Shown: positions 1 to 64,000 of the stretch, piece after piece | How positions within the stretch are numbered: the stretch's first letter is position 1 | How the letters are laid out: the number at the start of each line of letters is the position of its first letter | Notes under the pieces: model-generated | Seen by the model: the letters and a program-made list of their open reading frames with translations, nothing else | The model's database searches: none | Told to the model about the DNA's origin: nothing | Position numbers and translations under genes: made by a program | Assembly: GCF_003363435.1 (NCBI RefSeq) | Contig: NZ_QRCT01000050.1 | Location: 248,001 to 312,000, forward strand | Length of the DNA: 64,000 nt | Reading direction: 5' to 3' | DNA from: Anaerosacchariphilus polymeriproducens | GTDB lineage: Bacteria; Bacillota; Clostridia; Lachnospirales; Lachnospiraceae

Positions 1-759
1 GAAAAATCTACTTATAAAAACTTAGAATATATCATAATAGAAAATAATAGTGAAAATGAGGAAACCTTTGTTTTTTATGATGGCTTAAAGAAAACAAATC
101 CAAAAGTAAGAATCGTTACTTATGAAGGAGATTTTAACTATTCAAAAATAAATAATTTCGGCGTTACGTTTGCATCCGGCGAGTATTTACTGTTTTTAAA
201 TAATGATACTCAGATAATTAACGAAGATTGTTTGGAAGAAATGCTGGGATTTGCTATGAGGAAAGACGTTGGGATTGTTGGAGCCAGATTATATTATGAA
301 GATGATACCATTCAGCACGCAGGTGTAGTGATTGGATTTGGAGGAATTGCTGGTCATACATTTATTGGGTTTGACAGAGAAAGTAATGGTTATTTTTCAA
401 GAATTATTTGTAGTCAGGATTATAGTGCAGTGACAGCAGCCTGCATGATGACCAAAAAATCTGTATTCCAAGCGGTTGGTGGCTTTACAGAAGAATTGGC
501 AGTTGCTTTTAATGATGTAGATTTGTGTCTTAAAGTCAGAAAATCAGGAAAACTAGTGGTGTATACTCCATTTGCAGAATTATATCATTTTGAATCAAAG
601 TCCAGAGGGCAGGAAGATTCGGAAGAAAAAATTGCCAGATTTCAAAGTGAAATTGAATTATTTGAAGAACGATGGCCTGAGATATTAAAAAATGGAGATC
701 CATATTACAATCCAAATCTGGCTCTTCAAAAATCTGATTTCTCATTAAGACCACTTTGA
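1..759 (+). CDS. GT2 glycosyltransferase, C-terminal part (5' end outside window)
   Basis: The reading frame is open from base 1 and stops at 757-759, so only the last 252 residues are present. It carries a family-2 glycosyltransferase core: LNNDTQ (the DXD-like nucleotide-sugar/metal site), then GIVGARLYY, DTIQHAG and FNDVDLCLKV. These closely match the second GT2 domain of the gene at 1038-2876, so the two are probably duplicates. By family it should transfer a sugar, perhaps rhamnose, onto a lipid-linked cell-wall polysaccharide at the inner face of the membrane. Substrate is inferred from context only. No terminator is evident before the next gene. Confidence 0.85.
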   Translation, partial: EKSTYKNLEYIIIENNSENEETFVFYDGLKKTNPKVRIVTYEGDFNYSKINNFGVTFASGEYLLFLNNDTQIINEDCLEEMLGFAMRKDVGIVGARLYYEDDTIQHAGVVIGFGGIAGHTFIGFDRESNGYFSRIICSQDYSAVTAACMMTKKSVFQAVGGFTEELAVAFNDVDLCLKVRKSGKLVVYTPFAELYHFESKSRGQEDSEEKIARFQSEIELFEERWPEILKNGDPYYNPNLALQKSDFSLRPL

Positions 760-856
760 GTTGACTGTGTGTCTTGAAATTATAGAAACAGAGTGTTAAA
801 ATAGAAAAGATTTATCATGAGGGGGAAAATGATGAAAGAGAACAAGGGGTGCTTAT

Positions 857-1054
857 ATGATGAAAGTATATATTTGTCCACGATGTGGATGGGTAAGAGA
901 AGTTTCAAGAAGAAAAGAGGTCGAATGCCATAAATGTGGACTGCCTCAAATGACACTTACGGATATGTTATATGAAAACTTTATTGAGCTAAATAAAGAA
1001 GAGAGACAGGCATTTGCAGAACAATGGATGAAAGAACATGGAAAAGTCGAATAA
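857..1054 (+). CDS. small zinc-ribbon protein
   Basis: A 65-residue protein with two CxxC knuckles (CPRCG near the N-terminus and CHKCG about 17 residues later), the spacing of a rubredoxin-like or zinc-ribbon fold, followed by a helical acidic/basic tail. Its end overlaps the start of the next glycosyltransferase by 17 bases, which suggests translational coupling within the polysaccharide operon. AAGGGG lies about 8 bases before the ATG. I do not recognise a specific family. Metal binding is inferred from the cysteines only. Confidence 0.6.
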   Translation: MMKVYICPRCGWVREVSRRKEVECHKCGLPQMTLTDMLYENFIELNKEERQAFAEQWMKEHGKVE

Positions 1055-2876
1055 GAACCAGAAAAAAAGTGAATACGGTATAGAATGGGGTAGGTTGTTT
1101 CGACGCCTATCTCCTTATAATGTAAAAAAAGGTTTAAAATATCTTTCCCATTATGGTTTAAAAGGATTTTGGGTTAAACTAAATGAACGATTTCAGATAG
1201 AAGAAATACCCTATGAGTCATGGATCGTCAAACATTTGCCCAGTGAAGAAGAATTAAAAAAACAGGAAAAGACTACTTTTGACTCCAACCCTTATATTAG
1301 TGTAGTAGTTCCTGCTTTTGAGACTCCGGAAAATTTTTTAAGAGAACTTATTGAATGCATGCAAAAACAGTCATATAGGAACTGGGAATTGTGCATTGCT
1401 GATGCAAGTATTGCAAAAGATGTGGAAAACGTAGTAAAATCATATCATGATGAAAGAATTAAATATAAACGGTTAGAAGAAAATGCAGGAATATCTGAAA
1501 ATACGAATCGTGCGATAGAGATGGCGGAAGGAGAATTTATTGGATTATTGGATCATGATGATTTACTGGCCTTTGACTCCATGTATCAGATAGCCAAAGT
1601 AATCGATGAGAATATAGAGGTTGATGTAATATATTCAGATGAAGACAAAATATCAGAAGATTCAAAAGAACATTTCAGACCACATTTCAAGCCGGATTTC
1701 AATTTAGATTTGTTACGTTCCAACAATTACATCTGCCATTTTTTTGTAGTAAGAAAATCTTTGGCAGCACAAGTAGGGGGAATCCGACAAGAATTTGATG
1801 GGGCACAAGATTATGATTTCATTTTCCGTTGTATTGAAAATGCCAGATTAATAAAACATATTCCCAGAATACTATATCACTGGAGAGTTCACAAAAATTC
1901 AACGGCAGAGAATCCCGCCAGCAAAATGTATGCATATGAAGCAGGCAAGCGAGCCATAGAAGAGCATTTAATGAGACAAGGTGTTGAAGGAAACGTATGT
2001 CATACAAGAGATATAGGATTTTATAGGGTGAACTATCCGGTAACAGGAAATCCATTTGTTTCTATTATAATACCGAATAAAGATAATGTTGATATTTTGA
2101 ATAGGTGTTTAGAATCCATTGAAAATTCTAATTATAAGAATTATGAGATCATAATTGTAGAAAATAATAGTGAAGAAGATAGGACTTTTTCCTATTATAG
2201 AGAATTAGAAAAGAAAGAAAATTTAAGAGTAGTCGTATGGGAAAAAGAATTCAATTATTCGGCAATTAATAATTTTGGAAGAAGATTTGCGAATGGAGAA
2301 TATTTAGTTTTATTAAACAATGATATCGAAATTATTGAAAATCAGTGGTTGGAAGAAATGTTAGGACATTGTCAACGACCTGAAGTAGGGATTGTCGGAG
2401 CTAGATTATTTTATCCTGATGATACCATACAGCATGCAGGAACGGTCATTGGAATCGGGGGAATTGCAGGTCATATCTTTACAGGACTGCCCCGTAGCCA
2501 TACAGGATATATGCATAAAGCAGGATTACAGCTGAATTTAAGTGCAGTTACTGCTGCCTGCCTTATGGTGAAAACGCAGGTGTTTGACCAAGTAAATGGA
2601 TTTGAAGAAAAACTGTCGGTCGCTTTTAACGATGTGGATTTTTGTTTGAAAGTGAGACAAGCAGATTATTTAGTAGTCTATGATCCTTATGTAGAAGCTT
2701 ATCATTATGAATCAAAAACCAGAGGTGCTGAAGATTCCAAGGAAAAGGTAAGGAGATTTCAAAGTGAAATTGAATTTATGAGGGAAAGATGGATTCATAT
2801 TTTGAAAGAAGGTGATCCTTATTATAATCCGAATCTAACCTTGACAAAATGGAATTATTCATTAAAAGAAAATTAA
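1038..2876 (+). CDS. tandem two-domain GT2 glycosyltransferase
   Basis: A 612-residue protein with two family-2 glycosyltransferase modules. The first (about residues 85-300) has VVVPAFETP and the acidic LLDHDDLL / YSDEDK motifs. The second (about 340-590) has SIIIPNKDN, LNNDIE and FNDVDFCLKV. This is the double-GT2 layout seen in rhamnan or O-antigen-type polymer synthases. The second half is very similar to the partial gene at the window start. It overlaps the zinc-ribbon gene upstream, and the next glycosyltransferase begins 10 bases downstream, so they form one operon. It should act on the cytoplasmic side of the membrane on a polyprenyl-linked glycan. The sugar is not determinable here. 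Confidence 0.85.
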   Translation: MEKSNKNQKKSEYGIEWGRLFRRLSPYNVKKGLKYLSHYGLKGFWVKLNERFQIEEIPYESWIVKHLPSEEELKKQEKTTFDSNPYISVVVPAFETPENFLRELIECMQKQSYRNWELCIADASIAKDVENVVKSYHDERIKYKRLEENAGISENTNRAIEMAEGEFIGLLDHDDLLAFDSMYQIAKVIDENIEVDVIYSDEDKISEDSKEHFRPHFKPDFNLDLLRSNNYICHFFVVRKSLAAQVGGIRQEFDGAQDYDFIFRCIENARLIKHIPRILYHWRVHKNSTAENPASKMYAYEAGKRAIEEHLMRQGVEGNVCHTRDIGFYRVNYPVTGNPFVSIIIPNKDNVDILNRCLESIENSNYKNYEIIIVENNSEEDRTFSYYRELEKKENLRVVVWEKEFNYSAINNFGRRFANGEYLVLLNNDIEIIENQWLEEMLGHCQRPEVGIVGARLFYPDDTIQHAGTVIGIGGIAGHIFTGLPRSHTGYMHKAGLQLNLSAVTAACLMVKTQVFDQVNGFEEKLSVAFNDVDFCLKVRQADYLVVYDPYVEAYHYESKTRGAEDSKEKVRRFQSEIEFMRERWIHILKEGDPYYNPNLTLTKWNYSLKEN

Positions 2877-2886
2877 AGAGGAAAAT

Positions 2887-3849
2887 ATGCTGGAAGTATC
2901 AATTATAATACCAAACTATAATGGAATAGAATATATAGAAAATTGTCTTCGCTCGTTGAAAATACAGGTGAATTTATCTGATTTGGAAATTATTGTCGTT
3001 GATAATGGCTCGACAGATGGAAGTAATGATTTGGTAAGAAGAAAATTTCCCGAAATCAGTATGGTTCAGCTGAGAGAGAATTTTGGATTCTGTAAGGCAG
3101 TTAATATGGGAATAAAAGCAGCAAAAGCACCTTATGTTATTTTGTTGAATAACGATACGCAGGTTCATGAGTATTTTGTTAAAGAATTATTAGATGGAAT
3201 CAAACGTTACCCTAAGGCGTTTTCGTGTGCCTCTTTAATGTTAAATTACAATAATAGAGCTGTAGTTGATGATGCCGGAGATTTTTATTGTGCATTTGGC
3301 TGGGCTTATGCGAGGGGAAAAGGAAGAAATAGCAGTGAGTATTTGAAAGAAGGAAAGATTTTTGCCTCCTGTGCCGGAGCCGCTATTTATCGTAAAGAGG
3401 TTTTTGATATGATAGGATATTTTGATGAAGACCATTTTGCATATTTAGAAGACATTGATATCGGTTATCGAGCCAGAATCTATGGTTATGAGAACTATTA
3501 TATACCAACTGCCAAAGTCTATCATGTTGGTAGTGGGACAAGCGGTTCCAGGTATAATGAGTTTAAAGTCAAAAACAGTTCTAGAAATAATATTTATCTT
3601 ATTTATAAAAACATGCCGACGTTTCAAATAATTTTAAATCTACCATTTCTGATTGCAGGATTTATAGTTAAAACTATTTTCTTTATCAGAATAGGTCTTG
3701 GCTTTGAATATATCAGAGGACTAAGGACTGGTTTCAAAATGTCGGAGAGGAAAAAGAAAATTTCATTTAAAAAAAGAAATTTATGGAATTATTGTAAAAT
3801 TCAAAAGGAACTTTGGGAAAATTGTTTTAAAATTTTAAGAAAGTTTTAA
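2887..3849 (+). CDS. GT2 glycosyltransferase, rhamnosyltransferase-like
   Basis: A 320-residue GT2 protein. The N-terminus VSIIIPNYNG, the VDNGSTDGS nucleotide-binding segment, LLNNDTQ (DXD equivalent) and FAYLEDIDIGYR (predicted catalytic base region) are all present. A hydrophobic stretch near residues 255-280 could be a membrane anchor, followed by a very basic tail. AGAGGAAAAT precedes the ATG. It follows the double-GT2 gene by 10 bases in the same operon. The likely role is adding a sugar to the growing cell-surface polysaccharide. Rhamnose specificity is only an inference from similarity of motifs. Confidence 0.85.
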   Translation: MLEVSIIIPNYNGIEYIENCLRSLKIQVNLSDLEIIVVDNGSTDGSNDLVRRKFPEISMVQLRENFGFCKAVNMGIKAAKAPYVILLNNDTQVHEYFVKELLDGIKRYPKAFSCASLMLNYNNRAVVDDAGDFYCAFGWAYARGKGRNSSEYLKEGKIFASCAGAAIYRKEVFDMIGYFDEDHFAYLEDIDIGYRARIYGYENYYIPTAKVYHVGSGTSGSRYNEFKVKNSSRNNIYLIYKNMPTFQIILNLPFLIAGFIVKTIFFIRIGLGFEYIRGLRTGFKMSERKKKISFKKRNLWNYCKIQKELWENCFKILRKF

Positions 3850-3871
3850 TGAAATTTGATGAAAATGTTAA

Positions 3872-3900
3872 TTGCCCTTTTTTGGGAGTTATTGTATTAT
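3872..3900 (+). promoter_or_regulatory. candidate sigma-A promoter for the sugar transferase
   Basis: TTGCCC (3872-3877) and TATTAT (3895-3900) are separated by exactly 17 bases, ahead of the gene starting at 3934. Both boxes deviate from consensus, so this is a prediction only. Confidence 0.5.
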
Positions 3901-3933
3901 ATACAAGTATGATGGAAAGAATTTAGGTGAGTA

Positions 3934-5343
3934 TTGTTGATTAAAGATAATCAAAAAATTTTGAACCGAGTGCATATAGTAATTGATGCAGTGATTATAA
4001 TTATTTCTTATGTACTGGCTTGGTATCTTAAATTCAAAAGTGGTATATTTGATTTTGAACATTTAGGTTTTCTAAGAGCAAGGGTTTATTTTTCTGCGCT
4101 TTTAGTGATTATACCGGGATATTTAATTTTATATTATGCATTTAATTTGTATACGCCAAAGCGGGTACAAGGGCGCAGAGTGGAACTCGGCAATATTGTG
4201 AAAGCGAATACCTTGGGACTGCTTTCTTTTATTGTGGTATTATATGTGATTCACCAACCTGATTTTTCGCGAATGATGATTTTCATTTTCTATGGTGTTA
4301 ATATTACGTTAGAAATGATTGTCAGATATATTATAAGATTATGTTTGTATAATGTGCGAAAGAAAGACTATAACTTAAAACATATCTTGTTAGTTGGTTA
4401 CAGTCGGGCTGCAGAAGAATATATAGACCGAATCATGTCGAATCCACAATGGGGTTATAAGGTCAGAGGTATCTTAGATGATAATATAGAAAGAGGTACT
4501 GTATATAAAGGTATCAAGGTAATAGGAAGAGTTGATAATCTTCTGGTGATTCTGCCGGAGAACCGTTTGGACGAGATTGCCATTACCTTAAGTATTCAGG
4601 AGTATTTTAAGTTAGAAAAGATTGTTGCCCAGTGTGAAAAATCAGGTGTGCATACGAAGTTCATTCCTGATTATAATAATATTATTCCAACCAGACCATA
4701 TACAGAAGATCTGCTTGGGTTGCCGGTAATAAATATTCGACATGTACCATTATCGAATACTTTTAATATGATGGTAAAAAGAGTAATGGACATTATAGGA
4801 TCCATTATCTGTATTTTGCTTTTTTCACCGGTTATGTTAATTACCGCTTTATTGATAAAGCTGACCTCAAAAGGACCATTAGTTTTTAAGCAGGAAAGAG
4901 TAGGTCTGCATAATCATTCATTTTATATGTACAAATTCCGTTCAATGGAAGTCCAGCCGGAATTACATGAAAAGAAGGCATGGACAACACCAAATGATCC
5001 CAGAGTGACCAAGGTCGGTAAAGTTATTAGAAGAACAAGTATCGACGAGCTGCCTCAACTTTTTAATGTTTTAAAAGGGGATATGAGTTTGGTAGGACCT
5101 AGGCCGGAAAGACCGCTGTTTGTGGAAAAATTCAGAGAAGAAATACCAAGATACATGGTGAAACATCAAGTACGTCCGGGCATGACCGGTTGGGCTCAAA
5201 TCAATGGTTTGAGAGGCAATACATCAATTCGTAAACGTATTGAACATGATTTGTATTATATTGAGAATTGGACGATTGGGTTTGATTTTAAAATTTTATT
5301 TTTAACTGTATTTACCGGATTTATAAATAAAAATGCCTATTAA
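3934..5343 (+). CDS. polyprenyl-phosphate glycosyl-1-phosphate transferase
   Basis: A 469-residue initiating sugar transferase of the WcaJ/CpsE type, which loads the first sugar-1-phosphate onto undecaprenyl phosphate for polysaccharide synthesis. It has an N-terminal bundle of four membrane helices and a central Rossmann-like CoA-binding segment (HILLVGYSRAAEEYI, about residues 150-165). A further hydrophobic helix near 290 is followed by the catalytic bacterial sugar transferase domain with RRTSIDELPQLFNVLKG, SLVGPRPERP and MTGWAQI. The start is a TTG (3934, or the next TTG at 3937) behind AGGTGAG. No ATG is available. It heads a segment with its own candidate promoter. Confidence 0.88.
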   Translation: MLIKDNQKILNRVHIVIDAVIIIISYVLAWYLKFKSGIFDFEHLGFLRARVYFSALLVIIPGYLILYYAFNLYTPKRVQGRRVELGNIVKANTLGLLSFIVVLYVIHQPDFSRMMIFIFYGVNITLEMIVRYIIRLCLYNVRKKDYNLKHILLVGYSRAAEEYIDRIMSNPQWGYKVRGILDDNIERGTVYKGIKVIGRVDNLLVILPENRLDEIAITLSIQEYFKLEKIVAQCEKSGVHTKFIPDYNNIIPTRPYTEDLLGLPVINIRHVPLSNTFNMMVKRVMDIIGSIICILLFSPVMLITALLIKLTSKGPLVFKQERVGLHNHSFYMYKFRSMEVQPELHEKKAWTTPNDPRVTKVGKVIRRTSIDELPQLFNVLKGDMSLVGPRPERPLFVEKFREEIPRYMVKHQVRPGMTGWAQINGLRGNTSIRKRIEHDLYYIENWTIGFDFKILFLTVFTGFINKNAY

Positions 5344-5366
5344 TAGTTTGGCGGGAGGAAATAAAA

Positions 5367-6482
5367 ATGGCTAGTTCTAAACAAGCAAAAAATAAAAGAA
5401 AAAAGGCTAGACGCAAGAGAAGAATTGTAATTTTTATTATTGAAATAGTTATTGTTATAATACTGCTTGTGGTTTTATATCTATGGCAGTTGTTCTCTAG
5501 AATGCAAGATCCTGATTTTAATAAAAATGCAGTTCATAAGAATGAAGAAGTTGAAAAAACGCAGGGTTTTAGAACAATTGCACTTTTTGGCTTGGATAGC
5601 AGAGAGAATGATAGTCTTGGAAAAGATAATCATAGTGATACGATTATTATTGCTAGTATTAATAATAAAACGAAAGAAGTTAAACTGGCATCAGTCTATC
5701 GGGATACCTATGTTAAAATTCCCGAGGACGACTATAACAAAGCGAATTCAGCATATTTTCTGGGAGGTCCTGAAAAGGCAATCAGTATGTTGAATATGAA
5801 TTTAGATTTAGTTATTGATGAATATGTGACTGTTAATTTCATGGCATTAGTCGATGTTATTGATGAATTAGGTGGTATAGAAATTAATGTTACAGAAAGT
5901 GAAATTCAACATTTAAATAATTATTTGGTTGAGAATAGAAAGATTACTGGAAAAGATACGCCGGATGTAGCTAGTACAGGATTACAAAATCTGAATGGAA
6001 TGCAGGCGACTGCATATTGCAGAATCCGTTATACAGGAGGCGATGATTATAGAAGAACTGAGAGACAACGACTTGTGATCAGCAAAATTTTTGAAAAAGT
6101 GAAAAAAAGTGATCCGGTTACACTTACAAAAATAGCAAATTCTGTCATTGGAGAGAATATGGTAAATACAAATATATCTCAGACAGAAATACTTAAGTTG
6201 TTAACAGATGCACCTTCCTATAAATTCGGTGAGACTACAGGATTTCCTTATACCAAAATAGCAGATAAAAAGGTAACAGGCTTAGATGATGTTGTGGCAT
6301 GTGGTTTTGCGTATAATGTAAAAAAACTGCATAAGTTTTTATATGGAGAAGAGAATTATCCGGTATCTTCCACAGTACAAGAGATTAGTGATTACATTAT
6401 GAATAAAACAGGTGTTGAAACAGAAGAGATGGAAGAAGATACGACTCCGGATACTTTAACAGAAGGAGCAGCAACGCAATAG
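5367..6482 (+). CDS. LytR-CpsA-Psr (LCP) family transferase
   Basis: A 371-residue membrane-anchored LCP protein. A very basic N-terminus is followed by one membrane helix (about residues 20-42). The extracellular LCP domain has FGLDSREND, DTIIIASI, SVYRDTYV and the arginine-rich RIRYTGGDDYRRTERQR signature that binds the polyprenyl pyrophosphate. LCP enzymes transfer wall polymers from the lipid carrier onto peptidoglycan. The C-terminus is a Thr/Glu-rich tail. GGGAGGAAAT precedes the ATG. A close paralogue follows 61 bases downstream. Confidence 0.9.
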   Translation: MASSKQAKNKRKKARRKRRIVIFIIEIVIVIILLVVLYLWQLFSRMQDPDFNKNAVHKNEEVEKTQGFRTIALFGLDSRENDSLGKDNHSDTIIIASINNKTKEVKLASVYRDTYVKIPEDDYNKANSAYFLGGPEKAISMLNMNLDLVIDEYVTVNFMALVDVIDELGGIEINVTESEIQHLNNYLVENRKITGKDTPDVASTGLQNLNGMQATAYCRIRYTGGDDYRRTERQRLVISKIFEKVKKSDPVTLTKIANSVIGENMVNTNISQTEILKLLTDAPSYKFGETTGFPYTKIADKKVTGLDDVVACGFAYNVKKLHKFLYGEENYPVSSTVQEISDYIMNKTGVETEEMEEDTTPDTLTEGAATQ

Positions 6483-6543
6483 AAATAAGAAAGTGTATAA
6501 TTAGTGTTTGTTCATTTACGTGTTATGAAAGGAAGGAAATACG

Positions 6544-7668
6544 ATGGAAGCTCCTATTAAAGGAAAAAAGAAAAGTAAAAAGGCGAGAAGAAAGAGAAGA
6601 ATTATAATATTTATTATTGAAATTATTATACTATTATTAATATTAGCTGGGTGGTTTATAGCAAATAAATTATCAAAATACCAAAAAGATCCTGACTTTG
6701 ATAAAGGCGGTCTGGTACGTAATAAAGAAGTAGACAAAAAAGATACAGAAGATTTTAAAACGATTGCACTTTTTGGGTTGGATAGCAGAGATATTGAAAG
6801 TCTTGGTAAAGGAAATAACAGTGATACGATAATTATTGCAAGTATTAATAATAAGACAAAAGAAGTAAAGCTGGCATCCGTTTACAGAGATACTTATTTG
6901 CAGATACCAGATGATAAATATAATAAAGCAAATTATGCGTATTGCATTGGTGGATCGGAAAAAGCAGTAAGTATGTTGAATATGAACTTAGATTTAGCAA
7001 TTGAAGATTATGTTACAATAAACTTTAAGGCATTGATTGATGTGATTGATGCTTTAGGAGGAGTCGAAATCGACGTAACAGACGGAGAAGTTAAATGGAT
7101 TAATGCTTATATGGTAGAGACTAGCGAGATAACCGGTGCACAATCACCGAATCTGACTCAATCAGGTTTGCAGAATCTTACCGGTTTGCAGGCTACGGCA
7201 TATTGTAGAATCCGTAAAATCGGAAATGATTACCAAAGAACAGAAAGACAGCGTTTGGTGCTTAGCAAGATAGCCGAAAAGGTTAAGAAAAGTGATCCGG
7301 TTACACTTAACAAAATAGCAGATTCTGTACTTGAAGAAGTGAGAAGCAGTATTGAACCTGCTGAAATTCTGAAATTAGTTGCGGGTGCAATGTCATATAA
7401 TTTAGGAGAAACTACTGGTTTCCCATTTACTAAAACAACTAATCCACCGTACGAGCCATTAGGTGATGCAGTTTATCCTTGCGGATTAGAATATAATGTA
7501 TCAAAACTACATGAATTTTTATATGGTGAAAAAAATTATCAGCCCTCAACAACGGTGAAAGAAATCAGTGATCAAATCATAGAAAAAACCGGAGCAAAAA
7601 CAGAAGAAATTGATACGACTACAAAGGATTCCAACACTTCAGAACCAACTACGGGTGCTTCGGAGTGA
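6544..7668 (+). CDS. LCP family transferase, paralogue of the preceding gene
   Basis: A 374-residue protein with the same architecture as its upstream neighbour: basic N-terminus, one membrane helix (about 20-42) and an LCP domain with FGLDSRDIE, DTIIIASI, SVYRDTYL and RIRKIGNDYQRTERQR. The pair is clearly a tandem duplication. Divergence is greatest near residues 190-210 and in the C-terminal tail, which is rich in Thr and Ser. It probably attaches a wall polysaccharide to peptidoglycan outside the membrane. GAAAGGAAGGAAAT precedes the ATG. Confidence 0.9.
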   Translation: MEAPIKGKKKSKKARRKRRIIIFIIEIIILLLILAGWFIANKLSKYQKDPDFDKGGLVRNKEVDKKDTEDFKTIALFGLDSRDIESLGKGNNSDTIIIASINNKTKEVKLASVYRDTYLQIPDDKYNKANYAYCIGGSEKAVSMLNMNLDLAIEDYVTINFKALIDVIDALGGVEIDVTDGEVKWINAYMVETSEITGAQSPNLTQSGLQNLTGLQATAYCRIRKIGNDYQRTERQRLVLSKIAEKVKKSDPVTLNKIADSVLEEVRSSIEPAEILKLVAGAMSYNLGETTGFPFTKTTNPPYEPLGDAVYPCGLEYNVSKLHEFLYGEKNYQPSTTVKEISDQIIEKTGAKTEEIDTTTKDSNTSEPTTGASE

Positions 7669-7690
7669 AAACGAAATTAGGAGTGATATT

Positions 7691-8614
7691 TTGAATCAAT
7701 ATACAGTAGATGTTGTGATTCCTACCTATCAACCGGATATAACATTTATTACTTTGTTAGAACGATTGGATAAGCAGACTTATCCGATTAATGAAATTAT
7801 AATCATGAATACGGAAGAGTCTTTTTGGAAAGAGTCGGATTATCCAGAGCAGATGAATCGAAAAGTATTTCATTTGTTTAAAAAGGATTTCGATCATGGT
7901 GCTGTTAGAGCAGAGGCTGCTTTAAAGTCGAAAGCAGATATTATATTGTTTATGACGCAGGATGCGGTTCCTAAAAATAAGTATTTAGTTGAAAATTTAA
8001 TAAAAGCATTTGATGACAATGACGTTGGAGCTGCCTATGCAAGGCAGCTTCCTCGTATAAATTGTAAAATGATAGAAGCATATACAAGGAACTTCAATTA
8101 TCCGGGAAATAGTTGTACAAAATCTTTGGAGGATATTGAGGAACTGGGAATAAAAACTTTTTTCTGTTCAAATGTATGTGCGGCGTATCGCAAAGATATC
8201 TATATGGAACTGGGAGGCTTTGAAAGAAGGACTATTTTTAATGAAGATATGATTTATGCAGGAAAAATGGTACAATCCGGAATGAAAATTGCCTATGTTG
8301 CAGAGGCAGAAGTAATACATTCGCATAATTATAGTTATATAGAATATTTTAAACGCAATTTCGATTTAGCTGTTTCTCAGAAAGAGCATCCAGAGGTGTT
8401 TGAAAATGTACGTTCTGAAAGTGAAGGCATAAAAATGGTACGACAGACAGCTCATTATTTATATAAAAATAAGAAATCATGGATGATTGTAGATTTAATT
8501 TTACAAAGTGGATTTAAGTGGCTTGGTTATAAACTAGGAAAAAGTTATAACAAGCTGCCCAGGGAACTGATTAGAAGATGTACGATGAACCAGACCTATT
8601 GGGAACATCAGTAA
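7691..8614 (+). CDS. GT2 glycosyltransferase, rhamnosyltransferase-type
   Basis: I start this gene at TTG 7691 because AGGAG (7679-7683) sits 7 bases upstream. A longer reading from 7610 would overlap the LCP gene and has no ribosome site. The 307-residue product begins NQYTVDVVIPTYQPD, has FMTQDAVP in the place of the DXD motif, and FNEDMIYAGKMVQSG as the likely catalytic-base region. This pattern is seen in rhamnosyl- and related GT2 enzymes. It follows the LCP pair by about 20 bases and precedes glmS, consistent with the same surface-polysaccharide operon. Confidence 0.82.
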   Translation: MNQYTVDVVIPTYQPDITFITLLERLDKQTYPINEIIIMNTEESFWKESDYPEQMNRKVFHLFKKDFDHGAVRAEAALKSKADIILFMTQDAVPKNKYLVENLIKAFDDNDVGAAYARQLPRINCKMIEAYTRNFNYPGNSCTKSLEDIEELGIKTFFCSNVCAAYRKDIYMELGGFERRTIFNEDMIYAGKMVQSGMKIAYVAEAEVIHSHNYSYIEYFKRNFDLAVSQKEHPEVFENVRSESEGIKMVRQTAHYLYKNKKSWMIVDLILQSGFKWLGYKLGKSYNKLPRELIRRCTMNQTYWEHQ

Positions 8615-8640
8615 AATTTGTTTAAGGAGGAGGAAGTATT

Positions 8641-10479
8641 ATGTGTGGTATAGTAGGATATATTGGGGAGGATCAAGCAGCCCCGATATTGTTAGATGGA
8701 TTATCTAAATTAGAATATCGTGGTTATGATTCAGCCGGAATGGCAGTGTCAAATGGAGAGGAAATTCAGATTCAAAAGGCAGCAGGCCGATTGAAAGTGT
8801 TAAGCGAATTGACCCATGGAGGAGAAATGCTTAAGGGGACAGTAGGAATTGGACATACAAGATGGGCGACTCATGGAAGTCCTTCTGATAGCAATGCTCA
8901 TCCTCATTTGAACAGTGAACAGTCTATTGCGGTTGTTCATAATGGTATCATAGAGAATTATATTCGTATTAGACATAAATTAGAAGATAAGGGCTATACG
9001 TTTCAATCAGAAACAGATACAGAAACATTAGTTCAATTACTTGATTATTATTATGATGGGAACCCATTAGAAGCTATTAGCAAGATTATGAATCGAGTAG
9101 AAGGTTCTTATGCATTAGGGATAATTTTCAAAGATCATCCTGATAAAATATATGCAGTTCGTAAAGACAGTCCATTGATTGTTGGGACAAGTGAAAATGG
9201 TAATTTAATTGCATCTGATGTACCTGCAGTCTTGAAATATACAAGAAACGTATATTTTATACAAAATCATGAAATTGCTTGTCTAACTGGAAATGAAATT
9301 AAGTTTTATAATGTAGATCAAGAAGAGATTCAAAAAGATGCAACGAAAATAGAATGGGATATTAATGCCGCTGAAAAAGGTGGATATGAGCATTTTATGT
9401 TAAAAGAGATGTATGAACAGCCGAAAGCTGTTAGTGATACATTGAACCCAAAACATGATCCGCATATTGTCGATGGTAAAATTGTATTAAATGAATTAGG
9501 AATGACGGATGAAGAAATATTAAAAATCAAGAAAATTTATATTGTAGCATGTGGTTCTGCGTATCATACCGGTGTTACCGGAAAATATGTTTTTGAAGGA
9601 ATGGCACGTATTCCGGTTGAAGTGGACCTTGCCTCTGAATTCCGCTATAGGAATCCGATTCTGGATGAGGGAACACTTGTGATTATAATAAGTCAATCAG
9701 GCGAAACAGCAGATTCGTTAGCAGCTCTAAGAGAAGCAAAAGCCAGAGGTATTAAGACTTTGGGAATTGTAAATGTAGTTGGAAGTTCTATCGCAAGAGA
9801 AGCTGATAATGTCATGTATACATGGGCTGGCCCTGAAATTGCTGTGGCAACTACGAAAGCTTATAGTACACAGTTGATTGCTCTTTATTTATTAGCAATG
9901 CGTTTTTCACAAATAAGAAAAACAGTATCGGAAGAAGAAATGGAAGTCATGATTCAAGATTTAAAACGTCTTCCAGATCAAATTGAGTTGTTGCTGGCGA
10001 ATAAAGAAAAAATACAAAAGTTTGCTAACCGTTATCTGGCTGCGAAAGATGTTTTCTTTATTGGAAGAGGTGTAGATTTTGCTATATCATTAGAAGGATC
10101 TTTGAAATTAAAAGAAATATCTTATATTCATTCAGAAGCTTATGCAGCTGGAGAATTGAAACATGGGACTATTTCTTTAATTGAGGAAGGTACCTTAGTT
10201 GCAGCAGTCTTGACACAAGAAGATCTGTATAAGAAAATGATAAGTAATATTGTTGAAGTAAGAACTAGAGGTGCATTTGTCATGGCTGTGACAAATGAAG
10301 GAAATATTGAAGTAGAGAAAGCATCTGATTATGTAGTTTATATTCCACAGACGAATTCTTACTTTACGAACTCATTAGCTATTATTCCATTACAGCTATT
10401 CAGTTATTATGTATCTTTGGGAAAAGGCTGTGATGTAGATAAACCTAGAAACTTAGCAAAATCAGTAACCGTTGAATAA
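8641..10479 (+). CDS. glmS: glutamine--fructose-6-phosphate aminotransferase
   Basis: A full-length 612-residue enzyme making glucosamine-6-phosphate from fructose-6-phosphate and glutamine, the entry point to peptidoglycan precursors. The N-terminal glutaminase begins MCGIVGYIG with Cys2 as the nucleophile after Met removal, and HTRWATHG follows. Two SIS isomerase domains cover roughly residues 290-600 (SQSGETADSLAAL, EGSLKLKEISYIHSEAY, and the conserved C-terminus DVDKPRNLAKSVTVE). AAGGAGGAGGAAG precedes the ATG. The gap to the upstream gene is only 26 bases, so no glmS ribozyme leader is present. Confidence 0.97.
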   Translation: MCGIVGYIGEDQAAPILLDGLSKLEYRGYDSAGMAVSNGEEIQIQKAAGRLKVLSELTHGGEMLKGTVGIGHTRWATHGSPSDSNAHPHLNSEQSIAVVHNGIIENYIRIRHKLEDKGYTFQSETDTETLVQLLDYYYDGNPLEAISKIMNRVEGSYALGIIFKDHPDKIYAVRKDSPLIVGTSENGNLIASDVPAVLKYTRNVYFIQNHEIACLTGNEIKFYNVDQEEIQKDATKIEWDINAAEKGGYEHFMLKEMYEQPKAVSDTLNPKHDPHIVDGKIVLNELGMTDEEILKIKKIYIVACGSAYHTGVTGKYVFEGMARIPVEVDLASEFRYRNPILDEGTLVIIISQSGETADSLAALREAKARGIKTLGIVNVVGSSIAREADNVMYTWAGPEIAVATTKAYSTQLIALYLLAMRFSQIRKTVSEEEMEVMIQDLKRLPDQIELLLANKEKIQKFANRYLAAKDVFFIGRGVDFAISLEGSLKLKEISYIHSEAYAAGELKHGTISLIEEGTLVAAVLTQEDLYKKMISNIVEVRTRGAFVMAVTNEGNIEVEKASDYVVYIPQTNSYFTNSLAIIPLQLFSYYVSLGKGCDVDKPRNLAKSVTVE

Positions 10480-10506
10480 GAGAAAAATACAATTGGAGGA
10501 AAAAAT

Positions 10507-11523
10507 ATGTCTATTTTAGTTACGGGAGGTGCCGGTTATATCGGCAGTCATACATGTTTAGAATTACTAGAGGCAGGTTATGAAGTTGTAGTAATTGATA
10601 ATTTATATAATTCAAGTAAAGAAGCTCTGAATAGAGTTGAAAAATTAACAGGGAAAAAAGTAACTTTTTATGAAGCAGATATTCGCGATAAGGATGCACT
10701 GGAAGAGATTTTTTCAAAAGAGCAGATTGATTCTGTCATTCATTTTGCAGGACTAAAAGCAGTTGGAGAATCGGTACAGAAGCCACTAGAATATTATGAG
10801 AATAACATTACAGGAACATTAGTTATGTTACAGGTTATGAGAGAACATGGAGTGAAAAATATTGTATTCAGTTCATCTGCTACCGTTTATGGCAGTCCGG
10901 CTTTTGTTCCAATTACGGAAGAGTGTCCGAAAGGAGAAATCACGAATCCATATGGTCAGACCAAAGGAATGTTAGAACAGATATTAACAGATCTGCATAC
11001 CGCAGATCCAGAATGGAATGTAATTTTATTACGTTATTTTAATCCAATTGGAGCGCATAAAAGTGGAATAATTGGAGAGAATCCTAAAGGAATACCCAAT
11101 AATTTAATTCCGTATATTACGCAGGTAGCAGTTGGTAAATTAGAGTGTCTTGGTGTATTTGGTGATGACTACGATACACCGGATGGAACTGGTGTCAGAG
11201 ATTATATTCATGTAGTTGATTTGGCCTTAGGTCATGTGAAAGCAATAGAAAAGATAAAAGAAAAAAAAGGTGTCTTGATTTATAATCTTGGTACCGGTAA
11301 AGGTTATAGTGTATTAGAGGTTATTAAAAGTTTTGAAAAAGCAAGTGGTATCAAGATTCCATATGCTATCAAGCCAAGAAGACCTGGTGATATAGCTACC
11401 TGTTATGCAGATCCATCTAAAGCGAAAGCCGAATTGAATTGGGAGGCAGAACGTGGGATAGAACAGATGTGTGAAGACTCATGGAGATGGCAGTCAACTA
11501 ACCCGAATGGCTACGAAAATTAA
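10507..11523 (+). CDS. galE: UDP-glucose 4-epimerase
   Basis: A 338-residue short-chain dehydrogenase/reductase-type epimerase that interconverts UDP-glucose and UDP-galactose. [10 protein letters not shown] binds NAD+, FSSSATVYG supplies the catalytic Ser/Thr, and [11 protein letters not shown] carries the YxxxK catalytic pair. The C-terminal [18 protein letters not shown] is typical of GalE. It lies 27 bases after glmS with a good ribosome site (TTGGAGG) and probably supplies nucleotide sugars to the glycosyltransferases upstream. Confidence 0.95.
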
Positions 11524-11592
11524 AAACAATATACACAAAATAAACACAATTTCTTGCTAAACTAAGTAAAAATAGAAAGGGGAGCTTAAATT

Positions 11593-12870
11593 ATGTTTGA
11601 AGAGAATCAAAATTCAAATGTAGAACCCTCCTTTGAAGAACCAAAGAAAAAGGGCGGTTATTTAAAAGTTCTAATAATTATTATTTTAATAGCGATGCTT
11701 ACTGTAACGGCTATTTATAGTTTGTTCATAGGTTATCAATACTTAAGTAAAAGCAAGAGCAATTCGGTTGAATCAACACAGGTTCCGAACAATCAGGATA
11801 TAGTAGGTCAGACACTAGATGAGAGTACGGATTCTGCAAATGGTTCCAAAGATAATACGAAGAACTCTGGTTCAAATATGCAGACTCAGCCTCTTAGAGA
11901 TGTATCAGGAGTAGTAAGTGCAGTAATGCCTTCCGTAGTGTCTATTACAAATGTCGGAACTGAGCAATATCAAGATTTTTTTGGTCAGACCTGGCAGGAC
12001 AAATATGAAAGTAGTGGTTCCGGTATCATTATAGGTCAAAATAAAAGTGAATTGTATATTGTAACGAATAATCATGTAGTAGAAGGCGCTAATACAATAT
12101 CAGTAGGCTTTGTCGATGATACTACAGTAAAAGCAAAAGTGAAAGGAACCGATTCTTATGTAGATTTAGCTGTTTTAAGTGTTTCAATAAAAGATATTGA
12201 CAAAGATACATTAAAGAAAATTAAAATTGCAAAATTCGGAAATTCAGATGAATTGAAAGTTGGTGAACCTGCAATTGCAATTGGAAATGCATTAGGATAT
12301 GGACAATCTGTGACTGTAGGCGTTATTAGTGCTTTGAATCGCCAAGTTTCCGTGGATAGTGTTACGAATGAATTAATTCAGACAGATGCTGCTATTAATC
12401 CGGGAAATAGTGGTGGAGCATTAATAAATATACAAGGTAAAGTGATTGGTATCAATTCAATCAAATTCGCATCTACTGAGGTAGAGGGTATGGGTTATTC
12501 AATACCGATTTCAACTGCACAGCCGATTATTGATGATCTGATCAATAAGAAAAAGGTTGATAAAAAAGATGCAGCATATTTAGGAATTGCCGGTGTAGAT
12601 GTAACAGATGAAGTGTCCCAAACATATGATATGCCAATAGGAGTTTACGTAGCAAAAGTTTTTGAGGGTACTGCAGCAGAAAAGGCAGGACTGAAAAAAG
12701 GTGATATCATTACCAAAGTTGATAATAAAGAGGTCACGACTATGGAACAGCTTTCTCAAGTACTCAAGTATTATGCATCTGGTGATAAGGTAGATGTTGT
12801 TATTATGAAATCAGACAATGGAAAATATGTAGAGGCAGATATTCATGTTACACTTGGACGAAAAGAATAA
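11593..12870 (+). CDS. HtrA/DegP-like membrane-anchored serine protease
   Basis: A 425-residue S1C protease. A short cytoplasmic tail and one membrane helix (about residues 25-50) are followed by a Ser/Asn-rich linker, then the trypsin-like domain with the catalytic triad in NNHVV (His), SYVDLAVL (Asp) and NPGNSGGALI (Ser). A single PDZ domain (about residues 325-415) contains GLKKGDIITKVD. Proteins of this type degrade or refold misfolded extracytoplasmic proteins. A terminator follows directly. Confidence 0.92.
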   Translation: MFEENQNSNVEPSFEEPKKKGGYLKVLIIIILIAMLTVTAIYSLFIGYQYLSKSKSNSVESTQVPNNQDIVGQTLDESTDSANGSKDNTKNSGSNMQTQPLRDVSGVVSAVMPSVVSITNVGTEQYQDFFGQTWQDKYESSGSGIIIGQNKSELYIVTNNHVVEGANTISVGFVDDTTVKAKVKGTDSYVDLAVLSVSIKDIDKDTLKKIKIAKFGNSDELKVGEPAIAIGNALGYGQSVTVGVISALNRQVSVDSVTNELIQTDAAINPGNSGGALINIQGKVIGINSIKFASTEVEGMGYSIPISTAQPIIDDLINKKKVDKKDAAYLGIAGVDVTDEVSQTYDMPIGVYVAKVFEGTAAEKAGLKKGDIITKVDNKEVTTMEQLSQVLKYYASGDKVDVVIMKSDNGKYVEADIHVTLGRKE

Positions 12871-12881
12871 ATAAGTATTAC

Positions 12882-12925
12882 AGCGGAGATAGATTAAGAA
12901 TAATAATTCATATCTCCGCTTTTTA
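12882..12925 (+). terminator. Rho-independent terminator after the HtrA-like gene
   Basis: AGCGGAGATA (12882-12891) pairs with TATCTCCGCT (12911-12920), followed by a T-rich tail. Confidence 0.85.
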
Positions 12926-12937
12926 TATAATCTTTAC

Positions 12938-12966
12938 TTGTCGATTTTTAGTATGTAAGCTATAAT
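12938..12966 (+). promoter_or_regulatory. sigma-A-type promoter for the ClpX paralogue
   Basis: TTGTCG (12938-12943), a 17-base spacer and a perfect TATAAT (12961-12966), 33 bases before the ATG. Confidence 0.75.
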
Positions 12967-12998
12967 AAGGAACAAGGGTGAGAAAGAGAGGATTAGAA

Positions 12999-14507
12999 AT
13001 GACAGATTTTAATAACGAAAATGAAAATTCTTCTAAAGAGAATTTAGAAAATATACAATTGGAAAAGTATGATATGGATAAGAAAGAAGATAAAACAGGC
13101 GATACAGATGAATATGAAGAATTTTGTTATATCTGCCGTCGTCCGGAAAGCAAAGTCGGGAAACTGATTAAAATCCCTAATAATATTAAGATTTGTGCTG
13201 AGTGTATGCAAAAGACATTTGATACAATGAATCATACAGATATTAACTTTGATGATATGGTGAATCTCTCTAATCTTAGTAATATGCCAAACATAAGTAT
13301 GATCAACTTATCAGATCTTCAGAATATGATTCCCAGAAATAAAAAAATAAAAAAGAAAAAATCAAAGGAAGAAAAAAAAGTTACTGCTTTTGATATAAAA
13401 TCTATACCTGCTCCACATAAAATCAAAGCACAATTAGATGAGTATGTGGTAGGTCAAGACTATGCAAAACGTGTTATGTCGGTTGCTGTATATAACCATT
13501 ATAAAAGAGTTGCTGTAGAAACTATGGATGATATAGAGATTGAAAAATCTAATATGCTGATGATAGGTCCGACAGGATGTGGAAAGACTTATTTGGTGAA
13601 AACACTGGCAAAATTGTTAGATGTGCCTTTAGCAATCACCGATGCAACCTCCTTAACAGAAGCAGGTTATATCGGTGATGATATAGAAAGTGTGGTTTCT
13701 AAGCTTTTGGCAGCAGCAGATAACGATGTAGAAAAAGCTGAACATGGAATAATTTTTATTGATGAAATTGATAAAATTGCGAAGAAAAAAAATACCAATC
13801 AAAGGGATGTTAGTGGAGAATCTGTACAGCAGGGAATGCTGAAACTGTTAGAGGGAAGTGAGATTGAAGTACCGGTAGGTGCTAATAGCAAAAATGCAAT
13901 GGTACCTCTCACAACTGTAAATACAAAAAATATATTATTTATTTGTGGCGGAGCTTTTCCTGATTTAGATGAAATAATAAAAGAACGTTTGAACAAACAG
14001 TCATCAATGGGATTTAAAGCTGATTTAAAAGATAAATATGATAATGATAGAAATCTTCTGCATAAAGTGACTGTTGAGGATATTAAGAATTTCGGAATGA
14101 TTCCGGAATTTCTGGGTAGACTTCCTATTGTATTTTCTTTAGATGGTTTAACAGAAGAAATGTATGTAAAAATTTTAAAAGAGCCCAAAAATGCAATATT
14201 GAAACAGTATAGAAAGTTATTAGAATTAGATGAAGTGCAATTAATATTTGAGGATGAGGCTCTACATGCAATTGCCAGAAAAGCGATGGAAAAGAAAACC
14301 GGAGCCAGAGCTTTGAGAGCAATAATAGAAGATTTCATGCTTGATATTATGTATGAAATTCCAAAGGATGATAATATTGGCCGGGTCACCATTACGAAAG
14401 ATTATATTGAAAAAACAGGTGGACCTATGATTACAATGCGTGGATGCTTAGAGTTAGAAGAGAATAATTCTAACATAATACAGCAACAAGGACTTGCAAT
14501 TCAATAG
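12999..14507 (+). CDS. ClpX-like AAA+ unfoldase (divergent paralogue)
   Basis: I choose ATG 12999 (502 residues) because GAGAGGA lies 6 bases upstream. A GTG at 12978 is possible but has a weaker site. An acidic leader precedes a C4 zinc finger (CYICRRPE ... ICAECM), as in ClpX. After a Lys-rich linker comes the AAA+ core: Walker A GPTGCGKT, pore-loop AGYIGDDIES (ClpX usually GYVGED), Walker B IIFIDEIDKI, RDVSGESVQQ, and MGFKADL where ClpX has its ClpP-docking IGF loop. It is longer than housekeeping ClpX (about 420 residues) through its leader and linker, and several key loops differ. No clpP or trigger factor is adjacent, so this is likely a second, specialised ClpX. Confidence 0.85.
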   Translation: MTDFNNENENSSKENLENIQLEKYDMDKKEDKTGDTDEYEEFCYICRRPESKVGKLIKIPNNIKICAECMQKTFDTMNHTDINFDDMVNLSNLSNMPNISMINLSDLQNMIPRNKKIKKKKSKEEKKVTAFDIKSIPAPHKIKAQLDEYVVGQDYAKRVMSVAVYNHYKRVAVETMDDIEIEKSNMLMIGPTGCGKTYLVKTLAKLLDVPLAITDATSLTEAGYIGDDIESVVSKLLAAADNDVEKAEHGIIFIDEIDKIAKKKNTNQRDVSGESVQQGMLKLLEGSEIEVPVGANSKNAMVPLTTVNTKNILFICGGAFPDLDEIIKERLNKQSSMGFKADLKDKYDNDRNLLHKVTVEDIKNFGMIPEFLGRLPIVFSLDGLTEEMYVKILKEPKNAILKQYRKLLELDEVQLIFEDEALHAIARKAMEKKTGARALRAIIEDFMLDIMYEIPKDDNIGRVTITKDYIEKTGGPMITMRGCLELEENNSNIIQQQGLAIQ

Positions 14508-14525
14508 ATAGTAATAATAAAAAAG

Positions 14526-14569
14526 AGTGAATGTTTGATTAAATGAGAATTTCAAACATTCACTTTTTT
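14526..14569. terminator. bidirectional terminator between convergent genes
   Basis: A perfect 13-bp stem, AGTGAATGTTTGA (14526-14538) with TCAAACATTCACT (14552-14564), has A-rich flank on one side and a T run on the other, so it can serve both the ClpX-like gene and the LtaS-like gene. Confidence 0.88.
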
Positions 14570-14579
14570 GTAAAATTAA

Positions 14580-16607
14580 TTAATCGTCAGGTAGAAAGAA
14601 GAAATCTTCTACTCTATTTTTCCTATCAAAAAATCCGTTATATTGAACATATTTGTATTCTAGTATTTTCTTGTAATAAGGTGAGGACTTATCATTTAAG
14701 TGATAAAATTTACCGTCTGCGCCCCAATATCCATTTGCAGTAATAGCAGGGATATCTTTCGATAAGTCTAACAAATAATTTTGATATGCAGTTTTTTTCA
14801 AATTCATTACATCAAAAACTTTTGCAGATAAATAATTTAAACTAGTTTTCTCTACTTGCTCTTCTTCAATATCATAATTAGCCCAAACAATAAATGGAAC
14901 TTGATAAGTGATTTGTGTTGAATCGTTTTTATTTCTTTTAATTAAAGCATCTTGAAATTTTTTCAACGCCGGTTGATGATCACCGAACATAACAATAACG
15001 GTCGGTTCGTCAACTTGCTTAAAATAGTTAACAAGGTTTTTAAATGCATCATCCGTTTTCTTGATTAAAGTTAAATAACGTTCTACTTCAGTCGTTCCGT
15101 ATTTAGAATTATCAGACAATTCCTTATCAGTAATTTTGATATCCAGAGGCAGATTATTGTAATTATAAGTGTACTTTCCATGATTTTGCATAGTTACGTT
15201 AAACATATAATAGGGATCGTCAGAAGTCTTCTTTGAATTTTCATATTCTTCAATAATTCGGTTAAAATCTTCTTGATCTGAAATATATTTACGAACCAGT
15301 TCCGGATTCTCAAAATCGTTTTCACTAATAAATTGATCAAAACCAAGTAACGGATAAGCTGCGTTACGGTTCCAACCGCCAGGATGATAAGGATGCATTG
15401 CAAGTGTTTTAGAAAACCCTTGTTGTTTCAAATCATAGTTAATAGAAGGAGAGATATCATTAACATACATTTGTAATGGAGCAACACGTTGTGGGAAGAA
15501 TGCCAACGTATTGCCCGTCATAAATTCAAATTCTGAATTTGCCGTATTTCCGCCATAAACGGATACGTATGCTCTTCCTTTTATTGTGTTTTCAGAAAGA
15601 CTTCTGTAAAATGGCATATAATCTTGATTTACCTTAAAATCAGCAATAGATTTCAGGTCAGAATACGCTTCATTCATGATAACAATAAGATTTGGTTCCG
15701 TTGTTGTAGTGTTCTTTGAAAAAGTCTGTTTTTGTTCTTGTAAATAAGGAGCAGTAACAGTTTCAACTTTGTTAAGAGCATACCCGGCAGGATCTTTAAT
15801 AATCAATACTTTTCCACTAAGCACTACGGTTAAAGCACTTCCTATCAGCCGGTAGCTGTTAGTAGGACAAAACATACGTACATGTACGCCCTTTTTTTCT
15901 AAATAGTCAGTAAAATATGTAATTTTAACAAATGATCCAATACTTATCATACACAAAACAAGTGCTATTACACGCTTTTTTAACACAAGTCCTTTGTAAC
16001 TATGCAATTTACATAAAAAAACAGAAAAGCCTATAAATGCAAGTAAAATGCAATAATCCATTTGTCTAAATGTAAATTGATATTCTCCCGAAACACTTGC
16101 AGCTGTGTTAATTGAAGTAAAGTCAAAAGCTACAATAGAGAATCCTCTGAATTCATATACATTATAGCTTACAAATCCGAATATAAAAGTAATCCAGCAA
16201 AGCATTAACGCAGCGATTTTGGTTCTGTTGCAAATGACATAGAGTAGAAAGAGTATTAACGCATAAATAATTAAATTAAATAAAATGCAGATAGGTTTCA
16301 TGTATAAGATAAATTTTCCATAAAAAAATTCAATGAGCAGATAGCATACAAACGGAGTTATAAGAAACCCCAATCTGGCAATCCATTTGTTCCACATTTC
16401 ATTGAGAGGGTTTTTAATCCAAAGCAGAATTATAATACATAATACTAATGGAGTAGCGCTGATCTTGCGCTCATTGAATGAGAGTCCATGATTAAATAGT
16501 AGTAAAAAATAAACAATTACAACTATTGTTGTCATAAGAATTTTGCTAATCAAATAAAGTTTTTCTTTATTTATTGAAGATATTAAATTTTTAAATTTAG
16601 ATTTCAT
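14580..16607 (-). CDS. LtaS-like sulfatase-family phosphoglycerol transferase
   Basis: I start at 16607 (MKSKFKNLI), where AAGGAGAAAAA immediately precedes the ATG; a longer frame to 16706 lacks such a site. The 675-residue product has about five to six N-terminal membrane helices and an extracellular alkaline-phosphatase/sulfatase-fold domain: PNLIVIMNEAYSD (metal site), GGNTANSEFEFMTG with the predicted catalytic Thr, and MFGDHQPAL (metal-binding Asp-His). These are the hallmarks of lipoteichoic acid synthase and related MdoB-type enzymes. It should polymerise or attach glycerol phosphate outside the membrane. The exact polymer is unknown. Confidence 0.87.
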   Translation of the reverse strand: MKSKFKNLISSINKEKLYLISKILMTTIVVIVYFLLLFNHGLSFNERKISATPLVLCIIILLWIKNPLNEMWNKWIARLGFLITPFVCYLLIEFFYGKFILYMKPICILFNLIIYALILFLLYVICNRTKIAALMLCWITFIFGFVSYNVYEFRGFSIVAFDFTSINTAASVSGEYQFTFRQMDYCILLAFIGFSVFLCKLHSYKGLVLKKRVIALVLCMISIGSFVKITYFTDYLEKKGVHVRMFCPTNSYRLIGSALTVVLSGKVLIIKDPAGYALNKVETVTAPYLQEQKQTFSKNTTTTEPNLIVIMNEAYSDLKSIADFKVNQDYMPFYRSLSENTIKGRAYVSVYGGNTANSEFEFMTGNTLAFFPQRVAPLQMYVNDISPSINYDLKQQGFSKTLAMHPYHPGGWNRNAAYPLLGFDQFISENDFENPELVRKYISDQEDFNRIIEEYENSKKTSDDPYYMFNVTMQNHGKYTYNYNNLPLDIKITDKELSDNSKYGTTEVERYLTLIKKTDDAFKNLVNYFKQVDEPTVIVMFGDHQPALKKFQDALIKRNKNDSTQITYQVPFIVWANYDIEEEQVEKTSLNYLSAKVFDVMNLKKTAYQNYLLDLSKDIPAITANGYWGADGKFYHLNDKSSPYYKKILEYKYVQYNGFFDRKNRVEDFFFLPDD

Positions 16608-16789
16608 TTTTTCTCCTTCATCGTAGTAATTTAATACGATATTATTAATATAAAACGTCATATTTTTAATCATCATTTTCTTGCAAATAAGTACTAAAAA
16701 CGACATTTAAGTATATAGTAAATTTTAAAATATTTATATAATTTTGTCAATCAAGAGAAACGATTCTTAAATAAGGAAGAGTTTGGGGT

Positions 16790-16818
16790 TTTACATAAGA
16801 GACAGATTGTGTTAGAAT
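16790..16818 (+). promoter_or_regulatory. candidate promoter for the LspA-like gene
   Basis: TTTACA (16790-16795), a 17-base spacer, and TAGAAT (16813-16818), with AAGGGGG as ribosome site before the ATG at 16841. Confidence 0.65.
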
Positions 16819-16840
16819 TTTAAAAACAAGGGGGTGTCAC

Positions 16841-17323
16841 ATGATATATTTAGGTATTATATTTAGTATCTTTATTTTGGATTTCAGCATCAAGAAATAT
16901 ATGGAAGAGAAAAAGGTTTTACATAAAGAGGAGAAAATATGTAAGGGCAAAATTATACTTCATAAATATCATAACAAAGGTGCTATATTCAATTTTTTAG
17001 AAAGAAACCAATTTCTTGTGATACTGGGTTCTATTTTGGGTGTTGCCGTATTAGCGGTCAATTTTGGTTCAAATTTATTGAAAAGGAGAAAGAGGGTGTT
17101 AAAGCTTGGTCAAAGTTTTATGTTAGGTGGGGCGTTAAGTAACCTTTATGACCGGATATCGAAAAAATATGTAGTAGATTATTTTAGCTTTAATTCCAGA
17201 TGCAGCAGACTAAAGAATATAATCTTTAATCTTTCAGATATCTTTATTTTTCTAGGAGGAATTTTAGTTATTATCTATAGAGTGTTTTTTATACTAAGGA
17301 AAGACTTTTGCAAAAAGGACTAA
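16841..17323 (+). CDS. signal peptidase II (LspA) homologue, divergent
   Basis: A 160-residue membrane protein with four predicted helices. It keeps the aspartyl-protease signature of prolipoprotein signal peptidase: an N-terminal ILDFSIKKY segment, HNKGAIFNFL (usually NxGAAF), LSNLYDRISKKYVVDYF (first catalytic Asp) and FNLSDIFIF (second catalytic Asp). LspA removes lipoprotein signal peptides within the membrane. It is not next to rluD or ileS, the usual lspA context, and several surrounding positions are atypical, so it may be a second copy with its own substrates. Confidence 0.78.
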   Translation: MIYLGIIFSIFILDFSIKKYMEEKKVLHKEEKICKGKIILHKYHNKGAIFNFLERNQFLVILGSILGVAVLAVNFGSNLLKRRKRVLKLGQSFMLGGALSNLYDRISKKYVVDYFSFNSRCSRLKNIIFNLSDIFIFLGGILVIIYRVFFILRKDFCKKD

Positions 17324-17362
17324 CATATTTATAGAGTTGAAAAAGGTCATAATGTAATCATA

Positions 17363-17390
17363 TTGTTAAAAATTGTGTATTTGCGATAAT
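17363..17390 (+). promoter_or_regulatory. candidate promoter for the glucosaminidase gene
   Basis: TTGTTA (17363-17368), a 16-base spacer and GATAAT (17385-17390). Confidence 0.5.
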
Positions 17391-17422
17391 GCATTTACTA
17401 CAAATAGAAAGTGAGGATTAAA

Positions 17423-19858
17423 TTGAAAAAGAAATTTCTATCTATTTTAGCATGGACCTTATCTATAAGTTTCATGACAGGAACCGTAGAAAATATGAGA
17501 TTTGTTTACGCTGAACCCGTGCAGGAATCAGAACAAGGGGATAATAATTCAGCTGATACTATAGAGCAGACTATGGACTCTATTTCTGATCCGAAACAAA
17601 GTGAAGAGATAAAAAATGAAGATAATTTGGCAAAAGAGGATGAAACAAAGACCGTTTTAAGTGAAAAGAATAATAAGGAAGAAATGGAAGCACTACTCAA
17701 AACGGCACAGGAAGAATTATCCAATATTTTAAAAAGTAAAGAGGTTCGAGGGACCGTATATAATTGTGATACATATGAAATAAATGAAGCTGCAGATCCT
17801 TCTAGTAAAGTGATAAGTGTAGTTGCTTCAGGACAGCAGATTTTTATTGATGGTATTCAAATTGTAGATGGAGCTCTTTGGTATCAGGTTCATTATGCAC
17901 AAGATGGACAACCTTTAAAAGGGTATATTTTAGATAATTACCTAATTTTTGTAGATACAGATTTTAATTCTTTTCGTAATCAATTATTACAAAAAATAAA
18001 AGCAATAAATTTAGCAGAAGTAAAAGTTCAAGGAAGAGCCTCTCTTAGTTCTGTGACAAACTTTGACGATATATTGGCATATTTTCCCACTAGTTATCAT
18101 CCTTATTTAAAAAAGCTCCATTCTGCTCATCCTAATTGGACCTTTGTAGCGCAGAATACAGGATTGGATTGGGGAACTGTGATTTCCAATGAAATGTATC
18201 CATCAAGGAATTTGATTGATAACAAAAATATTGCCTCATGGAAGTCATTAGCATCGAGAGATTATAATCAAAGGACAGGAAAATGGGTTATTAAAAGTGA
18301 TCCATATTGGGTACAAGCATCTACAGCAATTGTAAAATATTATATGGACCCTAGAAATTTTTTAAATGAAACCGGTATTTATCAATTTGAATTACAGACA
18401 TTTAATTCCAATTATCATACACAAGCAGGAGTAGAATCCATCTTGAAAGGGACTTTCATGGAGAATGCAAAAGTCAAGAGTGGTATGACATATGCGCAGG
18501 CATTTATGAAAATTGGAAAAGAAATTAATGTAAGTCCTTATTTATTAGCAAGCCGTGTTCGCCAAGAACAGGGAACGCAAGGCAGCTCAGATTTGATTTC
18601 CGGTAAAGTTCCCGGTTATGAAGGTTATTACAATTATTATAATATTGAGGCATATGGACAAACAAGAGCTGAAATAATTGAAAATGGATTGAAAGAAGCC
18701 AAAAGAGAAGGATGGAATTCCAGATACAAATCTCTATATGGAGGGTCCAAAAAAATAGCGAAAAATTATATCAGTCAGGGACAAGATACCTTTTATTTAC
18801 AGAAGTTTGATGTAGACAGTTCTTTTAATGGCTGCTATTGGCATCAATATATGCAAAACCTGCAGGCTGCAGAAAGTGAAAGCAAGAATGTAAAAGTTGC
18901 TTATGAATCAATGGGAGTCATTAATAATTCCTATGTATTTAAAATTCCTGTATTTAAAAATATGCCGTCAAGTGCAAGCGCAAAACCAACACAAAAAACA
19001 CCTGGAAGAGTGTCAATTAACAAGGCTTATTCAACAGCTTATAATAAAATAAAAATTAAATGGAAGAAAGCAAGTGGAGCAAGTGGATATTATATCTATC
19101 AATCTACATCTCCAAAGGGTAAATATAAACACGTGAAAACAGTGAGTGGTGGCAGCTCTACTTCAGGATCTGTATCCGGTTTAAAGACAGGCAAAACATA
19201 CTATTTTAAAGTACGTGCGTATAAAGTGATTAGTGGAGCGAAATGCTTTGGCAGTTATTCCGGTGCAAAATCAGCGAGACCAATGCCTTCAAAGACTAGT
19301 ATTATTAAAAGGACAGCTGCAGATTATCGAAGCATTAAACTTACTTGGAAGAAAGTAAGTGGAGCAAGTGGTTATAAAATCTACCGTTCGACGAAAAAAA
19401 CGGGATCTTATAAGATGATTAAGACAGTAACTTCCGGGAATCGAACATCTTATACCAATAAAAAATTAACCACAGGTAAGACTTACTATTATAAAATTAA
19501 AGCTTATCGTACAGTAGGAAGTAAAAAATATTATTCAAAATATTCTAGTGTAGTATCTAAAAAAGCAGTGCCGTCAACACCTAAAGTAACATCAATCAAG
19601 GCTTCAAGTAAAGACAAAATCAAATTGAGTTGGAAAAAAGTTACTGGAGCAAGCGGTTATGTAGTTTATCGTTCTAACAGTAAAAATGGAACTTATAAAG
19701 AAATAAAGACAGTGAAAAATGGAAAGACAGTTTCCTTTACCGATAGAAAGTTAAACTCCCAAAAAAGATATTATTATAGGATAAGAGCTTATCGTAATGT
19801 AAACGGAAAGATGATAAAATCTTCATATTCATCCAAAAAGAGCGCTGTGACTCTATAA
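17423..19858 (+). CDS. secreted endo-beta-N-acetylglucosaminidase with SH3-like and Fn3 repeats
   Basis: The TTG at 17423 has GTGAGG 6 bases upstream; the GTG at 17411 is itself the ribosome site region. The roughly 811-residue product starts with a signal peptide (KKKFLSILAWTLSISF) and an acidic low-complexity region. An SH3-like segment (about 110-175) and a glucosaminidase domain (about 220-500, SRVRQEQGTQGS with a likely catalytic Glu, and GYYNYYNIEAYG) follow. The C-terminus has three fibronectin type III repeats (about 535-811), each with the pattern KWKKxSGASGYxIY. It should cut peptidoglycan glycan strands during wall turnover. The repeats are very Lys/Tyr rich and may bind the wall. 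Confidence 0.85.
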   Translation: MKKKFLSILAWTLSISFMTGTVENMRFVYAEPVQESEQGDNNSADTIEQTMDSISDPKQSEEIKNEDNLAKEDETKTVLSEKNNKEEMEALLKTAQEELSNILKSKEVRGTVYNCDTYEINEAADPSSKVISVVASGQQIFIDGIQIVDGALWYQVHYAQDGQPLKGYILDNYLIFVDTDFNSFRNQLLQKIKAINLAEVKVQGRASLSSVTNFDDILAYFPTSYHPYLKKLHSAHPNWTFVAQNTGLDWGTVISNEMYPSRNLIDNKNIASWKSLASRDYNQRTGKWVIKSDPYWVQASTAIVKYYMDPRNFLNETGIYQFELQTFNSNYHTQAGVESILKGTFMENAKVKSGMTYAQAFMKIGKEINVSPYLLASRVRQEQGTQGSSDLISGKVPGYEGYYNYYNIEAYGQTRAEIIENGLKEAKREGWNSRYKSLYGGSKKIAKNYISQGQDTFYLQKFDVDSSFNGCYWHQYMQNLQAAESESKNVKVAYESMGVINNSYVFKIPVFKNMPSSASAKPTQKTPGRVSINKAYSTAYNKIKIKWKKASGASGYYIYQSTSPKGKYKHVKTVSGGSSTSGSVSGLKTGKTYYFKVRAYKVISGAKCFGSYSGAKSARPMPSKTSIIKRTAADYRSIKLTWKKVSGASGYKIYRSTKKTGSYKMIKTVTSGNRTSYTNKKLTTGKTYYYKIKAYRTVGSKKYYSKYSSVVSKKAVPSTPKVTSIKASSKDKIKLSWKKVTGASGYVVYRSNSKNGTYKEIKTVKNGKTVSFTDRKLNSQKRYYYRIRAYRNVNGKMIKSSYSSKKSAVTL

Positions 19859-19861
19859 AAT

Positions 19862-19931
19862 AAACACCAATCATCTTATCATCTTATTTAGATTCAAAAG
19901 TAAGATTGAAAAGAATTGATTGGTGTTTTTT
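19862..19931 (+). terminator. terminator after the glucosaminidase
   Basis: AAACACCAATCA (19862-19873) pairs with TGATTGGTGTTT (19917-19928) and is followed by T residues. The loop is long (about 43 bases) but AT-rich. Confidence 0.7.
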
Positions 19932-20028
19932 GCAAGTCCCCCGTCTGTATTTCGTCTACTTGAATGTATTTTGCATCCAGAGCCAAGATTCCCTTAATAC
20001 ATGAAAAAAAAACAGACGGGGAACTTGC
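19932..20028. repeat. 97-bp element with 17-bp near-perfect terminal inverted repeats
   Basis: GCAAGTCCCCCGTCTGT (19932-19948) is matched in inverse orientation, with one mismatch, by ACAGACGGGGAACTTGC (20012-20028). An inner pair ATGTATT (19964-19970) / AATACAT (19997-20003) extends the symmetry. It is GC-richer than its surroundings and sits between the glucosaminidase terminator and the arcC stop codon. It could be a MITE-like insertion or an unusual terminator. Confidence 0.6.
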
Positions 20029-20030
20029 CC

Positions 20031-20963
20031 TTACTTTGTAATTAGTGTACCGGTCTTACCATTAAGTCCATCTTTTGCTGTTGCAAGTTTTGTGATAAGA
20101 ACACATCTGGTATTAGAATCGCCAATAAAGTCGATTGCAGCTTCTATTTTGGGAAGCATGGTTCCAGCCCCAAATTGTCCTTCGGCGATATATTCTCTTG
20201 CCTGTTCCACAGTAAGTGTATCAATAGGTTTTTGTGTTTCTTTCTGATAGTCTAAATATACTTTTTCCACTGTGGTCATGATAATCATCATATCAGCATC
20301 AATCAGCTGTGCAAGTTTAGCAGCAGCAGTATCTTTTTCAATGACCGCACTGGCACCTTTTAAGTTATTTTCTTGTTCTAATACAGGGATACCACCACCG
20401 CCGCAGGCAATTACGATTTGGTCTGCATCTAGTAATGCTTTTATAGAATCGATTTCAATAATGTCTGTTGGTTTTGGAGATGCTACAATACGACGGTAAC
20501 CTTCCGCTTCTTCAATTACATAATTTCCTTTTTGCTCTTCTCGTTCTGCTTCTTCTTTGGACATGTGACGTCCAATAATCTTAGAAGGGTTATAAAAAGC
20601 ATCATCATACGGATCAACACTTACTTGAGTCAGAATGGTAGATACAGGCTTAAAAATTCCACGGTTTAATAATTCTGTTCGGATTGCATTCTGTAAATCG
20701 TATCCGATATAACCCTGGCTCATTGCAGAGCATACGGACATAGGGGTTGCAGTATAATTTGGGTAAAGGCGGTAAAATTCTGCCATAGCCATATGAATCA
20801 TTCCAACTTGAGGTCCATTACTATGCGTAATCACAATTTGATAATCATCTTGAATCATGTCTGCTATTGCATTTGCAGTTTTTTTAGTAGCTATTTTCTG
20901 CTCAGGGAGGGTAGTTCCTAATGCATCATGTCCAAGAGCAATAACAATTTTCTTTTTTGCCAT
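20031..20963 (-). CDS. arcC: carbamate kinase
   Basis: A 310-residue enzyme making ATP from carbamoyl phosphate. It shows the amino-acid-kinase fold with HSNGPQVG near residue 47, VIACGGGGIPV (about 185), the conserved lysine region EKDTAAAKLA, and the C-terminal FGAGTMLPKIEAA. The length matches the family. It stands alone here, without arcA, arcB or an antiporter, so it may serve agmatine, citrulline or purine/allantoin breakdown rather than a linked arginine deiminase operon. The stop codon abuts the 97-bp inverted repeat. Confidence 0.93.
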   Translation of the reverse strand: MAKKKIVIALGHDALGTTLPEQKIATKKTANAIADMIQDDYQIVITHSNGPQVGMIHMAMAEFYRLYPNYTATPMSVCSAMSQGYIGYDLQNAIRTELLNRGIFKPVSTILTQVSVDPYDDAFYNPSKIIGRHMSKEEAEREEQKGNYVIEEAEGYRRIVASPKPTDIIEIDSIKALLDADQIVIACGGGGIPVLEQENNLKGASAVIEKDTAAAKLAQLIDADMMIIMTTVEKVYLDYQKETQKPIDTLTVEQAREYIAEGQFGAGTMLPKIEAAIDFIGDSNTRCVLITKLATAKDGLNGKTGTLITK

Positions 20964-21222
20964 ATAAATACCTCATTTCGTTTGTTTTATAAGAATGCAA
21001 AACAAAATTTTGTGATGCAAATATTTTTTCTATGGATAGTATCATAACATATTTAATAAACTGAAACAATTAAAATTTCGTATCCTGAGTCGTTTCACCA
21101 ATATAGAAATAGAAGTCTGAAACTTTTTTATAATTTTTTGATTGCACCATAAATAATAATGTGGTAGTTTAAAGTTAGCACTTTTAACCAAAAAAATAAA
21201 TAGAAAATGGAGGTAGTAGAAT

Positions 21223-22386
21223 ATGAATATAGTACAAGTCAAAGATGGAATATATGCAGTAGGAGCAGTGGATTGGAATGTAAGAAGCTTTCATGGGTAT
21301 TCCACAAATAGAGGAAGTTCGTATAATGCTTATTTAATTATGGATGAAAAAATTACTTTATTAGATACAGTGAAAGAACCATTTTCACAAGAGCTGATAG
21401 ATCGTATATCCGAAATTGTGGATCCTGCAAAGATTGATTATCTGGTATCCAATCATGTAGAAATGGATCATTCAGGCGGAATTCCGGAATTAATGAAAGT
21501 AGCTGAGAATGCAACGATTATAACTTCATCCCCTAGCGGATTAAAAGGTTTGCAAGCTCATTACGGAAAAAATTACAAGTATCAGGAAGTGAAGGCAGGA
21601 GATGAATTGTCAATTGGAAAAAGGACATTGACTTTTGTATCAACACCGATGCTTCATTGGCCGGACAATATGGTTACGTATTGTAAAGAAGAAAAGATAT
21701 TATTTTCGAATGATGCATTTGGTCAGCATTTAGCATCAAGTAAATATTTTGATGATGAAGTCGATTTTGAAGTAGTTTTGCAGGAAGCTATCAAATATTA
21801 TGCTAATATCCTTATGTTATATGGAGCACAAACAAGAAAAGCACTAGAAATAGTGAAAGGACTGGATATCGATATGATAGCGCCTAGTCATGGGATTATT
21901 TATAGAAGCCATGTAGAAGATATTATTAAGGCATATGAATATTATAGTAATGAAATTCCGGATGAGAAAGCAATTGTAGTATATGATTCTATGTGGCATT
22001 CTACAGAAAAGATGGCAAAGGCTATTTTTGAAGGTTTTGCAAAGAAAGGAATACCAGCTAAGTTTTATGATTTAAAAGAAAATCATATATCAGATATCAT
22101 GACAGAGATACTGAAGGCCAAATATATAGCGGTAGGTTCTCCTACTTTAAATAACAACATGTTACCAACCGTTAGTGCTTTTTTAACTTATATGAAAGGT
22201 CTTGCACCAAAGAATAAAAAGGCATTTGCATTCGGATCACATGGCTGGGGAGGACAAGGAAGCACATTAGTAAATGATGAATTGACAGCCTGCAAATTCG
22301 AAATTGTACTAGATCCAATTAAAATTGCATATGTTCCTACAAAAGAGCAGTTGGTGGAAATTGAAAATAAAATTGCACAGCTTTAA
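21223..22386 (+). CDS. FprA family flavodiiron protein
   Basis: A 387-residue A-type flavoprotein. The metallo-beta-lactamase-like domain holds the diiron ligands HVEMDHSGG (HxExDH, about residue 79), the bridging Asp in SNDAFGQH, and PSHGIIYR. The C-terminal flavodoxin domain starts near residue 250 (VVYDSMWHSTEKMA) with GSPTLNNNMLP for FMN. Such proteins reduce O2 to water or NO to N2O, protecting anaerobes that have oxygen-sensitive enzymes such as the hydrogenase encoded nearby. TGGAGG precedes the ATG. Confidence 0.93.
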   Translation: MNIVQVKDGIYAVGAVDWNVRSFHGYSTNRGSSYNAYLIMDEKITLLDTVKEPFSQELIDRISEIVDPAKIDYLVSNHVEMDHSGGIPELMKVAENATIITSSPSGLKGLQAHYGKNYKYQEVKAGDELSIGKRTLTFVSTPMLHWPDNMVTYCKEEKILFSNDAFGQHLASSKYFDDEVDFEVVLQEAIKYYANILMLYGAQTRKALEIVKGLDIDMIAPSHGIIYRSHVEDIIKAYEYYSNEIPDEKAIVVYDSMWHSTEKMAKAIFEGFAKKGIPAKFYDLKENHISDIMTEILKAKYIAVGSPTLNNNMLPTVSAFLTYMKGLAPKNKKAFAFGSHGWGGQGSTLVNDELTACKFEIVLDPIKIAYVPTKEQLVEIENKIAQL

Positions 22387-22408
22387 AAGTAGGAAGTGAC
22401 AGTAGTTC

Positions 22409-24121
22409 GTGAGCAATATCGTAAATTGGATCACTAAATTTAATGGTATATTGAATGGTTTCATTTGGGGTCCGGTCATGCTTGTCTTTTTTCTGTTCGT
22501 TGGAATTATGTTTACTATAAGGACAGGGATATTTCAAATCACAAATGCAAAGATTTGGATAAATAATACAATATTAGCCTGTTTCAAAAAAAAAGATGTT
22601 AGAAAAAGTGAAGATAAGCATGCCATATCTCAGTTCCAGTCAGTTTGTACTGCTTTAGCAGCGACATTAGGAACTGGTAATATAGCCGGAGTTGCTACCG
22701 CCATAACGGCAGGCGGACCGGGAGCCGTTTTTTGGATGTGGGTTTCCGCATTTTTCGGGACTATGACAAATTATGCAGAAAATACGTTAGGAATTTTTTA
22801 CAGATATAAAAACGAAAAAAACGATTGGATTGGCGGCGCCATGGTCTATATGGAAAGAGGCTTGCATTGTAAATGGCTTGCAGTGATTTTTTCATTATTT
22901 TGTGTGCTGGCTTCTTTTGGCATTGGGAATATGACGCAGGCGAATTCAATTGCAGAAGGATTAAAAGAAGTATTTCATGTACCACCGGTTATGACCGGTA
23001 TAGTTCTAATGATAGGTGTTGCACTTGTTGTGATTGGAGGGATAAAACGAATTGCCGGTGTGACGGAAAAATTAGTGCCTTTCATGGCAGGAATTTATAT
23101 GATAGGCGCATTCGCAGTAATCGTAATACGGTTCCAATATGTACCGGCTGCTTTTGCTTCTATATTTCGCGAAGCATTTAATTTCAAGGCAGCAGGAGGA
23201 GGTGCTCTGGGGTATGGCATTATGCTGGCTGTACGAAAAGGGATATCAAGAGGAGTTTTTTCCAATGAAGCCGGATTAGGTTCCTCAGTTATGGTGCATT
23301 CAGCTTCTAATGTAAAAGACCCAGTCATTCAAGGGATGTGGGGGATTTTTCAGGTATGTGTTGATACTTTGATTGTATGCACAATGACAGCATTGGTAAT
23401 ATTGACAGCTGGATTGTACGATAAGGATAAATATGCAGAGTATTATACAAGTATTAAAAATAATATTTCTCAAATTTCAAGTGAGGTTTTGTCCGAGTCG
23501 GAAGAAATTGTTTCGACACAGACAGGAGAAATGGCATTAAATAATGTTTTATTGATTACCCAAGGTGGGCTGAATAATCTGAAGGAGACCTGTAATATCA
23601 GCGAGATCGAGGGGCGTTATGTGTTATATAATGCAGAAGACTGTATAAACAAAATTATTTCACAAGGTCAAAATGCATTGAAGAAGAGAAAAGATTTGGC
23701 AAGGTATGCAAAAAGTGATAAATTTTTTGAATTACGCAATGATACTTTGAACTCAGTAGATAAAAATATTAAATTACTTGATAGTACGGCCTTAACAGGA
23801 AGATCATTTGACAGAATAATTCCATATGGTGCACAGTTTGTTTCTATCAGTGTTCTGCTATTTGCTTTTGCAACTTTAGTAGGTTGGTCCTATTATGGAG
23901 AAAGAGCTGTGGAGTATCTATTTGGGTTAAAAGCAGTTTTTACATATAAAATAGTTTTTGTTATTATTGTTTTTGTTGGCTGTACCATGTCACTTGAACT
24001 AGTTTGGAATATTGCAGATACATTAAATGGGTTTATGGCAGTTCCCAATTTAATTGCGATTACATTATTATCCGGTAAAGTAATAACGCTTACAAAAGAA
24101 TATATAGCTAGAAATAAATAA
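22409..24121 (+). CDS. AGCS family Na+/alanine symporter with a large insertion
   Basis: A 570-residue sodium:amino-acid symporter. Family motifs include ATLGTGNIAGVATAITAGGPGAVFWMW, NYAENTLGIFYR and GVFSNEAGLGSS. Usual AGCS proteins have about 450-490 residues. Here a hydrophilic stretch of roughly 120 residues (about 333-455) is inserted between the helix ending LVILTAGLYD and the helix region FVSISVLLFAFATLVGWSYYGE. The insert is charged and has no obvious membrane helix. The start is GTG 22409 behind AGGAAGTGA. It lies 22 bases after the flavodiiron gene and may be co-transcribed. Confidence 0.88.
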   Translation: MSNIVNWITKFNGILNGFIWGPVMLVFFLFVGIMFTIRTGIFQITNAKIWINNTILACFKKKDVRKSEDKHAISQFQSVCTALAATLGTGNIAGVATAITAGGPGAVFWMWVSAFFGTMTNYAENTLGIFYRYKNEKNDWIGGAMVYMERGLHCKWLAVIFSLFCVLASFGIGNMTQANSIAEGLKEVFHVPPVMTGIVLMIGVALVVIGGIKRIAGVTEKLVPFMAGIYMIGAFAVIVIRFQYVPAAFASIFREAFNFKAAGGGALGYGIMLAVRKGISRGVFSNEAGLGSSVMVHSASNVKDPVIQGMWGIFQVCVDTLIVCTMTALVILTAGLYDKDKYAEYYTSIKNNISQISSEVLSESEEIVSTQTGEMALNNVLLITQGGLNNLKETCNISEIEGRYVLYNAEDCINKIISQGQNALKKRKDLARYAKSDKFFELRNDTLNSVDKNIKLLDSTALTGRSFDRIIPYGAQFVSISVLLFAFATLVGWSYYGERAVEYLFGLKAVFTYKIVFVIIVFVGCTMSLELVWNIADTLNGFMAVPNLIAITLLSGKVITLTKEYIARNK

Positions 24122-24128
24122 GATAGAA

Positions 24129-24170
24129 GTCTGGATCACTTATTCATGGAAATAAGATCCAGGCTTTTTT
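24129..24170 (+). terminator. terminator after the AGCS gene
   Basis: GTCTGGATC (24129-24137) pairs with GATCCAGGC (24156-24164), followed by a run of seven T. Confidence 0.88.
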
Positions 24171-24422
24171 TGAGGTCTATTTAAAATAGTATAAAAAACC
24201 AAATTCTATTCTATCACAATGTTAAAAGTTTGTCTAACTTAGATATACAGCAATTACATGTTCTGGTAATGAAATCCAATATATAAAAATGACATTTTTT
24301 TTTACTTAAAATGGTAAAGTTTTGGGATTATAAATGCAATTTTATCATAAAAAAAGAGAAACTTGGTAGAAAAGTTACAAAATAATATAAATACATAAGA
24401 AAAGTTTGTGAAATATGCATGA
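24171..24422. other. AT-rich non-coding region upstream of the hydrogenase operon
   Basis: Together with the flanking sites this gene-free stretch runs about 415 bases. I see no convincing ORF or RNA. A half-site TTGTGAA at 24406-24412 resembles half of the Rex-like operator just downstream. Confidence 0.4.
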
Positions 24423-24452
24423 TTGTGAATGACTTCACATTCATGTTACAAT
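24423..24452 (+). promoter_or_regulatory. promoter of the hydrogenase operon with Rex-like operator
   Basis: TTGTGA (24423-24428), an 18-base spacer and TACAAT (24447-24452) form a plausible promoter. Overlapping it, TGTGAA-N4-TTCACA (24424-24439) is a perfect dyad that fits the published Rex operator consensus (TGTGAAC-N3-TTCACA). Rex senses the NADH/NAD+ ratio and commonly controls NADH-linked hydrogenases. The match is direct; the regulation is inferred. Confidence 0.6.
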
Positions 24453-24537
24453 ACAATCCAGGGAAAACGTTACTATTTATATCGCAAGAACAGCTAAAAT
24501 TATGAACTTAAAAAATTAAGATAAAAGGAGAATATGA

Positions 24538-25023
24538 ATGCTAAATCAATCAGAAACAAAGACAATTGATGAAATTTTGAAGAATTATAATTATAAAGAT
24601 TCATCAATTATCGCTATTATGCAGGACGTACAGAAAATATATCGTTACCTTCCGGAAGATGTATTGTGCTATATTGCGAAAGAACTTAAGATTAGTGAAG
24701 CAAAAATTTATGGGGTAGCAACTTTTTACGAGAATTTCTCACTGGAACCAAAGGGGAAATATGTTATTAAAATTTGTGATGGGACTGCTTGTCATGTTAG
24801 AAAATCGATTCCTATATTGGAAGAATTCAGAAAATTGTTAGGTCTGTCAGAGACGAAACATACCACCGACGATATGATGTTTACGGTAGAGACCGTATCA
24901 TGTCTGGGAGCATGCGGATTGGCACCAGTCTGTACAGTTAATGATGTGGTTCATTCAACCATGACTCCTGAAAAAGTTAGACAAGTAGTTGCGAAAATCA
25001 AGGAGGAAGAAGCGAATGAATAA
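24538..25023 (+). CDS. NuoE-like [2Fe-2S] subunit of NAD(H)-linked hydrogenase (HydC/HndA)
   Basis: A 161-residue thioredoxin-fold ferredoxin subunit. The four [2Fe-2S] cysteines are in CDGTACHV (about residue 81) and VSCLGACGLAP (about 122), with the typical KIYGVATFYENF segment before them. It is the small electron-transfer subunit of the trimeric electron-bifurcating hydrogenase, working with the NuoF-like and HydA subunits encoded next. Its 3' end overlaps the NuoF-like start by 8 bases, implying translational coupling. Confidence 0.93.
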   Translation: MLNQSETKTIDEILKNYNYKDSSIIAIMQDVQKIYRYLPEDVLCYIAKELKISEAKIYGVATFYENFSLEPKGKYVIKICDGTACHVRKSIPILEEFRKLLGLSETKHTTDDMMFTVETVSCLGACGLAPVCTVNDVVHSTMTPEKVRQVVAKIKEEEANE

Positions 25024-26911
25024 TAGAATTAATACGAGAGAAGATTTAACAAGAGCTCGTGCAGAATATCAAAAATCACTTGCTCTTCAGCATAAAAAAA
25101 TTCTTATTTGTGGGGGAACAGGCTGTGTTGCAGGCGGTTCTTTAGATATTTATGACAGAATGAAAGTATTAATGGAAGAAAAGGGAATCAAGGTCGATGT
25201 TATTTTACAACAGGAAACCCATGAAGAAAGTGTTGGCATAAAGAAGAGTGGCTGCCATGGTTTTTGTGAAATGGGACCTTTATTAAGAATAGAGCCTTCA
25301 GGATTGTTGTATTTAAAGGTAAAAGTAGATGATTGTGAGGAAATCATTGAAAAAAGTATCTTAAACGATGATGTTGTAGAACGTTTGGTATATCATGACA
25401 AAGAAAATAAAGTTTTTGAAAAACAGGATGAGATTCCATTCTATAAACAACAGACCCGTGTAGCATTAGAACGTTGTGGACAAATAAATGCAGAATCAAT
25501 TCGTGAGTATATTGCCATCGGTGGATATGCAGCTGTTGAAAAAGCATTATTTGAAATGACACAAGAAGAAATTATCGATGAAGTGACAAAAGCTTCTCTT
25601 CGCGGAAGAGGAGGCGGTGGATTCCCTACCGGAAGAAAATGGAGTCAAGTACAAAGACAAGATTCAGAAGTGAAATATGTTGTCTGTAATGGTGATGAAG
25701 GAGATCCAGGTGCATTTATGGACCGAAGCATGATGGAAGGAGATCCGCATTGTGTTATTGAAGGGATGATGATTGCAGGTATTGCAACAGGGGCGAACTA
25801 TGGATACATATATGTACGTGCAGAATATCCTTTAGCTGTGGAAAGACTTGAAACAGCCATTGAACAGGCGAAAAGATATGGATTATTAGGAGAGAATATT
25901 CTTGGCTCTGATTTTAGCTTTGATTTACAAATCAGTCAGGGAGCGGGAGCATTTGTATGTGGAGAAGGAAGTGCATTGACGGCTTCTATTGAAGGTCATC
26001 GTGGAATGCCAAGAGTAAAACCGCCTAGAACCGTTGAAAAAGGTCTTTTTGAGAAACCAACGGTATTAAATAATGTTGAGACTTACTGTAATGTACCTCC
26101 GATCATTGTAAGAGGTTCAGAATGGTATAAAACTTATGGACCGGAAAACAACCATGGTACAAAAGCATTCGCTTTAACTGGAAATGTTCAAAATACAGGA
26201 TTAATAGAAGTACCAATGGGAACTACATTAAAAGAAGTTATCTTTGATGTAGGAGGCGGTGTGAAAGACGGTGAATTCAAAGCAGTTCAAATTGGAGGAC
26301 CAAGTGGTGGATGCCTTTGTGTAACACCGACAGAAGATCATCTGGAACTTCCATTAGACTTTGATTCTTTGAAAAAAGTTGGGGCTATGATTGGAAGCGG
26401 CGGTCTTGTTGTAATGAATGATAAGAACTGTATGGTTGAAGTTGCCAGATTCTTTATGAATTTTACTCAAAATGAATCCTGTGGAAAATGTGTACCATGT
26501 CGTGAAGGAACGAAGAGAATGTTAGAGCTTCTTACTGATATCGTTGAAGGAAGAGGTACATTAGAACATTTGCAAATATTAGAGGATTTGGGAAATACAA
26601 TTTCAGAAACTGCATTATGTGGATTAGGAAAAACAGCAGCTTCTCCTGTATTAAGTACTTTAAAATATTTCCGTGATGAATATATCGCACATGTTGTGGA
26701 TAAAAAATGTCCGGCAGGTCAATGTACCGCTATGCTGTCTTATGAAATTCAGTCTGATTTGTGTAAAGGCTGCAGTTTATGTGCTAAGAAATGTCCGGTC
26801 GAAGCGATCTCCGGAGAGATCAAGTCACCATTTAAAATTGATCAAACAAAATGTATCAAATGTGGTGCTTGTATGGAAAGCTGTAAATTCAGTGCGATTA
26901 AATTAGTTTAG
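25016..26911 (+). CDS. NuoF-like flavoprotein subunit of electron-bifurcating hydrogenase (HydB/HndC)
   Basis: I start at ATG 25016, 9 bases after AAGGAGG; upstream codons in the same frame lack support. The 631-residue protein has an N-terminal [2Fe-2S] thioredoxin-like domain (CGGTGC, GCHGFC), then the NuoF core with RGRGGGGFPTGRKW for FMN/NADH and an SLBB segment. ESCGKCVPCREGT binds one [4Fe-4S]. The C-terminal ferredoxin domain has two CxxCxxCxxxCP-type clusters (CKGCSLCAKKCP, CIKCGACMESC). It oxidises or reduces NAD(H) and is the proposed bifurcation site together with the other two subunits. Confidence 0.94.
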   Translation: MNNRINTREDLTRARAEYQKSLALQHKKILICGGTGCVAGGSLDIYDRMKVLMEEKGIKVDVILQQETHEESVGIKKSGCHGFCEMGPLLRIEPSGLLYLKVKVDDCEEIIEKSILNDDVVERLVYHDKENKVFEKQDEIPFYKQQTRVALERCGQINAESIREYIAIGGYAAVEKALFEMTQEEIIDEVTKASLRGRGGGGFPTGRKWSQVQRQDSEVKYVVCNGDEGDPGAFMDRSMMEGDPHCVIEGMMIAGIATGANYGYIYVRAEYPLAVERLETAIEQAKRYGLLGENILGSDFSFDLQISQGAGAFVCGEGSALTASIEGHRGMPRVKPPRTVEKGLFEKPTVLNNVETYCNVPPIIVRGSEWYKTYGPENNHGTKAFALTGNVQNTGLIEVPMGTTLKEVIFDVGGGVKDGEFKAVQIGGPSGGCLCVTPTEDHLELPLDFDSLKKVGAMIGSGGLVVMNDKNCMVEVARFFMNFTQNESCGKCVPCREGTKRMLELLTDIVEGRGTLEHLQILEDLGNTISETALCGLGKTAASPVLSTLKYFRDEYIAHVVDKKCPAGQCTAMLSYEIQSDLCKGCSLCAKKCPVEAISGEIKSPFKIDQTKCIKCGACMESCKFSAIKLV

Positions 26912-26948
26912 GGAAAAAGATAAGTATAAAAGTAAAGGAGAAAAATAG

Positions 26949-28643
26949 ATGTCTAAATATATGATGATAGATGGCATGAAAGTGCGTTTTAGTGATGAAA
27001 AAAACATTCTGACAGTAATCCGAAATGCAGGAATTGATTTGCCGACATTTTGTTATTATTCTGATTTGTCTACGTTCGGTGCATGTAGGATGTGTGTAGT
27101 GGAAGATCAGTGGGGAGGAATCATTGCGTCTTGTTCTACACCGCCAAAAGATAAAATGGAAGTGAAAACAAGTACACCTAAATTATATCATTACAGAAGA
27201 ACAATTTTAGAGTTGTTGTTGGCTTCACATTGTAGAGATTGTACCGTTTGTGACAAGAATGGAAAGTGCAGCCTACAGGATTTGGCTTATCGTTTCGGGA
27301 TTCGAGACATCAGATTTCCGAATTCTGCCTGTCAAGATCCGATTGATAATTCTTCCTACTCAATTGTCAGAGATCCATCCAAATGTATTCTTTGCGGGGA
27401 TTGCGTAAGAGTGTGTAACGAGATTCAAAATGTAGGAGCGATTGATTTTGCACATCGTGGTTCCAATATGATCGTCAGCACTGCATTTGGAAAGAATATC
27501 GTAGATACGAATTGTGTGAATTGTGGCCAGTGTGCAGCGGTATGTCCTACCGGAGCGATTACAATCAAGAAGAATACCAGAGAGGTCTGGGAAGAAATTT
27601 TTGATCCTAAAAAACGTGTTGTAGTTCAAATCGCACCTGCAGTGCGTGTAGCTTTAGGAGAGGAATTTGGATATGCACCAGGAAAAAATCTAATTGGAAA
27701 AATTACAGCCGCATTAAGAAAAATCGGATTCGACGCCGTTTATGATACTTCTTTCACTGCAGATTTAACGATTATGGAAGAAGCGGCAGAATTGATTAAA
27801 AAAATAGAGAGTGGAAACAATGAATTTCCATTATTTACATCTTGTTGTCCGGGCTGGGTAAAATATGTAGAGAATCAACATCCAGAGTTGATGGAATATG
27901 TTTCTACTTGTAAGTCACCAATGCAAATGATGGGTGCAGTTTTAAGAGATTATTACGGATCAATTGATAAAGAGGATGGTAAAACAACAGTTTCTGTGGC
28001 AATCATGCCTTGTACAGCGAAGAAGGCAGAAGCAGCTAGAGAAGAATTTATGACAGAGGGCAGACCTGATGTAGATTATGTAATTACAACGCAGGAACTA
28101 GCAGATATGATTAAAGAAGCAGGTATTGTGTTCAATGAATTACATCCTGAGGGAGAAGATATGCCGTACTCCTTATATTCCGGAGCCGGAGTCATTTTTG
28201 GCGCAACAGGCGGAGTAATGGAAGCTGCTATTCGAAGAGTCGTAGAAGATAAAAGTCATCAAAGTTTAAAAGAAATTGAATATAGTGGTGTTAGAGGAAT
28301 GAAAGGAATAAAAGAAAGTGAAGTTCCTTTTGGAAACAGCGTATTACGTGTAGCAGTTGTAAGTGGATTGCAAAATGCTGAAACATTAATTAAAAAGCTG
28401 CAAAATGGTGAAGTAAAATATGATTTCGTAGAAGTTATGGCTTGTCCGGGAGGATGTATTGCAGGTGCAGGTCAACCATTTTCACATTTGAAAGATAAGA
28501 AAAAACGTACAGAAGGCATTTATGATGTAGATGGTTCAGAACAAATCAAATGCTCAGATTGTAATCCGGCTGTTATTGATTTATATGATAATGTTATTAA
28601 AGATAGAGCACATGAAATGTTACATGTTCATTATCAAAAGTAA
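26949..28643 (+). CDS. [FeFe] hydrogenase catalytic subunit (HydA/HndD)
   Basis: A 564-residue group A [FeFe] hydrogenase. It has an N-terminal [2Fe-2S] domain (FGACRMCVVE) and the His/Cys [4Fe-4S] site (HCRDCTVCDKNGKC). Two ferredoxin clusters follow (CILCGDCVRVC, CVNCGQCAAVCP), then the H-cluster motifs TSCCPGWV, MPCTAKKAE and ACPGGCIAGAG. It reduces protons to H2 with electrons from NADH and ferredoxin. It is last in the three-gene operon and is followed by a strong terminator. The maturases hydE, hydF and hydG are not in this window. Confidence 0.95.
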   Translation: MSKYMMIDGMKVRFSDEKNILTVIRNAGIDLPTFCYYSDLSTFGACRMCVVEDQWGGIIASCSTPPKDKMEVKTSTPKLYHYRRTILELLLASHCRDCTVCDKNGKCSLQDLAYRFGIRDIRFPNSACQDPIDNSSYSIVRDPSKCILCGDCVRVCNEIQNVGAIDFAHRGSNMIVSTAFGKNIVDTNCVNCGQCAAVCPTGAITIKKNTREVWEEIFDPKKRVVVQIAPAVRVALGEEFGYAPGKNLIGKITAALRKIGFDAVYDTSFTADLTIMEEAAELIKKIESGNNEFPLFTSCCPGWVKYVENQHPELMEYVSTCKSPMQMMGAVLRDYYGSIDKEDGKTTVSVAIMPCTAKKAEAAREEFMTEGRPDVDYVITTQELADMIKEAGIVFNELHPEGEDMPYSLYSGAGVIFGATGGVMEAAIRRVVEDKSHQSLKEIEYSGVRGMKGIKESEVPFGNSVLRVAVVSGLQNAETLIKKLQNGEVKYDFVEVMACPGGCIAGAGQPFSHLKDKKKRTEGIYDVDGSEQIKCSDCNPAVIDLYDNVIKDRAHEMLHVHYQK

Positions 28644-28672
28644 ATAAGAATCGTATTTGGAATTAAAAGAAA

Positions 28673-28719
28673 AAGAAAAGGGTTGTCGCTTAAATTGTGC
28701 GGGCCCTTTTCTTGTTTTT
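28673..28719. terminator. terminator between convergent HydA and membrane-protein genes
   Basis: AAGAAAAGGG (28673-28682) pairs with CCCTTTTCTT (28704-28713) followed by T residues. The stop codon of the minus-strand gene (28690-28692) lies inside the loop region. Confidence 0.8.
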
Positions 28720-30333
28720 TCTGCTTCTAAAGAAAGGCAGTACGATAAATAAAGGCAACGCCAAAGGCAGTACATAGACATAGCGCAAACTAAAAGCAAC
28801 CGGAGTCGCAACTAAAATAACGAGCCAAGTAATGAAAGAAGGAAGCAGACAAAGAATCTCTTTCGAACGTTTTAATGACCATAAGGAAAAAGCTGACCAT
28901 AGCATAACAAAAGCCAAGGTACCTGAACCGATATAAATTTTAAAGTTTGCAAAGAAAGATTCCATTGGAATTCCGAAGAATTTTTCAAACAAATCAATTC
29001 GATGTATACCGACGCTATTTTCTGAAATATACGTATCGATATATCCATAGTCATTTTGGACGCCTATTTTCCAAAAACCGAACGTTTCCAAGCAATAACC
29101 TTTCACGTATTCTGAAAAATTTGGGATAAGCATAGAAGCCCAGGTCTTGAAAAACTCAGCCTTGTGTTCTTCCAAGTACTTTTGGTTAAAATTTGGATCC
29201 CATTTGAGAGTATCCACTAAGCATGGAGTATATTTCTCTTTGTAAGTTTCTTCTGGTAGAAGTTGAAAGAGAAATTCTTTTTGTTCCTCTGTCAACTTGC
29301 CGTTAAGAGCCACAACGCGCCCCATTTGCTGTAACGGAATACCATAAGCCTCTACGGATTCTTGCTGAATCCCTAATGAAGTATAAAGAGGACCTTGAAT
29401 CCATAAGGTAAGAGCCAGTGATGCAAATGCAATTAAATAAAAACGCCATAATTTCTTTCGGTAGATGAAAATTAATAAAATAAGTGAAACAATGCAGACA
29501 TAAATTCCATTATTTCGGAAAAAACTGATGATTAAAGTAATGACAGTATATAAAACCCATCCCTTTTTTGTAGCTAATAAAGCACCATTAGATTCTACGA
29601 TATCGTAAAGAAGCAGACTCATAAGAAAAAGAGCAATCGAAAAAAGAGGATCTTTCCACATAATCACTGCATAAGCAGGAAAAATCGGAAAGAAAGCATA
29701 AAAACAGCCCGCCAAAATCAAAAACCACTTCGGTACTCCTTTTTTATAGAGCCATAATAAGCTGAAGCCAAGAGCAGATGCCATAATAATCGATTGCGTA
29801 ATGCTATAAAGGAAGACTCCAAGATTTAAATGGTGAAAGTGCTGTCCGATGCTGATGAATATTTTTACAAATAGTGTATAAGCAACAGGATGATGGTTAT
29901 TAAGTGGAGCGTAGCCCAAAGCCTGCCCGATAGAGAGCAGAGAATCACCTAAGACGGAACCTGGTGCCAAAGCTAGTAGATAGGGTGTCCATGCCAGGAA
30001 TAAGAGCAAAGAACTGAATCCCCAAATTTTGAGCTGCTTTTTATAAGTAAGTGAAACCAGCTCTTGCGAATGTTTTGAATGATACCATTGCAAAATGAGA
30101 GTTAAAATTTGATATATGAAATAGATTATAATCCATATGAGTAATCCAAGGATGAAATCTGTAAAAGCAAAATCGTCAAAGTAGTTTTTCGTATAACTGT
30201 CTCCTACATTACCCGAAAAATGAATTTTGTTTCCCAAAATCATACAAAAACTAAATAGGAAAGAAAATAAAAATGCAGGAAGTTTAAAACATATTATATG
30301 AGGTTTCCAATTGTAAGTTAAATAATTTTTCAT
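28690..30333 (-). CDS. polytopic membrane protein, DUF6020-like
   Basis: The start is at 30333 because AAGGTGG lies about 9 bases before the ATG; the 547-residue product begins KNYLTYNWKPH. It has about a dozen predicted membrane helices. A loop motif DSLLSIGQALGYAPLNNHHPVAYT and an IMWKDPLFS segment recall the uncharacterised DUF6020 family, which resembles GT-C glycosyltransferases or polymerases. A large soluble segment lies between residues about 330 and 450. It may act in surface-glycan assembly. It follows the membrane gene at 30347-31528 with 14 bases overlapping ribosome site and stop, so the two are one operon. Confidence 0.6.
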   Translation of the reverse strand: MKNYLTYNWKPHIICFKLPAFLFSFLFSFCMILGNKIHFSGNVGDSYTKNYFDDFAFTDFILGLLIWIIIYFIYQILTLILQWYHSKHSQELVSLTYKKQLKIWGFSSLLLFLAWTPYLLALAPGSVLGDSLLSIGQALGYAPLNNHHPVAYTLFVKIFISIGQHFHHLNLGVFLYSITQSIIMASALGFSLLWLYKKGVPKWFLILAGCFYAFFPIFPAYAVIMWKDPLFSIALFLMSLLLYDIVESNGALLATKKGWVLYTVITLIISFFRNNGIYVCIVSLILLIFIYRKKLWRFYLIAFASLALTLWIQGPLYTSLGIQQESVEAYGIPLQQMGRVVALNGKLTEEQKEFLFQLLPEETYKEKYTPCLVDTLKWDPNFNQKYLEEHKAEFFKTWASMLIPNFSEYVKGYCLETFGFWKIGVQNDYGYIDTYISENSVGIHRIDLFEKFFGIPMESFFANFKIYIGSGTLAFVMLWSAFSLWSLKRSKEILCLLPSFITWLVILVATPVAFSLRYVYVLPLALPLFIVLPFFRSRKNKKRARTI

Positions 30334-30346
30334 AGAATATACCACC

Positions 30347-31528
30347 TTATTTTTTGGTTTCAAAGTAGTTTTCTAACCAGGCGATAATTGGATAGAAAAA
30401 GAATAAAAGGACAGCCAATGAAAATATTAATTGTGTCCGATAGGTGAAGAAATGATGCACCTGTGAATGATTACCTAATACATAATACCAAATGAATGGA
30501 TAAACGCCTACTATTAAAAGCGGAAGAATCTGCAACATTACTTTACGTGTTGCAGCATATTTTTTGCAAAGTACACAAAGGGCAATTCCTAACAATAGGA
30601 AAAGAACCAGAACATATTTTAGGGAAAAAGGCGGAATAATATTCTGCCAATTTGCCAAATATGTGAATTTCCGGTCTAAAGAGTAAGTCTCTGTTCCGTT
30701 AGTTCTGATAAAGATGGATTCTATGGCTTCTGTAAAAACATTCTTTTGTAAAATAAGTGAACCGAAAAGCCATTTTCCTATCCATGTAAAGCCATATCCC
30801 GCCGCCCAGGAAATACTAAGCTTTAAGATCGTGAAAAGCTTATTTTTAAGCTGAGTTTCCGATAACAAAAGTACAAAAAGTAAAGGAATACCTAAAGTTA
30901 ATAATGGTGTAGTCAATAGATCAAAAAAGTTGGTAATAGAACCAAAAATATAGAATAGCAACAACTTTTTTAAATTAATTTTCTCATAGAAAATAAGGAT
31001 AATATCTGTAAATATAAGAGTCAACAAAAATACAGATGAAAATTGGAGAGACGTATTCACTGTATTGGGATAAATACTTATCATTGACAAAATAAATGGT
31101 ATCGTACCTGCCAGTTTAAAACGTTTATATAGCAGGATACAGGTAATGCCGAATAAAAGGTAAAAAACCATCATTAATAAATAGCGTATCTGAAGTATGT
31201 TGAAAAATACAAGTAATATCCTTGTAAGCGTATGATAGCCGTGCCAATATCTGGCATAGTTATCGATATCCATAGCATAGATCAGGGGATTGCTTTGTGT
31301 CTTTATCGCTTTCTGTAAAATAAGTTTATCTGTAAAATTATCGAATGAAACAGCATCAGAATGAAAGACATAAGAAGGATAATCTGTTTCTGAAGTTAAA
31401 ATTTCAACAGATGAATCTACATTATTTTGAATCCAACGGTTAGGAAAACAAAATACGACAGTAAGTGAAATTATGTAGATCATGAATAGACTCAATGTAG
31501 TTATGATAAATAATTTTATTTGCTTCAT
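30347..31528 (-). CDS. hypothetical polytopic membrane protein
   Basis: A 393-residue protein with an N-terminal signal-like helix (FIITTLSLFMIYIISL). An extracytoplasmic segment of about 75 residues (TSETDYPSYVFHSDAV) is followed by eight or nine further helices. I do not recognise a family. The layout of one large outer loop after the first helix, then many helices, resembles GT-C-type sugar transferases. It is the first gene of a minus-strand pair with the DUF6020-like gene and lies opposite a DPM-type glycosyltransferase. Function is unknown. Confidence 0.6.
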   Translation of the reverse strand: MKQIKLFIITTLSLFMIYIISLTVVFCFPNRWIQNNVDSSVEILTSETDYPSYVFHSDAVSFDNFTDKLILQKAIKTQSNPLIYAMDIDNYARYWHGYHTLTRILLVFFNILQIRYLLMMVFYLLFGITCILLYKRFKLAGTIPFILSMISIYPNTVNTSLQFSSVFLLTLIFTDIILIFYEKINLKKLLLFYIFGSITNFFDLLTTPLLTLGIPLLFVLLLSETQLKNKLFTILKLSISWAAGYGFTWIGKWLFGSLILQKNVFTEAIESIFIRTNGTETYSLDRKFTYLANWQNIIPPFSLKYVLVLFLLLGIALCVLCKKYAATRKVMLQILPLLIVGVYPFIWYYVLGNHSQVHHFFTYRTQLIFSLAVLLFFFYPIIAWLENYFETKK

Positions 31529-31638
31529 TTTTTAAGAAAATCCTTTCCATATTTGTGTAAAATTCCCTAATATTGTAGCATAGCAGTTTTGTAAAAACCA
31601 GTAAAACGTTAAAAATAAAAAAAATGCAGAAAAAATGA

Positions 31639-31666
31639 TTGCGAATTGAGAATATTGTGATAAACT
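31639..31666 (+). promoter_or_regulatory. candidate promoter for the DPM-type glycosyltransferase
   Basis: TTGCGA (31639-31644), 16-base spacer, TAAACT (31661-31666). Confidence 0.4.
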
Positions 31667-31712
31667 ATTAGGAGACAAAACGATAAAAATCTACAAAATA
31701 CATGGAGGGACT

Positions 31713-32663
31713 ATGGACGATATTGCAATTCTAATACCTTGTTATAATGAGAGTAAGACAATTGAAAAGGTAGTCAGGGATTACAAAAAGGCATTACCAG
31801 AAGCCACTATATATGTATATGATAATAATTCAGTAGACGGAACCGATCAGATAGCACGGAAAGCAGGTGCAATTGTTCGTTATGAATATCAACAAGGTAA
31901 AGGAAATGTAATACGAAGGATGTTTCGAGATATTGATGCCAGATGCTATATTATGACAGATGGTGATGATACATATCCAGCGGATAACGCAAGGGAAATG
32001 GCTGATAGAGTTTTAAATAAGAATGTTGATATGGTTGTGGGAGATAGATTGTCTTCTACTTATTTTAATGAAAACAAAAGGTTATTTCACAATTTTGGGA
32101 ACAATTTAGTGAGAAAAAGTATAAATTATTTGTTTCGCAGCGATATTAAAGATATAATGACAGGATATCGTGCCTTTAGTTATTTATTTGTAAAAACTTT
32201 TCCGGTATTATCGAAAGGATTTGAGATAGAAACTGAAATGAGTATTCATGCAGTCGAAAAAAATATGTTTGTTGAAAGCGTTGTGATCAACTATCGTGAC
32301 CGGCCGGAAGGCAGTGTTTCCAAACTGAATACGTATTCGGATGGGTTAAAGGTTCTAAGAACCATAATAAGACTATATAGAAGTTATAAACCAATGGGAT
32401 TTTTCTCATTTTTAGGTAATGTTCTGGCATTATTGGCTGCCATTTTTGTAATACCTGTTATCATAACCTATGTAAAAACAGGATTGGTACCACACTTTCC
32501 GACACTTATTGTATGTGGTTTTGTGGCTTTAGCAGCAATTCATGCTTATTTTGCAGGTATTATTTTATCTACAATTAGTCAAAAGAACAGACAAGACTTT
32601 GAGCTTGAATTACAAAAAACGGGTTTTCGAATGAAACAGTTAGAAAAAGAAAAAAATATTTAA
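31713..32663 (+). CDS. GT2 glycosyltransferase, dolichol-phosphate-mannose-synthase type
   Basis: A 316-residue GT2 enzyme with ILIPCYNESKTIEKV at the N-terminus, VYDNNSVDGT, the metal-binding TDGDDTYP motif (about residue 84) and KDIMTGYRAFSY. Two C-terminal membrane helices (about 230-250 and 265-285) are typical of polyprenyl-phosphate sugar transferases. It should make a polyprenyl-phosphate sugar that GT-C or similar membrane enzymes use as donor, which fits the two membrane proteins encoded opposite. GGAGGG precedes the ATG. Confidence 0.87.
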   Translation: MDDIAILIPCYNESKTIEKVVRDYKKALPEATIYVYDNNSVDGTDQIARKAGAIVRYEYQQGKGNVIRRMFRDIDARCYIMTDGDDTYPADNAREMADRVLNKNVDMVVGDRLSSTYFNENKRLFHNFGNNLVRKSINYLFRSDIKDIMTGYRAFSYLFVKTFPVLSKGFEIETEMSIHAVEKNMFVESVVINYRDRPEGSVSKLNTYSDGLKVLRTIIRLYRSYKPMGFFSFLGNVLALLAAIFVIPVIITYVKTGLVPHFPTLIVCGFVALAAIHAYFAGIILSTISQKNRQDFELELQKTGFRMKQLEKEKNI

Positions 32664-32685
32664 TAATACAGAAGGAGAATTATAT

Positions 32686-34437
32686 ATGAAAAAAATTCGC
32701 AAAACAAAAATTATTTGTACTCTAGGACCATCAACAGAATCTGATCAGGTAATTAGAGATTTAATGCTTGCAGGTATGGACGTAGCACGTTTCAATTTTT
32801 CTCATGGAGATCATGAGGAACAAGGTGGACGTTTAGAAAGAATCAAACGTGTCCGTGAAGAATTGAAGCTTCCAGTTGCTACTCTTTTAGATACAAAAGG
32901 ACCAGAAATTCGTTTGGGTAACTTTAAAAACGGAAAAGAAGAGTTAAAAGTAGGACAAACTTTTACATTAACGGTAAGAGATGTTGAAGGAACAAAAGAT
33001 ATCGTATCTATTAGTTATAAAGACTTAATAAAGGATGTATCTGTTGGCTCTTTAATTCTTATTGATGATGGATTGATTGGAATGGAAGTAACTGCTTTAA
33101 CGGATACAGACATTATCTGTATGGTAAAAAATAGTGGTAAGGTATCGAATCATAAGGGAGTGAACGTACCTGGTGTAGAGCTTACCATGCCTTACATTAG
33201 TGAAAAAGATTATAATGATATTGTGTTTGCAATTGAACAGGGATACGATTATATCGCAGCTTCTTTTGTACGTAGTGCAGAAGATGTATTGGAAATCCGT
33301 AAAATATTTGATGAAATGCAGGCTGGTTATAATATTAAGATTATTTCTAAAATTGAAAACAGACAAGGTGTTAATAACATCGATGAAATTATACGTGTAT
33401 CAGATGGTATTATGGTTGCCAGAGGAGATATGGGTGTTGAAATCCCATTAGAAGAAGTTCCTGCTATTCAAAAGAAGATCATCAAAAAAGTTTATAAAGC
33501 AGGAAAACAAGTAATAACTGCGACTCAGATGCTTGATTCTATGATGAAGAACCCACGTCCTACAAGAGCAGAAGCGACTGACGTTGCCAATGCAATTTAT
33601 GATGGCACAAGTGCAATTATGTTATCCGGTGAAACAGCAGCCGGTCTTTATCCGGTTGAATCTGTGAAGACTATGGTGAAAATTGCACTTCATACAGAAG
33701 CAGACATAAATTATAGTGAGCGTTTTCATAAACATTCAGAACATTCCTGTTATGATGTAACAGATGCAATCTCACATGCGACATGCATGACTGCGATTGA
33801 TTTAAAGGCTTCTGCAATTATTACGGTTACCAAATCAGGCAGTACCGCACGTATGGTATCAAAATTTAGACCATACTGTCCGATTGTTGCATGTTGTACA
33901 ACAGAAGAAACAAGACGTCAATTAAATCTTTCCTGGGGTGTTACACCAATACGCATAGATGAAAAAGAGGATACACATGATTTATTTGATGCCGCTATGG
34001 CAGCAGCAGAAGATGCCGGATTGGTTCAAAAAGGTGAAGTTGTAATTTTGACAGCCGGAGTACCATTAGGCGTTTCCGGAACAACAAATCTAATGAAGGT
34101 TCAAGTGGTAGGAGATGTATTGATTTCTGCCAAAGGAGTAACCAAAAAAGTAGCTCGTGGAAGTGTTTGTGTTTGTAATGATATAGCTGATTTAGAAAAG
34201 AAATTCAAGAATGGTGATATTATTGTAGCTTCAGAAACAAACAATGAAATGTTGCAATATATTAAAAATGCATCTGCACTTGTTGTTGAACGAGATGGAT
34301 TATCTTCTCATGCTGCAGTAGTTGGACTCAGCTTGGAGATTCCTGTAATTTTGGGTGCGAAACATGCAACACAAATATTGAAATCCGGTTCTGTTATTAC
34401 AGTAGATGGCGAAAGAGGAATTGTACTTGGAAATTAA
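32686..34437 (+). CDS. pyk: pyruvate kinase with C-terminal PEP-utiliser domain
   Basis: A 583-residue enzyme converting phosphoenolpyruvate and ADP to pyruvate and ATP. KIICTLGPSTES, MDVARFNFSHG, LDTKGPEIR, ISKIENRQGV, MVARGDMGVEIP and the TATQMLDSM signature are all present. The extra C-terminal domain (about residues 480-583, DGLSSHAAVVGLS) is the phosphohistidine-like swivelling domain found in many Firmicute pyruvate kinases. AGAAGGAG precedes the ATG. The next transporter gene starts 25 bases downstream. Confidence 0.97.
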   Translation: MKKIRKTKIICTLGPSTESDQVIRDLMLAGMDVARFNFSHGDHEEQGGRLERIKRVREELKLPVATLLDTKGPEIRLGNFKNGKEELKVGQTFTLTVRDVEGTKDIVSISYKDLIKDVSVGSLILIDDGLIGMEVTALTDTDIICMVKNSGKVSNHKGVNVPGVELTMPYISEKDYNDIVFAIEQGYDYIAASFVRSAEDVLEIRKIFDEMQAGYNIKIISKIENRQGVNNIDEIIRVSDGIMVARGDMGVEIPLEEVPAIQKKIIKKVYKAGKQVITATQMLDSMMKNPRPTRAEATDVANAIYDGTSAIMLSGETAAGLYPVESVKTMVKIALHTEADINYSERFHKHSEHSCYDVTDAISHATCMTAIDLKASAIITVTKSGSTARMVSKFRPYCPIVACCTTEETRRQLNLSWGVTPIRIDEKEDTHDLFDAAMAAAEDAGLVQKGEVVILTAGVPLGVSGTTNLMKVQVVGDVLISAKGVTKKVARGSVCVCNDIADLEKKFKNGDIIVASETNNEMLQYIKNASALVVERDGLSSHAAVVGLSLEIPVILGAKHATQILKSGSVITVDGERGIVLGN

Positions 34438-34462
34438 GGAATGAGATAGGAAGGACAGGCAG

Positions 34463-35389
34463 ATGAGTATTAACGTAATTTTAAACCAAATGGGAGTGAT
34501 TTTTCTATTGATTATGACAGGTTTTTTATTAAACCGTAAAGGAATAGTCAAGTTTGAGGAAAACAGATTACTCTCAACGTTAATTGTAAATGTGTTTAAT
34601 CCTGCGTTAATTATATCTGGTGTTTTAGGAGATGAGAAAACCGCGACGTTTAAGGAAATGATGCAAGTAACGTTACTGGCCGTAATCATTTATATAATTC
34701 TTATAGTTCTAGGACTTTTTTATCCCAAGATAACGAAAATACCAAAGAAAGATCAAGTAATGAGTAATCTAATGATTTTATTTTCTAATATTGGGTTTAT
34801 GGGAATTCCTGTACTTAGCGGTATCTATGGAAAAGAAGTGATTCTTCTGTATATTACAATATTCCTTATTCCTTTTAATATTCTGGTTTATACTTATGGA
34901 ATATTTCTGTTAACAAAAGATTTAAAAAGCGGACGGGAAAAATTTCAGATCAAGAAGATTTTTAATATAGGTGTTCTTGCCTGTATTGCAGCAATTATTA
35001 TTTTTGCCTTTGGAATAAGACTTCCTAAATTTGCAGTTTCGACAATTAATTATTTGGGAAGTGTTACGATTCCTTTGTCTATGATTACGATTGGTATCTC
35101 ATTAGGTGCAACAAGGTTAAAAGAAGTTTTTTCAGATATACAATTATATAAGGTAGCTGTTCTGAAATTATTAATACTTCCGATTACTTTGGTATTTCTA
35201 ATTAGACCTTTTGTTGATAATCCGGTCATTTTGGGTGTTACCGTAATTTTAGCCGGAATGCCTATTGGGAATATTTCTACGTTATTGGCGAATGAATATG
35301 ACCTGGATAGTGATTTGCCTACAAGAGGAATTGTATTGACCACTTTGTTATCTTTAATTACATTGCCAATTGTATTTATGTTTCTGTAA
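34463..35389 (+). CDS. AEC (auxin efflux carrier) family transporter
   Basis: A 308-residue membrane protein with about ten helices in two inverted five-helix halves. Typical family segments are GFLLNRKGIV, NVFNPALIISG, SNIGFMGIPVLSGIYG and AGMPIGNISTLLANEYD. AEC proteins export or import small organic acids such as malate. Co-transcription with pyruvate kinase is suggested by the 25-base gap and shared terminator, so an organic-acid substrate linked to central metabolism is a reasonable guess. Confidence 0.85.
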   Translation: MSINVILNQMGVIFLLIMTGFLLNRKGIVKFEENRLLSTLIVNVFNPALIISGVLGDEKTATFKEMMQVTLLAVIIYIILIVLGLFYPKITKIPKKDQVMSNLMILFSNIGFMGIPVLSGIYGKEVILLYITIFLIPFNILVYTYGIFLLTKDLKSGREKFQIKKIFNIGVLACIAAIIIFAFGIRLPKFAVSTINYLGSVTIPLSMITIGISLGATRLKEVFSDIQLYKVAVLKLLILPITLVFLIRPFVDNPVILGVTVILAGMPIGNISTLLANEYDLDSDLPTRGIVLTTLLSLITLPIVFMFL

Positions 35390-35395
35390 ATATAT

Positions 35396-35443
35396 AACGT
35401 TCACATATACGATTAATTAAATCGTAATATGTGGACGTTTTTT
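35396..35443 (+). terminator. terminator after the pyk/AEC operon
   Basis: AACGTTCACATAT (35396-35408) pairs with ATATGTGGACGTT (35427-35439) with one mismatch, and a T run follows. Confidence 0.85.
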
Positions 35444-35552
35444 AGTTGGTTTATTTGTAAGTGATTCGTGTATAAAAGTACAGTTGCGGCATAAGATAAA
35501 GAGAATTGATCTGGAGTGATTGCAAAACAGGTATGTGGAAAGAAGGAAATCT

Positions 35553-37190
35553 ATGATACAAGATTCCATACTAAAAAAGCGGCAGGAATTGTTAGGAGAA
35601 ATAAGAAAACCAGGAGAAGTCATAAACTTAGATTTTTCAAATGAGGTACATAACCAATATTTTCTTTCTCTTTATGGAGGATATGAAAACTTAAAAGAAA
35701 ATTTTCCTTGTTTTTTTAAAGCTTATGAAGATACGAAAAGTTTGCATGAACAGGGATTAGGGTTGAATTATAAAACTTTGTTTCAAGAGGAAGAAAGAAG
35801 AAGGAATTTTGTAGATGGAATTGATATCAGCCAAGTCAGCTATTCTTTTGATGATAAGATGTTAAAAGTGGAAGGAATTACTTCATTAGTAGAAGATGCT
35901 GCTTTTATTGATGAGCATTTAGATATTAAAACTACAGCGGGACAACCGGTTGCAGGTAAATCTCAGTCTACTTCTAATTCATTTAAGACTATTATTACAA
36001 TTGAAACAGATTTTAATCCGTCAGAATTTCATTCTACAGAAATTCAGGTAGATTATACGGTTGTCTGGATGGAAAAGCCCAAGGAAGAAGAGAAACCATT
36101 GTTAAAAGCCCAAGTTTATAGTAAAGATTCGGAAGTTATGGAATTAATTAATTTTGTAGACAAGGTAGAATTAATGTTTCCTAAAAGTGAGATAGGAAAT
36201 AATCCGATTATAATCTGCTATAATCGAGAAGCGCTTGTTGGAGAGTCTGTGGACCGAAGCTATCCTGAAGCAATTTATAATGGGATTCAAAGGCTTTTAT
36301 TGGATTTTCATGGAAAGGTAAAATTTTTGCCTAATACTGCTAAGTTTCAAAAAATTGACCCTACTACATTTCTATTGAAATTAGTTTCCAGAGGTATGGC
36401 ACAGTACAGTACAGCTGGAAGAATAAATGAAATAGTTTCAAGATTTACGCCAAGTACCGATGGTTTTGATTTTAGTTTGAATTATGACTGGAAAGATGAT
36501 GTACCGACTGCCAGGCTGCCCTTACAAGATATAGCACAAATACAGATGACCGTTGGTTTCTATTTGGTTGATGGAAAGAAGGGAGATATTATTATTAGTA
36601 GTACAGTGCCTGCAAGTATAGGTAATATCTGTAAAGCAATTCCTCTGAAGCTGCTTTGGGGTTGTCTTTCGAAAGATACAATCGTAACAATGGCAGACGG
36701 TAGTAACAAGCAGATAAATAGGATCCGAATTGGTGAAAAACTTACTACAGGAGTCGGTAGTGTTGGAGTGGTTACCAATATTTGGCGGGGAATCGAAGAA
36801 GAACCTCTACTGCGTATAGAAACGGAAAATGGAGGATTTATAAAGTGTACGGAACTACATCCGTTAATGACTCAAAAGGGTATAAAAACAGCCGGGAATC
36901 TAAATGGGGAGGATATGCTTATAGATTTTATGGGAGTACCAAACAAAATCACTGCAATATATCCTGTAAATGAAAAAGAGGTCATCAATTTAGATTTATC
37001 TATTGTTAATAACGAGAATGAAGAACAAGGAACTACAATGATTTGTAACGGATTTATTGTAGGAGATAATAGGATGCAAAATCATCATTTCCTTTGGCAG
37101 AAAGAAAAAATGATTGAAGGCAGGTGTTACGAGGAGGAAAGTGTGAGAAAGAATCAAATGTTTTATGAATGGGGGCTAAAGGGTGAGTAA
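35553..37190 (+). CDS. Hint-domain protein of unknown function
   Basis: The ATG at 35553 follows AAGAAGGAAAT; a TTG at 35520 is an alternative. The 545-residue product has no signal peptide. Residues 1-370 are a novel-looking N-terminal region. A Hint (hedgehog/intein) module starts at Cys371 (GCLSKDTIVTMADG), has the block-B TELH motif (TxxH pattern) and ends near NGFIVGDN about residue 510, with a 35-residue tail. Hint modules catalyse N-S acyl shift and self-cleavage. The next gene overlaps by 8 bases, so both are translated together. The biological role is unknown; a secreted or polymorphic-toxin-type processing role is possible. Confidence 0.65.
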   Translation: MIQDSILKKRQELLGEIRKPGEVINLDFSNEVHNQYFLSLYGGYENLKENFPCFFKAYEDTKSLHEQGLGLNYKTLFQEEERRRNFVDGIDISQVSYSFDDKMLKVEGITSLVEDAAFIDEHLDIKTTAGQPVAGKSQSTSNSFKTIITIETDFNPSEFHSTEIQVDYTVVWMEKPKEEEKPLLKAQVYSKDSEVMELINFVDKVELMFPKSEIGNNPIIICYNREALVGESVDRSYPEAIYNGIQRLLLDFHGKVKFLPNTAKFQKIDPTTFLLKLVSRGMAQYSTAGRINEIVSRFTPSTDGFDFSLNYDWKDDVPTARLPLQDIAQIQMTVGFYLVDGKKGDIIISSTVPASIGNICKAIPLKLLWGCLSKDTIVTMADGSNKQINRIRIGEKLTTGVGSVGVVTNIWRGIEEEPLLRIETENGGFIKCTELHPLMTQKGIKTAGNLNGEDMLIDFMGVPNKITAIYPVNEKEVINLDLSIVNNENEEQGTTMICNGFIVGDNRMQNHHFLWQKEKMIEGRCYEEESVRKNQMFYEWGLKGE

Positions 37191-40100
37191 TATAAATAAG
37201 CATAGTTATTTTGCATTGGGTCTGAAAAATGGAGATTATGCCTATTCGCTACCTGTCGAAGGCTACTCTTTATGTGGTGGAGATCCTTTTTCGTTCAGTA
37301 TCTCTTTTTATATGAGGCGTTATGATTTAAATATGTCATTCTTTAAACAGGAAGGAACCTTTGATATTGGGTATGAAGATGGACATATTTATTATAGAGC
37401 TGCCGGATTGGGAGAAATCGCAGCGGGTACAGATACCTTGGTAATCGCAGAGGATACTTGGAATGTACTTGATATTACTTATGATGGTGGAAAGATATCT
37501 TTTTATATGAATGGGGTATTGGGCTACGAGAAAGACATTATTTCGCCTTCTTACACGAATGAGAATTACTACAAAATAGGAGAAAATTTTGTTGGTTACA
37601 TTAGGAGGGTAAAAGGGTATAATTTTTGTCTTACCAAGGCTGACATTGTAAATAATCAATATGATTGTAAAATTAGTACAGAAAAGATGGAATTCTGTTT
37701 TGATTTTACAGAGTATAGGGGAAGCGATAAAGGGAAAAATAATTTGACAATATTAGTAAGCGGCCTAAGTTCTATTAAGAATCTAATCAAAACATTAACT
37801 CTTGAAGGGAATGGTTTTGCATTACCCTCAAATAGCCATAAGGTAAATCCAGGTGGATTCGCAAGCAATCAGTTTACGATTTTAACAAAGGTATTTTTGA
37901 CCAAAGGGATGGATGAAGAAACTGTTATTGTAACGAATGGAGAAATGGGAACAGAAAGTGCACTTACCTTAGGTGTCAAATATTTAAAACAATATGATAA
38001 ATATTTTTTATTTGTAAAATGGGGAACTGAATCTCTGATATCTTCAACCAATATATGTGATTATAGCTGGATAGATGCTGCAGTGACCTATAAAGATAAT
38101 CGATTAAAATTATATATTGATGGAACCAAGGATGTTGAAAAGAGCATTACAAATGTTCCACAACCTATGCAATGGGGAAATATTGTAATTGGGAATACTC
38201 TGATCAATGGCAGACCCAGAGCAGAGACGACATTGAATGGATATGTTGATTATGTCAGTATCTTTGAACAAGAACTGACGGGAGAAAAGTTAACGGCATA
38301 TGTAGAAAATCCTCCGTTCATTTATGAAAATTATTTGGCAGCACTTTATGGTTTCTGGGAAGAGGAAGCATGTGATTACCTGACAGGAAGTTTTATTGCA
38401 TTTTCTGATGATGCAAAGATGGATTTTATCGAGAACACAGTATTTAGTGAGAATATTGGAAATATAAACTATGATTATGGTATAAGTAGCAAACAATATA
38501 CAGAGTTTCAAAAGTGGCAGGTGATGACAATTGTTAGCGCTGTTACTTCATACATTAAAGCAGAGGCTGGTTTGGAACCAACAGCAGGAATATTAGAAAA
38601 TGGAGAACCAGCAGGGAAAATTATGGATCTTATGGTCAAAGAAGTTTTGCCGCAACCGGAAGTTCAGGATCTATTAGCTTCTTATAATACGCTAACTGAA
38701 ACACAGGTAAGAAATATGATGAAGGTCCTTTACGATAAAGGCTCATTAAATCAATTGCTATTTTCCTTTTATGGAAAAACAAGTGGGTTTCAGGTATTGG
38801 TCGTGCCTGCAATTACAGGAGTCTTTGTGAAGGAAGAGGTTGCTTTTTATATTGCCGGGGGAGTGCTGATCGCTTTAGTTACTGTTGTAGTAGTGAAAAC
38901 GAAGACAAAGGAGCCGCCAGCTCCAACACCGCCATATGATCCTGAAATTAAATATCGTTTTGTTTCTATTAAATCGATTACATTTAACCATGCTCCTGAT
39001 GATCACAGCATAAGTGGAGTGAATATCCGGAAAAATGCACAAGAGACAATTCCAATACCTGAATGGGTAGATGTTGTAAACAGCAGTATGAAAGATCCAT
39101 CTCTTGCTGCCTATATAAAATCAGCGGTAACAAATATATCCATATTTGTGAAGCTTTACTATGAAACGAATTATACGGATGTAGTGAATGGAATTATCAG
39201 TGCCAATTGTTCTTCTGATGGGATTTTGGGAAATATAGTAGGAATAAATGTGAATTTCCAGGAAACAGGAGAGTATGATGTTGAAATACCATTATCGAAT
39301 CAGTCTATAAATGGCAGGTCACTAGGCAGGTATCTGGATCAATTAAATTGGAAATGTAGTTTAACAGGATTTATCGGTGCAAGCTATCACAAAATTTATT
39401 CTATAGATCAAGTTCCTATTGAACCATGGAGCATTGAATCCGCATATCCTGAAAAATTTCCGACAATAGGAGCATTGGAGATTTTTTCAGATACTATGTT
39501 GTTTACAGAGAATTTTTATGAAGGTGTAGGAGAGACTTTAGAAACGATTGCAACAAGGACCATGCAGATGCTATTTCATTCTGGAAAGTTTAGCTATCCT
39601 GAGGATTGTGAGCCTAAATATTCTGAAATTAATGATGAATCTGATCTGCCTGTCTTTGATAGTGAACGCTTTGAGGCAGCTTATCAGGCAGAGCCGGGAC
39701 TGTTAGTAAATTGTCTGGATTGTAGTTTAATTATAGCCAATAATTGTCATTTGAATGGACATCAGATGAAAATTATGAGTATACATTCCCTAATGCCATT
39801 CATTAAAGCAGGGGAGGAAGGATTTCCACCACCAATGTATTTCAGAGAGATTAAAGTGATTGGAAAAGACGCATTTGAACCTCTTGAGGATATTGATCTT
39901 CATTATTTAGCAGTGACAGGAGATGGAACATTAACAACAACTCATATTTTCGATGGTAGTTTAATCGCACGGTATATCGACGGTAGAGATTTAGAAGCAG
40001 CTAATTTGATTTTTTCAGATACCAATACCGAGACTGTTGGAGCCAGAAATGATAATTTTTACCGAGAAGCCTTTTTTATTGAAGGATCCAGTTGTATGAG

Positions 40101-40953
40101 GGATATTCTGTATGAGCATTGGGTTAGAGGACCTGCAGCAAGAGAGGAAACCAAAAAGAAAATTACATTACTTGCTACCGGATTTTTTCCTTATGATAAC
40201 AGGACATTAGGTATAAATATCGCTGGCAGAGAAAATTTTGAAAAGGCAATTACAGATGCTATCATTTGTCCTCCGGGGCAGGCTAGATGCCATTCAGTTA
40301 GTTATAGTACCCTTTGTGAAGGTATTTGTTCACCAATTAATGCTTGCTTAGCAGGGACAAAAACGGATATTGAGTTACAGAGATATTTAGAGGGAATGAA
40401 AGATGCGACTTATATTAATGGAAATCCAGGAGGAGTTTTTGCAAGATATTATAATGGAGCTATAACTTTTATTGGCGAAATCTTAAATGAAATACGTGGT
40501 GGAAGAGATATCAATAAAATATGTTCAAGTGCAAATGAATTGTTAAAGAATTTAAATAATTCACGTGATAATTTAAGATTAGGAGATTCTAATTGGAATA
40601 GTTCCATCCAAGCGGCTTTTGACCCTGTTTATTGGATTTATGTGAATAAAGTCGGCATGGTAGAAAGTGATCATGCAGGTCTTAATTATACACCGCCGTA
40701 TAATTTTCCGGTAGGTTTACCGGCAGCGCGAACTGATGGTTTTTATCTCACAGATTTAACAGATGGAAGACGTATGGACATTATTAAAAGTAGAACCAAG
40801 GGAGATGGCTCTTTTTGCGTATATAAGGCAAAAGTGCGTGGATCCGTTCAAAGGTTTCTTTTTAGTTCATCAAATCAATATCCATTAATGCAATACTGTG
40901 AGACGGGGAAAAAGGCATATTATTTGTATAACAATACCTGGAACTTAATATAA
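37183..40953 (+). CDS. large LamG-domain protein of unknown function
   Basis: A 1256-residue protein starting at GTG 37183. Two concanavalin/LamG-type beta-sandwich domains can be seen at about residues 15-165 and 215-365 (DVTYDGGKISFYMNG- and TYKDNRLKLYIDG-type strands). A hydrophobic segment near 540-575 (FYIAGGVLIALVTVVVV) is followed by a Pro-rich linker and a 450-residue middle region. The C-terminal domain from about residue 1030 has RCHSVSYSTLCEGICSP and many Cys, His and Asn. There is no N-terminal signal peptide. I do not recognise the last domain. Overlap with the Hint gene and the following terminator define a two-gene unit. Confidence 0.6.
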   Translation: MSNINKHSYFALGLKNGDYAYSLPVEGYSLCGGDPFSFSISFYMRRYDLNMSFFKQEGTFDIGYEDGHIYYRAAGLGEIAAGTDTLVIAEDTWNVLDITYDGGKISFYMNGVLGYEKDIISPSYTNENYYKIGENFVGYIRRVKGYNFCLTKADIVNNQYDCKISTEKMEFCFDFTEYRGSDKGKNNLTILVSGLSSIKNLIKTLTLEGNGFALPSNSHKVNPGGFASNQFTILTKVFLTKGMDEETVIVTNGEMGTESALTLGVKYLKQYDKYFLFVKWGTESLISSTNICDYSWIDAAVTYKDNRLKLYIDGTKDVEKSITNVPQPMQWGNIVIGNTLINGRPRAETTLNGYVDYVSIFEQELTGEKLTAYVENPPFIYENYLAALYGFWEEEACDYLTGSFIAFSDDAKMDFIENTVFSENIGNINYDYGISSKQYTEFQKWQVMTIVSAVTSYIKAEAGLEPTAGILENGEPAGKIMDLMVKEVLPQPEVQDLLASYNTLTETQVRNMMKVLYDKGSLNQLLFSFYGKTSGFQVLVVPAITGVFVKEEVAFYIAGGVLIALVTVVVVKTKTKEPPAPTPPYDPEIKYRFVSIKSITFNHAPDDHSISGVNIRKNAQETIPIPEWVDVVNSSMKDPSLAAYIKSAVTNISIFVKLYYETNYTDVVNGIISANCSSDGILGNIVGINVNFQETGEYDVEIPLSNQSINGRSLGRYLDQLNWKCSLTGFIGASYHKIYSIDQVPIEPWSIESAYPEKFPTIGALEIFSDTMLFTENFYEGVGETLETIATRTMQMLFHSGKFSYPEDCEPKYSEINDESDLPVFDSERFEAAYQAEPGLLVNCLDCSLIIANNCHLNGHQMKIMSIHSLMPFIKAGEEGFPPPMYFREIKVIGKDAFEPLEDIDLHYLAVTGDGTLTTTHIFDGSLIARYIDGRDLEAANLIFSDTNTETVGARNDNFYREAFFIEGSSCMRDILYEHWVRGPAAREETKKKITLLATGFFPYDNRTLGINIAGRENFEKAITDAIICPPGQARCHSVSYSTLCEGICSPINACLAGTKTDIELQRYLEGMKDATYINGNPGGVFARYYNGAITFIGEILNEIRGGRDINKICSSANELLKNLNNSRDNLRLGDSNWNSSIQAAFDPVYWIYVNKVGMVESDHAGLNYTPPYNFPVGLPAARTDGFYLTDLTDGRRMDIIKSRTKGDGSFCVYKAKVRGSVQRFLFSSSNQYPLMQYCETGKKAYYLYNNTWNLI

Positions 40954-40964
40954 ATTATAAACTT

Positions 40965-40995
40965 AAAGGAGTGCCTATTTTGGGCACTCCTTTTT
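40965..40995 (+). terminator. terminator after the Hint/LamG unit
   Basis: AAAGGAGTGCC (40965-40975) pairs perfectly with GGCACTCCTTT (40983-40993), followed by T residues. Confidence 0.92.
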
Positions 40996-41114
40996 GCAGG
41001 ATTTATTGCACAAATAATCTTGCGAGATGAGTCATGCTTCAATTGTCGGATTATTTGTCTGTATAGATTGAATTTCTATGGTAAAACTAATTTTAGTTAT
41101 TAAGGAGGGAAATC

Positions 41115-42245
41115 ATGAAAGCAATTGTTTATGAAGGTTTCAAAAAAGTAAAAGTAAAAAAGGTAGATGACCCAAACATTAAAAAGAGTGATGATATTGT
41201 TGTAAGAGTAACTTCTACAGCAATCTGTGGTTCCGACCTTCATATTGTGCATGGTATGGTTCCGAATATGCCTCATGGATTTGTCATAGGACATGAAACA
41301 ATGGGAATTGTAGAAGAAGTCGGTAAAGATGTTCAAAAAGTAAAAAAGGGAGATAGAGTGATTGTACCATTTCCAGTATCATGTGGTCATTGTTGGTTTT
41401 GTGAGCACGGATATTTTAGTCAATGTGATAATTCCAATCCAAAAGGAGAAATTGGCGGAATATTTGGATGTGGTAACACGTTCGGTGGATATGACGGTGG
41501 ACAGGCTGAATATCTTAGAGTACCCTATGCAAATGTCGGACCGACATTGATACCGGAGGAGTTAGAAGATGAACAAGTTCTATTTTTAACGGATATATTA
41601 CCGACTTCCTATTGGGCAGTGGAAAATGGAGGGGTTAAAAGTGGCGATACCGTGGTTGTATTAGGATGTGGGCCGGTTGGTCTTTTAGCAATAAAATGGG
41701 CTGCATTTATGGGAGCAGAACGAATTATTGCTGTAGATTATATTGACTATAGGCTTCAACATGCAAAAAAATTTTATGGAGTAGAAGTTGTGAATTTTGA
41801 ACAATATGATAATGCCGGAGCCTATATAAAAGAGATTACGCAAGGTGGTGCAGACGTAGTAATTGATTGTGTGGGAATGGATGGAAAGATGACGAAAATT
41901 GAGTTATTAGAAACAGCGTTAAGAATGCAGGGAGGTTCCAAATCGGCGATAGAAATTGCTACTCAGGCAGTCCGAAAATGTGGAACGGTATCAATTGTTG
42001 GAGTTTATGGAGCCAGATATAATAATTTTCCTTTAGGAGATTTCTTTGCTAGAAATGTCACATTAAAACTGGGGCAATGTCCGGTGCAATCCTATGTAGA
42101 TCCGATTTTAAAATTGATTAAAGATAATAAATTTGATGCTACTGATATCATTACACACAAGTTAGCTTTAGAAAAAGGAGAATATGCTTACCAAATATTT
42201 GATAAAAAACAAGACGATTGTATAAAAGTAGTATTAAAACCTTAA
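41115..42245 (+). CDS. zinc-dependent alcohol dehydrogenase (MDR family)
   Basis: A 376-residue medium-chain dehydrogenase. Catalytic zinc ligands are in ICGSDLHI and GHETMG. The structural zinc loop is CGHCWFCEHGYFSQC. The Rossmann fold has VVLGCGPVGLLA and AVDYIDYRLQHAK. The sequence pattern is that of the glutathione-independent formaldehyde dehydrogenase/threonine dehydrogenase-like branch, with a long loop after the structural zinc. The substrate is uncertain. AAGGAGGG precedes the ATG and a shared terminator follows. Confidence 0.9.
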   Translation: MKAIVYEGFKKVKVKKVDDPNIKKSDDIVVRVTSTAICGSDLHIVHGMVPNMPHGFVIGHETMGIVEEVGKDVQKVKKGDRVIVPFPVSCGHCWFCEHGYFSQCDNSNPKGEIGGIFGCGNTFGGYDGGQAEYLRVPYANVGPTLIPEELEDEQVLFLTDILPTSYWAVENGGVKSGDTVVVLGCGPVGLLAIKWAAFMGAERIIAVDYIDYRLQHAKKFYGVEVVNFEQYDNAGAYIKEITQGGADVVIDCVGMDGKMTKIELLETALRMQGGSKSAIEIATQAVRKCGTVSIVGVYGARYNNFPLGDFFARNVTLKLGQCPVQSYVDPILKLIKDNKFDATDIITHKLALEKGEYAYQIFDKKQDDCIKVVLKP

Positions 42246-42284
42246 ATAAAATGGGGAGATAAAATTTATGCCCCCCATTTTATT
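42245..42284. terminator. bidirectional terminator overlapping both stop codons
   Basis: AATAAAATGGGG (42245-42256) pairs perfectly with CCCCATTTTATT (42273-42284). The stem covers the last base of the dehydrogenase stop codon and the amidohydrolase stop codon. Confidence 0.88.
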
Positions 42285-43512
42285 TGAAACTTGGTGGTTG
42301 TGGATAATCCTCCGAGAAGTTGTTTGTTCCAGATGATAGGGAGTCATCATCAGATTTTTGATAAACGATTGCGCCATCAATAATGGTATAAATAGTTTGT
42401 GTAAATACTTCCATGGGGCTTCCGTCAAAAATAGCAATGTCAGCATCTTTTCCTGCTTCAATGCTTCCTACCTTATCATCAGTACCACAAATTGAAGCTG
42501 CATTTATGGTAATCGCTTTTAGACCTTCTTCAATTCCTAACCCTTTTTTTGCGGCAAGTCCTGCGTAAATAGGGAGATATTGAATTAATGTAACAGGATG
42601 GTCAGAAGTAATTGCAACTTTAATTCCATGATTGGCTAAAACTCCGGCAGTCTTGAAATCGACATTTTGAGTTTCCAGTTTATTTCGGTAAGCGAGACCA
42701 GGACCAACAATAACAGGATATCCACTAGCTTTTATTTGTTCTGCAACAATGTGCCCCTCAGAACAATGGTCTAATGTTAATCTAAGATCAAACTCCTTAG
42801 CAATTCTTATTGCGGTTAATATATCATCGGTACGGTGGACATGCGCTTTTAGGGGGATTTGTTTATTTAGAACAGGTAGCCAGGATTCTAATTTGAAATC
42901 AGTTTCAAAAGTTTCGTTATTTTCCGTTGCAGTATCTTTACGTTTTTTGTATTGAGAAGCAAGAAAGAGCTCTTCTCTAAGCATAGAAGCAATCGACATA
43001 CGTGTAGAGGGTGCTTTATTTAAATCTTTATACGAGTTTTTTGGGTTTTCTCCAAAGGAAATTTTCATTGCAGCAGGTTCAAGAAGAGTCATTTGATCGA
43101 CAACTCTTCCATGAGTTTTCATAAACATAAATTGTCCACCAACCACATTTGTGCTCCCAGGACCAACCATTACGGAGGTAATACCGGCTTGTATTGCATT
43201 ATGAAATGCCGGATCTAAAGGGTTCACACCATCAAGTGCTCTCAATTGTGGAGTAATAGGGCAGGTAATTTCATTACAATCATCACCTTCCATTCCTTTT
43301 TTTTCTTCGGTGATACCAATATGACAGTGAGCTTCTATAATTCCGGGCAACACCCATAAACCTTCGGCATCAATTACAACGTCATTTTTTTGAACAGAAA
43401 CATTAAGTTTTTTTCCTACTTCCTTAATTTTTCCATTTTCAATTACTATACTTCCGGGCTCGAATGTTTTTCCAGTCATTGTTAATATTTTTCCATTTTT
43501 TATAAGTAACAT
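42280..43512 (-). CDS. metal-dependent amidohydrolase
   Basis: A 410-residue amidohydrolase-superfamily enzyme with a TIM barrel. The metal-binding EAHCHIG (HxH) lies near residue 61. Further ligand candidates are AHVHRTDDI, LDHCSEGHI and the C-terminal Asp in TSDHPVTLI. The N- and C-terminal strands form the small beta domain (MLLIKNGKILTMTG; GSIEAGKDADIAIFDG). It resembles imidazolonepropionase-like hydrolases of cyclic amides, but the substrate is unknown. CTGGAGAAAT precedes the ATG. Confidence 0.87.
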   Translation of the reverse strand: MLLIKNGKILTMTGKTFEPGSIVIENGKIKEVGKKLNVSVQKNDVVIDAEGLWVLPGIIEAHCHIGITEEKKGMEGDDCNEITCPITPQLRALDGVNPLDPAFHNAIQAGITSVMVGPGSTNVVGGQFMFMKTHGRVVDQMTLLEPAAMKISFGENPKNSYKDLNKAPSTRMSIASMLREELFLASQYKKRKDTATENNETFETDFKLESWLPVLNKQIPLKAHVHRTDDILTAIRIAKEFDLRLTLDHCSEGHIVAEQIKASGYPVIVGPGLAYRNKLETQNVDFKTAGVLANHGIKVAITSDHPVTLIQYLPIYAGLAAKKGLGIEEGLKAITINAASICGTDDKVGSIEAGKDADIAIFDGSPMEVFTQTIYTIIDGAIVYQKSDDDSLSSGTNNFSEDYPQPPSFK

Positions 43513-43666
43513 TTTATTTCTCCAGTATTCGTATTTATTGTATCATTTATTAAAATCTAAATTTATTATCAACAAAACAATGTAAATTATTCTTATACTA
43601 AAACGGTTTTATTTTAAAATTATTATACATATAGTTACATAAAGCAACGTTTATGTGGGGATGATT

Positions 43667-43897
43667 ATGTCTCAAAATAAAAATGCAAATCAACAATATA
43701 TGGAAAAGCATATGAAAAAGTCAGCTTTGCTTGCCTTATTTATTTTAATGCTGATTGGTGGATTTTTGTATATACCAACAGCTACCGTTATGAATATAAA
43801 GTTGAGTTCAGGAAAAAAGAAGCTGCCTATTTATTGTGTGGAAACAAATGAAAAAAAAGTGGCATTATCTTTTGATGCAGCATGGGGAGCATGCTAA
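43667..43897 (+). pseudogene. PdaB-type polysaccharide deacetylase, N-terminal piece (interrupted)
   Basis: The ATG at 43667 follows GTGGGG. The product has a membrane anchor (SALLALFILMLIGGFLYIP) and reads YCVETNEKKVALSFDAAWG, the start of the NodB deacetylase motif of sporulation PdaB proteins. After the codons for DAAW (ending 43885) it runs into inserted DNA and stops at 43897. The rest resumes in frame at 54910. CATATAGT (43628-43635) partly resembles a sigma-E -10 box (CATACANT), a weak hint of sporulation control. By family, the intact enzyme would de-N-acetylate spore cortex peptidoglycan. Confidence 0.85.
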
Positions 43898-43907
43898 GTG
43901 TGCAAAA
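43883..43907 (+). other. left attachment junction of element 1
   Basis: TGGGGAGCATG (43883-43893) joins deacetylase codons to element DNA and is identical over 11 bases to 50743-50753. TGTGCAAAA (43899-43907) is the inverted partner of TTTTGCACA (50720-50728) at the other end of the element. Confidence 0.75.
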
Positions 43908-43981
43908 TCTTTGTGGTAATTTAAAACGCTATATGTTAAAATAACTAAATCTTGAAGTAATGAAAAGGAGGAATAAATTAT

Positions 43982-44314
43982 TTGGAGATGTTTGGATTAA
44001 TTAGTTTGGCCATATTAGCGTTTTATTGGTCTTACCCAGATAAAATAAATAAAATGGAAAAACGAATAAAGAAAATGGAAAAGAAAAAAAACGGGAGAAA
44101 TGAAATGTCTAAATTAATATCTGAGTTAAAAGGAAAAGTTTGTACCATAGCAATTGATACCGAATTATCAGAGGTTAAATGTGAAGTAGTAGATATAGAT
44201 GATGAATGGTTAAAATGTTGTATTTTAGACAAAAAAGGTGAGAAACAAAAAGAAATGCTATATAGAATTGATTCCATACAGAAAGTGAGTATGGTAGATG
44301 AAAATAAAAAATAA
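43982..44314 (+). CDS. small membrane-anchored hypothetical protein
   Basis: The start is TTG 43982, 10 bases after AGGAGG (an ATG at 43988 is too far). The 110-residue product has one N-terminal hydrophobic helix (MFGLISLAILAFYWSY), a Lys-rich linker, then a small beta-rich domain (SELKGKVCTIAIDTELSEV...VVDIDDEWLKCCI). It is the first gene inside element 1. The beta domain recalls small Sm/DUF-like folds but I cannot name it. Confidence 0.6.
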   Translation: MEMFGLISLAILAFYWSYPDKINKMEKRIKKMEKKKNGRNEMSKLISELKGKVCTIAIDTELSEVKCEVVDIDDEWLKCCILDKKGEKQKEMLYRIDSIQKVSMVDENKK

Positions 44315-44423
44315 ATTTTCATAAATTTAACAATTTTAATACATCCTGTTAATATAATACTGTTATTCTCTTTCATAACTTAAAAGTATTTTGCTAGTTT
44401 GATTTATCAATGAAGGAGGTTAT

Positions 44424-45500
44424 ATGTATAAAAAACAGAGGAGTTCAAATCTGGAACTATTACGTATCATTTGTATATTAATCATAATATTGTCTCATTA
44501 TTCTGTTCATGGTGACTTTAATATAAATGCTGCGTCAATACCATTCAATAAGTTTTTTATCCAATCATCAGGGCTTGGAGAAATTGGTGTTGACTGTTTT
44601 ATTTTTATTAGTGGTTATTTCTTAGTCAATTCTACTTTTAATTTTAAAAAATTATTGAAACTTGAATTAGAAGTCTTATTGTATTCCATCGGGATAGCAA
44701 TCATTTATTATGTAGTAAGTCATGGAAATATAGGAATGAAAGAAATGATTAAGGCTTGTTTACCGACGCTTAGTGGACAGTACTGGTTTATGTCTGCATA
44801 CATATTATTGTATATGTTATCACCATTTATTAACTTATTAATAAAATCATTATCACAAAGAATGCATTTGCTATGTATTATGGTATTGTTTTCAATTTAT
44901 ATCTTAATACCTACCTTTACTATGTTCACAATTGCTGGGTCTAGCAATATTATGTTATTTATTACATTATATTTGATTGCTGCCTATATACGTTTATATC
45001 CAAATGCAACTAATTATTTTAATCATATGAAGTTAAATATCATAATGATCGTTCTTAGTTATATCATTATAATTTTACCTATAATAATATATAGTAAACT
45101 TGGGATTATCTCTTACAATTATTTTATGGGAGCTCATAGTTTGCCGTTGGTCGTGTGTTCACTATCATTATTTTTGGCATTTAAGAATATGAATATTTCT
45201 TATAACAGGATTATTAATTGGCTTGCTGGTTCCGTATTGGGTGTCTATTTAATTCATGATAATCCGATTGTTAGAAACTATATTTGGAAATATATATTTA
45301 GAAATAATACGTTTTTAAATTCCAAATTCCTTGTTTTTCATGCGATAGGGGCAATTATAATTATATTTGTTGTATGTATGGCTATAGATAAAATCCGTAT
45401 CTCTTTGGTAGAGAGACCATTATGGAAAGCAATAAATCCCAAAATAGATAAATTGATGATAAAGGTGAGTAAATGTAAACTTATAGAAATGTTTACATAA
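44424..45500 (+). CDS. acyltransferase 3 family membrane protein
   Basis: A 358-residue polytopic protein with about ten helices. It starts with the family signature RSSNLELLRIICILIIILSHYSVHG (catalytic-region His) and has GVDCFIFISGYFL and QYWFMSAYILLYML. Such enzymes O-acetylate or succinylate surface polysaccharides or lipids from the cytoplasmic acyl donor. It is cargo of element 1. AAGGAGG precedes the ATG. Confidence 0.87.
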   Translation: MYKKQRSSNLELLRIICILIIILSHYSVHGDFNINAASIPFNKFFIQSSGLGEIGVDCFIFISGYFLVNSTFNFKKLLKLELEVLLYSIGIAIIYYVVSHGNIGMKEMIKACLPTLSGQYWFMSAYILLYMLSPFINLLIKSLSQRMHLLCIMVLFSIYILIPTFTMFTIAGSSNIMLFITLYLIAAYIRLYPNATNYFNHMKLNIIMIVLSYIIIILPIIIYSKLGIISYNYFMGAHSLPLVVCSLSLFLAFKNMNISYNRIINWLAGSVLGVYLIHDNPIVRNYIWKYIFRNNTFLNSKFLVFHAIGAIIIIFVVCMAIDKIRISLVERPLWKAINPKIDKLMIKVSKCKLIEMFT

Positions 45501-45592
45501 AGCATAGAGCTTTTACTTTAAATCTTTTAGAGTAATGGCTCTTATTAACTATTAAGTAAATATTAAGTAGATAAATTTTGTAAAAAATTGTA

Positions 45593-45621
45593 TTGACAAA
45601 AATATAATAATATTATACCAT
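45593..45621 (+). promoter_or_regulatory. candidate promoter for the HAD-like gene
   Basis: Perfect TTGACA (45593-45598), 17-base spacer, TACCAT (45616-45621); an overlapping TATACC is an alternative -10. Confidence 0.5.
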
Positions 45622-45690
45622 ACAAAAAAGATAGGAAATATATGGTAAGTGAAAGGAGTGAAAATTATATAATTATAAGGAGGTGGAGCA

Positions 45691-46449
45691 TTGTCAGCTA
45701 TAGTTCGTTTATTAGGTATTGATTTAGATGGAACACTATTAAATAATAAGCAAGAGATATCAATAGTTGATGAAAAAGCAATTAGAAAAACGATGGAACA
45801 AGGGGTTATTGTTGTACCGATTACGGGACTTCCCAAAAGTGATATACCAAAGAAAATACAAAGATTATTTGAAAATTCCTATTGGATTACTTCTAATGGA
45901 GCCGTTACTACAGTTGCGAAGTGTAAAACGGATATAGTAACTGTGAATTTAAATTATGAAGTGGTTATCCAAATTCTTGATTATCTTTTTAAGATGAAAG
46001 AGGTACAAATCGAAGTATTTATGAATGGAATGATTTATGTAGAAAGTAATCATATGAAAGAAGTTAAAAATAAATACAAAGATACGTCACTGAAAATAGC
46101 GATAAAGGAAGTAAATAATCTTAAAGAATTTGTAAAAAAATACAAAAATGAAATTGTGGGAATTTCAGTAACAACGAGTACCGAAGATATAAGGATAAAA
46201 ATACAAAAGGACTTACTAAAGTATAAGAATATAAGAGTGACTTTAAACAAAAAGAAGGGTCTGGAGATTCATTCCATTCATACAAGTAAAAGATCAGCTA
46301 TTGTTAAATTAGGTAAGATAATAGGAATTGACAAGTCAGAAATCCTGGTTTGCACAAATAGTAATATAGCTTACGCTATAGATAAATTCATTTTAGGTGA
46401 GAGAGCCGCTGACTCATGTTGCGATGAGTATCAGTGCACTAGTATTTGA
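45691..46449 (+). CDS. Cof-type HAD hydrolase, possibly inactive or truncated
   Basis: A 252-residue protein from TTG 45691, behind AAGGAGGTGG. It has the HAD nucleophile motif GIDLDGTLLN and the Cof cap region. The usual C-terminal Mg-binding motif (GDxxND) is replaced by CTNSNIAYAIDKF, and the final residues (ERAADSCCDEYQCTSI) do not look like a Cof terminus. This suggests decay or a 3' frameshift. A functional member would dephosphorylate a sugar phosphate or flavin-type substrate. It is cargo of element 1. Confidence 0.65.
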   Translation: MSAIVRLLGIDLDGTLLNNKQEISIVDEKAIRKTMEQGVIVVPITGLPKSDIPKKIQRLFENSYWITSNGAVTTVAKCKTDIVTVNLNYEVVIQILDYLFKMKEVQIEVFMNGMIYVESNHMKEVKNKYKDTSLKIAIKEVNNLKEFVKKYKNEIVGISVTTSTEDIRIKIQKDLLKYKNIRVTLNKKKGLEIHSIHTSKRSAIVKLGKIIGIDKSEILVCTNSNIAYAIDKFILGERAADSCCDEYQCTSI

Positions 46450-46479
46450 AATAATTTCAAAAAATATATAACTAACTAT

Positions 46480-46518
46480 AAAGGATTGAACCTTGCTTTG
46501 CACAAGTTCAGTCCTTTT
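46480..46518 (+). terminator. candidate terminator after the HAD-like gene
   Basis: AAAGGATTGAACCTT and AAGTTCAGTCCTTTT form an imperfect stem with a short T run. Confidence 0.55.
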
Positions 46519-46614
46519 AGCATGCTTCCTAAATGGTAATCCTTTAATATATACAAAATAATGAAAATATAGTATGATTTGTATAAGGTTTTTTATAAAT
46601 AAAGGAGGAAATTT

Positions 46615-46929
46615 ATGAAAATTGATGGAAATGAACTATGCAAAAAAGATTTGGAGTTAGGAAAAGAGGGAAAACCGGAAGAAGGATTAAAATACAAATT
46701 GAAATTTTTGAAACAAGTGGAAGAAAGCGGCGTTGATCATTGTAATTGTCCACAAGCCTGTCGTCATCATGGTAATTGTTATGAATGTGTTCTAATACAT
46801 AGAGGGCATAGAGATCACTTACCTTATTGTATGTGGGATATGGTGAATGAAAAAATCCAATCTTTATCTCTAATGACGGAAGATAGTTATAAAAAGGAAT
46901 GCCATAATTGTAAAGAAAGTGGGAATTAA
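46615..46929 (+). CDS. small Cys/His-rich protein (possibly DUF6485-like)
   Basis: A 104-residue protein. The central CNCPQACRHHGNCYECVLIH segment has five Cys and several His, and CHNC lies near the C-terminus. This is consistent with one or two bound metal ions. Similar short Cys-rich proteins occur in Clostridia, and I think of DUF6485 but cannot confirm. It has a strong AAGGAGG ribosome site and converges on the sugar isomerase gene. Confidence 0.6.
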   Translation: MKIDGNELCKKDLELGKEGKPEEGLKYKLKFLKQVEESGVDHCNCPQACRHHGNCYECVLIHRGHRDHLPYCMWDMVNEKIQSLSLMTEDSYKKECHNCKESGN

Positions 46930-46937
46930 AAAATATT

Positions 46938-46961
46938 GCCCACGGCTTAAATGCCGCGGGC
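46938..46961. terminator. terminator between convergent genes in element 1
   Basis: GCCCACGGC (46938-46946) pairs with GCCGCGGGC (46953-46961). The T run on the minus strand supports termination of the isomerase gene. Confidence 0.75.
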
Positions 46962-46971
46962 GTATTTTGGA

Positions 46972-47835
46972 TTAATCCCAATATTTTTCTACATGAGCAC
47001 GAGTAACTTCTGCTGCAGTACGAACATTTTCTTCTTGAGAAAGTTCATAATAATCAGGACGAAATACTTCGATTGTACAGCAGTCTCCTTCGAAACCGAT
47101 TTTTTTGAAAATATCTGCGTACCGTTTGTGTTCAAGACATCCTCGTGGGTCACCCGGCCATAAACGTTTTTCATCTGTATTATATGCTGCGCCACAAGGA
47201 ACATCTTCCATATCATTTAAGTGCCAGATGAAGATTTTTTTGCCATCTGCTTTTTCTAGTGCAGCCCAGTCAGAGGCCATTGCATGAAAATGGTATTGAT
47301 CGAGTGTTACTCCAACAAAAGGAGAATTAATTTCTTCAACAATTGCATAGGCATCTTCAAAACGGTTGATTGTCATTCCAGGGCTGCCACAGAATTCAAT
47401 TGATAATTTTATGCCGTGAGGTTCTACTTTTTTTAGCATTTCTTTGATTACGGCTACTGCATCTTCACGGATTTCTTGTCTTGTTGCATGATATTTTATA
47501 TTTTGGCTTGGTACAACAACAATCATTTTGCAATCCAGAATCTGGCAGCGACGGATGATTTCGTCTAATTCGGCCATAACAGCATCCTTTTCCTCTTGTG
47601 TTTCTTTCATGTTGAAGAAGCATAGAGCGTTATAGGAAAGCATACTTAAATGGTGATTTTTAAACCACTCACCTAATTCTTCAATCGTGTACATTCCGGC
47701 AGCAAGATCACGCTCAAGACATTCAGATTGAATATCGATAAAATCGAAGCCATATTGTTCACAAAGTTCCAAATCCTTTAATACAGAATGCTCTTTACAG
47801 TAACGGTCGCATCCTTCATTAAAACCAATTTTCAT
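46972..47835 (-). CDS. sugar phosphate isomerase/epimerase (TIM-barrel, AP-endonuclease-2 fold)
   Basis: A 287-residue xylose-isomerase-like TIM-barrel protein. Metal-ligand candidates include SIEFCGSPG (Glu), GVTLDQYHFH (Asp and His), IWHLNDMED and the C-terminal TIEVFRPDYY. This fold covers hexulose and inositol-pathway isomerases. It is divergent from the AraC gene 59 bases away, which probably regulates it. AGGAGGTAAAT precedes the ATG. Confidence 0.85.
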   Translation of the reverse strand: MKIGFNEGCDRYCKEHSVLKDLELCEQYGFDFIDIQSECLERDLAAGMYTIEELGEWFKNHHLSMLSYNALCFFNMKETQEEKDAVMAELDEIIRRCQILDCKMIVVVPSQNIKYHATRQEIREDAVAVIKEMLKKVEPHGIKLSIEFCGSPGMTINRFEDAYAIVEEINSPFVGVTLDQYHFHAMASDWAALEKADGKKIFIWHLNDMEDVPCGAAYNTDEKRLWPGDPRGCLEHKRYADIFKKIGFEGDCCTIEVFRPDYYELSQEENVRTAAEVTRAHVEKYWD

Positions 47836-47894
47836 ATTATTTACCTCCTAATAAATGATATATATTTAGTGCCAATCTAAAGGAGAGATCAGCA

Positions 47895-48776
47895 ATGATA
47901 CCATATGTTTCTTTTAAAAGTACAGACAAAAGTGCGATAGCTTTAGAAGTATTCCATACTATGGAATCTGTTCCTGCCCATCGTCATACTTTTCAAGAAT
48001 TTGTTCTGATTACGAAAGGTTCTTGTATTCACAAATATAAAGATATTTCTATGCCTCTGATACCGGGTGACGTATTTCTTATTCCACCGCATCAGGAGCA
48101 TGCTTATTTAATAGAAACTCCCGTCAGCATGTACAATTGTCAATTTTATCCCGAGCAGATTGCTGATTGGTGGGATGGACAATTCGGCGGCTTACTTAAT
48201 AATTTGACAGAACCGAAAGAGCAGGCTCCTATCTACCAGGCTGATTTAAATCGACAGCACATTATTCATTTATCTGTTCCTGATGCTAAGCAGGTTCAGA
48301 AAATGTTGGAAACGATGCGTAATGAGCAAATAGAGCAGGGTTTTGCTTTTCAGCAAGTAAAACAAGATTATTTAAACTTAATATTAATCATTATTTCACG
48401 TGCCAGATTGCGTCAATTCGCTGATTCTAAAGATCTTGAAAGTCCACGCCGGGATATTATTACAGATTGCCAAAGATTTATTGAGAATAATTTGGCGGAA
48501 CATATTGATTTTACTGAATATGCACGTATTCATAATATTAGCCCGGGATATTTCAGATCTGTTTTTAAAACGGAAACAGGGCTGACTCCAGTTGAATATC
48601 TTAATCGTCTGCGGATTGTCCGTGCCATAGAATTTTTGAAAGATGAAACGTTATCTATGAGTGATGTATCATCAGCCGTAGGGATTTATGATGCTAATTA
48701 TTTTTCCCGTTTGTTTCGAAAAATAATCGGCTATTCACCGCGTGAATTCCGAAATCAGGCTCATAGTGAAATTTAA
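47895..48776 (+). CDS. AraC family transcriptional regulator
   Basis: A 293-residue regulator. The N-terminal cupin sensor domain has PAHRHTFQEFVLITKG and PGDVFLIPPHQEHAY, typical of sugar-responsive AraC proteins. The C-terminal part carries two helix-turn-helix motifs (YARIHNISPGYFRSVFKTETG and DVSSAVGIYDANYFSRLFRK). It is divergent from the sugar isomerase gene and likely controls it in response to a carbohydrate. It is cargo of element 1. Confidence 0.88.
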   Translation: MIPYVSFKSTDKSAIALEVFHTMESVPAHRHTFQEFVLITKGSCIHKYKDISMPLIPGDVFLIPPHQEHAYLIETPVSMYNCQFYPEQIADWWDGQFGGLLNNLTEPKEQAPIYQADLNRQHIIHLSVPDAKQVQKMLETMRNEQIEQGFAFQQVKQDYLNLILIIISRARLRQFADSKDLESPRRDIITDCQRFIENNLAEHIDFTEYARIHNISPGYFRSVFKTETGLTPVEYLNRLRIVRAIEFLKDETLSMSDVSSAVGIYDANYFSRLFRKIIGYSPREFRNQAHSEI

Positions 48777-48899
48777 TTTTTCAAAAGATTTTCTATGTTG
48801 GATTCAATATATCATAAAAAGATTTTTACTACTAGAAGAAAACAAATAGATATTAGCACAAAACGCATATGAAAAGAAAAAACTCTGCATTTGGACAAT

Positions 48900-48927
48900 C
48901 TCCTTTTAAATAAGATGTAAAAAGGAG
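48900..48927 (+). promoter_or_regulatory. hairpin that can mask the ribosome site of the 46-residue ORF
   Basis: CTCCTTTT (48900-48907) is perfectly complementary to AAAAGGAG (48920-48927), which contains the Shine-Dalgarno sequence of the ORF starting at 48937. Its opening could control that ORF and the recombinase after it. Confidence 0.55.
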
Positions 48928-48936
48928 GTTGAATGA

Positions 48937-49077
48937 ATGAAAAATAAGAAAGAAAAAAGAAATGATCAAACCACTTATATAATAGAAAGGGAATATCTGG
49001 GTAAATATTCTGTAGAGGAATTTGTAAAGAGAGTGATTAAGAGTCACATCAATTTCCCGAAATCAGATTGTCATTAG
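48937..49077 (+). CDS. 46-residue companion protein of serine recombinase 1
   Basis: A 46-residue basic ORF with AAAAGGAGG upstream, ending 31 bases before the recombinase start. Its core YLGKYSVEEFVKRVIKSH aligns with YRNKFTTEEFIQKIVKSH in the ORF at 53063-53200, which sits in the same place before recombinase 2. Conservation of a short protein in this position suggests a recombinase partner, such as a directionality factor or regulator. It contains a conserved C-terminal KSHxN motif. Confidence 0.7.
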   Translation: MKNKKEKRNDQTTYIIEREYLGKYSVEEFVKRVIKSHINFPKSDCH

Positions 49078-49108
49078 ATAAAAACTCTTTATTATAAAGG
49101 TGATTCAT

Positions 49109-50704
49109 TTGGAAAAGGTAGAATATATAAAAAAAGTTCATACGGCATTGTATATGCGGATATCCCGGGAAGACGGAGACAAGGATGAAAGTGACAGTAT
49201 AACGAACCAAAGAAAGTTGCTTAGAAATTATATAAAGGATAAAGAAAATTTTGTTTTATATGATGAATATCTTGATGATGGGTATTCAGGAACTAATTTT
49301 GAAAGGCCTGATTTTAAACGTATGCTTAATGATATTGAAGAGGGCCGGATCAACTGTGTAATCGTGAAAGACTTGTCACGGTTTGGAAGGGATTATATAG
49401 ATACAGGTTTTTTTTTAGAAAGGTATTTTGCAGACAAAGAGATTCGTTTCATTGCTGTCAATGATAATTTTGATAGTTCTAAAGATGATGGTGGGTTACT
49501 GATTCCGTTTAAAAATATATTTAATGCCCAATATGCCAAAGATATTTCTACTAAGGTTCAGACCGCTTTTAAAGCAAAACAAAGGGCCGGTGAGTTTATA
49601 GGGGCATTTCCCAGTTATGGTTATAAAAAATCTCCACATGACCATCATAAGCTTATTATTGATGAGTATGCAGCGTCTGTAGTAAGAAGAATTTTTCAAT
49701 TATATATTGAAGGAAATGGGAAAATAGCAATTGCAAAAATATTGAATCAAGAAGGTATATTATGTCCTTCAGCATATAAAAAGGCTGAAGGATTTCATTA
49801 TTCTAATTGTAAAAAGCTGGTTTCCACCAGTTATTGGACGTATTCCACAATTAATTATATATTAAAAAATGAAATGTATATTGGGAATATGGTTCAGGGA
49901 AAGACAAAGCGGAGAATGAAAGGGAAGGCAAATCCGGTTCATGCAAAGGACTGGATAATCGTAGAAAATACCCATGATTCTATTATTGATGTCGACATAT
50001 GGAATAAAGTACAAAGTTTAATAAAAAAAGAAGTGAAACAATTTGATATGGAACGTAATGTTAGTATATTTGCTGGTTTTTTAAAATGTGGTGATTGTGG
50101 CCGGGCTTTGGGAAAAAAATTACCTTATGTGAAACCTGGCATAAATAGAGATTCCAATTGTATGAAAGGGGTATCTTATGTATGCTCCACTTATACTAAA
50201 TATGGGAAGACAAATTGTACGCCCCATCGTATTAGTCATGATTTATTAGAGCAGATATTATTAGAGGATTTCAATAAGATGATATCCTCTTTTACAAATT
50301 TACAACAAATTGCTGATAAAATACAGAATCAAGTGTCGGAAAAAATATATGGATCAGAAGCTGAAAAGAGGAAAATAGATTTAGAATTATCTAAAGTAAA
50401 GAAATTAAAAAAAGAAGTATATGAAGATTATAAAGAAGAATTATTAACGAAAGAAGAATATTTATCTTATCGAAAAGATTATGAAGAAAAAGAAGAACAT
50501 CTAGTTAAGAAGAAAGAATATTTGGCTGGCAAGGCAGAAAAAACTAAAAATAAAAATATCAATAGCCCATGGGTAAATGAATTAATACGTAATAATAAAA
50601 TTACAGAACTTGACAGAGAATTAATTATCGATATGATTGATAAGATATTTGTGTATGAAGGAAATCGGATTAAGATTATCTACAATTTTTCATTGGAAAT
50701 ATAG
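49109..50704 (+). CDS. large serine recombinase 1 (TndX/TnpX-like)
   Basis: TTG 49109 is the best start (AAAGGTGAT upstream); GTG 49100 lacks a ribosome site. The 531-residue protein has the resolvase catalytic domain with nucleophile Ser19 (LYMRIS), and SRFGRDYIDTG with the catalytic Arg. A recombinase DNA-binding domain, a zinc ribbon (CGDCG ... YVCSTYTKYGKTNC) and a Lys/Glu-rich coiled coil (about 420-480) follow. The end lies 38 bases from the right junction of element 1, typical of an integrase near its att site. It should catalyse integration and excision through a 2-bp staggered exchange. Confidence 0.93.
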   Translation: MEKVEYIKKVHTALYMRISREDGDKDESDSITNQRKLLRNYIKDKENFVLYDEYLDDGYSGTNFERPDFKRMLNDIEEGRINCVIVKDLSRFGRDYIDTGFFLERYFADKEIRFIAVNDNFDSSKDDGGLLIPFKNIFNAQYAKDISTKVQTAFKAKQRAGEFIGAFPSYGYKKSPHDHHKLIIDEYAASVVRRIFQLYIEGNGKIAIAKILNQEGILCPSAYKKAEGFHYSNCKKLVSTSYWTYSTINYILKNEMYIGNMVQGKTKRRMKGKANPVHAKDWIIVENTHDSIIDVDIWNKVQSLIKKEVKQFDMERNVSIFAGFLKCGDCGRALGKKLPYVKPGINRDSNCMKGVSYVCSTYTKYGKTNCTPHRISHDLLEQILLEDFNKMISSFTNLQQIADKIQNQVSEKIYGSEAEKRKIDLELSKVKKLKKEVYEDYKEELLTKEEYLSYRKDYEEKEEHLVKKKEYLAGKAEKTKNKNINSPWVNELIRNNKITELDRELIIDMIDKIFVYEGNRIKIIYNFSLEI

Positions 50705-50719
50705 AAAAATAACTATAAC

Positions 50720-50753
50720 TTTTGCACATTTTTTATGCACCCTGGGGAGCATG
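50720..50753 (+). other. middle attachment junction (element 1 right end / element 2 left end)
   Basis: CCCTGGGGAGCATG (50740s) joins the right end of element 1 to the left end of element 2. TGGGGAGCATG (50743-50753) is identical to the left junction, and CCCTGGGG recurs at 54905. TTTTGCACA (50720-50728) is the inverted partner of the left-end TGTGCAAAA. Confidence 0.7.
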
Positions 50754-50799
50754 AAAAAAGCGGTAAATTGAATAGAAAAATGATGGAAAAATCCTCCCA

Positions 50800-50828
50800 T
50801 TGAACAAAAAAATGGTTTAGTATATAAT
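50800..50828 (+). promoter_or_regulatory. sigma-A-type promoter of the sigI/rsgI-like operon
   Basis: TTGAAC (50800-50805), a 17-base spacer and a perfect TATAAT (50823-50828), 46 bases before the sigma-factor ATG. Confidence 0.72.
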
Positions 50829-50874
50829 AATGACAGAATATATTAGAGCATATTGCTGAAAGGAGGATAAGATT

Positions 50875-51588
50875 ATGAGAGATTTAGATCTTTTAATCGT
50901 CGATTCTCAAAAAAATTCTGAATTGTTAGAGCAAATAATAAAACAAAATGAGTTTTTTATTATAAAGTGTGCATCTGCAGTAACACAAAAATATGTAACC
51001 AAAAGTGATGATGAATGGTCCATTGCTGTTATGGCTTTTGCAGAATCTACCAATAAATACAATTTAAATAAAGGTAGTTTTCTTAAATTTTCTGAATTAG
51101 TAATTCGACGAAGATTGATAGATTTTTTAAGAGAACAAAGAAGACATAGTAAAGAAATTGTTGTTGATCCGATTGTCTTTGACACGGAAACGACGGAAGA
51201 TGACACGGAAAATGCAATTCATAACGAAGTGTCAAAGAACATTTTACAAAAAAATGATGATTCCATTCGATTGGAAATAAGTGCCGTAAATGAGGTGTTT
51301 CAAAATTATGGTTTTACCTTTTTTGATTTGACAAGCTGTTCACCTCAAGCTCAAAAGACCAAATCAACCTGTGCTAAGGCAGTCAATTTTCTATTATCTC
51401 ATCCGGTTATGATTTATGAATTAAGAAAGACGAAACTACTTCCCATAAAAATAATTCAAAAAAATATGAATGTACCCCGAAAATTATTAGAACGTCATCG
51501 AAAATATATAATAGCAGCAGTAGAAATACTATCCGGAGAGTATCCTCTACTGGCTGAATATTTACGATTCATCAGAGAGGAGATGTAG
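50875..51588 (+). CDS. SigI-like RNA polymerase sigma factor
   Basis: A 237-residue sigma-70 family protein of the SigI group. Region 2 is represented by DEWSIAVMAFAESTNKYNLNKGSFLKFSELVIRRRLIDFLREQRR, containing the -10 recognition helix. The C-terminal SigI-type domain has CTKAVNFLLSHPVMIYELRKTKLLPIKIIQK-like residues (about 165-200). SigI factors are held at the membrane by RsgI and respond to heat or extracellular polysaccharides. The RsgI-like gene starts 3 bases after the stop. Being cargo of element 2 is unusual. Confidence 0.85.
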   Translation: MRDLDLLIVDSQKNSELLEQIIKQNEFFIIKCASAVTQKYVTKSDDEWSIAVMAFAESTNKYNLNKGSFLKFSELVIRRRLIDFLREQRRHSKEIVVDPIVFDTETTEDDTENAIHNEVSKNILQKNDDSIRLEISAVNEVFQNYGFTFFDLTSCSPQAQKTKSTCAKAVNFLLSHPVMIYELRKTKLLPIKIIQKNMNVPRKLLERHRKYIIAAVEILSGEYPLLAEYLRFIREEM

Positions 51589-51590
51589 TT

Positions 51591-52931
51591 ATGAAATCAG
51601 TTGTGGTTGAAATTAAAGATGAATATGCAGCCGTACTATCTGATGATGGCAGTATTGTAAAAATCAAAAATAAAAATTATAGCATGGGAGATGAAATTGT
51701 TATGAAAAATAAAAAGTTACATATTTCTAAAAAACTTGCTTTAAGTGTTGCTTCAATAGTTTTATTTTTACTCGTAGGAGCTACAGGGTCGTGGGCATAT
51801 TATTCACCTTATTCTTATGTAAGTCTGGATGTCAATCCGTCAATTCAGTATACAATTAATCGTTTTGGCCGTGTTATTAAGATTGAGTCTGTGAATGACG
51901 ATGGACAAGTAGTTCTGGATAATATTGAAGATTTAAATAATATGTCAATTGAAGATGCTATCAGCAAAACTATTGAAGAAATTAAAGAAGAAGGTTATTT
52001 TACAGAGGATACATCAACTACTGAAACAAATTCTGATCAAAATACAACTACTGATAATAAAACAGATGAGTTAACAGATGATGCTGAAACACTAGATGGT
52101 GGTATTGTAATTACGGTATCAAATGAAAATGACGAAACATCAGAGGAGTTAGTGGAAGAACTTCAAGATAAGATAGAAGAAATTGTTGAAAATATAGTTG
52201 AAGAAGAAGTGGAAGTAGAAGTATCAAGTGTAGGTTTTGAACGTGTAAAAAAAGCAAGAGAGATGGGTGTTACACCTGGCAAATTGAATCTTGTTGAAAA
52301 GTTAATTGCTAGTTCATCTAATCCGGACGATATAGTTTTGGAAGAATGGTTAACCAAACCGGTAAAAGAAATTATGAAAGAAATTCAAAGTAATAAAAAA
52401 GCTTACTTGTCAGAGGAAGATGAAACAGAAGACGAAAAAGAAGACGAAACAGAAGACGAAACAGAAGACGAAACAGAAGACGAAAAAGAAGACGAAAAAG
52501 AAGACGAAAAAGACGAAGATGAAAAAGACGAAGATGAAAAAGACGAAAATGAAGACGAAAAAGATGAAGACGTAGACGATGAAGACAAATCTCCACAAAC
52601 ATCTAAAGATATAAATGCGGAACAACAAAAAGCGCAAGAGAAAGCAAAAAAGGCACAGGAAAAAGCGCAAGAGAAAGCAAAAAAAGCACAGGAAAATGCG
52701 CAGGAGAAAGCAAAAAAAGAACAAGAAAGAGCGAAAGAAAAAGCGAAAAAGGAACAAGAAAAAGCGAAAGAAAAAGCTGAAAAGGAACAAGAAAAAGCGA
52801 GAGAAAGAGCTGAAAAGGAACAAGAAAAAGCGAGAGAAAGAGCTGAAAAAGAACAAGAAAGAGCCCAAGAAAGAGCTGAAAGAGAACAAGAAAATAGGGA
52901 CGATAATTCTGAAGACGATCAGGATGACTGA
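51591..52931 (+). CDS. RsgI-like anti-sigma factor with low-complexity tail
   Basis: A 446-residue membrane protein. The N-terminal anti-sigma domain (about 1-50, KSVVVEIKDEYAAVLSDDG) is typical of RsgI and binds SigI in the cytoplasm. One membrane helix (about 50-70) follows, then the extracellular YVSLDVNPSIQYTINRFGRV domain. Instead of a carbohydrate-binding module, the C-terminus is an acidic Glu/Asp/Lys/Thr repeat (about 275-345) and a long Lys/Gln/Ala/Glu helical repeat (about 345-435). The latter is predicted to form a coiled coil, perhaps spanning the cell wall. Confidence 0.85.
   Translation: MKSVVVEIKDEYAAVLSDDGSIVKIKNKNYSMGDEIVMKNKKLHISKKLALSVASIVLFLLVGATGSWAYYSPYSYVSLDVNPSIQYTINRFGRVIKIESVNDDGQVVLDNIEDLNNMSIEDAISKTIEEIKEEGYFTEDTSTTETNSDQNTTTDNKTDELTDDAETLDGGIVITVSNENDETSEELVEELQDKIEEIVENIVEEEVEVEVSSVGFERVKKAREMGVTPGKLNLVEKLIASSSNPDDIVLEEWLTKPVKEIMKEIQSNKKAYLSEEDETEDEKEDETEDETEDETEDEKEDEKEDEKDEDEKDEDEKDENEDEKDEDVDDEDKSPQTSKDINAEQQKAQEKAKKAQEKAQEKAKKAQENAQEKAKKEQERAKEKAKKEQEKAKEKAEKEQEKARERAEKEQEKARERAEKEQERAQERAEREQENRDDNSEDDQDD
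52422..52580 (+). repeat. acidic coding repeat in the RsgI-like gene
   Basis: Short units of GAAGACGAAACA and GAAGACGAAAAA are tandemly repeated, encoding E-D-E-T/E-D-E-K. Unit number may vary by slippage. Confidence 0.8.
52619..52900 (+). repeat. Lys/Gln/Glu/Ala coding repeat in the RsgI-like gene
   Basis: Tandem units encoding AQEKAKK-, EQEKAKE- and EQEKARERAEK-type repeats, predicted to form one long charged helix. Confidence 0.8.
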
Positions 52932-52965
52932 AAAGATTAAATTAATAAAAGTATATTTCATAAAA

Positions 52966-52995
52966 TAGCATTGTCTTATTTGGCAGTGCTATTTT
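52966..52995 (+). terminator. terminator after the RsgI-like gene
   Basis: TAGCATTG (52966-52973) pairs with CAGTGCTA (52984-52991, one G-T pair), followed by TTTT. Confidence 0.6.
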
Positions 52996-53062
52996 AAATT
53001 AAAAGTATATTTTTACAAAGTGATAAATAGTATAGCACAAAAGTAGTATTATTGAGGTATCG

Positions 53063-53200
53063 GTGAAAAAAAGAGGACGTAAAAAAATTCCAGTAGAGGA
53101 ATTAGTCAAAAAGTATAGTATAAAACGTACATATCGAAACAAGTTTACCACGGAAGAATTCATACAAAAAATAGTGAAATCACACGCCAATGAAGATTAA
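53063..53200 (+). CDS. 45-residue companion protein of serine recombinase 2
   Basis: This ORF starts at GTG 53063, with AGG upstream, and encodes a very basic N-terminus (KKRGRKKIPVEELVKKY) followed by the conserved FTTEEFIQKIVKSHAN block. It ends 22 bases before recombinase 2. The block is shared with the ORF before recombinase 1. The basic N-terminal half, which resembles an AT-hook-like or HTH start, suggests DNA binding. A directionality-factor role is inferred. Confidence 0.68.
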   Translation: MKKRGRKKIPVEELVKKYSIKRTYRNKFTTEEFIQKIVKSHANED

Positions 53201-53222
53201 ACAGGGAGTTGAGTGAGATTTA

Positions 53223-54866
53223 ATGAATAATACGGGGAGATTATTAAGGGGCAAAAAATTTGAAAAGAAAAGTGTTTATAAAACGGGAATTTATATTCGC
53301 CTTTCCAAGGATGATAAAGACAAGTATAAAGAGGAGTCTAATAGTATTATTAATCAAAGGGCTTTTCTAACAAAATATGTAGAAAATGAGGATGATCTGC
53401 ATTTAGTTAACTATTATATAGACGATGGAAAAACGGGGATGAACTTTGATAGAAGTGGTCTTAAGCAATTAGACAAAGATATTGATAAAGGGGTTATAGA
53501 TTGTATTATTGTAAAAGACCTTTCAAGATATGGGAGAGAATCGATAGAAACTGAGAAACGCTTACGTGATTTCAAGATTAAAGGGATAAGATTCATCTCT
53601 GTCAATGATTATTTTGATAGCATAAAAGATGATATAGATTTACTGATAAAAACAAAATTAATGTATAATAATCAATATTCTGAAAGTATTTCTTTAAATG
53701 TGTTTAATAATTTCAAAAATATGCAGGAAGATGGAAAATTTATTGGTGCTCATGCGTGTTATGGTTACAAAAAATCATTAGAAGATAAGCATAAACTTGA
53801 AATCGATGAGTATCCGGCATCTATCGTAAGAAGAATATTTAATATGTATACAAATGGTGAAGGGAAACAATCAATAGCAAACCAATTGAATACCGAAGGA
53901 GTGCTGTCACCGATAGCATATAAGCAAAGTATTGGAGAGCATTATCAAAATAGCCATAAAAATACTGGACATTGGACTTATTCATCAATACATAATATTC
54001 TGAACAATGAAATGTATATTGGAAATATGGTCCAAGGGAAAACGCAAAGGGAAGAACCTAGAGGAAAGGCCAAAATGGTTGAGAAGGATTATTGGATTCG
54101 AGTAGAAAGTACACATGAAGCGATCATAGAAAAATATATTTGGGAAAAAACACAGTTATTATTAAAAAAGACACAGAAAGAGTTTGACTTTAAAGTGAAA
54201 GAAAAAGCTCAAACTACAATGTTTTCAGGATTGCTAGAGTGTGGAGCATGTGGATGTTTCTTACAAAAATGTAATCATAATGGAGTCATTACATATAGTT
54301 GTGGAAATTGGAAAAGAAAAGGTTTAAAAGGATGTACATCTCACACCATACGTTTAGATGTGTTAGAGTATATTATTTTAAAGGATTTAAATTCAATGAT
54401 TCAAGCTGTAAAAGATATTAATTCTATAGTAACCAGGCTTCCAATATTGAATGAAAATATTTCAAGTATAGAACGTGATATAATATTAGCAAAAGAAGAT
54501 ATAAAAAAGTATCAAAGAAGAACTGAAAGGTTGAAAGATGAGTATTTCGATGTTCTTGATGAAGTGAAAGAACAGAATCAGATACGTTTCATTAAAGACG
54601 AATATATTAGTAATAAACTTCGATATGAAAAACAAATTTTTCAAGCTATGGAAAGGGAGTCAAGACTTCAAAAACTATTAGAAAAGCAGAGATTAAAAAG
54701 AGAATACAGCTTATGGATAAAAAAATTGTTACAAACAAAAAAAGTGGATGCTATTGATAGAGGGATACTAATTGATATGATTGAAAAGATAATTGTCCAT
54801 GAAGATAAAAACATTGAAATAGTGTACAATTTCTCAAACGACTCAGAGAAAGATAGGAAAAGCTAA
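53223..54866 (+). CDS. large serine recombinase 2 (TndX/TnpX-like)
   Basis: A 547-residue recombinase with nucleophile Ser28 (IYIRLS) and SRYGRESIETE carrying the catalytic Arg. The recombinase domain and a zinc ribbon (CGACGCFLQKC ... YSCGNWKRKGLKGC) precede a long coiled-coil insertion (about 400-480). It is homologous to recombinase 1 along its length (for example both have GxRF.SVND.FDS and NMVQGKT) but clearly diverged, so the two elements are related rather than recent copies. It sits next to the right end of element 2. Confidence 0.93.
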   Translation: MNNTGRLLRGKKFEKKSVYKTGIYIRLSKDDKDKYKEESNSIINQRAFLTKYVENEDDLHLVNYYIDDGKTGMNFDRSGLKQLDKDIDKGVIDCIIVKDLSRYGRESIETEKRLRDFKIKGIRFISVNDYFDSIKDDIDLLIKTKLMYNNQYSESISLNVFNNFKNMQEDGKFIGAHACYGYKKSLEDKHKLEIDEYPASIVRRIFNMYTNGEGKQSIANQLNTEGVLSPIAYKQSIGEHYQNSHKNTGHWTYSSIHNILNNEMYIGNMVQGKTQREEPRGKAKMVEKDYWIRVESTHEAIIEKYIWEKTQLLLKKTQKEFDFKVKEKAQTTMFSGLLECGACGCFLQKCNHNGVITYSCGNWKRKGLKGCTSHTIRLDVLEYIILKDLNSMIQAVKDINSIVTRLPILNENISSIERDIILAKEDIKKYQRRTERLKDEYFDVLDEVKEQNQIRFIKDEYISNKLRYEKQIFQAMERESRLQKLLEKQRLKREYSLWIKKLLQTKKVDAIDRGILIDMIEKIIVHEDKNIEIVYNFSNDSEKDRKS

Positions 54867-54891
54867 AGCATTGACTTTTAATTTTTTCACG

Positions 54892-54920
54892 CAATTTATT
54901 ATTTCCCTGGGGGAATGAAG
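54892..54920 (+). other. right attachment junction of element 2
   Basis: CCCTGGGGGAATGAAG joins the right end of element 2 (CCCTG) to the deacetylase continuation (GGG AAT GAA GAC). The TGGGG core at 54908-54912 matches the other two junctions. Confidence 0.75.
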
Positions 54921-55192
54921 ACACTCAAGAGATTTTAGACATTTTAAAAAGGAAGAATGTAAGGGTTACATTTTTCATGACCGGTGAATGGGTAGGTGAA
55001 TATCCCGAAGATGTAAAAGCAATTGCTAAGGCAGGTCATGATATTGGAAACCATAGTGAAAATCATAAACAGATGTCTCAGATAAGTGAAGAAAAATGTA
55101 AAAGGGAAATAATGGTCGCGCATAAGAGAGTAAAAGAGCTTTTGGGAACTGATATGTTTTTGTTTCGACCACCGAATTGTAATAGGGTATAA
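54910..55192 (+). pseudogene. PdaB-type polysaccharide deacetylase, middle piece (interrupted on both sides)
   Basis: From 54910 the frame reads GNEDTQEILDILKRKNVRVTFF, then GHDIGNHSENHKQM with the NodB metal-binding HSxxH, and FLFRPP. This continues exactly from DAAW at 43885. After FRPP (ends 55174) the expected YGxYN motif is missing: the frame reads NCNRV and stops at 55192 beside a third serine recombinase. The remaining C-terminal part is not in the window. It has no start codon of its own with a ribosome site; it is a gene segment, not an independent gene. Confidence 0.85.
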
Positions 55193-55195
55193 AAA

Positions 55196-56635
55196 TTAGG
55201 ATAAAAAATAAGAAACCTCAATTCTCTTATTTTGTTTATCAAAAACGATATCAGTAATAATTGATTTTATTGCTTTATTCTTTTCATTTCTGCTTGACAG
55301 TTCTGATGATACGATTTTATATACATTTTCTATCCTTCTATGCATTTCGGCATTATCAGTTACAGAAAAGTCCTTTTTTAAATTATCAATTTTACTTTGT
55401 ATTTCTTCTTTTTCCTTCATAATAATTAATTTGTTTTGTTTATATTCATCTAATGTGTCTATACCATTTCGATAAGCTTCTTTAATTCGCTCCTCTTTTT
55501 TAATACATTTTTTCAATGTATCATTAAGTACTTTAATTTCAAATGACTTATCTTCAATAATTAGATTGCTATATTCAAAATTTTTATTTTTGGTAGCATC
55601 AAGTAAACTATCTAAGACAGCTTGTTCTATCTGGGCAGCTCTTACATAATGTGATACATTACATTGATGCTTTTTGTATCCGCTACATTGAAAGGATGGA
55701 GTTTTACCACCATTAGATACTAGAGTACGGCCGCAAGAAGAACAACGTAACATTGAACTTAACCAATGTATTTGGCTTTCAGGCGGCAATGCTTTATATT
55801 TATATTCTCTAGTTAAGCGGTCTTTTGCCAAGTTAAATAGTTCTTCGGATATTATAGGTTCATGTGATCCTTTACGTATAATTACACCTTCAGTATCAAT
55901 TCTAGTTCTTTTGGATCTTTGTTCTAAAGGTAATCCCCACATAATATTTCCCATATAAATTGGGTTTCCTAGTATATATTTAATTGCTCTAGAAGTAAAT
56001 GGGTTACCATTTTTTGTTGTAATTTTAAGTGCATTCAATTCTTTAGCGATACCATAAAATGATTTACTATTATAAACATATCGTTCAAAAATTAGTCTAA
56101 CAAATTCTTTGTTTTCTTTATCAATAATTAATTTATCATTTTCTAAAATATAGCCAAATGGTGGTCTGGTTTGCATATTGCCACGTAATGCATTTTCTGT
56201 CATTCCACGTTTTACTTCACCAGATAGTCGTATGGAGTAATATTCATCCATCCATTCAATTATTCTTTCGATTAATGTGCCAAAAGGTCCGTCAATAAGT
56301 GGCTCTGATATACTTATCACTTCTATACCATTTTTCTTTAACAGAGATTTATAAACAATGCTTTCTTCTTGATTTCTAGCAAAGCGAGAATATTTCCATA
56401 CAAGAATCACATCAAATAAATGATTTTTTGATTTAGCCATTCCAATCATTTTTTGAAATTCCGGACGCTTTTCTGCGTACTTACCCGATATACCACTTTC
56501 AATAAAGATGTATTCATTGTCAATAATATAGTTATTTTTTTTTGCAAAGTCTGATAATAACCTTCTTTGAGCATCTGGTGACAACTCTTCCTGTTTATCT
56601 GTACTAACACGAATATATAGTGCTGCTATTTTCAT
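55196..56635 (-). CDS. serine recombinase/integrase 3
   Basis: A 479-residue large serine recombinase: nucleophile Ser11 (LYIRVSTDKQ), WKYSRFARNQEES with catalytic Arg, and TRPPFGYILEND at the start of the recombinase domain. A zinc ribbon (CSSCGRTLVSN ... FQCSGYKKHQC) and a coiled-coil segment follow. It is a different subfamily from recombinases 1 and 2. Its stop codon is about 20 bases from the deacetylase break, as expected for an integrase beside its att site. The repressor gene starts just upstream on the same strand. Confidence 0.93.
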   Translation of the reverse strand: MKIAALYIRVSTDKQEELSPDAQRRLLSDFAKKNNYIIDNEYIFIESGISGKYAEKRPEFQKMIGMAKSKNHLFDVILVWKYSRFARNQEESIVYKSLLKKNGIEVISISEPLIDGPFGTLIERIIEWMDEYYSIRLSGEVKRGMTENALRGNMQTRPPFGYILENDKLIIDKENKEFVRLIFERYVYNSKSFYGIAKELNALKITTKNGNPFTSRAIKYILGNPIYMGNIMWGLPLEQRSKRTRIDTEGVIIRKGSHEPIISEELFNLAKDRLTREYKYKALPPESQIHWLSSMLRCSSCGRTLVSNGGKTPSFQCSGYKKHQCNVSHYVRAAQIEQAVLDSLLDATKNKNFEYSNLIIEDKSFEIKVLNDTLKKCIKKEERIKEAYRNGIDTLDEYKQNKLIIMKEKEEIQSKIDNLKKDFSVTDNAEMHRRIENVYKIVSSELSSRNEKNKAIKSIITDIVFDKQNKRIEVSYFLS

Positions 56636-56638
56636 TAA

Positions 56639-57040
56639 TTACTCACCTTCTTTTTCTTTACAATATAATGGTATATATGTTAGTTCTTTAATTCTTTTTA
56701 CAGACTCTTCCATACCTTCTGAGTTTAACATATGAAAATGTGAAGTTAGTTCCATTAATAAATCGAATTCTTTTTTAGTAAGTTTATTAATTTCGCAATC
56801 ATATTTTTGGCTATATGATTGTTTTGAATCTTGCGCCGCATCATTCCAACCCATTAAAGACGCTGGAGTTGTTCTTAAAGCATTAGCTAAAGGTTCCAAT
56901 ATTGTAGTTGGTAAATTTTCAATTTCATCATTTTCATATCTATACACAGTTGCCCTATTTTTCCCTAAGATATCCGCTAGTTGATCTACAGACATATCTA
57001 AATCTTTTCTTCTTTGTTTAATTCTTTCTCCTATAGTCAT
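56639..57040 (-). CDS. CI-like XRE-family repressor
   Basis: The start at 57040 is chosen for GGAGGGAAAT before the ATG. The 133-residue product has an N-terminal helix-turn-helix (IGERIKQRRKDLDMSVDQLADILGK...) typical of phage repressors, then a short C-terminal part without a LexA-like peptidase motif. It is encoded just upstream of integrase 3 (3-base gap) and divergent from the Cro-like gene, across operators that it likely binds. Confidence 0.85.
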   Translation of the reverse strand: MTIGERIKQRRKDLDMSVDQLADILGKNRATVYRYENDEIENLPTTILEPLANALRTTPASLMGWNDAAQDSKQSYSQKYDCEINKLTKKEFDLLMELTSHFHMLNSEGMEESVKRIKELTYIPLYCKEKEGE

Positions 57041-57077
57041 TTTATTTCCCTCCATAAAAAATATAATAACATAAATG

Positions 57078-57092
57078 TCGCAATGTTGCAAC
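57078..57092. promoter_or_regulatory. operator-like site O1
   Basis: TCGCAATGTTGCAAC, a variant of the palindrome seen at the three sites downstream; it lies just upstream of the repressor start. Confidence 0.45.
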
Positions 57093-57119
57093 GGTTTAAA
57101 GCCTAATACAAAAAAATAA

Positions 57120-57134
57120 TCGCATATTATGCAA
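57120..57134. promoter_or_regulatory. operator-like site O2
   Basis: TCGCATATTATGCAA matches the TCGCATA...TGCGA palindrome with one changed half-site base and lies upstream of the Cro-like promoter. Confidence 0.6.
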
Positions 57135-57141
57135 AAATATG

Positions 57142-57170
57142 TTGACAGAATTATAATTCAGAGTTATTAT
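57142..57170 (+). promoter_or_regulatory. promoter of the Cro-like gene
   Basis: Perfect TTGACA (57142-57147), 17-base spacer, TATTAT (57165-57170); operators flank it on both sides. Confidence 0.8.
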
Positions 57171-57177
57171 TCAAGTG

Positions 57178-57192
57178 TCGCATATAGTGCGA
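57178..57192. promoter_or_regulatory. operator-like site O3
   Basis: TCGCATATAGTGCGA, a palindrome with one mismatch located at the expected transcription start. Confidence 0.65.
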
Positions 57193-57217
57193 ATAAAATG
57201 GAAAGGGGTTATTTAAT

Positions 57218-57436
57218 TTGGTAAATATTAATAAATTAAAAGGTAAGATAGTAGAACAAGGACTTACTGTGGAAAGACTTGCAAATATTATTAATATAGA
57301 CAAAAGCACGCTTTATAGAAAAATAAGTAATAGCGGAGAAACATTTACTATTAAAGAAGCTGACTTAATTTGTAAAGCATTAAAATTAACTTTTAGTGAG
57401 GTTAATGATATTTTTTTTAGTCAATATGTCGCATAA
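57218..57436 (+). CDS. Cro-like XRE-family DNA-binding protein
   Basis: A 72-residue protein from TTG 57218 behind AAGGGG, with a helix-turn-helix (GLTVERLANIINIDKSTLYRK) and the C-terminal KALKLTFSEVNDIFF common in small phage regulators. It is divergent from the CI-like gene. The fourth operator overlaps its stop codon. Confidence 0.78.
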   Translation: MVNINKLKGKIVEQGLTVERLANIINIDKSTLYRKISNSGETFTIKEADLICKALKLTFSEVNDIFFSQYVA

Positions 57437-57443
57437 TATGCGA
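57429..57443. promoter_or_regulatory. operator-like site O4
   Basis: TCGCATAATATGCGA, a perfect 15-bp palindrome covering the end of the Cro-like gene. Confidence 0.65.
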
Positions 57444-57502
57444 AAAAGTTTATAGTCAATTTGTACAATCAGTGTTGCATAAGTTTTACTGGGGGTGATT
57501 TG

Positions 57503-57667
57503 GTGAGAAAAAACGAATTGATTAGCTTTGTAAATTACATAGTAATAGGCGGTGAAAAAGTTTTAATGGATACCCTTAGTGAGAAAGAGAGGGAAGAAAT
57601 AGCTGTTAGATTAAATGATAAGGCAATGAAAGCTATTGGTTATATACGTTCAGATAAAACCGCCTAA
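57503..57667 (+). CDS. small hypothetical phage protein
   Basis: A 54-residue ORF from GTG 57503 behind GGGGGTGAT. It has a predicted helical region (DTLSEKEREEIAVRLNDKAMKAIGY). It resembles short proteins that often follow regulators in Clostridial prophages, but I cannot assign a function. Confidence 0.55.
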   Translation: MRKNELISFVNYIVIGGEKVLMDTLSEKEREEIAVRLNDKAMKAIGYIRSDKTA

Positions 57668-57834
57668 AGCGGTTAAGATGGACAAGTTTGATAAAAAAGG
57701 AGAGTAAAAGAAATTACAGCACAGTGAAATTATAGGTATGAAGTCGGAGGAGAATCTGATGTTTTGAAAAGTGTGGAAATTTTATTAAACAACGAAAAAA
57801 GTGGCCTGTCTATCACAAACCACAATTAATAGTT

Positions 57835-58098
57835 TTACAAATTCTCAATACTTACGACCGCAGAGGATTTATATATTTTATTTTCGTTTTCTAATAAGCG
57901 AAAAAAATCGCAACTACATATTAATTCTGTTACAGAAGGAATAAAACCAGCTGAAATATGATACCCAATTTTATAACTAGGTTGTTGTGAAGTAATATTT
58001 TCACTATTATGTATAAGTTGAGAAATTGGAGCAATACGTTGTCCTTCTTCAAGAACTAGCGTTTCATTATTAGAAAAAGTTATTTTAACTTGTTGCAT
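57835..58098 (-). CDS. hypothetical protein in element 3
   Basis: An 87-residue ORF starting at ATG 58098 with AAAGGAGAAT. It has no membrane segment or known motif. It begins MQQVKITFSNNETLVL and is mostly beta-strand in pattern, with a GHIS/CDFF segment. It faces opposite to its neighbours, as accessory (moron-like) genes in prophages often do. Confidence 0.55.
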   Translation of the reverse strand: MQQVKITFSNNETLVLEEGQRIAPISQLIHNSENITSQQPSYKIGYHISAGFIPSVTELICSCDFFRLLENENKIYKSSAVVSIENL

Positions 58099-58394
58099 TA
58101 GTAATTCTCCTTTCTTTGTTATTTCAGCTCTGGCAAACTGATGCATAGATATAGTGAGAAAATACGTTCTCTATACAATATATTGTAGAGTCTTGAAAGA
58201 AAGATGTCAATATGCAAAAGGCAATATAAAAAATAAAACATTTCTCCCCAATCAACGTAATCTCAAATTCAAGTGTCATTTAATTGCCTTACCATGATTG
58301 GTGAGAATTAGAAAAGTCAATTGTGTGTAAAAGATTTCTAAAACATCTTGAGGAATCATAGCGGTATAGCACAAAACGAGAGGAGTGAAATCAA

Positions 58395-58613
58395 TTGAAA
58401 ACACTAGGAAACATATCACTAGGCATAGGTGCCACATTAAGTCTATCAGCGTTCATATTGATCTTAGCCAAGCGTGAAGCAACATATTTAGAAGTAATCA
58501 TTGCCTTAACTGGTTCGTTTATAGGAATTATTGGACAAGCGGTAGAAACCAGAAGGCGGATAAGGCGTGTAAAAGGCAGTATCAATCATTATGATAATCG
58601 CCATGATTCTTAG
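58395..58613 (+). CDS. small two-helix membrane protein
   Basis: A 72-residue protein from TTG 58395 behind AGGAG. Two hydrophobic helices (LGIGATLSLSAFILILAKR and VIIALTGSFIGIIGQAV) flank a short loop, and the tail is basic. The shape is holin-like, but the position among early genes argues for another role. Confidence 0.55.
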   Translation: MKTLGNISLGIGATLSLSAFILILAKREATYLEVIIALTGSFIGIIGQAVETRRRIRRVKGSINHYDNRHDS

Positions 58614-58685
58614 AATGTGTATTCATAATTGTATAGCATAGATAACAGAAAATGCAGTTGGATCACGATTATTAGGAGGGAACTG

Positions 58686-58892
58686 ATGCAAGAGAGAAGA
58701 ACACGAAAGAATCCGGGCAGCAGAGGCTATAGAGTACCAGGGCACACAGCAGGAGAGTTTCGGATTGTGGGCATGGAAAGAGGAGGGGATGTTACATATT
58801 TCGGAGACATGGTAGACGAGCTTGGACAGTACGAGGATCTCGGTACCATAAAAGAACTGCAAGAGCTAAAAGAAAGATATGGAAAAAAATAG
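58686..58892 (+). CDS. small hypothetical phage protein
   Basis: A 68-residue ORF with AGGAGGG before ATG 58686. It is charged, has no membrane segment, and contains a VDELGQYEDLGTIKELQELKE helix of the kind common in small early phage proteins. The stop overlaps a strong hairpin. Confidence 0.55.
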   Translation: MQERRTRKNPGSRGYRVPGHTAGEFRIVGMERGGDVTYFGDMVDELGQYEDLGTIKELQELKERYGKK

Positions 58893-58918
58893 CACATTCA
58901 ACTGCAAATTGAATGTGC
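58892..58918. other. perfect 10-bp hairpin upstream of the Rep-like gene
   Basis: GCACATTCAA (58892-58901) and TTGAATGTGC (58909-58918) with a 7-base loop and no T run. It may be a terminator, or part of a replication origin used by the Rep-like protein encoded 130 bases downstream. Confidence 0.55.
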
Positions 58919-58986
58919 AGATGACTTTCGCCACCATAGTTAATAAACCAATTAAAGTATAGCATCTATGGGGCAAAAAGTCAACA

Positions 58987-59010
58987 AAATGGGGATTTTT
59001 TGTCCCATTT
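58987..59010. other. second hairpin upstream of the Rep-like gene
   Basis: AAATGGG (58987-58993) pairs with CCCATTT (59004-59010) around a T-rich loop. Confidence 0.4.
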
Positions 59011-59047
59011 AAGACTTGATTAGAATATTAACTTTAGGAGATAGCAG

Positions 59048-59788
59048 ATGCCGTACGAGAGATTGACATACAGATTGAAAAGAACGATCGAAGTAGAAGA
59101 AAAACATAAGGGAAGATATGGAGCACCGGGAGAAAAAAGAGAGAAAAAGAAAAAGCCTACCTCAGAGCAGATAGAAAAACAAAATCAATGGATGGCAGAG
59201 AAGAAGTTAAGAAGAATATTAAATGCCAATTTTGACCCAGATGATCTTCATATCACACTGACCTATAAAAAAGAGGAACGTCTTCCAGAAATGGAAGCGA
59301 AAAAGGAGCTGAACAAGTTTCTGATCAAAATGCGCAAGGAATACAAGAAATTGGACCTGCAGTTTAAATACATCGTGGCTACGGAGTACTTAAATACAGC
59401 AATTCATCATCATTTAATTATTCAAAATATCACCCAGGGGATGATATCGACCCCTAAACTGGTAAAGAAACATTGGAGCAGAGGAAGACCGAAATTCGTT
59501 ATGTTGGATGATACCGGAGACTATAAGGACTTAGCAGAATATTTGATCAAAGAAACATCCAAGACATTTCGGGAATCGAAAGGAATGAAGCAAAGGTATT
59601 CAAGGAGCAGAAACCTGATCGTACCGGAACCGGAACGAAAACTTATGAAAGCAAGCGAATTCTTAAAGATACGTGAAAAGAAAGGCTACTACATAGATAA
59701 GAACAGCATCATTGAGGGAATCAATCCGGTGACAGGATTCAAGTACCGCCATTATACATACAGAAGGATGGAAAGGGAAGGTGGATAA
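59048..59788 (+). CDS. HUH-type Rep-like protein
   Basis: A 246-residue basic protein with motifs in Rep order: a hydrophobic strand HITLTYKKEE (about residue 77), HHHLIIQ with an HUH metal-binding pair (about 120), and YLIKETSK with a candidate catalytic Tyr followed by Lys (about 170). These match single-strand nicking endonucleases of rolling-circle replication. It is followed 3 bases later by an RNase H-like gene. TAGGAG precedes the ATG. Confidence 0.68.
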   Translation: MPYERLTYRLKRTIEVEEKHKGRYGAPGEKREKKKKPTSEQIEKQNQWMAEKKLRRILNANFDPDDLHITLTYKKEERLPEMEAKKELNKFLIKMRKEYKKLDLQFKYIVATEYLNTAIHHHLIIQNITQGMISTPKLVKKHWSRGRPKFVMLDDTGDYKDLAEYLIKETSKTFRESKGMKQRYSRSRNLIVPEPERKLMKASEFLKIREKKGYYIDKNSIIEGINPVTGFKYRHYTYRRMEREGG

Positions 59789-59790
59789 CG

Positions 59791-60243
59791 TTGTATGAGG
59801 TAAAGATTTTCATAGAGACAACAATAAAAGGTCCACGGATCCAAGAGGGATGGTATGCAGCTGTGGTGGAATATAAGAAAAAAAGTGGGGAAGTAGTGAC
59901 CCGAGAGATCTTTGAGCAGGAAAAAGAGACCACATATCATAGGACGACCCTGCTGGCCAGTATCAAAGCATTGAATTTACTGAATGCGGAGTGCTTTGTT
60001 GAGATACATACGGATTCCACGTTCATGATCAACAACGTAGAACATGGAAATGTGGATAAGTGGAAGGTTACAGGATGGGTGAACAGTAAAGGTGAGGAAG
60101 TGAAGAATAAGGAACTATGGCAGCAGTTGGCAGCGCACAGGAACCGGCATGATATTCAGTTCATAAAAGAAAGAAGAAACGAATATTCGGTCTGGATGCA
60201 CAATGAAATAAAGAGATTAATGGAGGATAGGAAACATGTATGA
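59791..60243 (+). CDS. RNase H-like protein with altered active site
   Basis: A 150-residue protein from TTG 59791 (GGAAGGTGG upstream). The fold is recognisable from HTDSTFMIN, KWKVTGW and VKNKELWQQL, which match RNase HI. Of the four acidic catalytic residues, the one in TDS is kept. The first position is Glu in IETTIK rather than Asp, and the second (NxxE in RNase HI) is RTTLL. The last (near NEYSVWMHNEI) is unclear. It may bind RNA-DNA hybrids without cleaving, or use a changed mechanism. It overlaps the next gene by 8 bases. Confidence 0.65.
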   Translation: MYEVKIFIETTIKGPRIQEGWYAAVVEYKKKSGEVVTREIFEQEKETTYHRTTLLASIKALNLLNAECFVEIHTDSTFMINNVEHGNVDKWKVTGWVNSKGEEVKNKELWQQLAAHRNRHDIQFIKERRNEYSVWMHNEIKRLMEDRKHV

Positions 60244-60706
60244 AGTATTTGGTGAATTTGATTCAGCAGAAGAAATGAATCGGGCGGCAGCAGGGCTATT
60301 AGAAGAAGGAGATACCAAAAATATATTGATTCTTGCAAAAGAAAATGGCATTGAAGAAGGAATCGCACAGGCTTATAACGCTGGAGCCATGGAGGAACTA
60401 ACGGATCCATTCATGGCAGCAGTCGGAAAGCTGACGGTAGAAAAAGAACAGGTGACCAATATGGGAAGCATGAAAGAGGTTTATTTTTCCTATTTGGTCA
60501 GCCAGTGCATGGAGGAAGGGTTTGCAAGAAAAGTAAGAAATAAGGGTAAAAGTTTTGATGACTGCTTGAAAAAGACTTATGAAAAGATTGAGGAAGAATG
60601 TAGTAAGTGGATGAAGGAAAATAACATACCAAGGCAGGGAATGGTGGGCTGTCCTATTCCCGATGAGGTCACTTATCAATGGGCAAAAGAATATTACGTA
60701 AGGTAG
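60236..60706 (+). CDS. PcfK-like protein
   Basis: A 156-residue protein. Its C-terminal half (MEEGFARKVRNKGKSFDDCLKK ... VTYQWAKEYY) matches the PcfK-like pattern of a helical core ending in an Ala-x-x-Tyr-Tyr motif. PcfK-like proteins are usually encoded directly before PcfJ, as here. This family is related in databases to the AcrIIA9 Cas9 inhibitors, but its own role is not known. It starts inside the 3' end of the RNase H-like gene. Confidence 0.7.
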   Translation: MYEVFGEFDSAEEMNRAAAGLLEEGDTKNILILAKENGIEEGIAQAYNAGAMEELTDPFMAAVGKLTVEKEQVTNMGSMKEVYFSYLVSQCMEEGFARKVRNKGKSFDDCLKKTYEKIEEECSKWMKENNIPRQGMVGCPIPDEVTYQWAKEYYVR

Positions 60707-60716
60707 GTGGCTGAAA

Positions 60717-62702
60717 ATGAAGAAAAAGAAGTTAAAGACCTTTAAAGTACTGAATGCAACAGATAAGATGAAGAACGTTGTAGAACAAGACAAAGGGTAC
60801 TTGATACAAAGATATGACCAAAGTGATACTTGGGAACCCAATTATCATTGGTTCATAAGAGTCGCATCAAGGAATTTAGATGGACAGGCAGTGATGCAGA
60901 TATTCTTGTATACAAGAGAAGATATGCTGGAAGGAAGAAGAGGTCCAAAGTATATGATCTATTTATCAAAAAAGGAGCAATCTTTTCTGACATACGAGCC
61001 GGCAATCGATAAATGGAGGACAGCCACCATAGATCACTTAGATTATGGGAAACACATCCTATACGGAGCAACGATAAAACACTGGATTGAGGAGAAAGAT
61101 GAAATAAAGATCTGTACGTATATAAACAATCAATATAAAACGGCTTATACATCAATCCGATTTTTCCAATGCAATACCAGGAGACAAAAAGAAATAGATT
61201 ACATAGATCACTATATGAACCAAGTGCCGGAACTTCCGAAACGTTTTGAAAGATGGCTGAATGACTATGCAATGATAAAAAGTAAATATATTCTTTATCA
61301 TTATGCAAAAAAGGTAACAGAAGGATTTTGTACCCATTGTGGGCAGACCGTACCGGTGGAAGCTCCAAAATACAATCAAACTGGAATTTGTCCCAATTGT
61401 AAAAGTAAGGTCACTTATAAGTCAATTAAAAAGGCAGGCCATATTGTAGACTGGGGGGCAGGAAGTATCATACAGAAAACGAAGGAAGGATATGTGGTCC
61501 GATATTTTGACATTAAAAAAGATTATGAAGATTACCAAAGACCAAAGTTACTTTATTGGGAAGGGATACGCACTGTTTATGATGAAGATTTTAGAAGAGA
61601 GCAGACCTTCGAATATACAAAATTCCATGGGACACAAATCATAAGGTGGTGCAAAAAGGATTATAACTCATGGAAGGAAAAGGTGATGGAAAAAAGATCA
61701 ATTGTATATGACAGGAATTTGAAACAGATTTTTAAAGGCAGCAGGATGCAGTACAGTGCATGGGAGCTATTCATAAGACAAAATAGGGACTATGAATTTT
61801 TCCCAAGTTATTATATGGAAGCGTACTTGGAACATCCCAGTTTAGAATATTTGGTCAAAATGGGATTGAATAAACTGGCAAGAGCTTTGATTGACAGGAG
61901 AACTATTGAGTATTTAGATTTAAAAGCAAAAAATCTAAAAACGATGTTAAGGCTTCCAAAAGATGAAAGAAACAAAATATGTAAGATGGATGTGACAAGT
62001 AGAGAATATGTCGTAACGGTGGAGGCAAATGAAATGGGAACTGTGTTGACACAAGAGCAGATCAGATTCTTTGCAGAAATCAGCAGGCATCATAATTTTC
62101 AAAGATATGTCAGATATACCACACCATATAAAATGATCAAATATATCAAAGAGCAAATGAAAGATGAGGACTTTGATGTGGGAGATTATCACGACTATTT
62201 AAAAATGGCAGCTCAGCTAGAGTATGACTTAAGAAATGAGTTTGTTATTTTCCCAAGACATTTTAAACAGGCACATGATGATGCGACAGAGGAATCGAAC
62301 CTCAGAAAAGAAGAGTTAGAACAGAAAAAAGAACACAACGACAATCAAATCATCAAAAAGCAGAGGGAACAGCTGGGAGCACTCTATGAAATCGAAACAG
62401 AAGATCTTTTGATTCGTATGCCGGAGAGTGCAACCGAAATAAGGCACGAGGGGCAGCAGTTACATCATTGTGTAGGAACTTATGTAAAAAGAGTAGTAGA
62501 AGGGAAGACCACCATACTCTTCATCCGAAAGAAGGCAGAACCGAAAAAGTCATATTACACCATGGAAGTTAGAGAGAATGAAATAATTCAAGTGCGGGGT
62601 TTGAATAATAAGGCTCCGTTGGATGATGTAAAAAGACTGGTAGAAAAATTTAAAAAAGAACGTCTGGAAAAGAATAAGGCAAAGGAAAGGAAGGCAAGTT
62701 AA
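60717..62702 (+). CDS. PcfJ-like protein
   Basis: A 661-residue protein. A zinc ribbon (FCTHCGQTV ... GICPNCKSK, about residues 203-230) is followed by a long helical middle. The C-terminal PcfJ domain has QLHHCVGTYVKRVVEGKTTILFIRKK with conserved His-His-Cys. PcfJ proteins occur in phage and conjugative elements next to PcfK; their biochemical role is unknown. The stop overlaps the next start by one base (TAATG). Confidence 0.8.
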   Translation: MKKKKLKTFKVLNATDKMKNVVEQDKGYLIQRYDQSDTWEPNYHWFIRVASRNLDGQAVMQIFLYTREDMLEGRRGPKYMIYLSKKEQSFLTYEPAIDKWRTATIDHLDYGKHILYGATIKHWIEEKDEIKICTYINNQYKTAYTSIRFFQCNTRRQKEIDYIDHYMNQVPELPKRFERWLNDYAMIKSKYILYHYAKKVTEGFCTHCGQTVPVEAPKYNQTGICPNCKSKVTYKSIKKAGHIVDWGAGSIIQKTKEGYVVRYFDIKKDYEDYQRPKLLYWEGIRTVYDEDFRREQTFEYTKFHGTQIIRWCKKDYNSWKEKVMEKRSIVYDRNLKQIFKGSRMQYSAWELFIRQNRDYEFFPSYYMEAYLEHPSLEYLVKMGLNKLARALIDRRTIEYLDLKAKNLKTMLRLPKDERNKICKMDVTSREYVVTVEANEMGTVLTQEQIRFFAEISRHHNFQRYVRYTTPYKMIKYIKEQMKDEDFDVGDYHDYLKMAAQLEYDLRNEFVIFPRHFKQAHDDATEESNLRKEELEQKKEHNDNQIIKKQREQLGALYEIETEDLLIRMPESATEIRHEGQQLHHCVGTYVKRVVEGKTTILFIRKKAEPKKSYYTMEVRENEIIQVRGLNNKAPLDDVKRLVEKFKKERLEKNKAKERKAS

Positions 62703-63946
62703 TGCAGGAATTAGGAAAAGAACAGTACCTACAAACAAAAAAGAATATCAGATATGAAATGGATGTAGCTACAGAAAGCTTTGTCAAGATAGGATATTAT
62801 CTTAAACAGGTAAGAGATAACAAGTGGTACCGGCAGGAGAATTTTATAGATATTTACGATTTTGCAAAAGAGACATTTCATATCGAACGGTCAACGGCAT
62901 CCAGGTTCATGAGCATTAATGACAAGTATTCAGTTGGTGGAAATTCAATCGAGATTCAAAAAGAATTCGAAGGATTTGGAAGTTCAAAGTTAATCGAAAT
63001 GCTTCATATGCCAGAAGACTTGATTACAGAAATACCAACAACGGCTACCGTGAAAGAGATCAGGGAGATAAAAAATAAAATGCTCCCGGAAGAAAAAGAG
63101 GAAGAGCAGTTACCGGGACAAATGTCAGTGTGCGACGTATCACAAATGGAACTGTCAAAAAAGAACTGGATGAAAGCAATGCTGAAAGAGTTCTTTCTAA
63201 AGGAAGGAAAAGAAGTATTTGAGGATGTATTTGAAACAATAAAACGTCCGGTCATTTTTGGAACGGAAACGGTGGAGCAACAAGTAAGAATCTTAATTGC
63301 ACCAAGTAAATTCAGATTTTACCGTATGGCAGAAGCGAATGTAATGTTCAACGAAAGTAGATTTTCTATTATGCCAAGAGGAGAAGATAAGGAAGAACAT
63401 ACATACCGGGAATTAATTGATTGTTTTGAAGAAATGTTTCAAGGTGAGGATGCAGAAAGATCTTATTATGAAGTATATGAGGAAAAGTTAGAACAAGAGC
63501 CGGTAGGAGCGGTCGAAGAGAAAAAAGATGATATCCCATCCATTGAGGAAAACATAGAGGAAGTCGAAGAAGAAACAGAGGAGAAGGAAGAAATCGAAGA
63601 AGAGTTTGAGGAAGATTTGGAAGTATCCAACGCTTTAGAAAATTACATGAATGAACCGGTTTGCGACGTAGCACAAAAGAAAGGATTTCATGAGACAGAG
63701 CAGCTGGAGGTACCCAAAGAAACGGATGCAGGAAATGAATCTGAAGAATCTCAGGAGCTAGAGGAAAGCCAAAGGCAGCAGGACATCCATACGGAAGAAG
63801 GAATTCATATAATTCCAAAAAGTCAGACTCGTTTTGCGTATCTGAAGTCGGTAGAGTTGGAAGACTGGATCCCGTTTTTATCAGAAGTTCTTGTCATAGA
63901 CAAGGAAGAAATAAGGGAATGGCTTCAGGAGGAAGTCGATGCCTAA
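62702..63946 (+). CDS. hypothetical phage protein with acidic C-terminus
   Basis: A 414-residue protein directly coupled to PcfJ (shared A). The N-terminal 130 residues (DVATESFVKIGYYLKQVRDNKWY ... FHIERSTASRFMSINDKY) match the start of Clostridial phage proteins that follow PcfJ. A roughly 100-residue middle domain and a very Glu-rich, low-complexity segment (about 265-310) follow. The C-terminus is a short helix. Function is unknown. Confidence 0.6.
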   Translation: MQELGKEQYLQTKKNIRYEMDVATESFVKIGYYLKQVRDNKWYRQENFIDIYDFAKETFHIERSTASRFMSINDKYSVGGNSIEIQKEFEGFGSSKLIEMLHMPEDLITEIPTTATVKEIREIKNKMLPEEKEEEQLPGQMSVCDVSQMELSKKNWMKAMLKEFFLKEGKEVFEDVFETIKRPVIFGTETVEQQVRILIAPSKFRFYRMAEANVMFNESRFSIMPRGEDKEEHTYRELIDCFEEMFQGEDAERSYYEVYEEKLEQEPVGAVEEKKDDIPSIEENIEEVEEETEEKEEIEEEFEEDLEVSNALENYMNEPVCDVAQKKGFHETEQLEVPKETDAGNESEESQELEESQRQQDIHTEEGIHIIPKSQTRFAYLKSVELEDWIPFLSEVLVIDKEEIREWLQEEVDA

Positions 63947-64000
63947 CTATACAAAGCTTCTACAATTTGACAGACCGACACAGGAAAGAATCTATTTCAG
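63939..64000 (+). CDS. start of a further phage gene (3' end outside window)
   Basis: ATG 63939 overlaps the previous stop by 8 bases, with AGGAGG just upstream. The 20 visible residues (PNYTKLLQFDRPTQERIYF) are too few to assign. Confidence 0.5.
   Translation, partial: MPNYTKLLQFDRPTQERIYF

Follow-up and report, generated by a model that had tools for sequence, protein, structure and literature searches.

Why does a gene for a PdaB-like spore deacetylase stand in three pieces, with serine-recombinase genes beside its breaks, and could the gene be put together again? The window (the whole stretch analysed, 64,000 nucleotides, C49:248001–312000) holds the first two pieces; contig C49 (415 kb) was read past it, up to position 399999, and all three pieces lie on one strand of this contig. 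An earlier note on this DNA had described one gene holding three serine-recombinase elements at two conserved-motif sites, and had taken this for either a strong integration hotspot or a layered excision system. We indeed find two elements, A1 and A2, at the codons for FDAAWG and a third, prophage B, at those for FRPP. By analogy with published systems, we consider it likely that the three serine-integrase elements interrupt the PdaB-like gene as skin-like elements, which would leave the mother-cell chromosome so that pdaB is restored. This reading builds on the in-frame rejoining, the recombinases, the palindromic A1 attP, the recurrence across genera, and purifying selection elsewhere.

The N-terminal piece (43667–43887, plus strand; tblastn with intact relatives) runs from a hydrophobic N-terminus, with an in-frame ATG at 43667 or 43712, to ...ALSFDAAWG at 43887. 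It ends at the core TGGGG (43883–43887), the attL of element A1, whose TG opens the Trp codon of FDAA-W-G. The middle piece (54908–55170, plus strand; best NCBIfam model TIGR02764, positions 16–104) reads WGNEDTQEIL...DMFLFRPP, and similarity to the family stops directly after FRPP, where the earlier note had placed the break. The core TTTCGACC (55163–55170) marks the left end of prophage B and has a second copy at contig 342861–342868. The deacetylase C-terminus expected beyond 64000 follows the right end of prophage B: the C-terminal piece (C49:342861–343292, plus strand; tblastn with relatives as queries) starts FRPPYGDYNN and reads FRPPYGDYNNQLLEVAEECKYYTIQWDVDSLDWKDYG... from contig position 342861.

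Joining the flanks at TGGGG (43883/54908) and at TTTCGACC (55163/94861 in extended coordinates, the latter being contig 342861) yields one open frame of 285 aa from the ATG at 43712, that is to say, the breaks would allow removal of the inserts without loss of a letter. The rejoined protein matches TIGR02764, which carries the name ybaN/pdaB, from end to end (model 1–191 of 191) with 233.0 bits, slightly less than the curated cut-off (237.4) and more than any of the three intact relatives tested (229.7, 218.9, and 215.5 bits). TIGR02764 is the top model for all four proteins and covers 1–191 in each (2–191 in L018). Because the score stays below the cut-off, we call the gene PdaB-like, and its status as a sporulation gene rests on this best model. 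Since the pieces are collinear, lie on the same strand, cover the PdaB model 1–191, and rejoin in frame at both sites, a chance origin of the three-piece arrangement is, judged from the sequence, not credible. Two features of skin-like elements are present: removal of the elements would restore the open frame of a sporulation gene, and a large serine recombinase adjoins the att site.

Element A1 (43883–50742, plus strand; 6.86 kb, 6860 bp; Pfam matches and att symmetry) encodes an acyltransferase, a HAD hydrolase, an AP-endonuclease-2-like protein, an AraC regulator, a 46-aa ORF, and a large serine recombinase of 534 aa (49100–50704, plus strand) with Resolvase, Recombinase, and Zn_ribbon_recom domains. 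The 46-aa ORF (48937–49077, plus strand), which is preceded by ATA-N17-CATATGAA, is a candidate recombination directionality factor on the basis of similar ORFs at other recombinase loci. Element A2 (50743–54907, plus strand; 4.17 kb, 4165 bp; domain and model matches) encodes a SigI-like sigma factor, an RsgI-like anti-sigma factor, a 45-aa ORF, and a large serine recombinase of 547 aa (53223–54866, plus strand; Pfam domains) that shares 44% identity with its A1 counterpart. The 45-aa ORF (53063–53200, plus strand) is likewise a candidate directionality factor, similar to that of A1 (E about 2e-7 among 133 small ORFs). The SigI/RsgI-like pair, the cargo of A2 (window 50875–52931), was not found at the other loci examined, and the six cargo proteins of the window match other loci solely via AraC-like regulators; therefore, the pair is not a conserved passenger at those loci. 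A search of the host genome found four PF07508 recombinases, three of which are at the split pdaB.

The repeat TGGGG occurs at 43883, 50743, and 54908. The copy at the A1/A2 junction (50743–50747, context CCCTGGGGAGCATG) has TGGGGAGCATG in common with the left junction and CCCTGGGG in common with the right one. We rebuilt attP from both ends of each element and scored the best palindrome centre against 2000 shuffles. The A1 attP pairs 18 of 24 positions with its centre exactly on the Trp-codon TG, which none of the 2000 shuffles equalled; that of prophage B is borderline (14/24, p = 0.06). The symmetry of the A2 attP is not significant (13/24, p = 0.27), so A2 may be unable to excise by itself; treated as a single element, A1 and A2 give 13/24 (p = 0.03), with the centre off by one base. 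Because the three left junctions have a common core and dinucleotide, A1 and A2 could leave singly or together. The layered excision suggested earlier, in which all three elements must leave before the gene can work, therefore stands in one part and is loosened in another: frame repair would need the removal of all inserted DNA, and the junctions would permit exactly that, but the two left elements could go in one step.

Prophage B (55163–64000 in the window and on to contig 342860; 39.7 kb, 39698 bp) was characterised by scanning 20 of its proteins with PHROGs, which gave matches to an integrase, a repressor-like protein, the small and large terminase, portal, head protease, major head, neck, tail, tape measure, Dit, and endolysin. 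Insert B thus has the integrase, terminase, portal, capsid, tail, and lysis genes of a temperate siphovirus-type prophage and looks complete. Its serine integrase (55196–56635, minus strand; 479 aa; phrog_95 integrase, 5.4e-113) has Resolvase, Recombinase, and Zn-ribbon domains; this is the different integrase that had been seen close to the FRPP break, and its stop end lies 25 bases past the repeat 55163–55170. A DDLLNAG-repeat toxin-like gene lies at the right end of the prophage (C49 338772–340249; extended 90772–92249) and is followed, inside the prophage, by an ankyrin-repeat protein. A copy of the toxin-like gene, 86% identical over 1486 aligned bases, lies just 3' of pdaB (343894–345362; extended 95894–97362).

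Prophage B gives rise to the alternative that survives best, namely, that the FDAAWG elements are developmental and that B is a recent ordinary lysogen, which blocks the gene unless induced. The genomes and viral contigs searched contain no second FRPP insertion in pdaB, so that this break is known solely from the present genome (G000); the full phage gene set and the absence from B of an identified candidate for a sporulation-linked directionality factor point the same way. Among 75 relatives of the B integrase on viral contigs, the only one that adjoins pdaB is the window's own record (flanks of at most 3 kb per side, often limited by the contig end), and the exact 29-base pattern of the reconstructed B attP had no match in viral contigs, as would be sought for a free phage. 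The join at FRPP is, however, in frame too, and the excision of an intact prophage at sporulation has a precedent in SPbeta (PMC4191935). We regard the recent-lysogen alternative as doubtful, and continue with the reading that all three elements are skin-like.

This reading gains from the recurrence of split pdaB genes. A PdaB query against 397 genomes of the family gave 17 truncated rows among the 150 matches listed (E to about 1e-62; counted by eye), and all 17, plus G166, were fetched for inspection. In 11 of the 17, both halves lie on one contig and strand (G279, G400, G122, G045, G240, G016, G288, G411, and G266; G348, with an insert of 48.4 kb; and G360, a single-contig 5.4-Mb genome whose 92-kb insert is bounded by halves that rejoin in frame). 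In G073, pdaB ends beside a recombinase at the end of a 5.1-kb contig. The queries used found neither the missing half nor a recombinase in G185, G330, G290, G139, and G176; two of these, G176 and G290, are also weak in a ribosomal S2 control, so these two truncations may be assembly breaks. In this control, 14 of 384 genomes had a best E weaker than 1e-90 (by eye), probably owing to fragmented matches. Two candidates were rejected: G166 as a split pdaB, which is a contig end, and G229 as an FRPP insertion, whose two matches share 19 bases in different frames and enclose no insert.

Four split-pdaB genomes lie outside the 150 matches listed (G000, G042, G382, and G277), and in 16 genomes including G000, pdaB is either split or cut off next to a recombinase, mostly at FDAAWG or DSLDW. 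The hotspot proposed in the earlier note is borne out by this recurrence, and its interpretation as a whole is supported, in that both of its alternatives hold as far as sequence can show. The other break sites are FRPP, in G000 only, and one near residue 95 (L055). Three-piece genes occur in G000, G042 (two contigs), and G382 (three contigs), plus L099 (a Bacillota MAG). The further pdaB inserts range from about 1.5 to 12.7 kb. The elements of L059 (G266) and L069 (G277) at DSLDW, of 2.3–2.7 kb, consist of a serine recombinase and little more. The short inserts of L053 (G240) and L056 (G411), of about 1.5 and 1.7 kb, have no recognised recombinase; one contains a glutamate-cysteine ligase gene, and the other a gene for a ThrE exporter together with a small ORF that resembles a directionality factor. 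Since the queries found no recombinase in these two inserts, some of the interruptions may never be reversed or may depend on functions supplied in trans, and the two are possibly decayed elements that are excised in trans. In L114 (Butyribacter intestini TF01-11, LLKB01000006, 1751–7230, a stretch free of N runs), the N and C halves of pdaB face each other, the C half and a recombinase lie within a 5.2-kb segment, and inversion between two TGGGG sites would give an intact frame. This arrangement appears to be an invertible variant of the split pdaB.

At the other FDAAWG-site loci, the attP palindrome is centred on the Trp-codon TG in 11 of 12, with p ≤ 0.011 in 10 of those; the exceptions are L056, which is off the TG centre, and L054 (p = 0.12). 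Joining at TG gave a stop-free frame in each of the 12 FDAAWG loci, G000 among them, at which both pieces could be read; this count omits L103, which is cut by a contig end and is in frame by the core-finding script. Of the 14 other loci with two pieces on the same strand, nine had an in-frame motif join by that script; the five that had none were L048, L054, L055, L064, and L099. All of these five except L055, which is split near residue 95, rejoin in frame by TG alone.

The recombinases themselves were followed through the named genomes by scanning with an alignment of ten of them, the best 80 of a larger number of loci being retained. Within the stretch examined, 20 of these best 80 loci contain pdaB pieces (L075 among them is a contig equal in length to one of G382). 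Among the other 60, the 3' flank was examined at 27 loci, and at 12 of these the recombinase adjoins an amidase gene starting at HGG. The missing amidase start, with the end DAGHG or DPGHG, was found by motif search on the same strand upstream of the recombinase in five of the 12 (L074, L076, L086, L102, and L105). Nine amidases were tested against CwlD (cut-off 221.55): six score 164–213 bits and start at profile position 5–7, two of these being from Thomasclavelia saccharogumia and Hominisplanchenecus faecis; the remaining three score 72–79 bits, all below the cut-off, and may be amidases other than CwlD. Thus, to judge from these flanks, recombinase relatives also split amidase genes at GHG, and these genes are CwlD-like in part. 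The frame after GHG reads ..LRK in L074, L076, L086, and L102 and VRR in L105, and resembles the ..NLR that follows several pdaB junctions, which suggests a single attP arm serving both pdaB and amidase targets. At L073 (11594–12139) and L088, recombinase relatives adjoin another conserved gene, possibly a third target; for the L073 copy, neither Pfam nor NCBIfam gave a match.

Serine integrases can use conserved coding sequence. The second alternative starts from this: the integrases use conserved motif codons as attB, pdaB is merely inactivated, and nothing is programmed. For a complete-looking prophage such as B, excision would in any case be expected during its own lytic cycle, and the two inserts that have no recognised recombinase fit such a pure hotspot. 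If the genes were dead, decay would be expected, and none is seen. The mean identity to 10 intact copies is 0.63–0.71 for 14 Lachnospiraceae-type split copies, compared with 0.61–0.69 for the intact copies among themselves (L022, listed as intact in the rate comparison, is the same split gene as L054 and lies outside this 10-member reference set); split copies from other families (L089, L092, and L098) have mean identities of 0.47–0.49. The dN/dS of the five computable split-split pairs is 0.017 (L047–L101), 0.048, 0.051, 0.056, and 0.127, values that come from split copies elsewhere than in G000 and include the time before the insertions; the remaining close pairs are saturated at synonymous sites. 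These rates indicate that the split pdaB copies in other genomes are under purifying selection. The stop-free rejoining of 12 of 12 loci and the targeting of both pdaB and CwlD-like genes, which points to sporulation genes, also stand against a pure hotspot.

A conserved small ORF and sigma-E-like promoters would be unexpected for dead genes as well. In 32 of 53 loci including that of A1, and hence in 31 of 52 other loci, a related small ORF is found no more than 500 bp before the recombinase (phmmer E ≤ 0.001); five pairs among the 53 recombinases have at least 90% DNA identity. Four promoter patterns were tried upstream of the 32 small ORFs. The sigma-E/K pattern ATA-N14-18-CATA..(.)T, fixed independently of the published Clostridioides difficile description, was the sole enriched one (11/32, 1.6 expected), whereas a sigma-K-like pattern occurred once (0.3 expected), sigma-G/F not at all, and sigma-A once (3.2 expected). 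The C. difficile sigma-E promoter is described as ATA at −35 and a CATATTAT-like −10 with a spacing of 16–18 (PMC3789822), and we refined the pattern from this description to ATA-N16-18-CATA. It occurs before 13 of 32 small ORFs (2.2 expected) and 11 of 28 pdaB genes (1.9 expected), with no count as high in 200 shuffles for either; among 31 neutral stretches it occurs once (1.5 expected). After removal of near-duplicates, the counts are 12/30 (1.9 expected) and 11/28 (1.8 expected), again with 0/200 shuffles for both. The looser sigma-K pattern AC-N15-17-CATA occurs before 8 of 32 small ORFs (2.6 expected; 2 of 200 shuffles reached this count) and 3 of 28 pdaB genes (2.3 expected). In G000, the sigma-E-like pattern precedes the A1 small ORF only; the A2 small ORF and pdaB have no match. 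In C. difficile, cwlD and three polysaccharide deacetylases are reported as sigma-E-controlled (PMC3789822), and SpoIIID is reported to bind upstream of B. subtilis ybaN (PMC517825). Taken together, we judge a pure hotspot to be unlikely, slightly more so than the recent-lysogen alternative. Misassembly that brought the pieces together or apart, which a draft genome (3.8 Mb, 50 contigs, 96% complete), an IMG/VR record identical to 53223–59635 that may be the same assembly and is therefore not independent proof of the junctions, and the weak S2 matches overlapping two pdaB truncations that lack a second half might suggest, is rejected as highly improbable on the recurrence of the same split sites in many other assemblies, one of them the single contig of G360, and is at odds with the three pieces on one contig and with the precise att repeats with palindromic arms.

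We thus return to the skin-like reading, in which we model the excision, the time at which it occurs, and the part played by the small ORFs on skin, SPbeta, and gin. The elements, integrated by their recombinases, would sit silent inside pdaB during growth, when the gene is not needed. During sporulation, the mother cell would make the small directionality factor from a sigma-E-type promoter; this factor would turn the recombinase reaction to excision, the elements would leave, and the intact pdaB frame would be rebuilt. The spore would retain the uncut copy, and the elements would be inherited; by the general logic of the published systems, the mother cell leaves no descendants, and it is through the spore that the element persists. 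The host CwlD-like amidase gene is uninterrupted (209.3 bits, below the cut-off). A second host match to the sigma-K model (246.7 bits) is probably sigma-E.

More broadly, and with somewhat less than even confidence, we propose that Lachnospiraceae-type gut bacteria and some relatives keep cortex genes (pdaB and cwlD-like) as DNA "exons", which are broken at conserved-motif codons and joined by several independent mother-cell serine recombinases. If so, one gene can need two or three separate excisions, or in one genome an inversion, before cortex completion. Were excision confirmed, part of the gut microbiota would commonly rearrange its genomes in the course of forming spores. Ordinary annotation would tend to call pdaB and cwlD broken or missing in such genomes. 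The recombinase family offers natural replicates for how a serine integrase picks conserved codons as attB, and could also show how a short protein sets the direction of an integrase.

Intervening elements have so far been described, in the sources cited here, as separate cases in sigK, spsM, spoVFB, gerE, and yabG. In the literature searched, that is, titles and abstract openings of the papers listed, with subscription journals mostly uncovered, we recognised no description of pdaB or cwlD as an insertion target. Compared with these cases, (i) skin in sigK of Bacillus subtilis and C. difficile is likewise a large-serine-recombinase element that splits a mother-cell sporulation gene, its excision rebuilds sigK, and in C. 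difficile a small factor under sigma-E and SpoIIID sets the direction (PMC5025042); here, the target is pdaB instead of sigK, three elements occupy two sites of one gene, and the host sigK is one open frame (216 aa, over the cut-off, its one reported stop being its own end). (ii) SPbeta in spsM of B. subtilis is, like B, an intact prophage within a spore gene, for whose excision at sporulation the recombinase SprA and the 58-aa factor SprB are reported as necessary and sufficient (PMC4191935), whereas prophage B has two further elements in its gene. (iii) gin in gerE of B. cereus ATCC10987 is a non-phage element in a sporulation gene, with three serine recombinases and a small extra factor, GirX; it is described as one 28.6-kb element at one site (PMC5595907), whereas here three elements at two sites have a recombinase each. 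(iv) yin in yabG of C. botulinum V73, which encodes a serine recombinase, and vfbin in spoVFB are prophage-like and also lie in sporulation genes of spore formers, the target genes being other ones and the insertions, as described, single (PMC10747680). The split pdaB is therefore set apart from the other skin-type cases by its target, by its three stacked elements, and by its recurrence at conserved codons.
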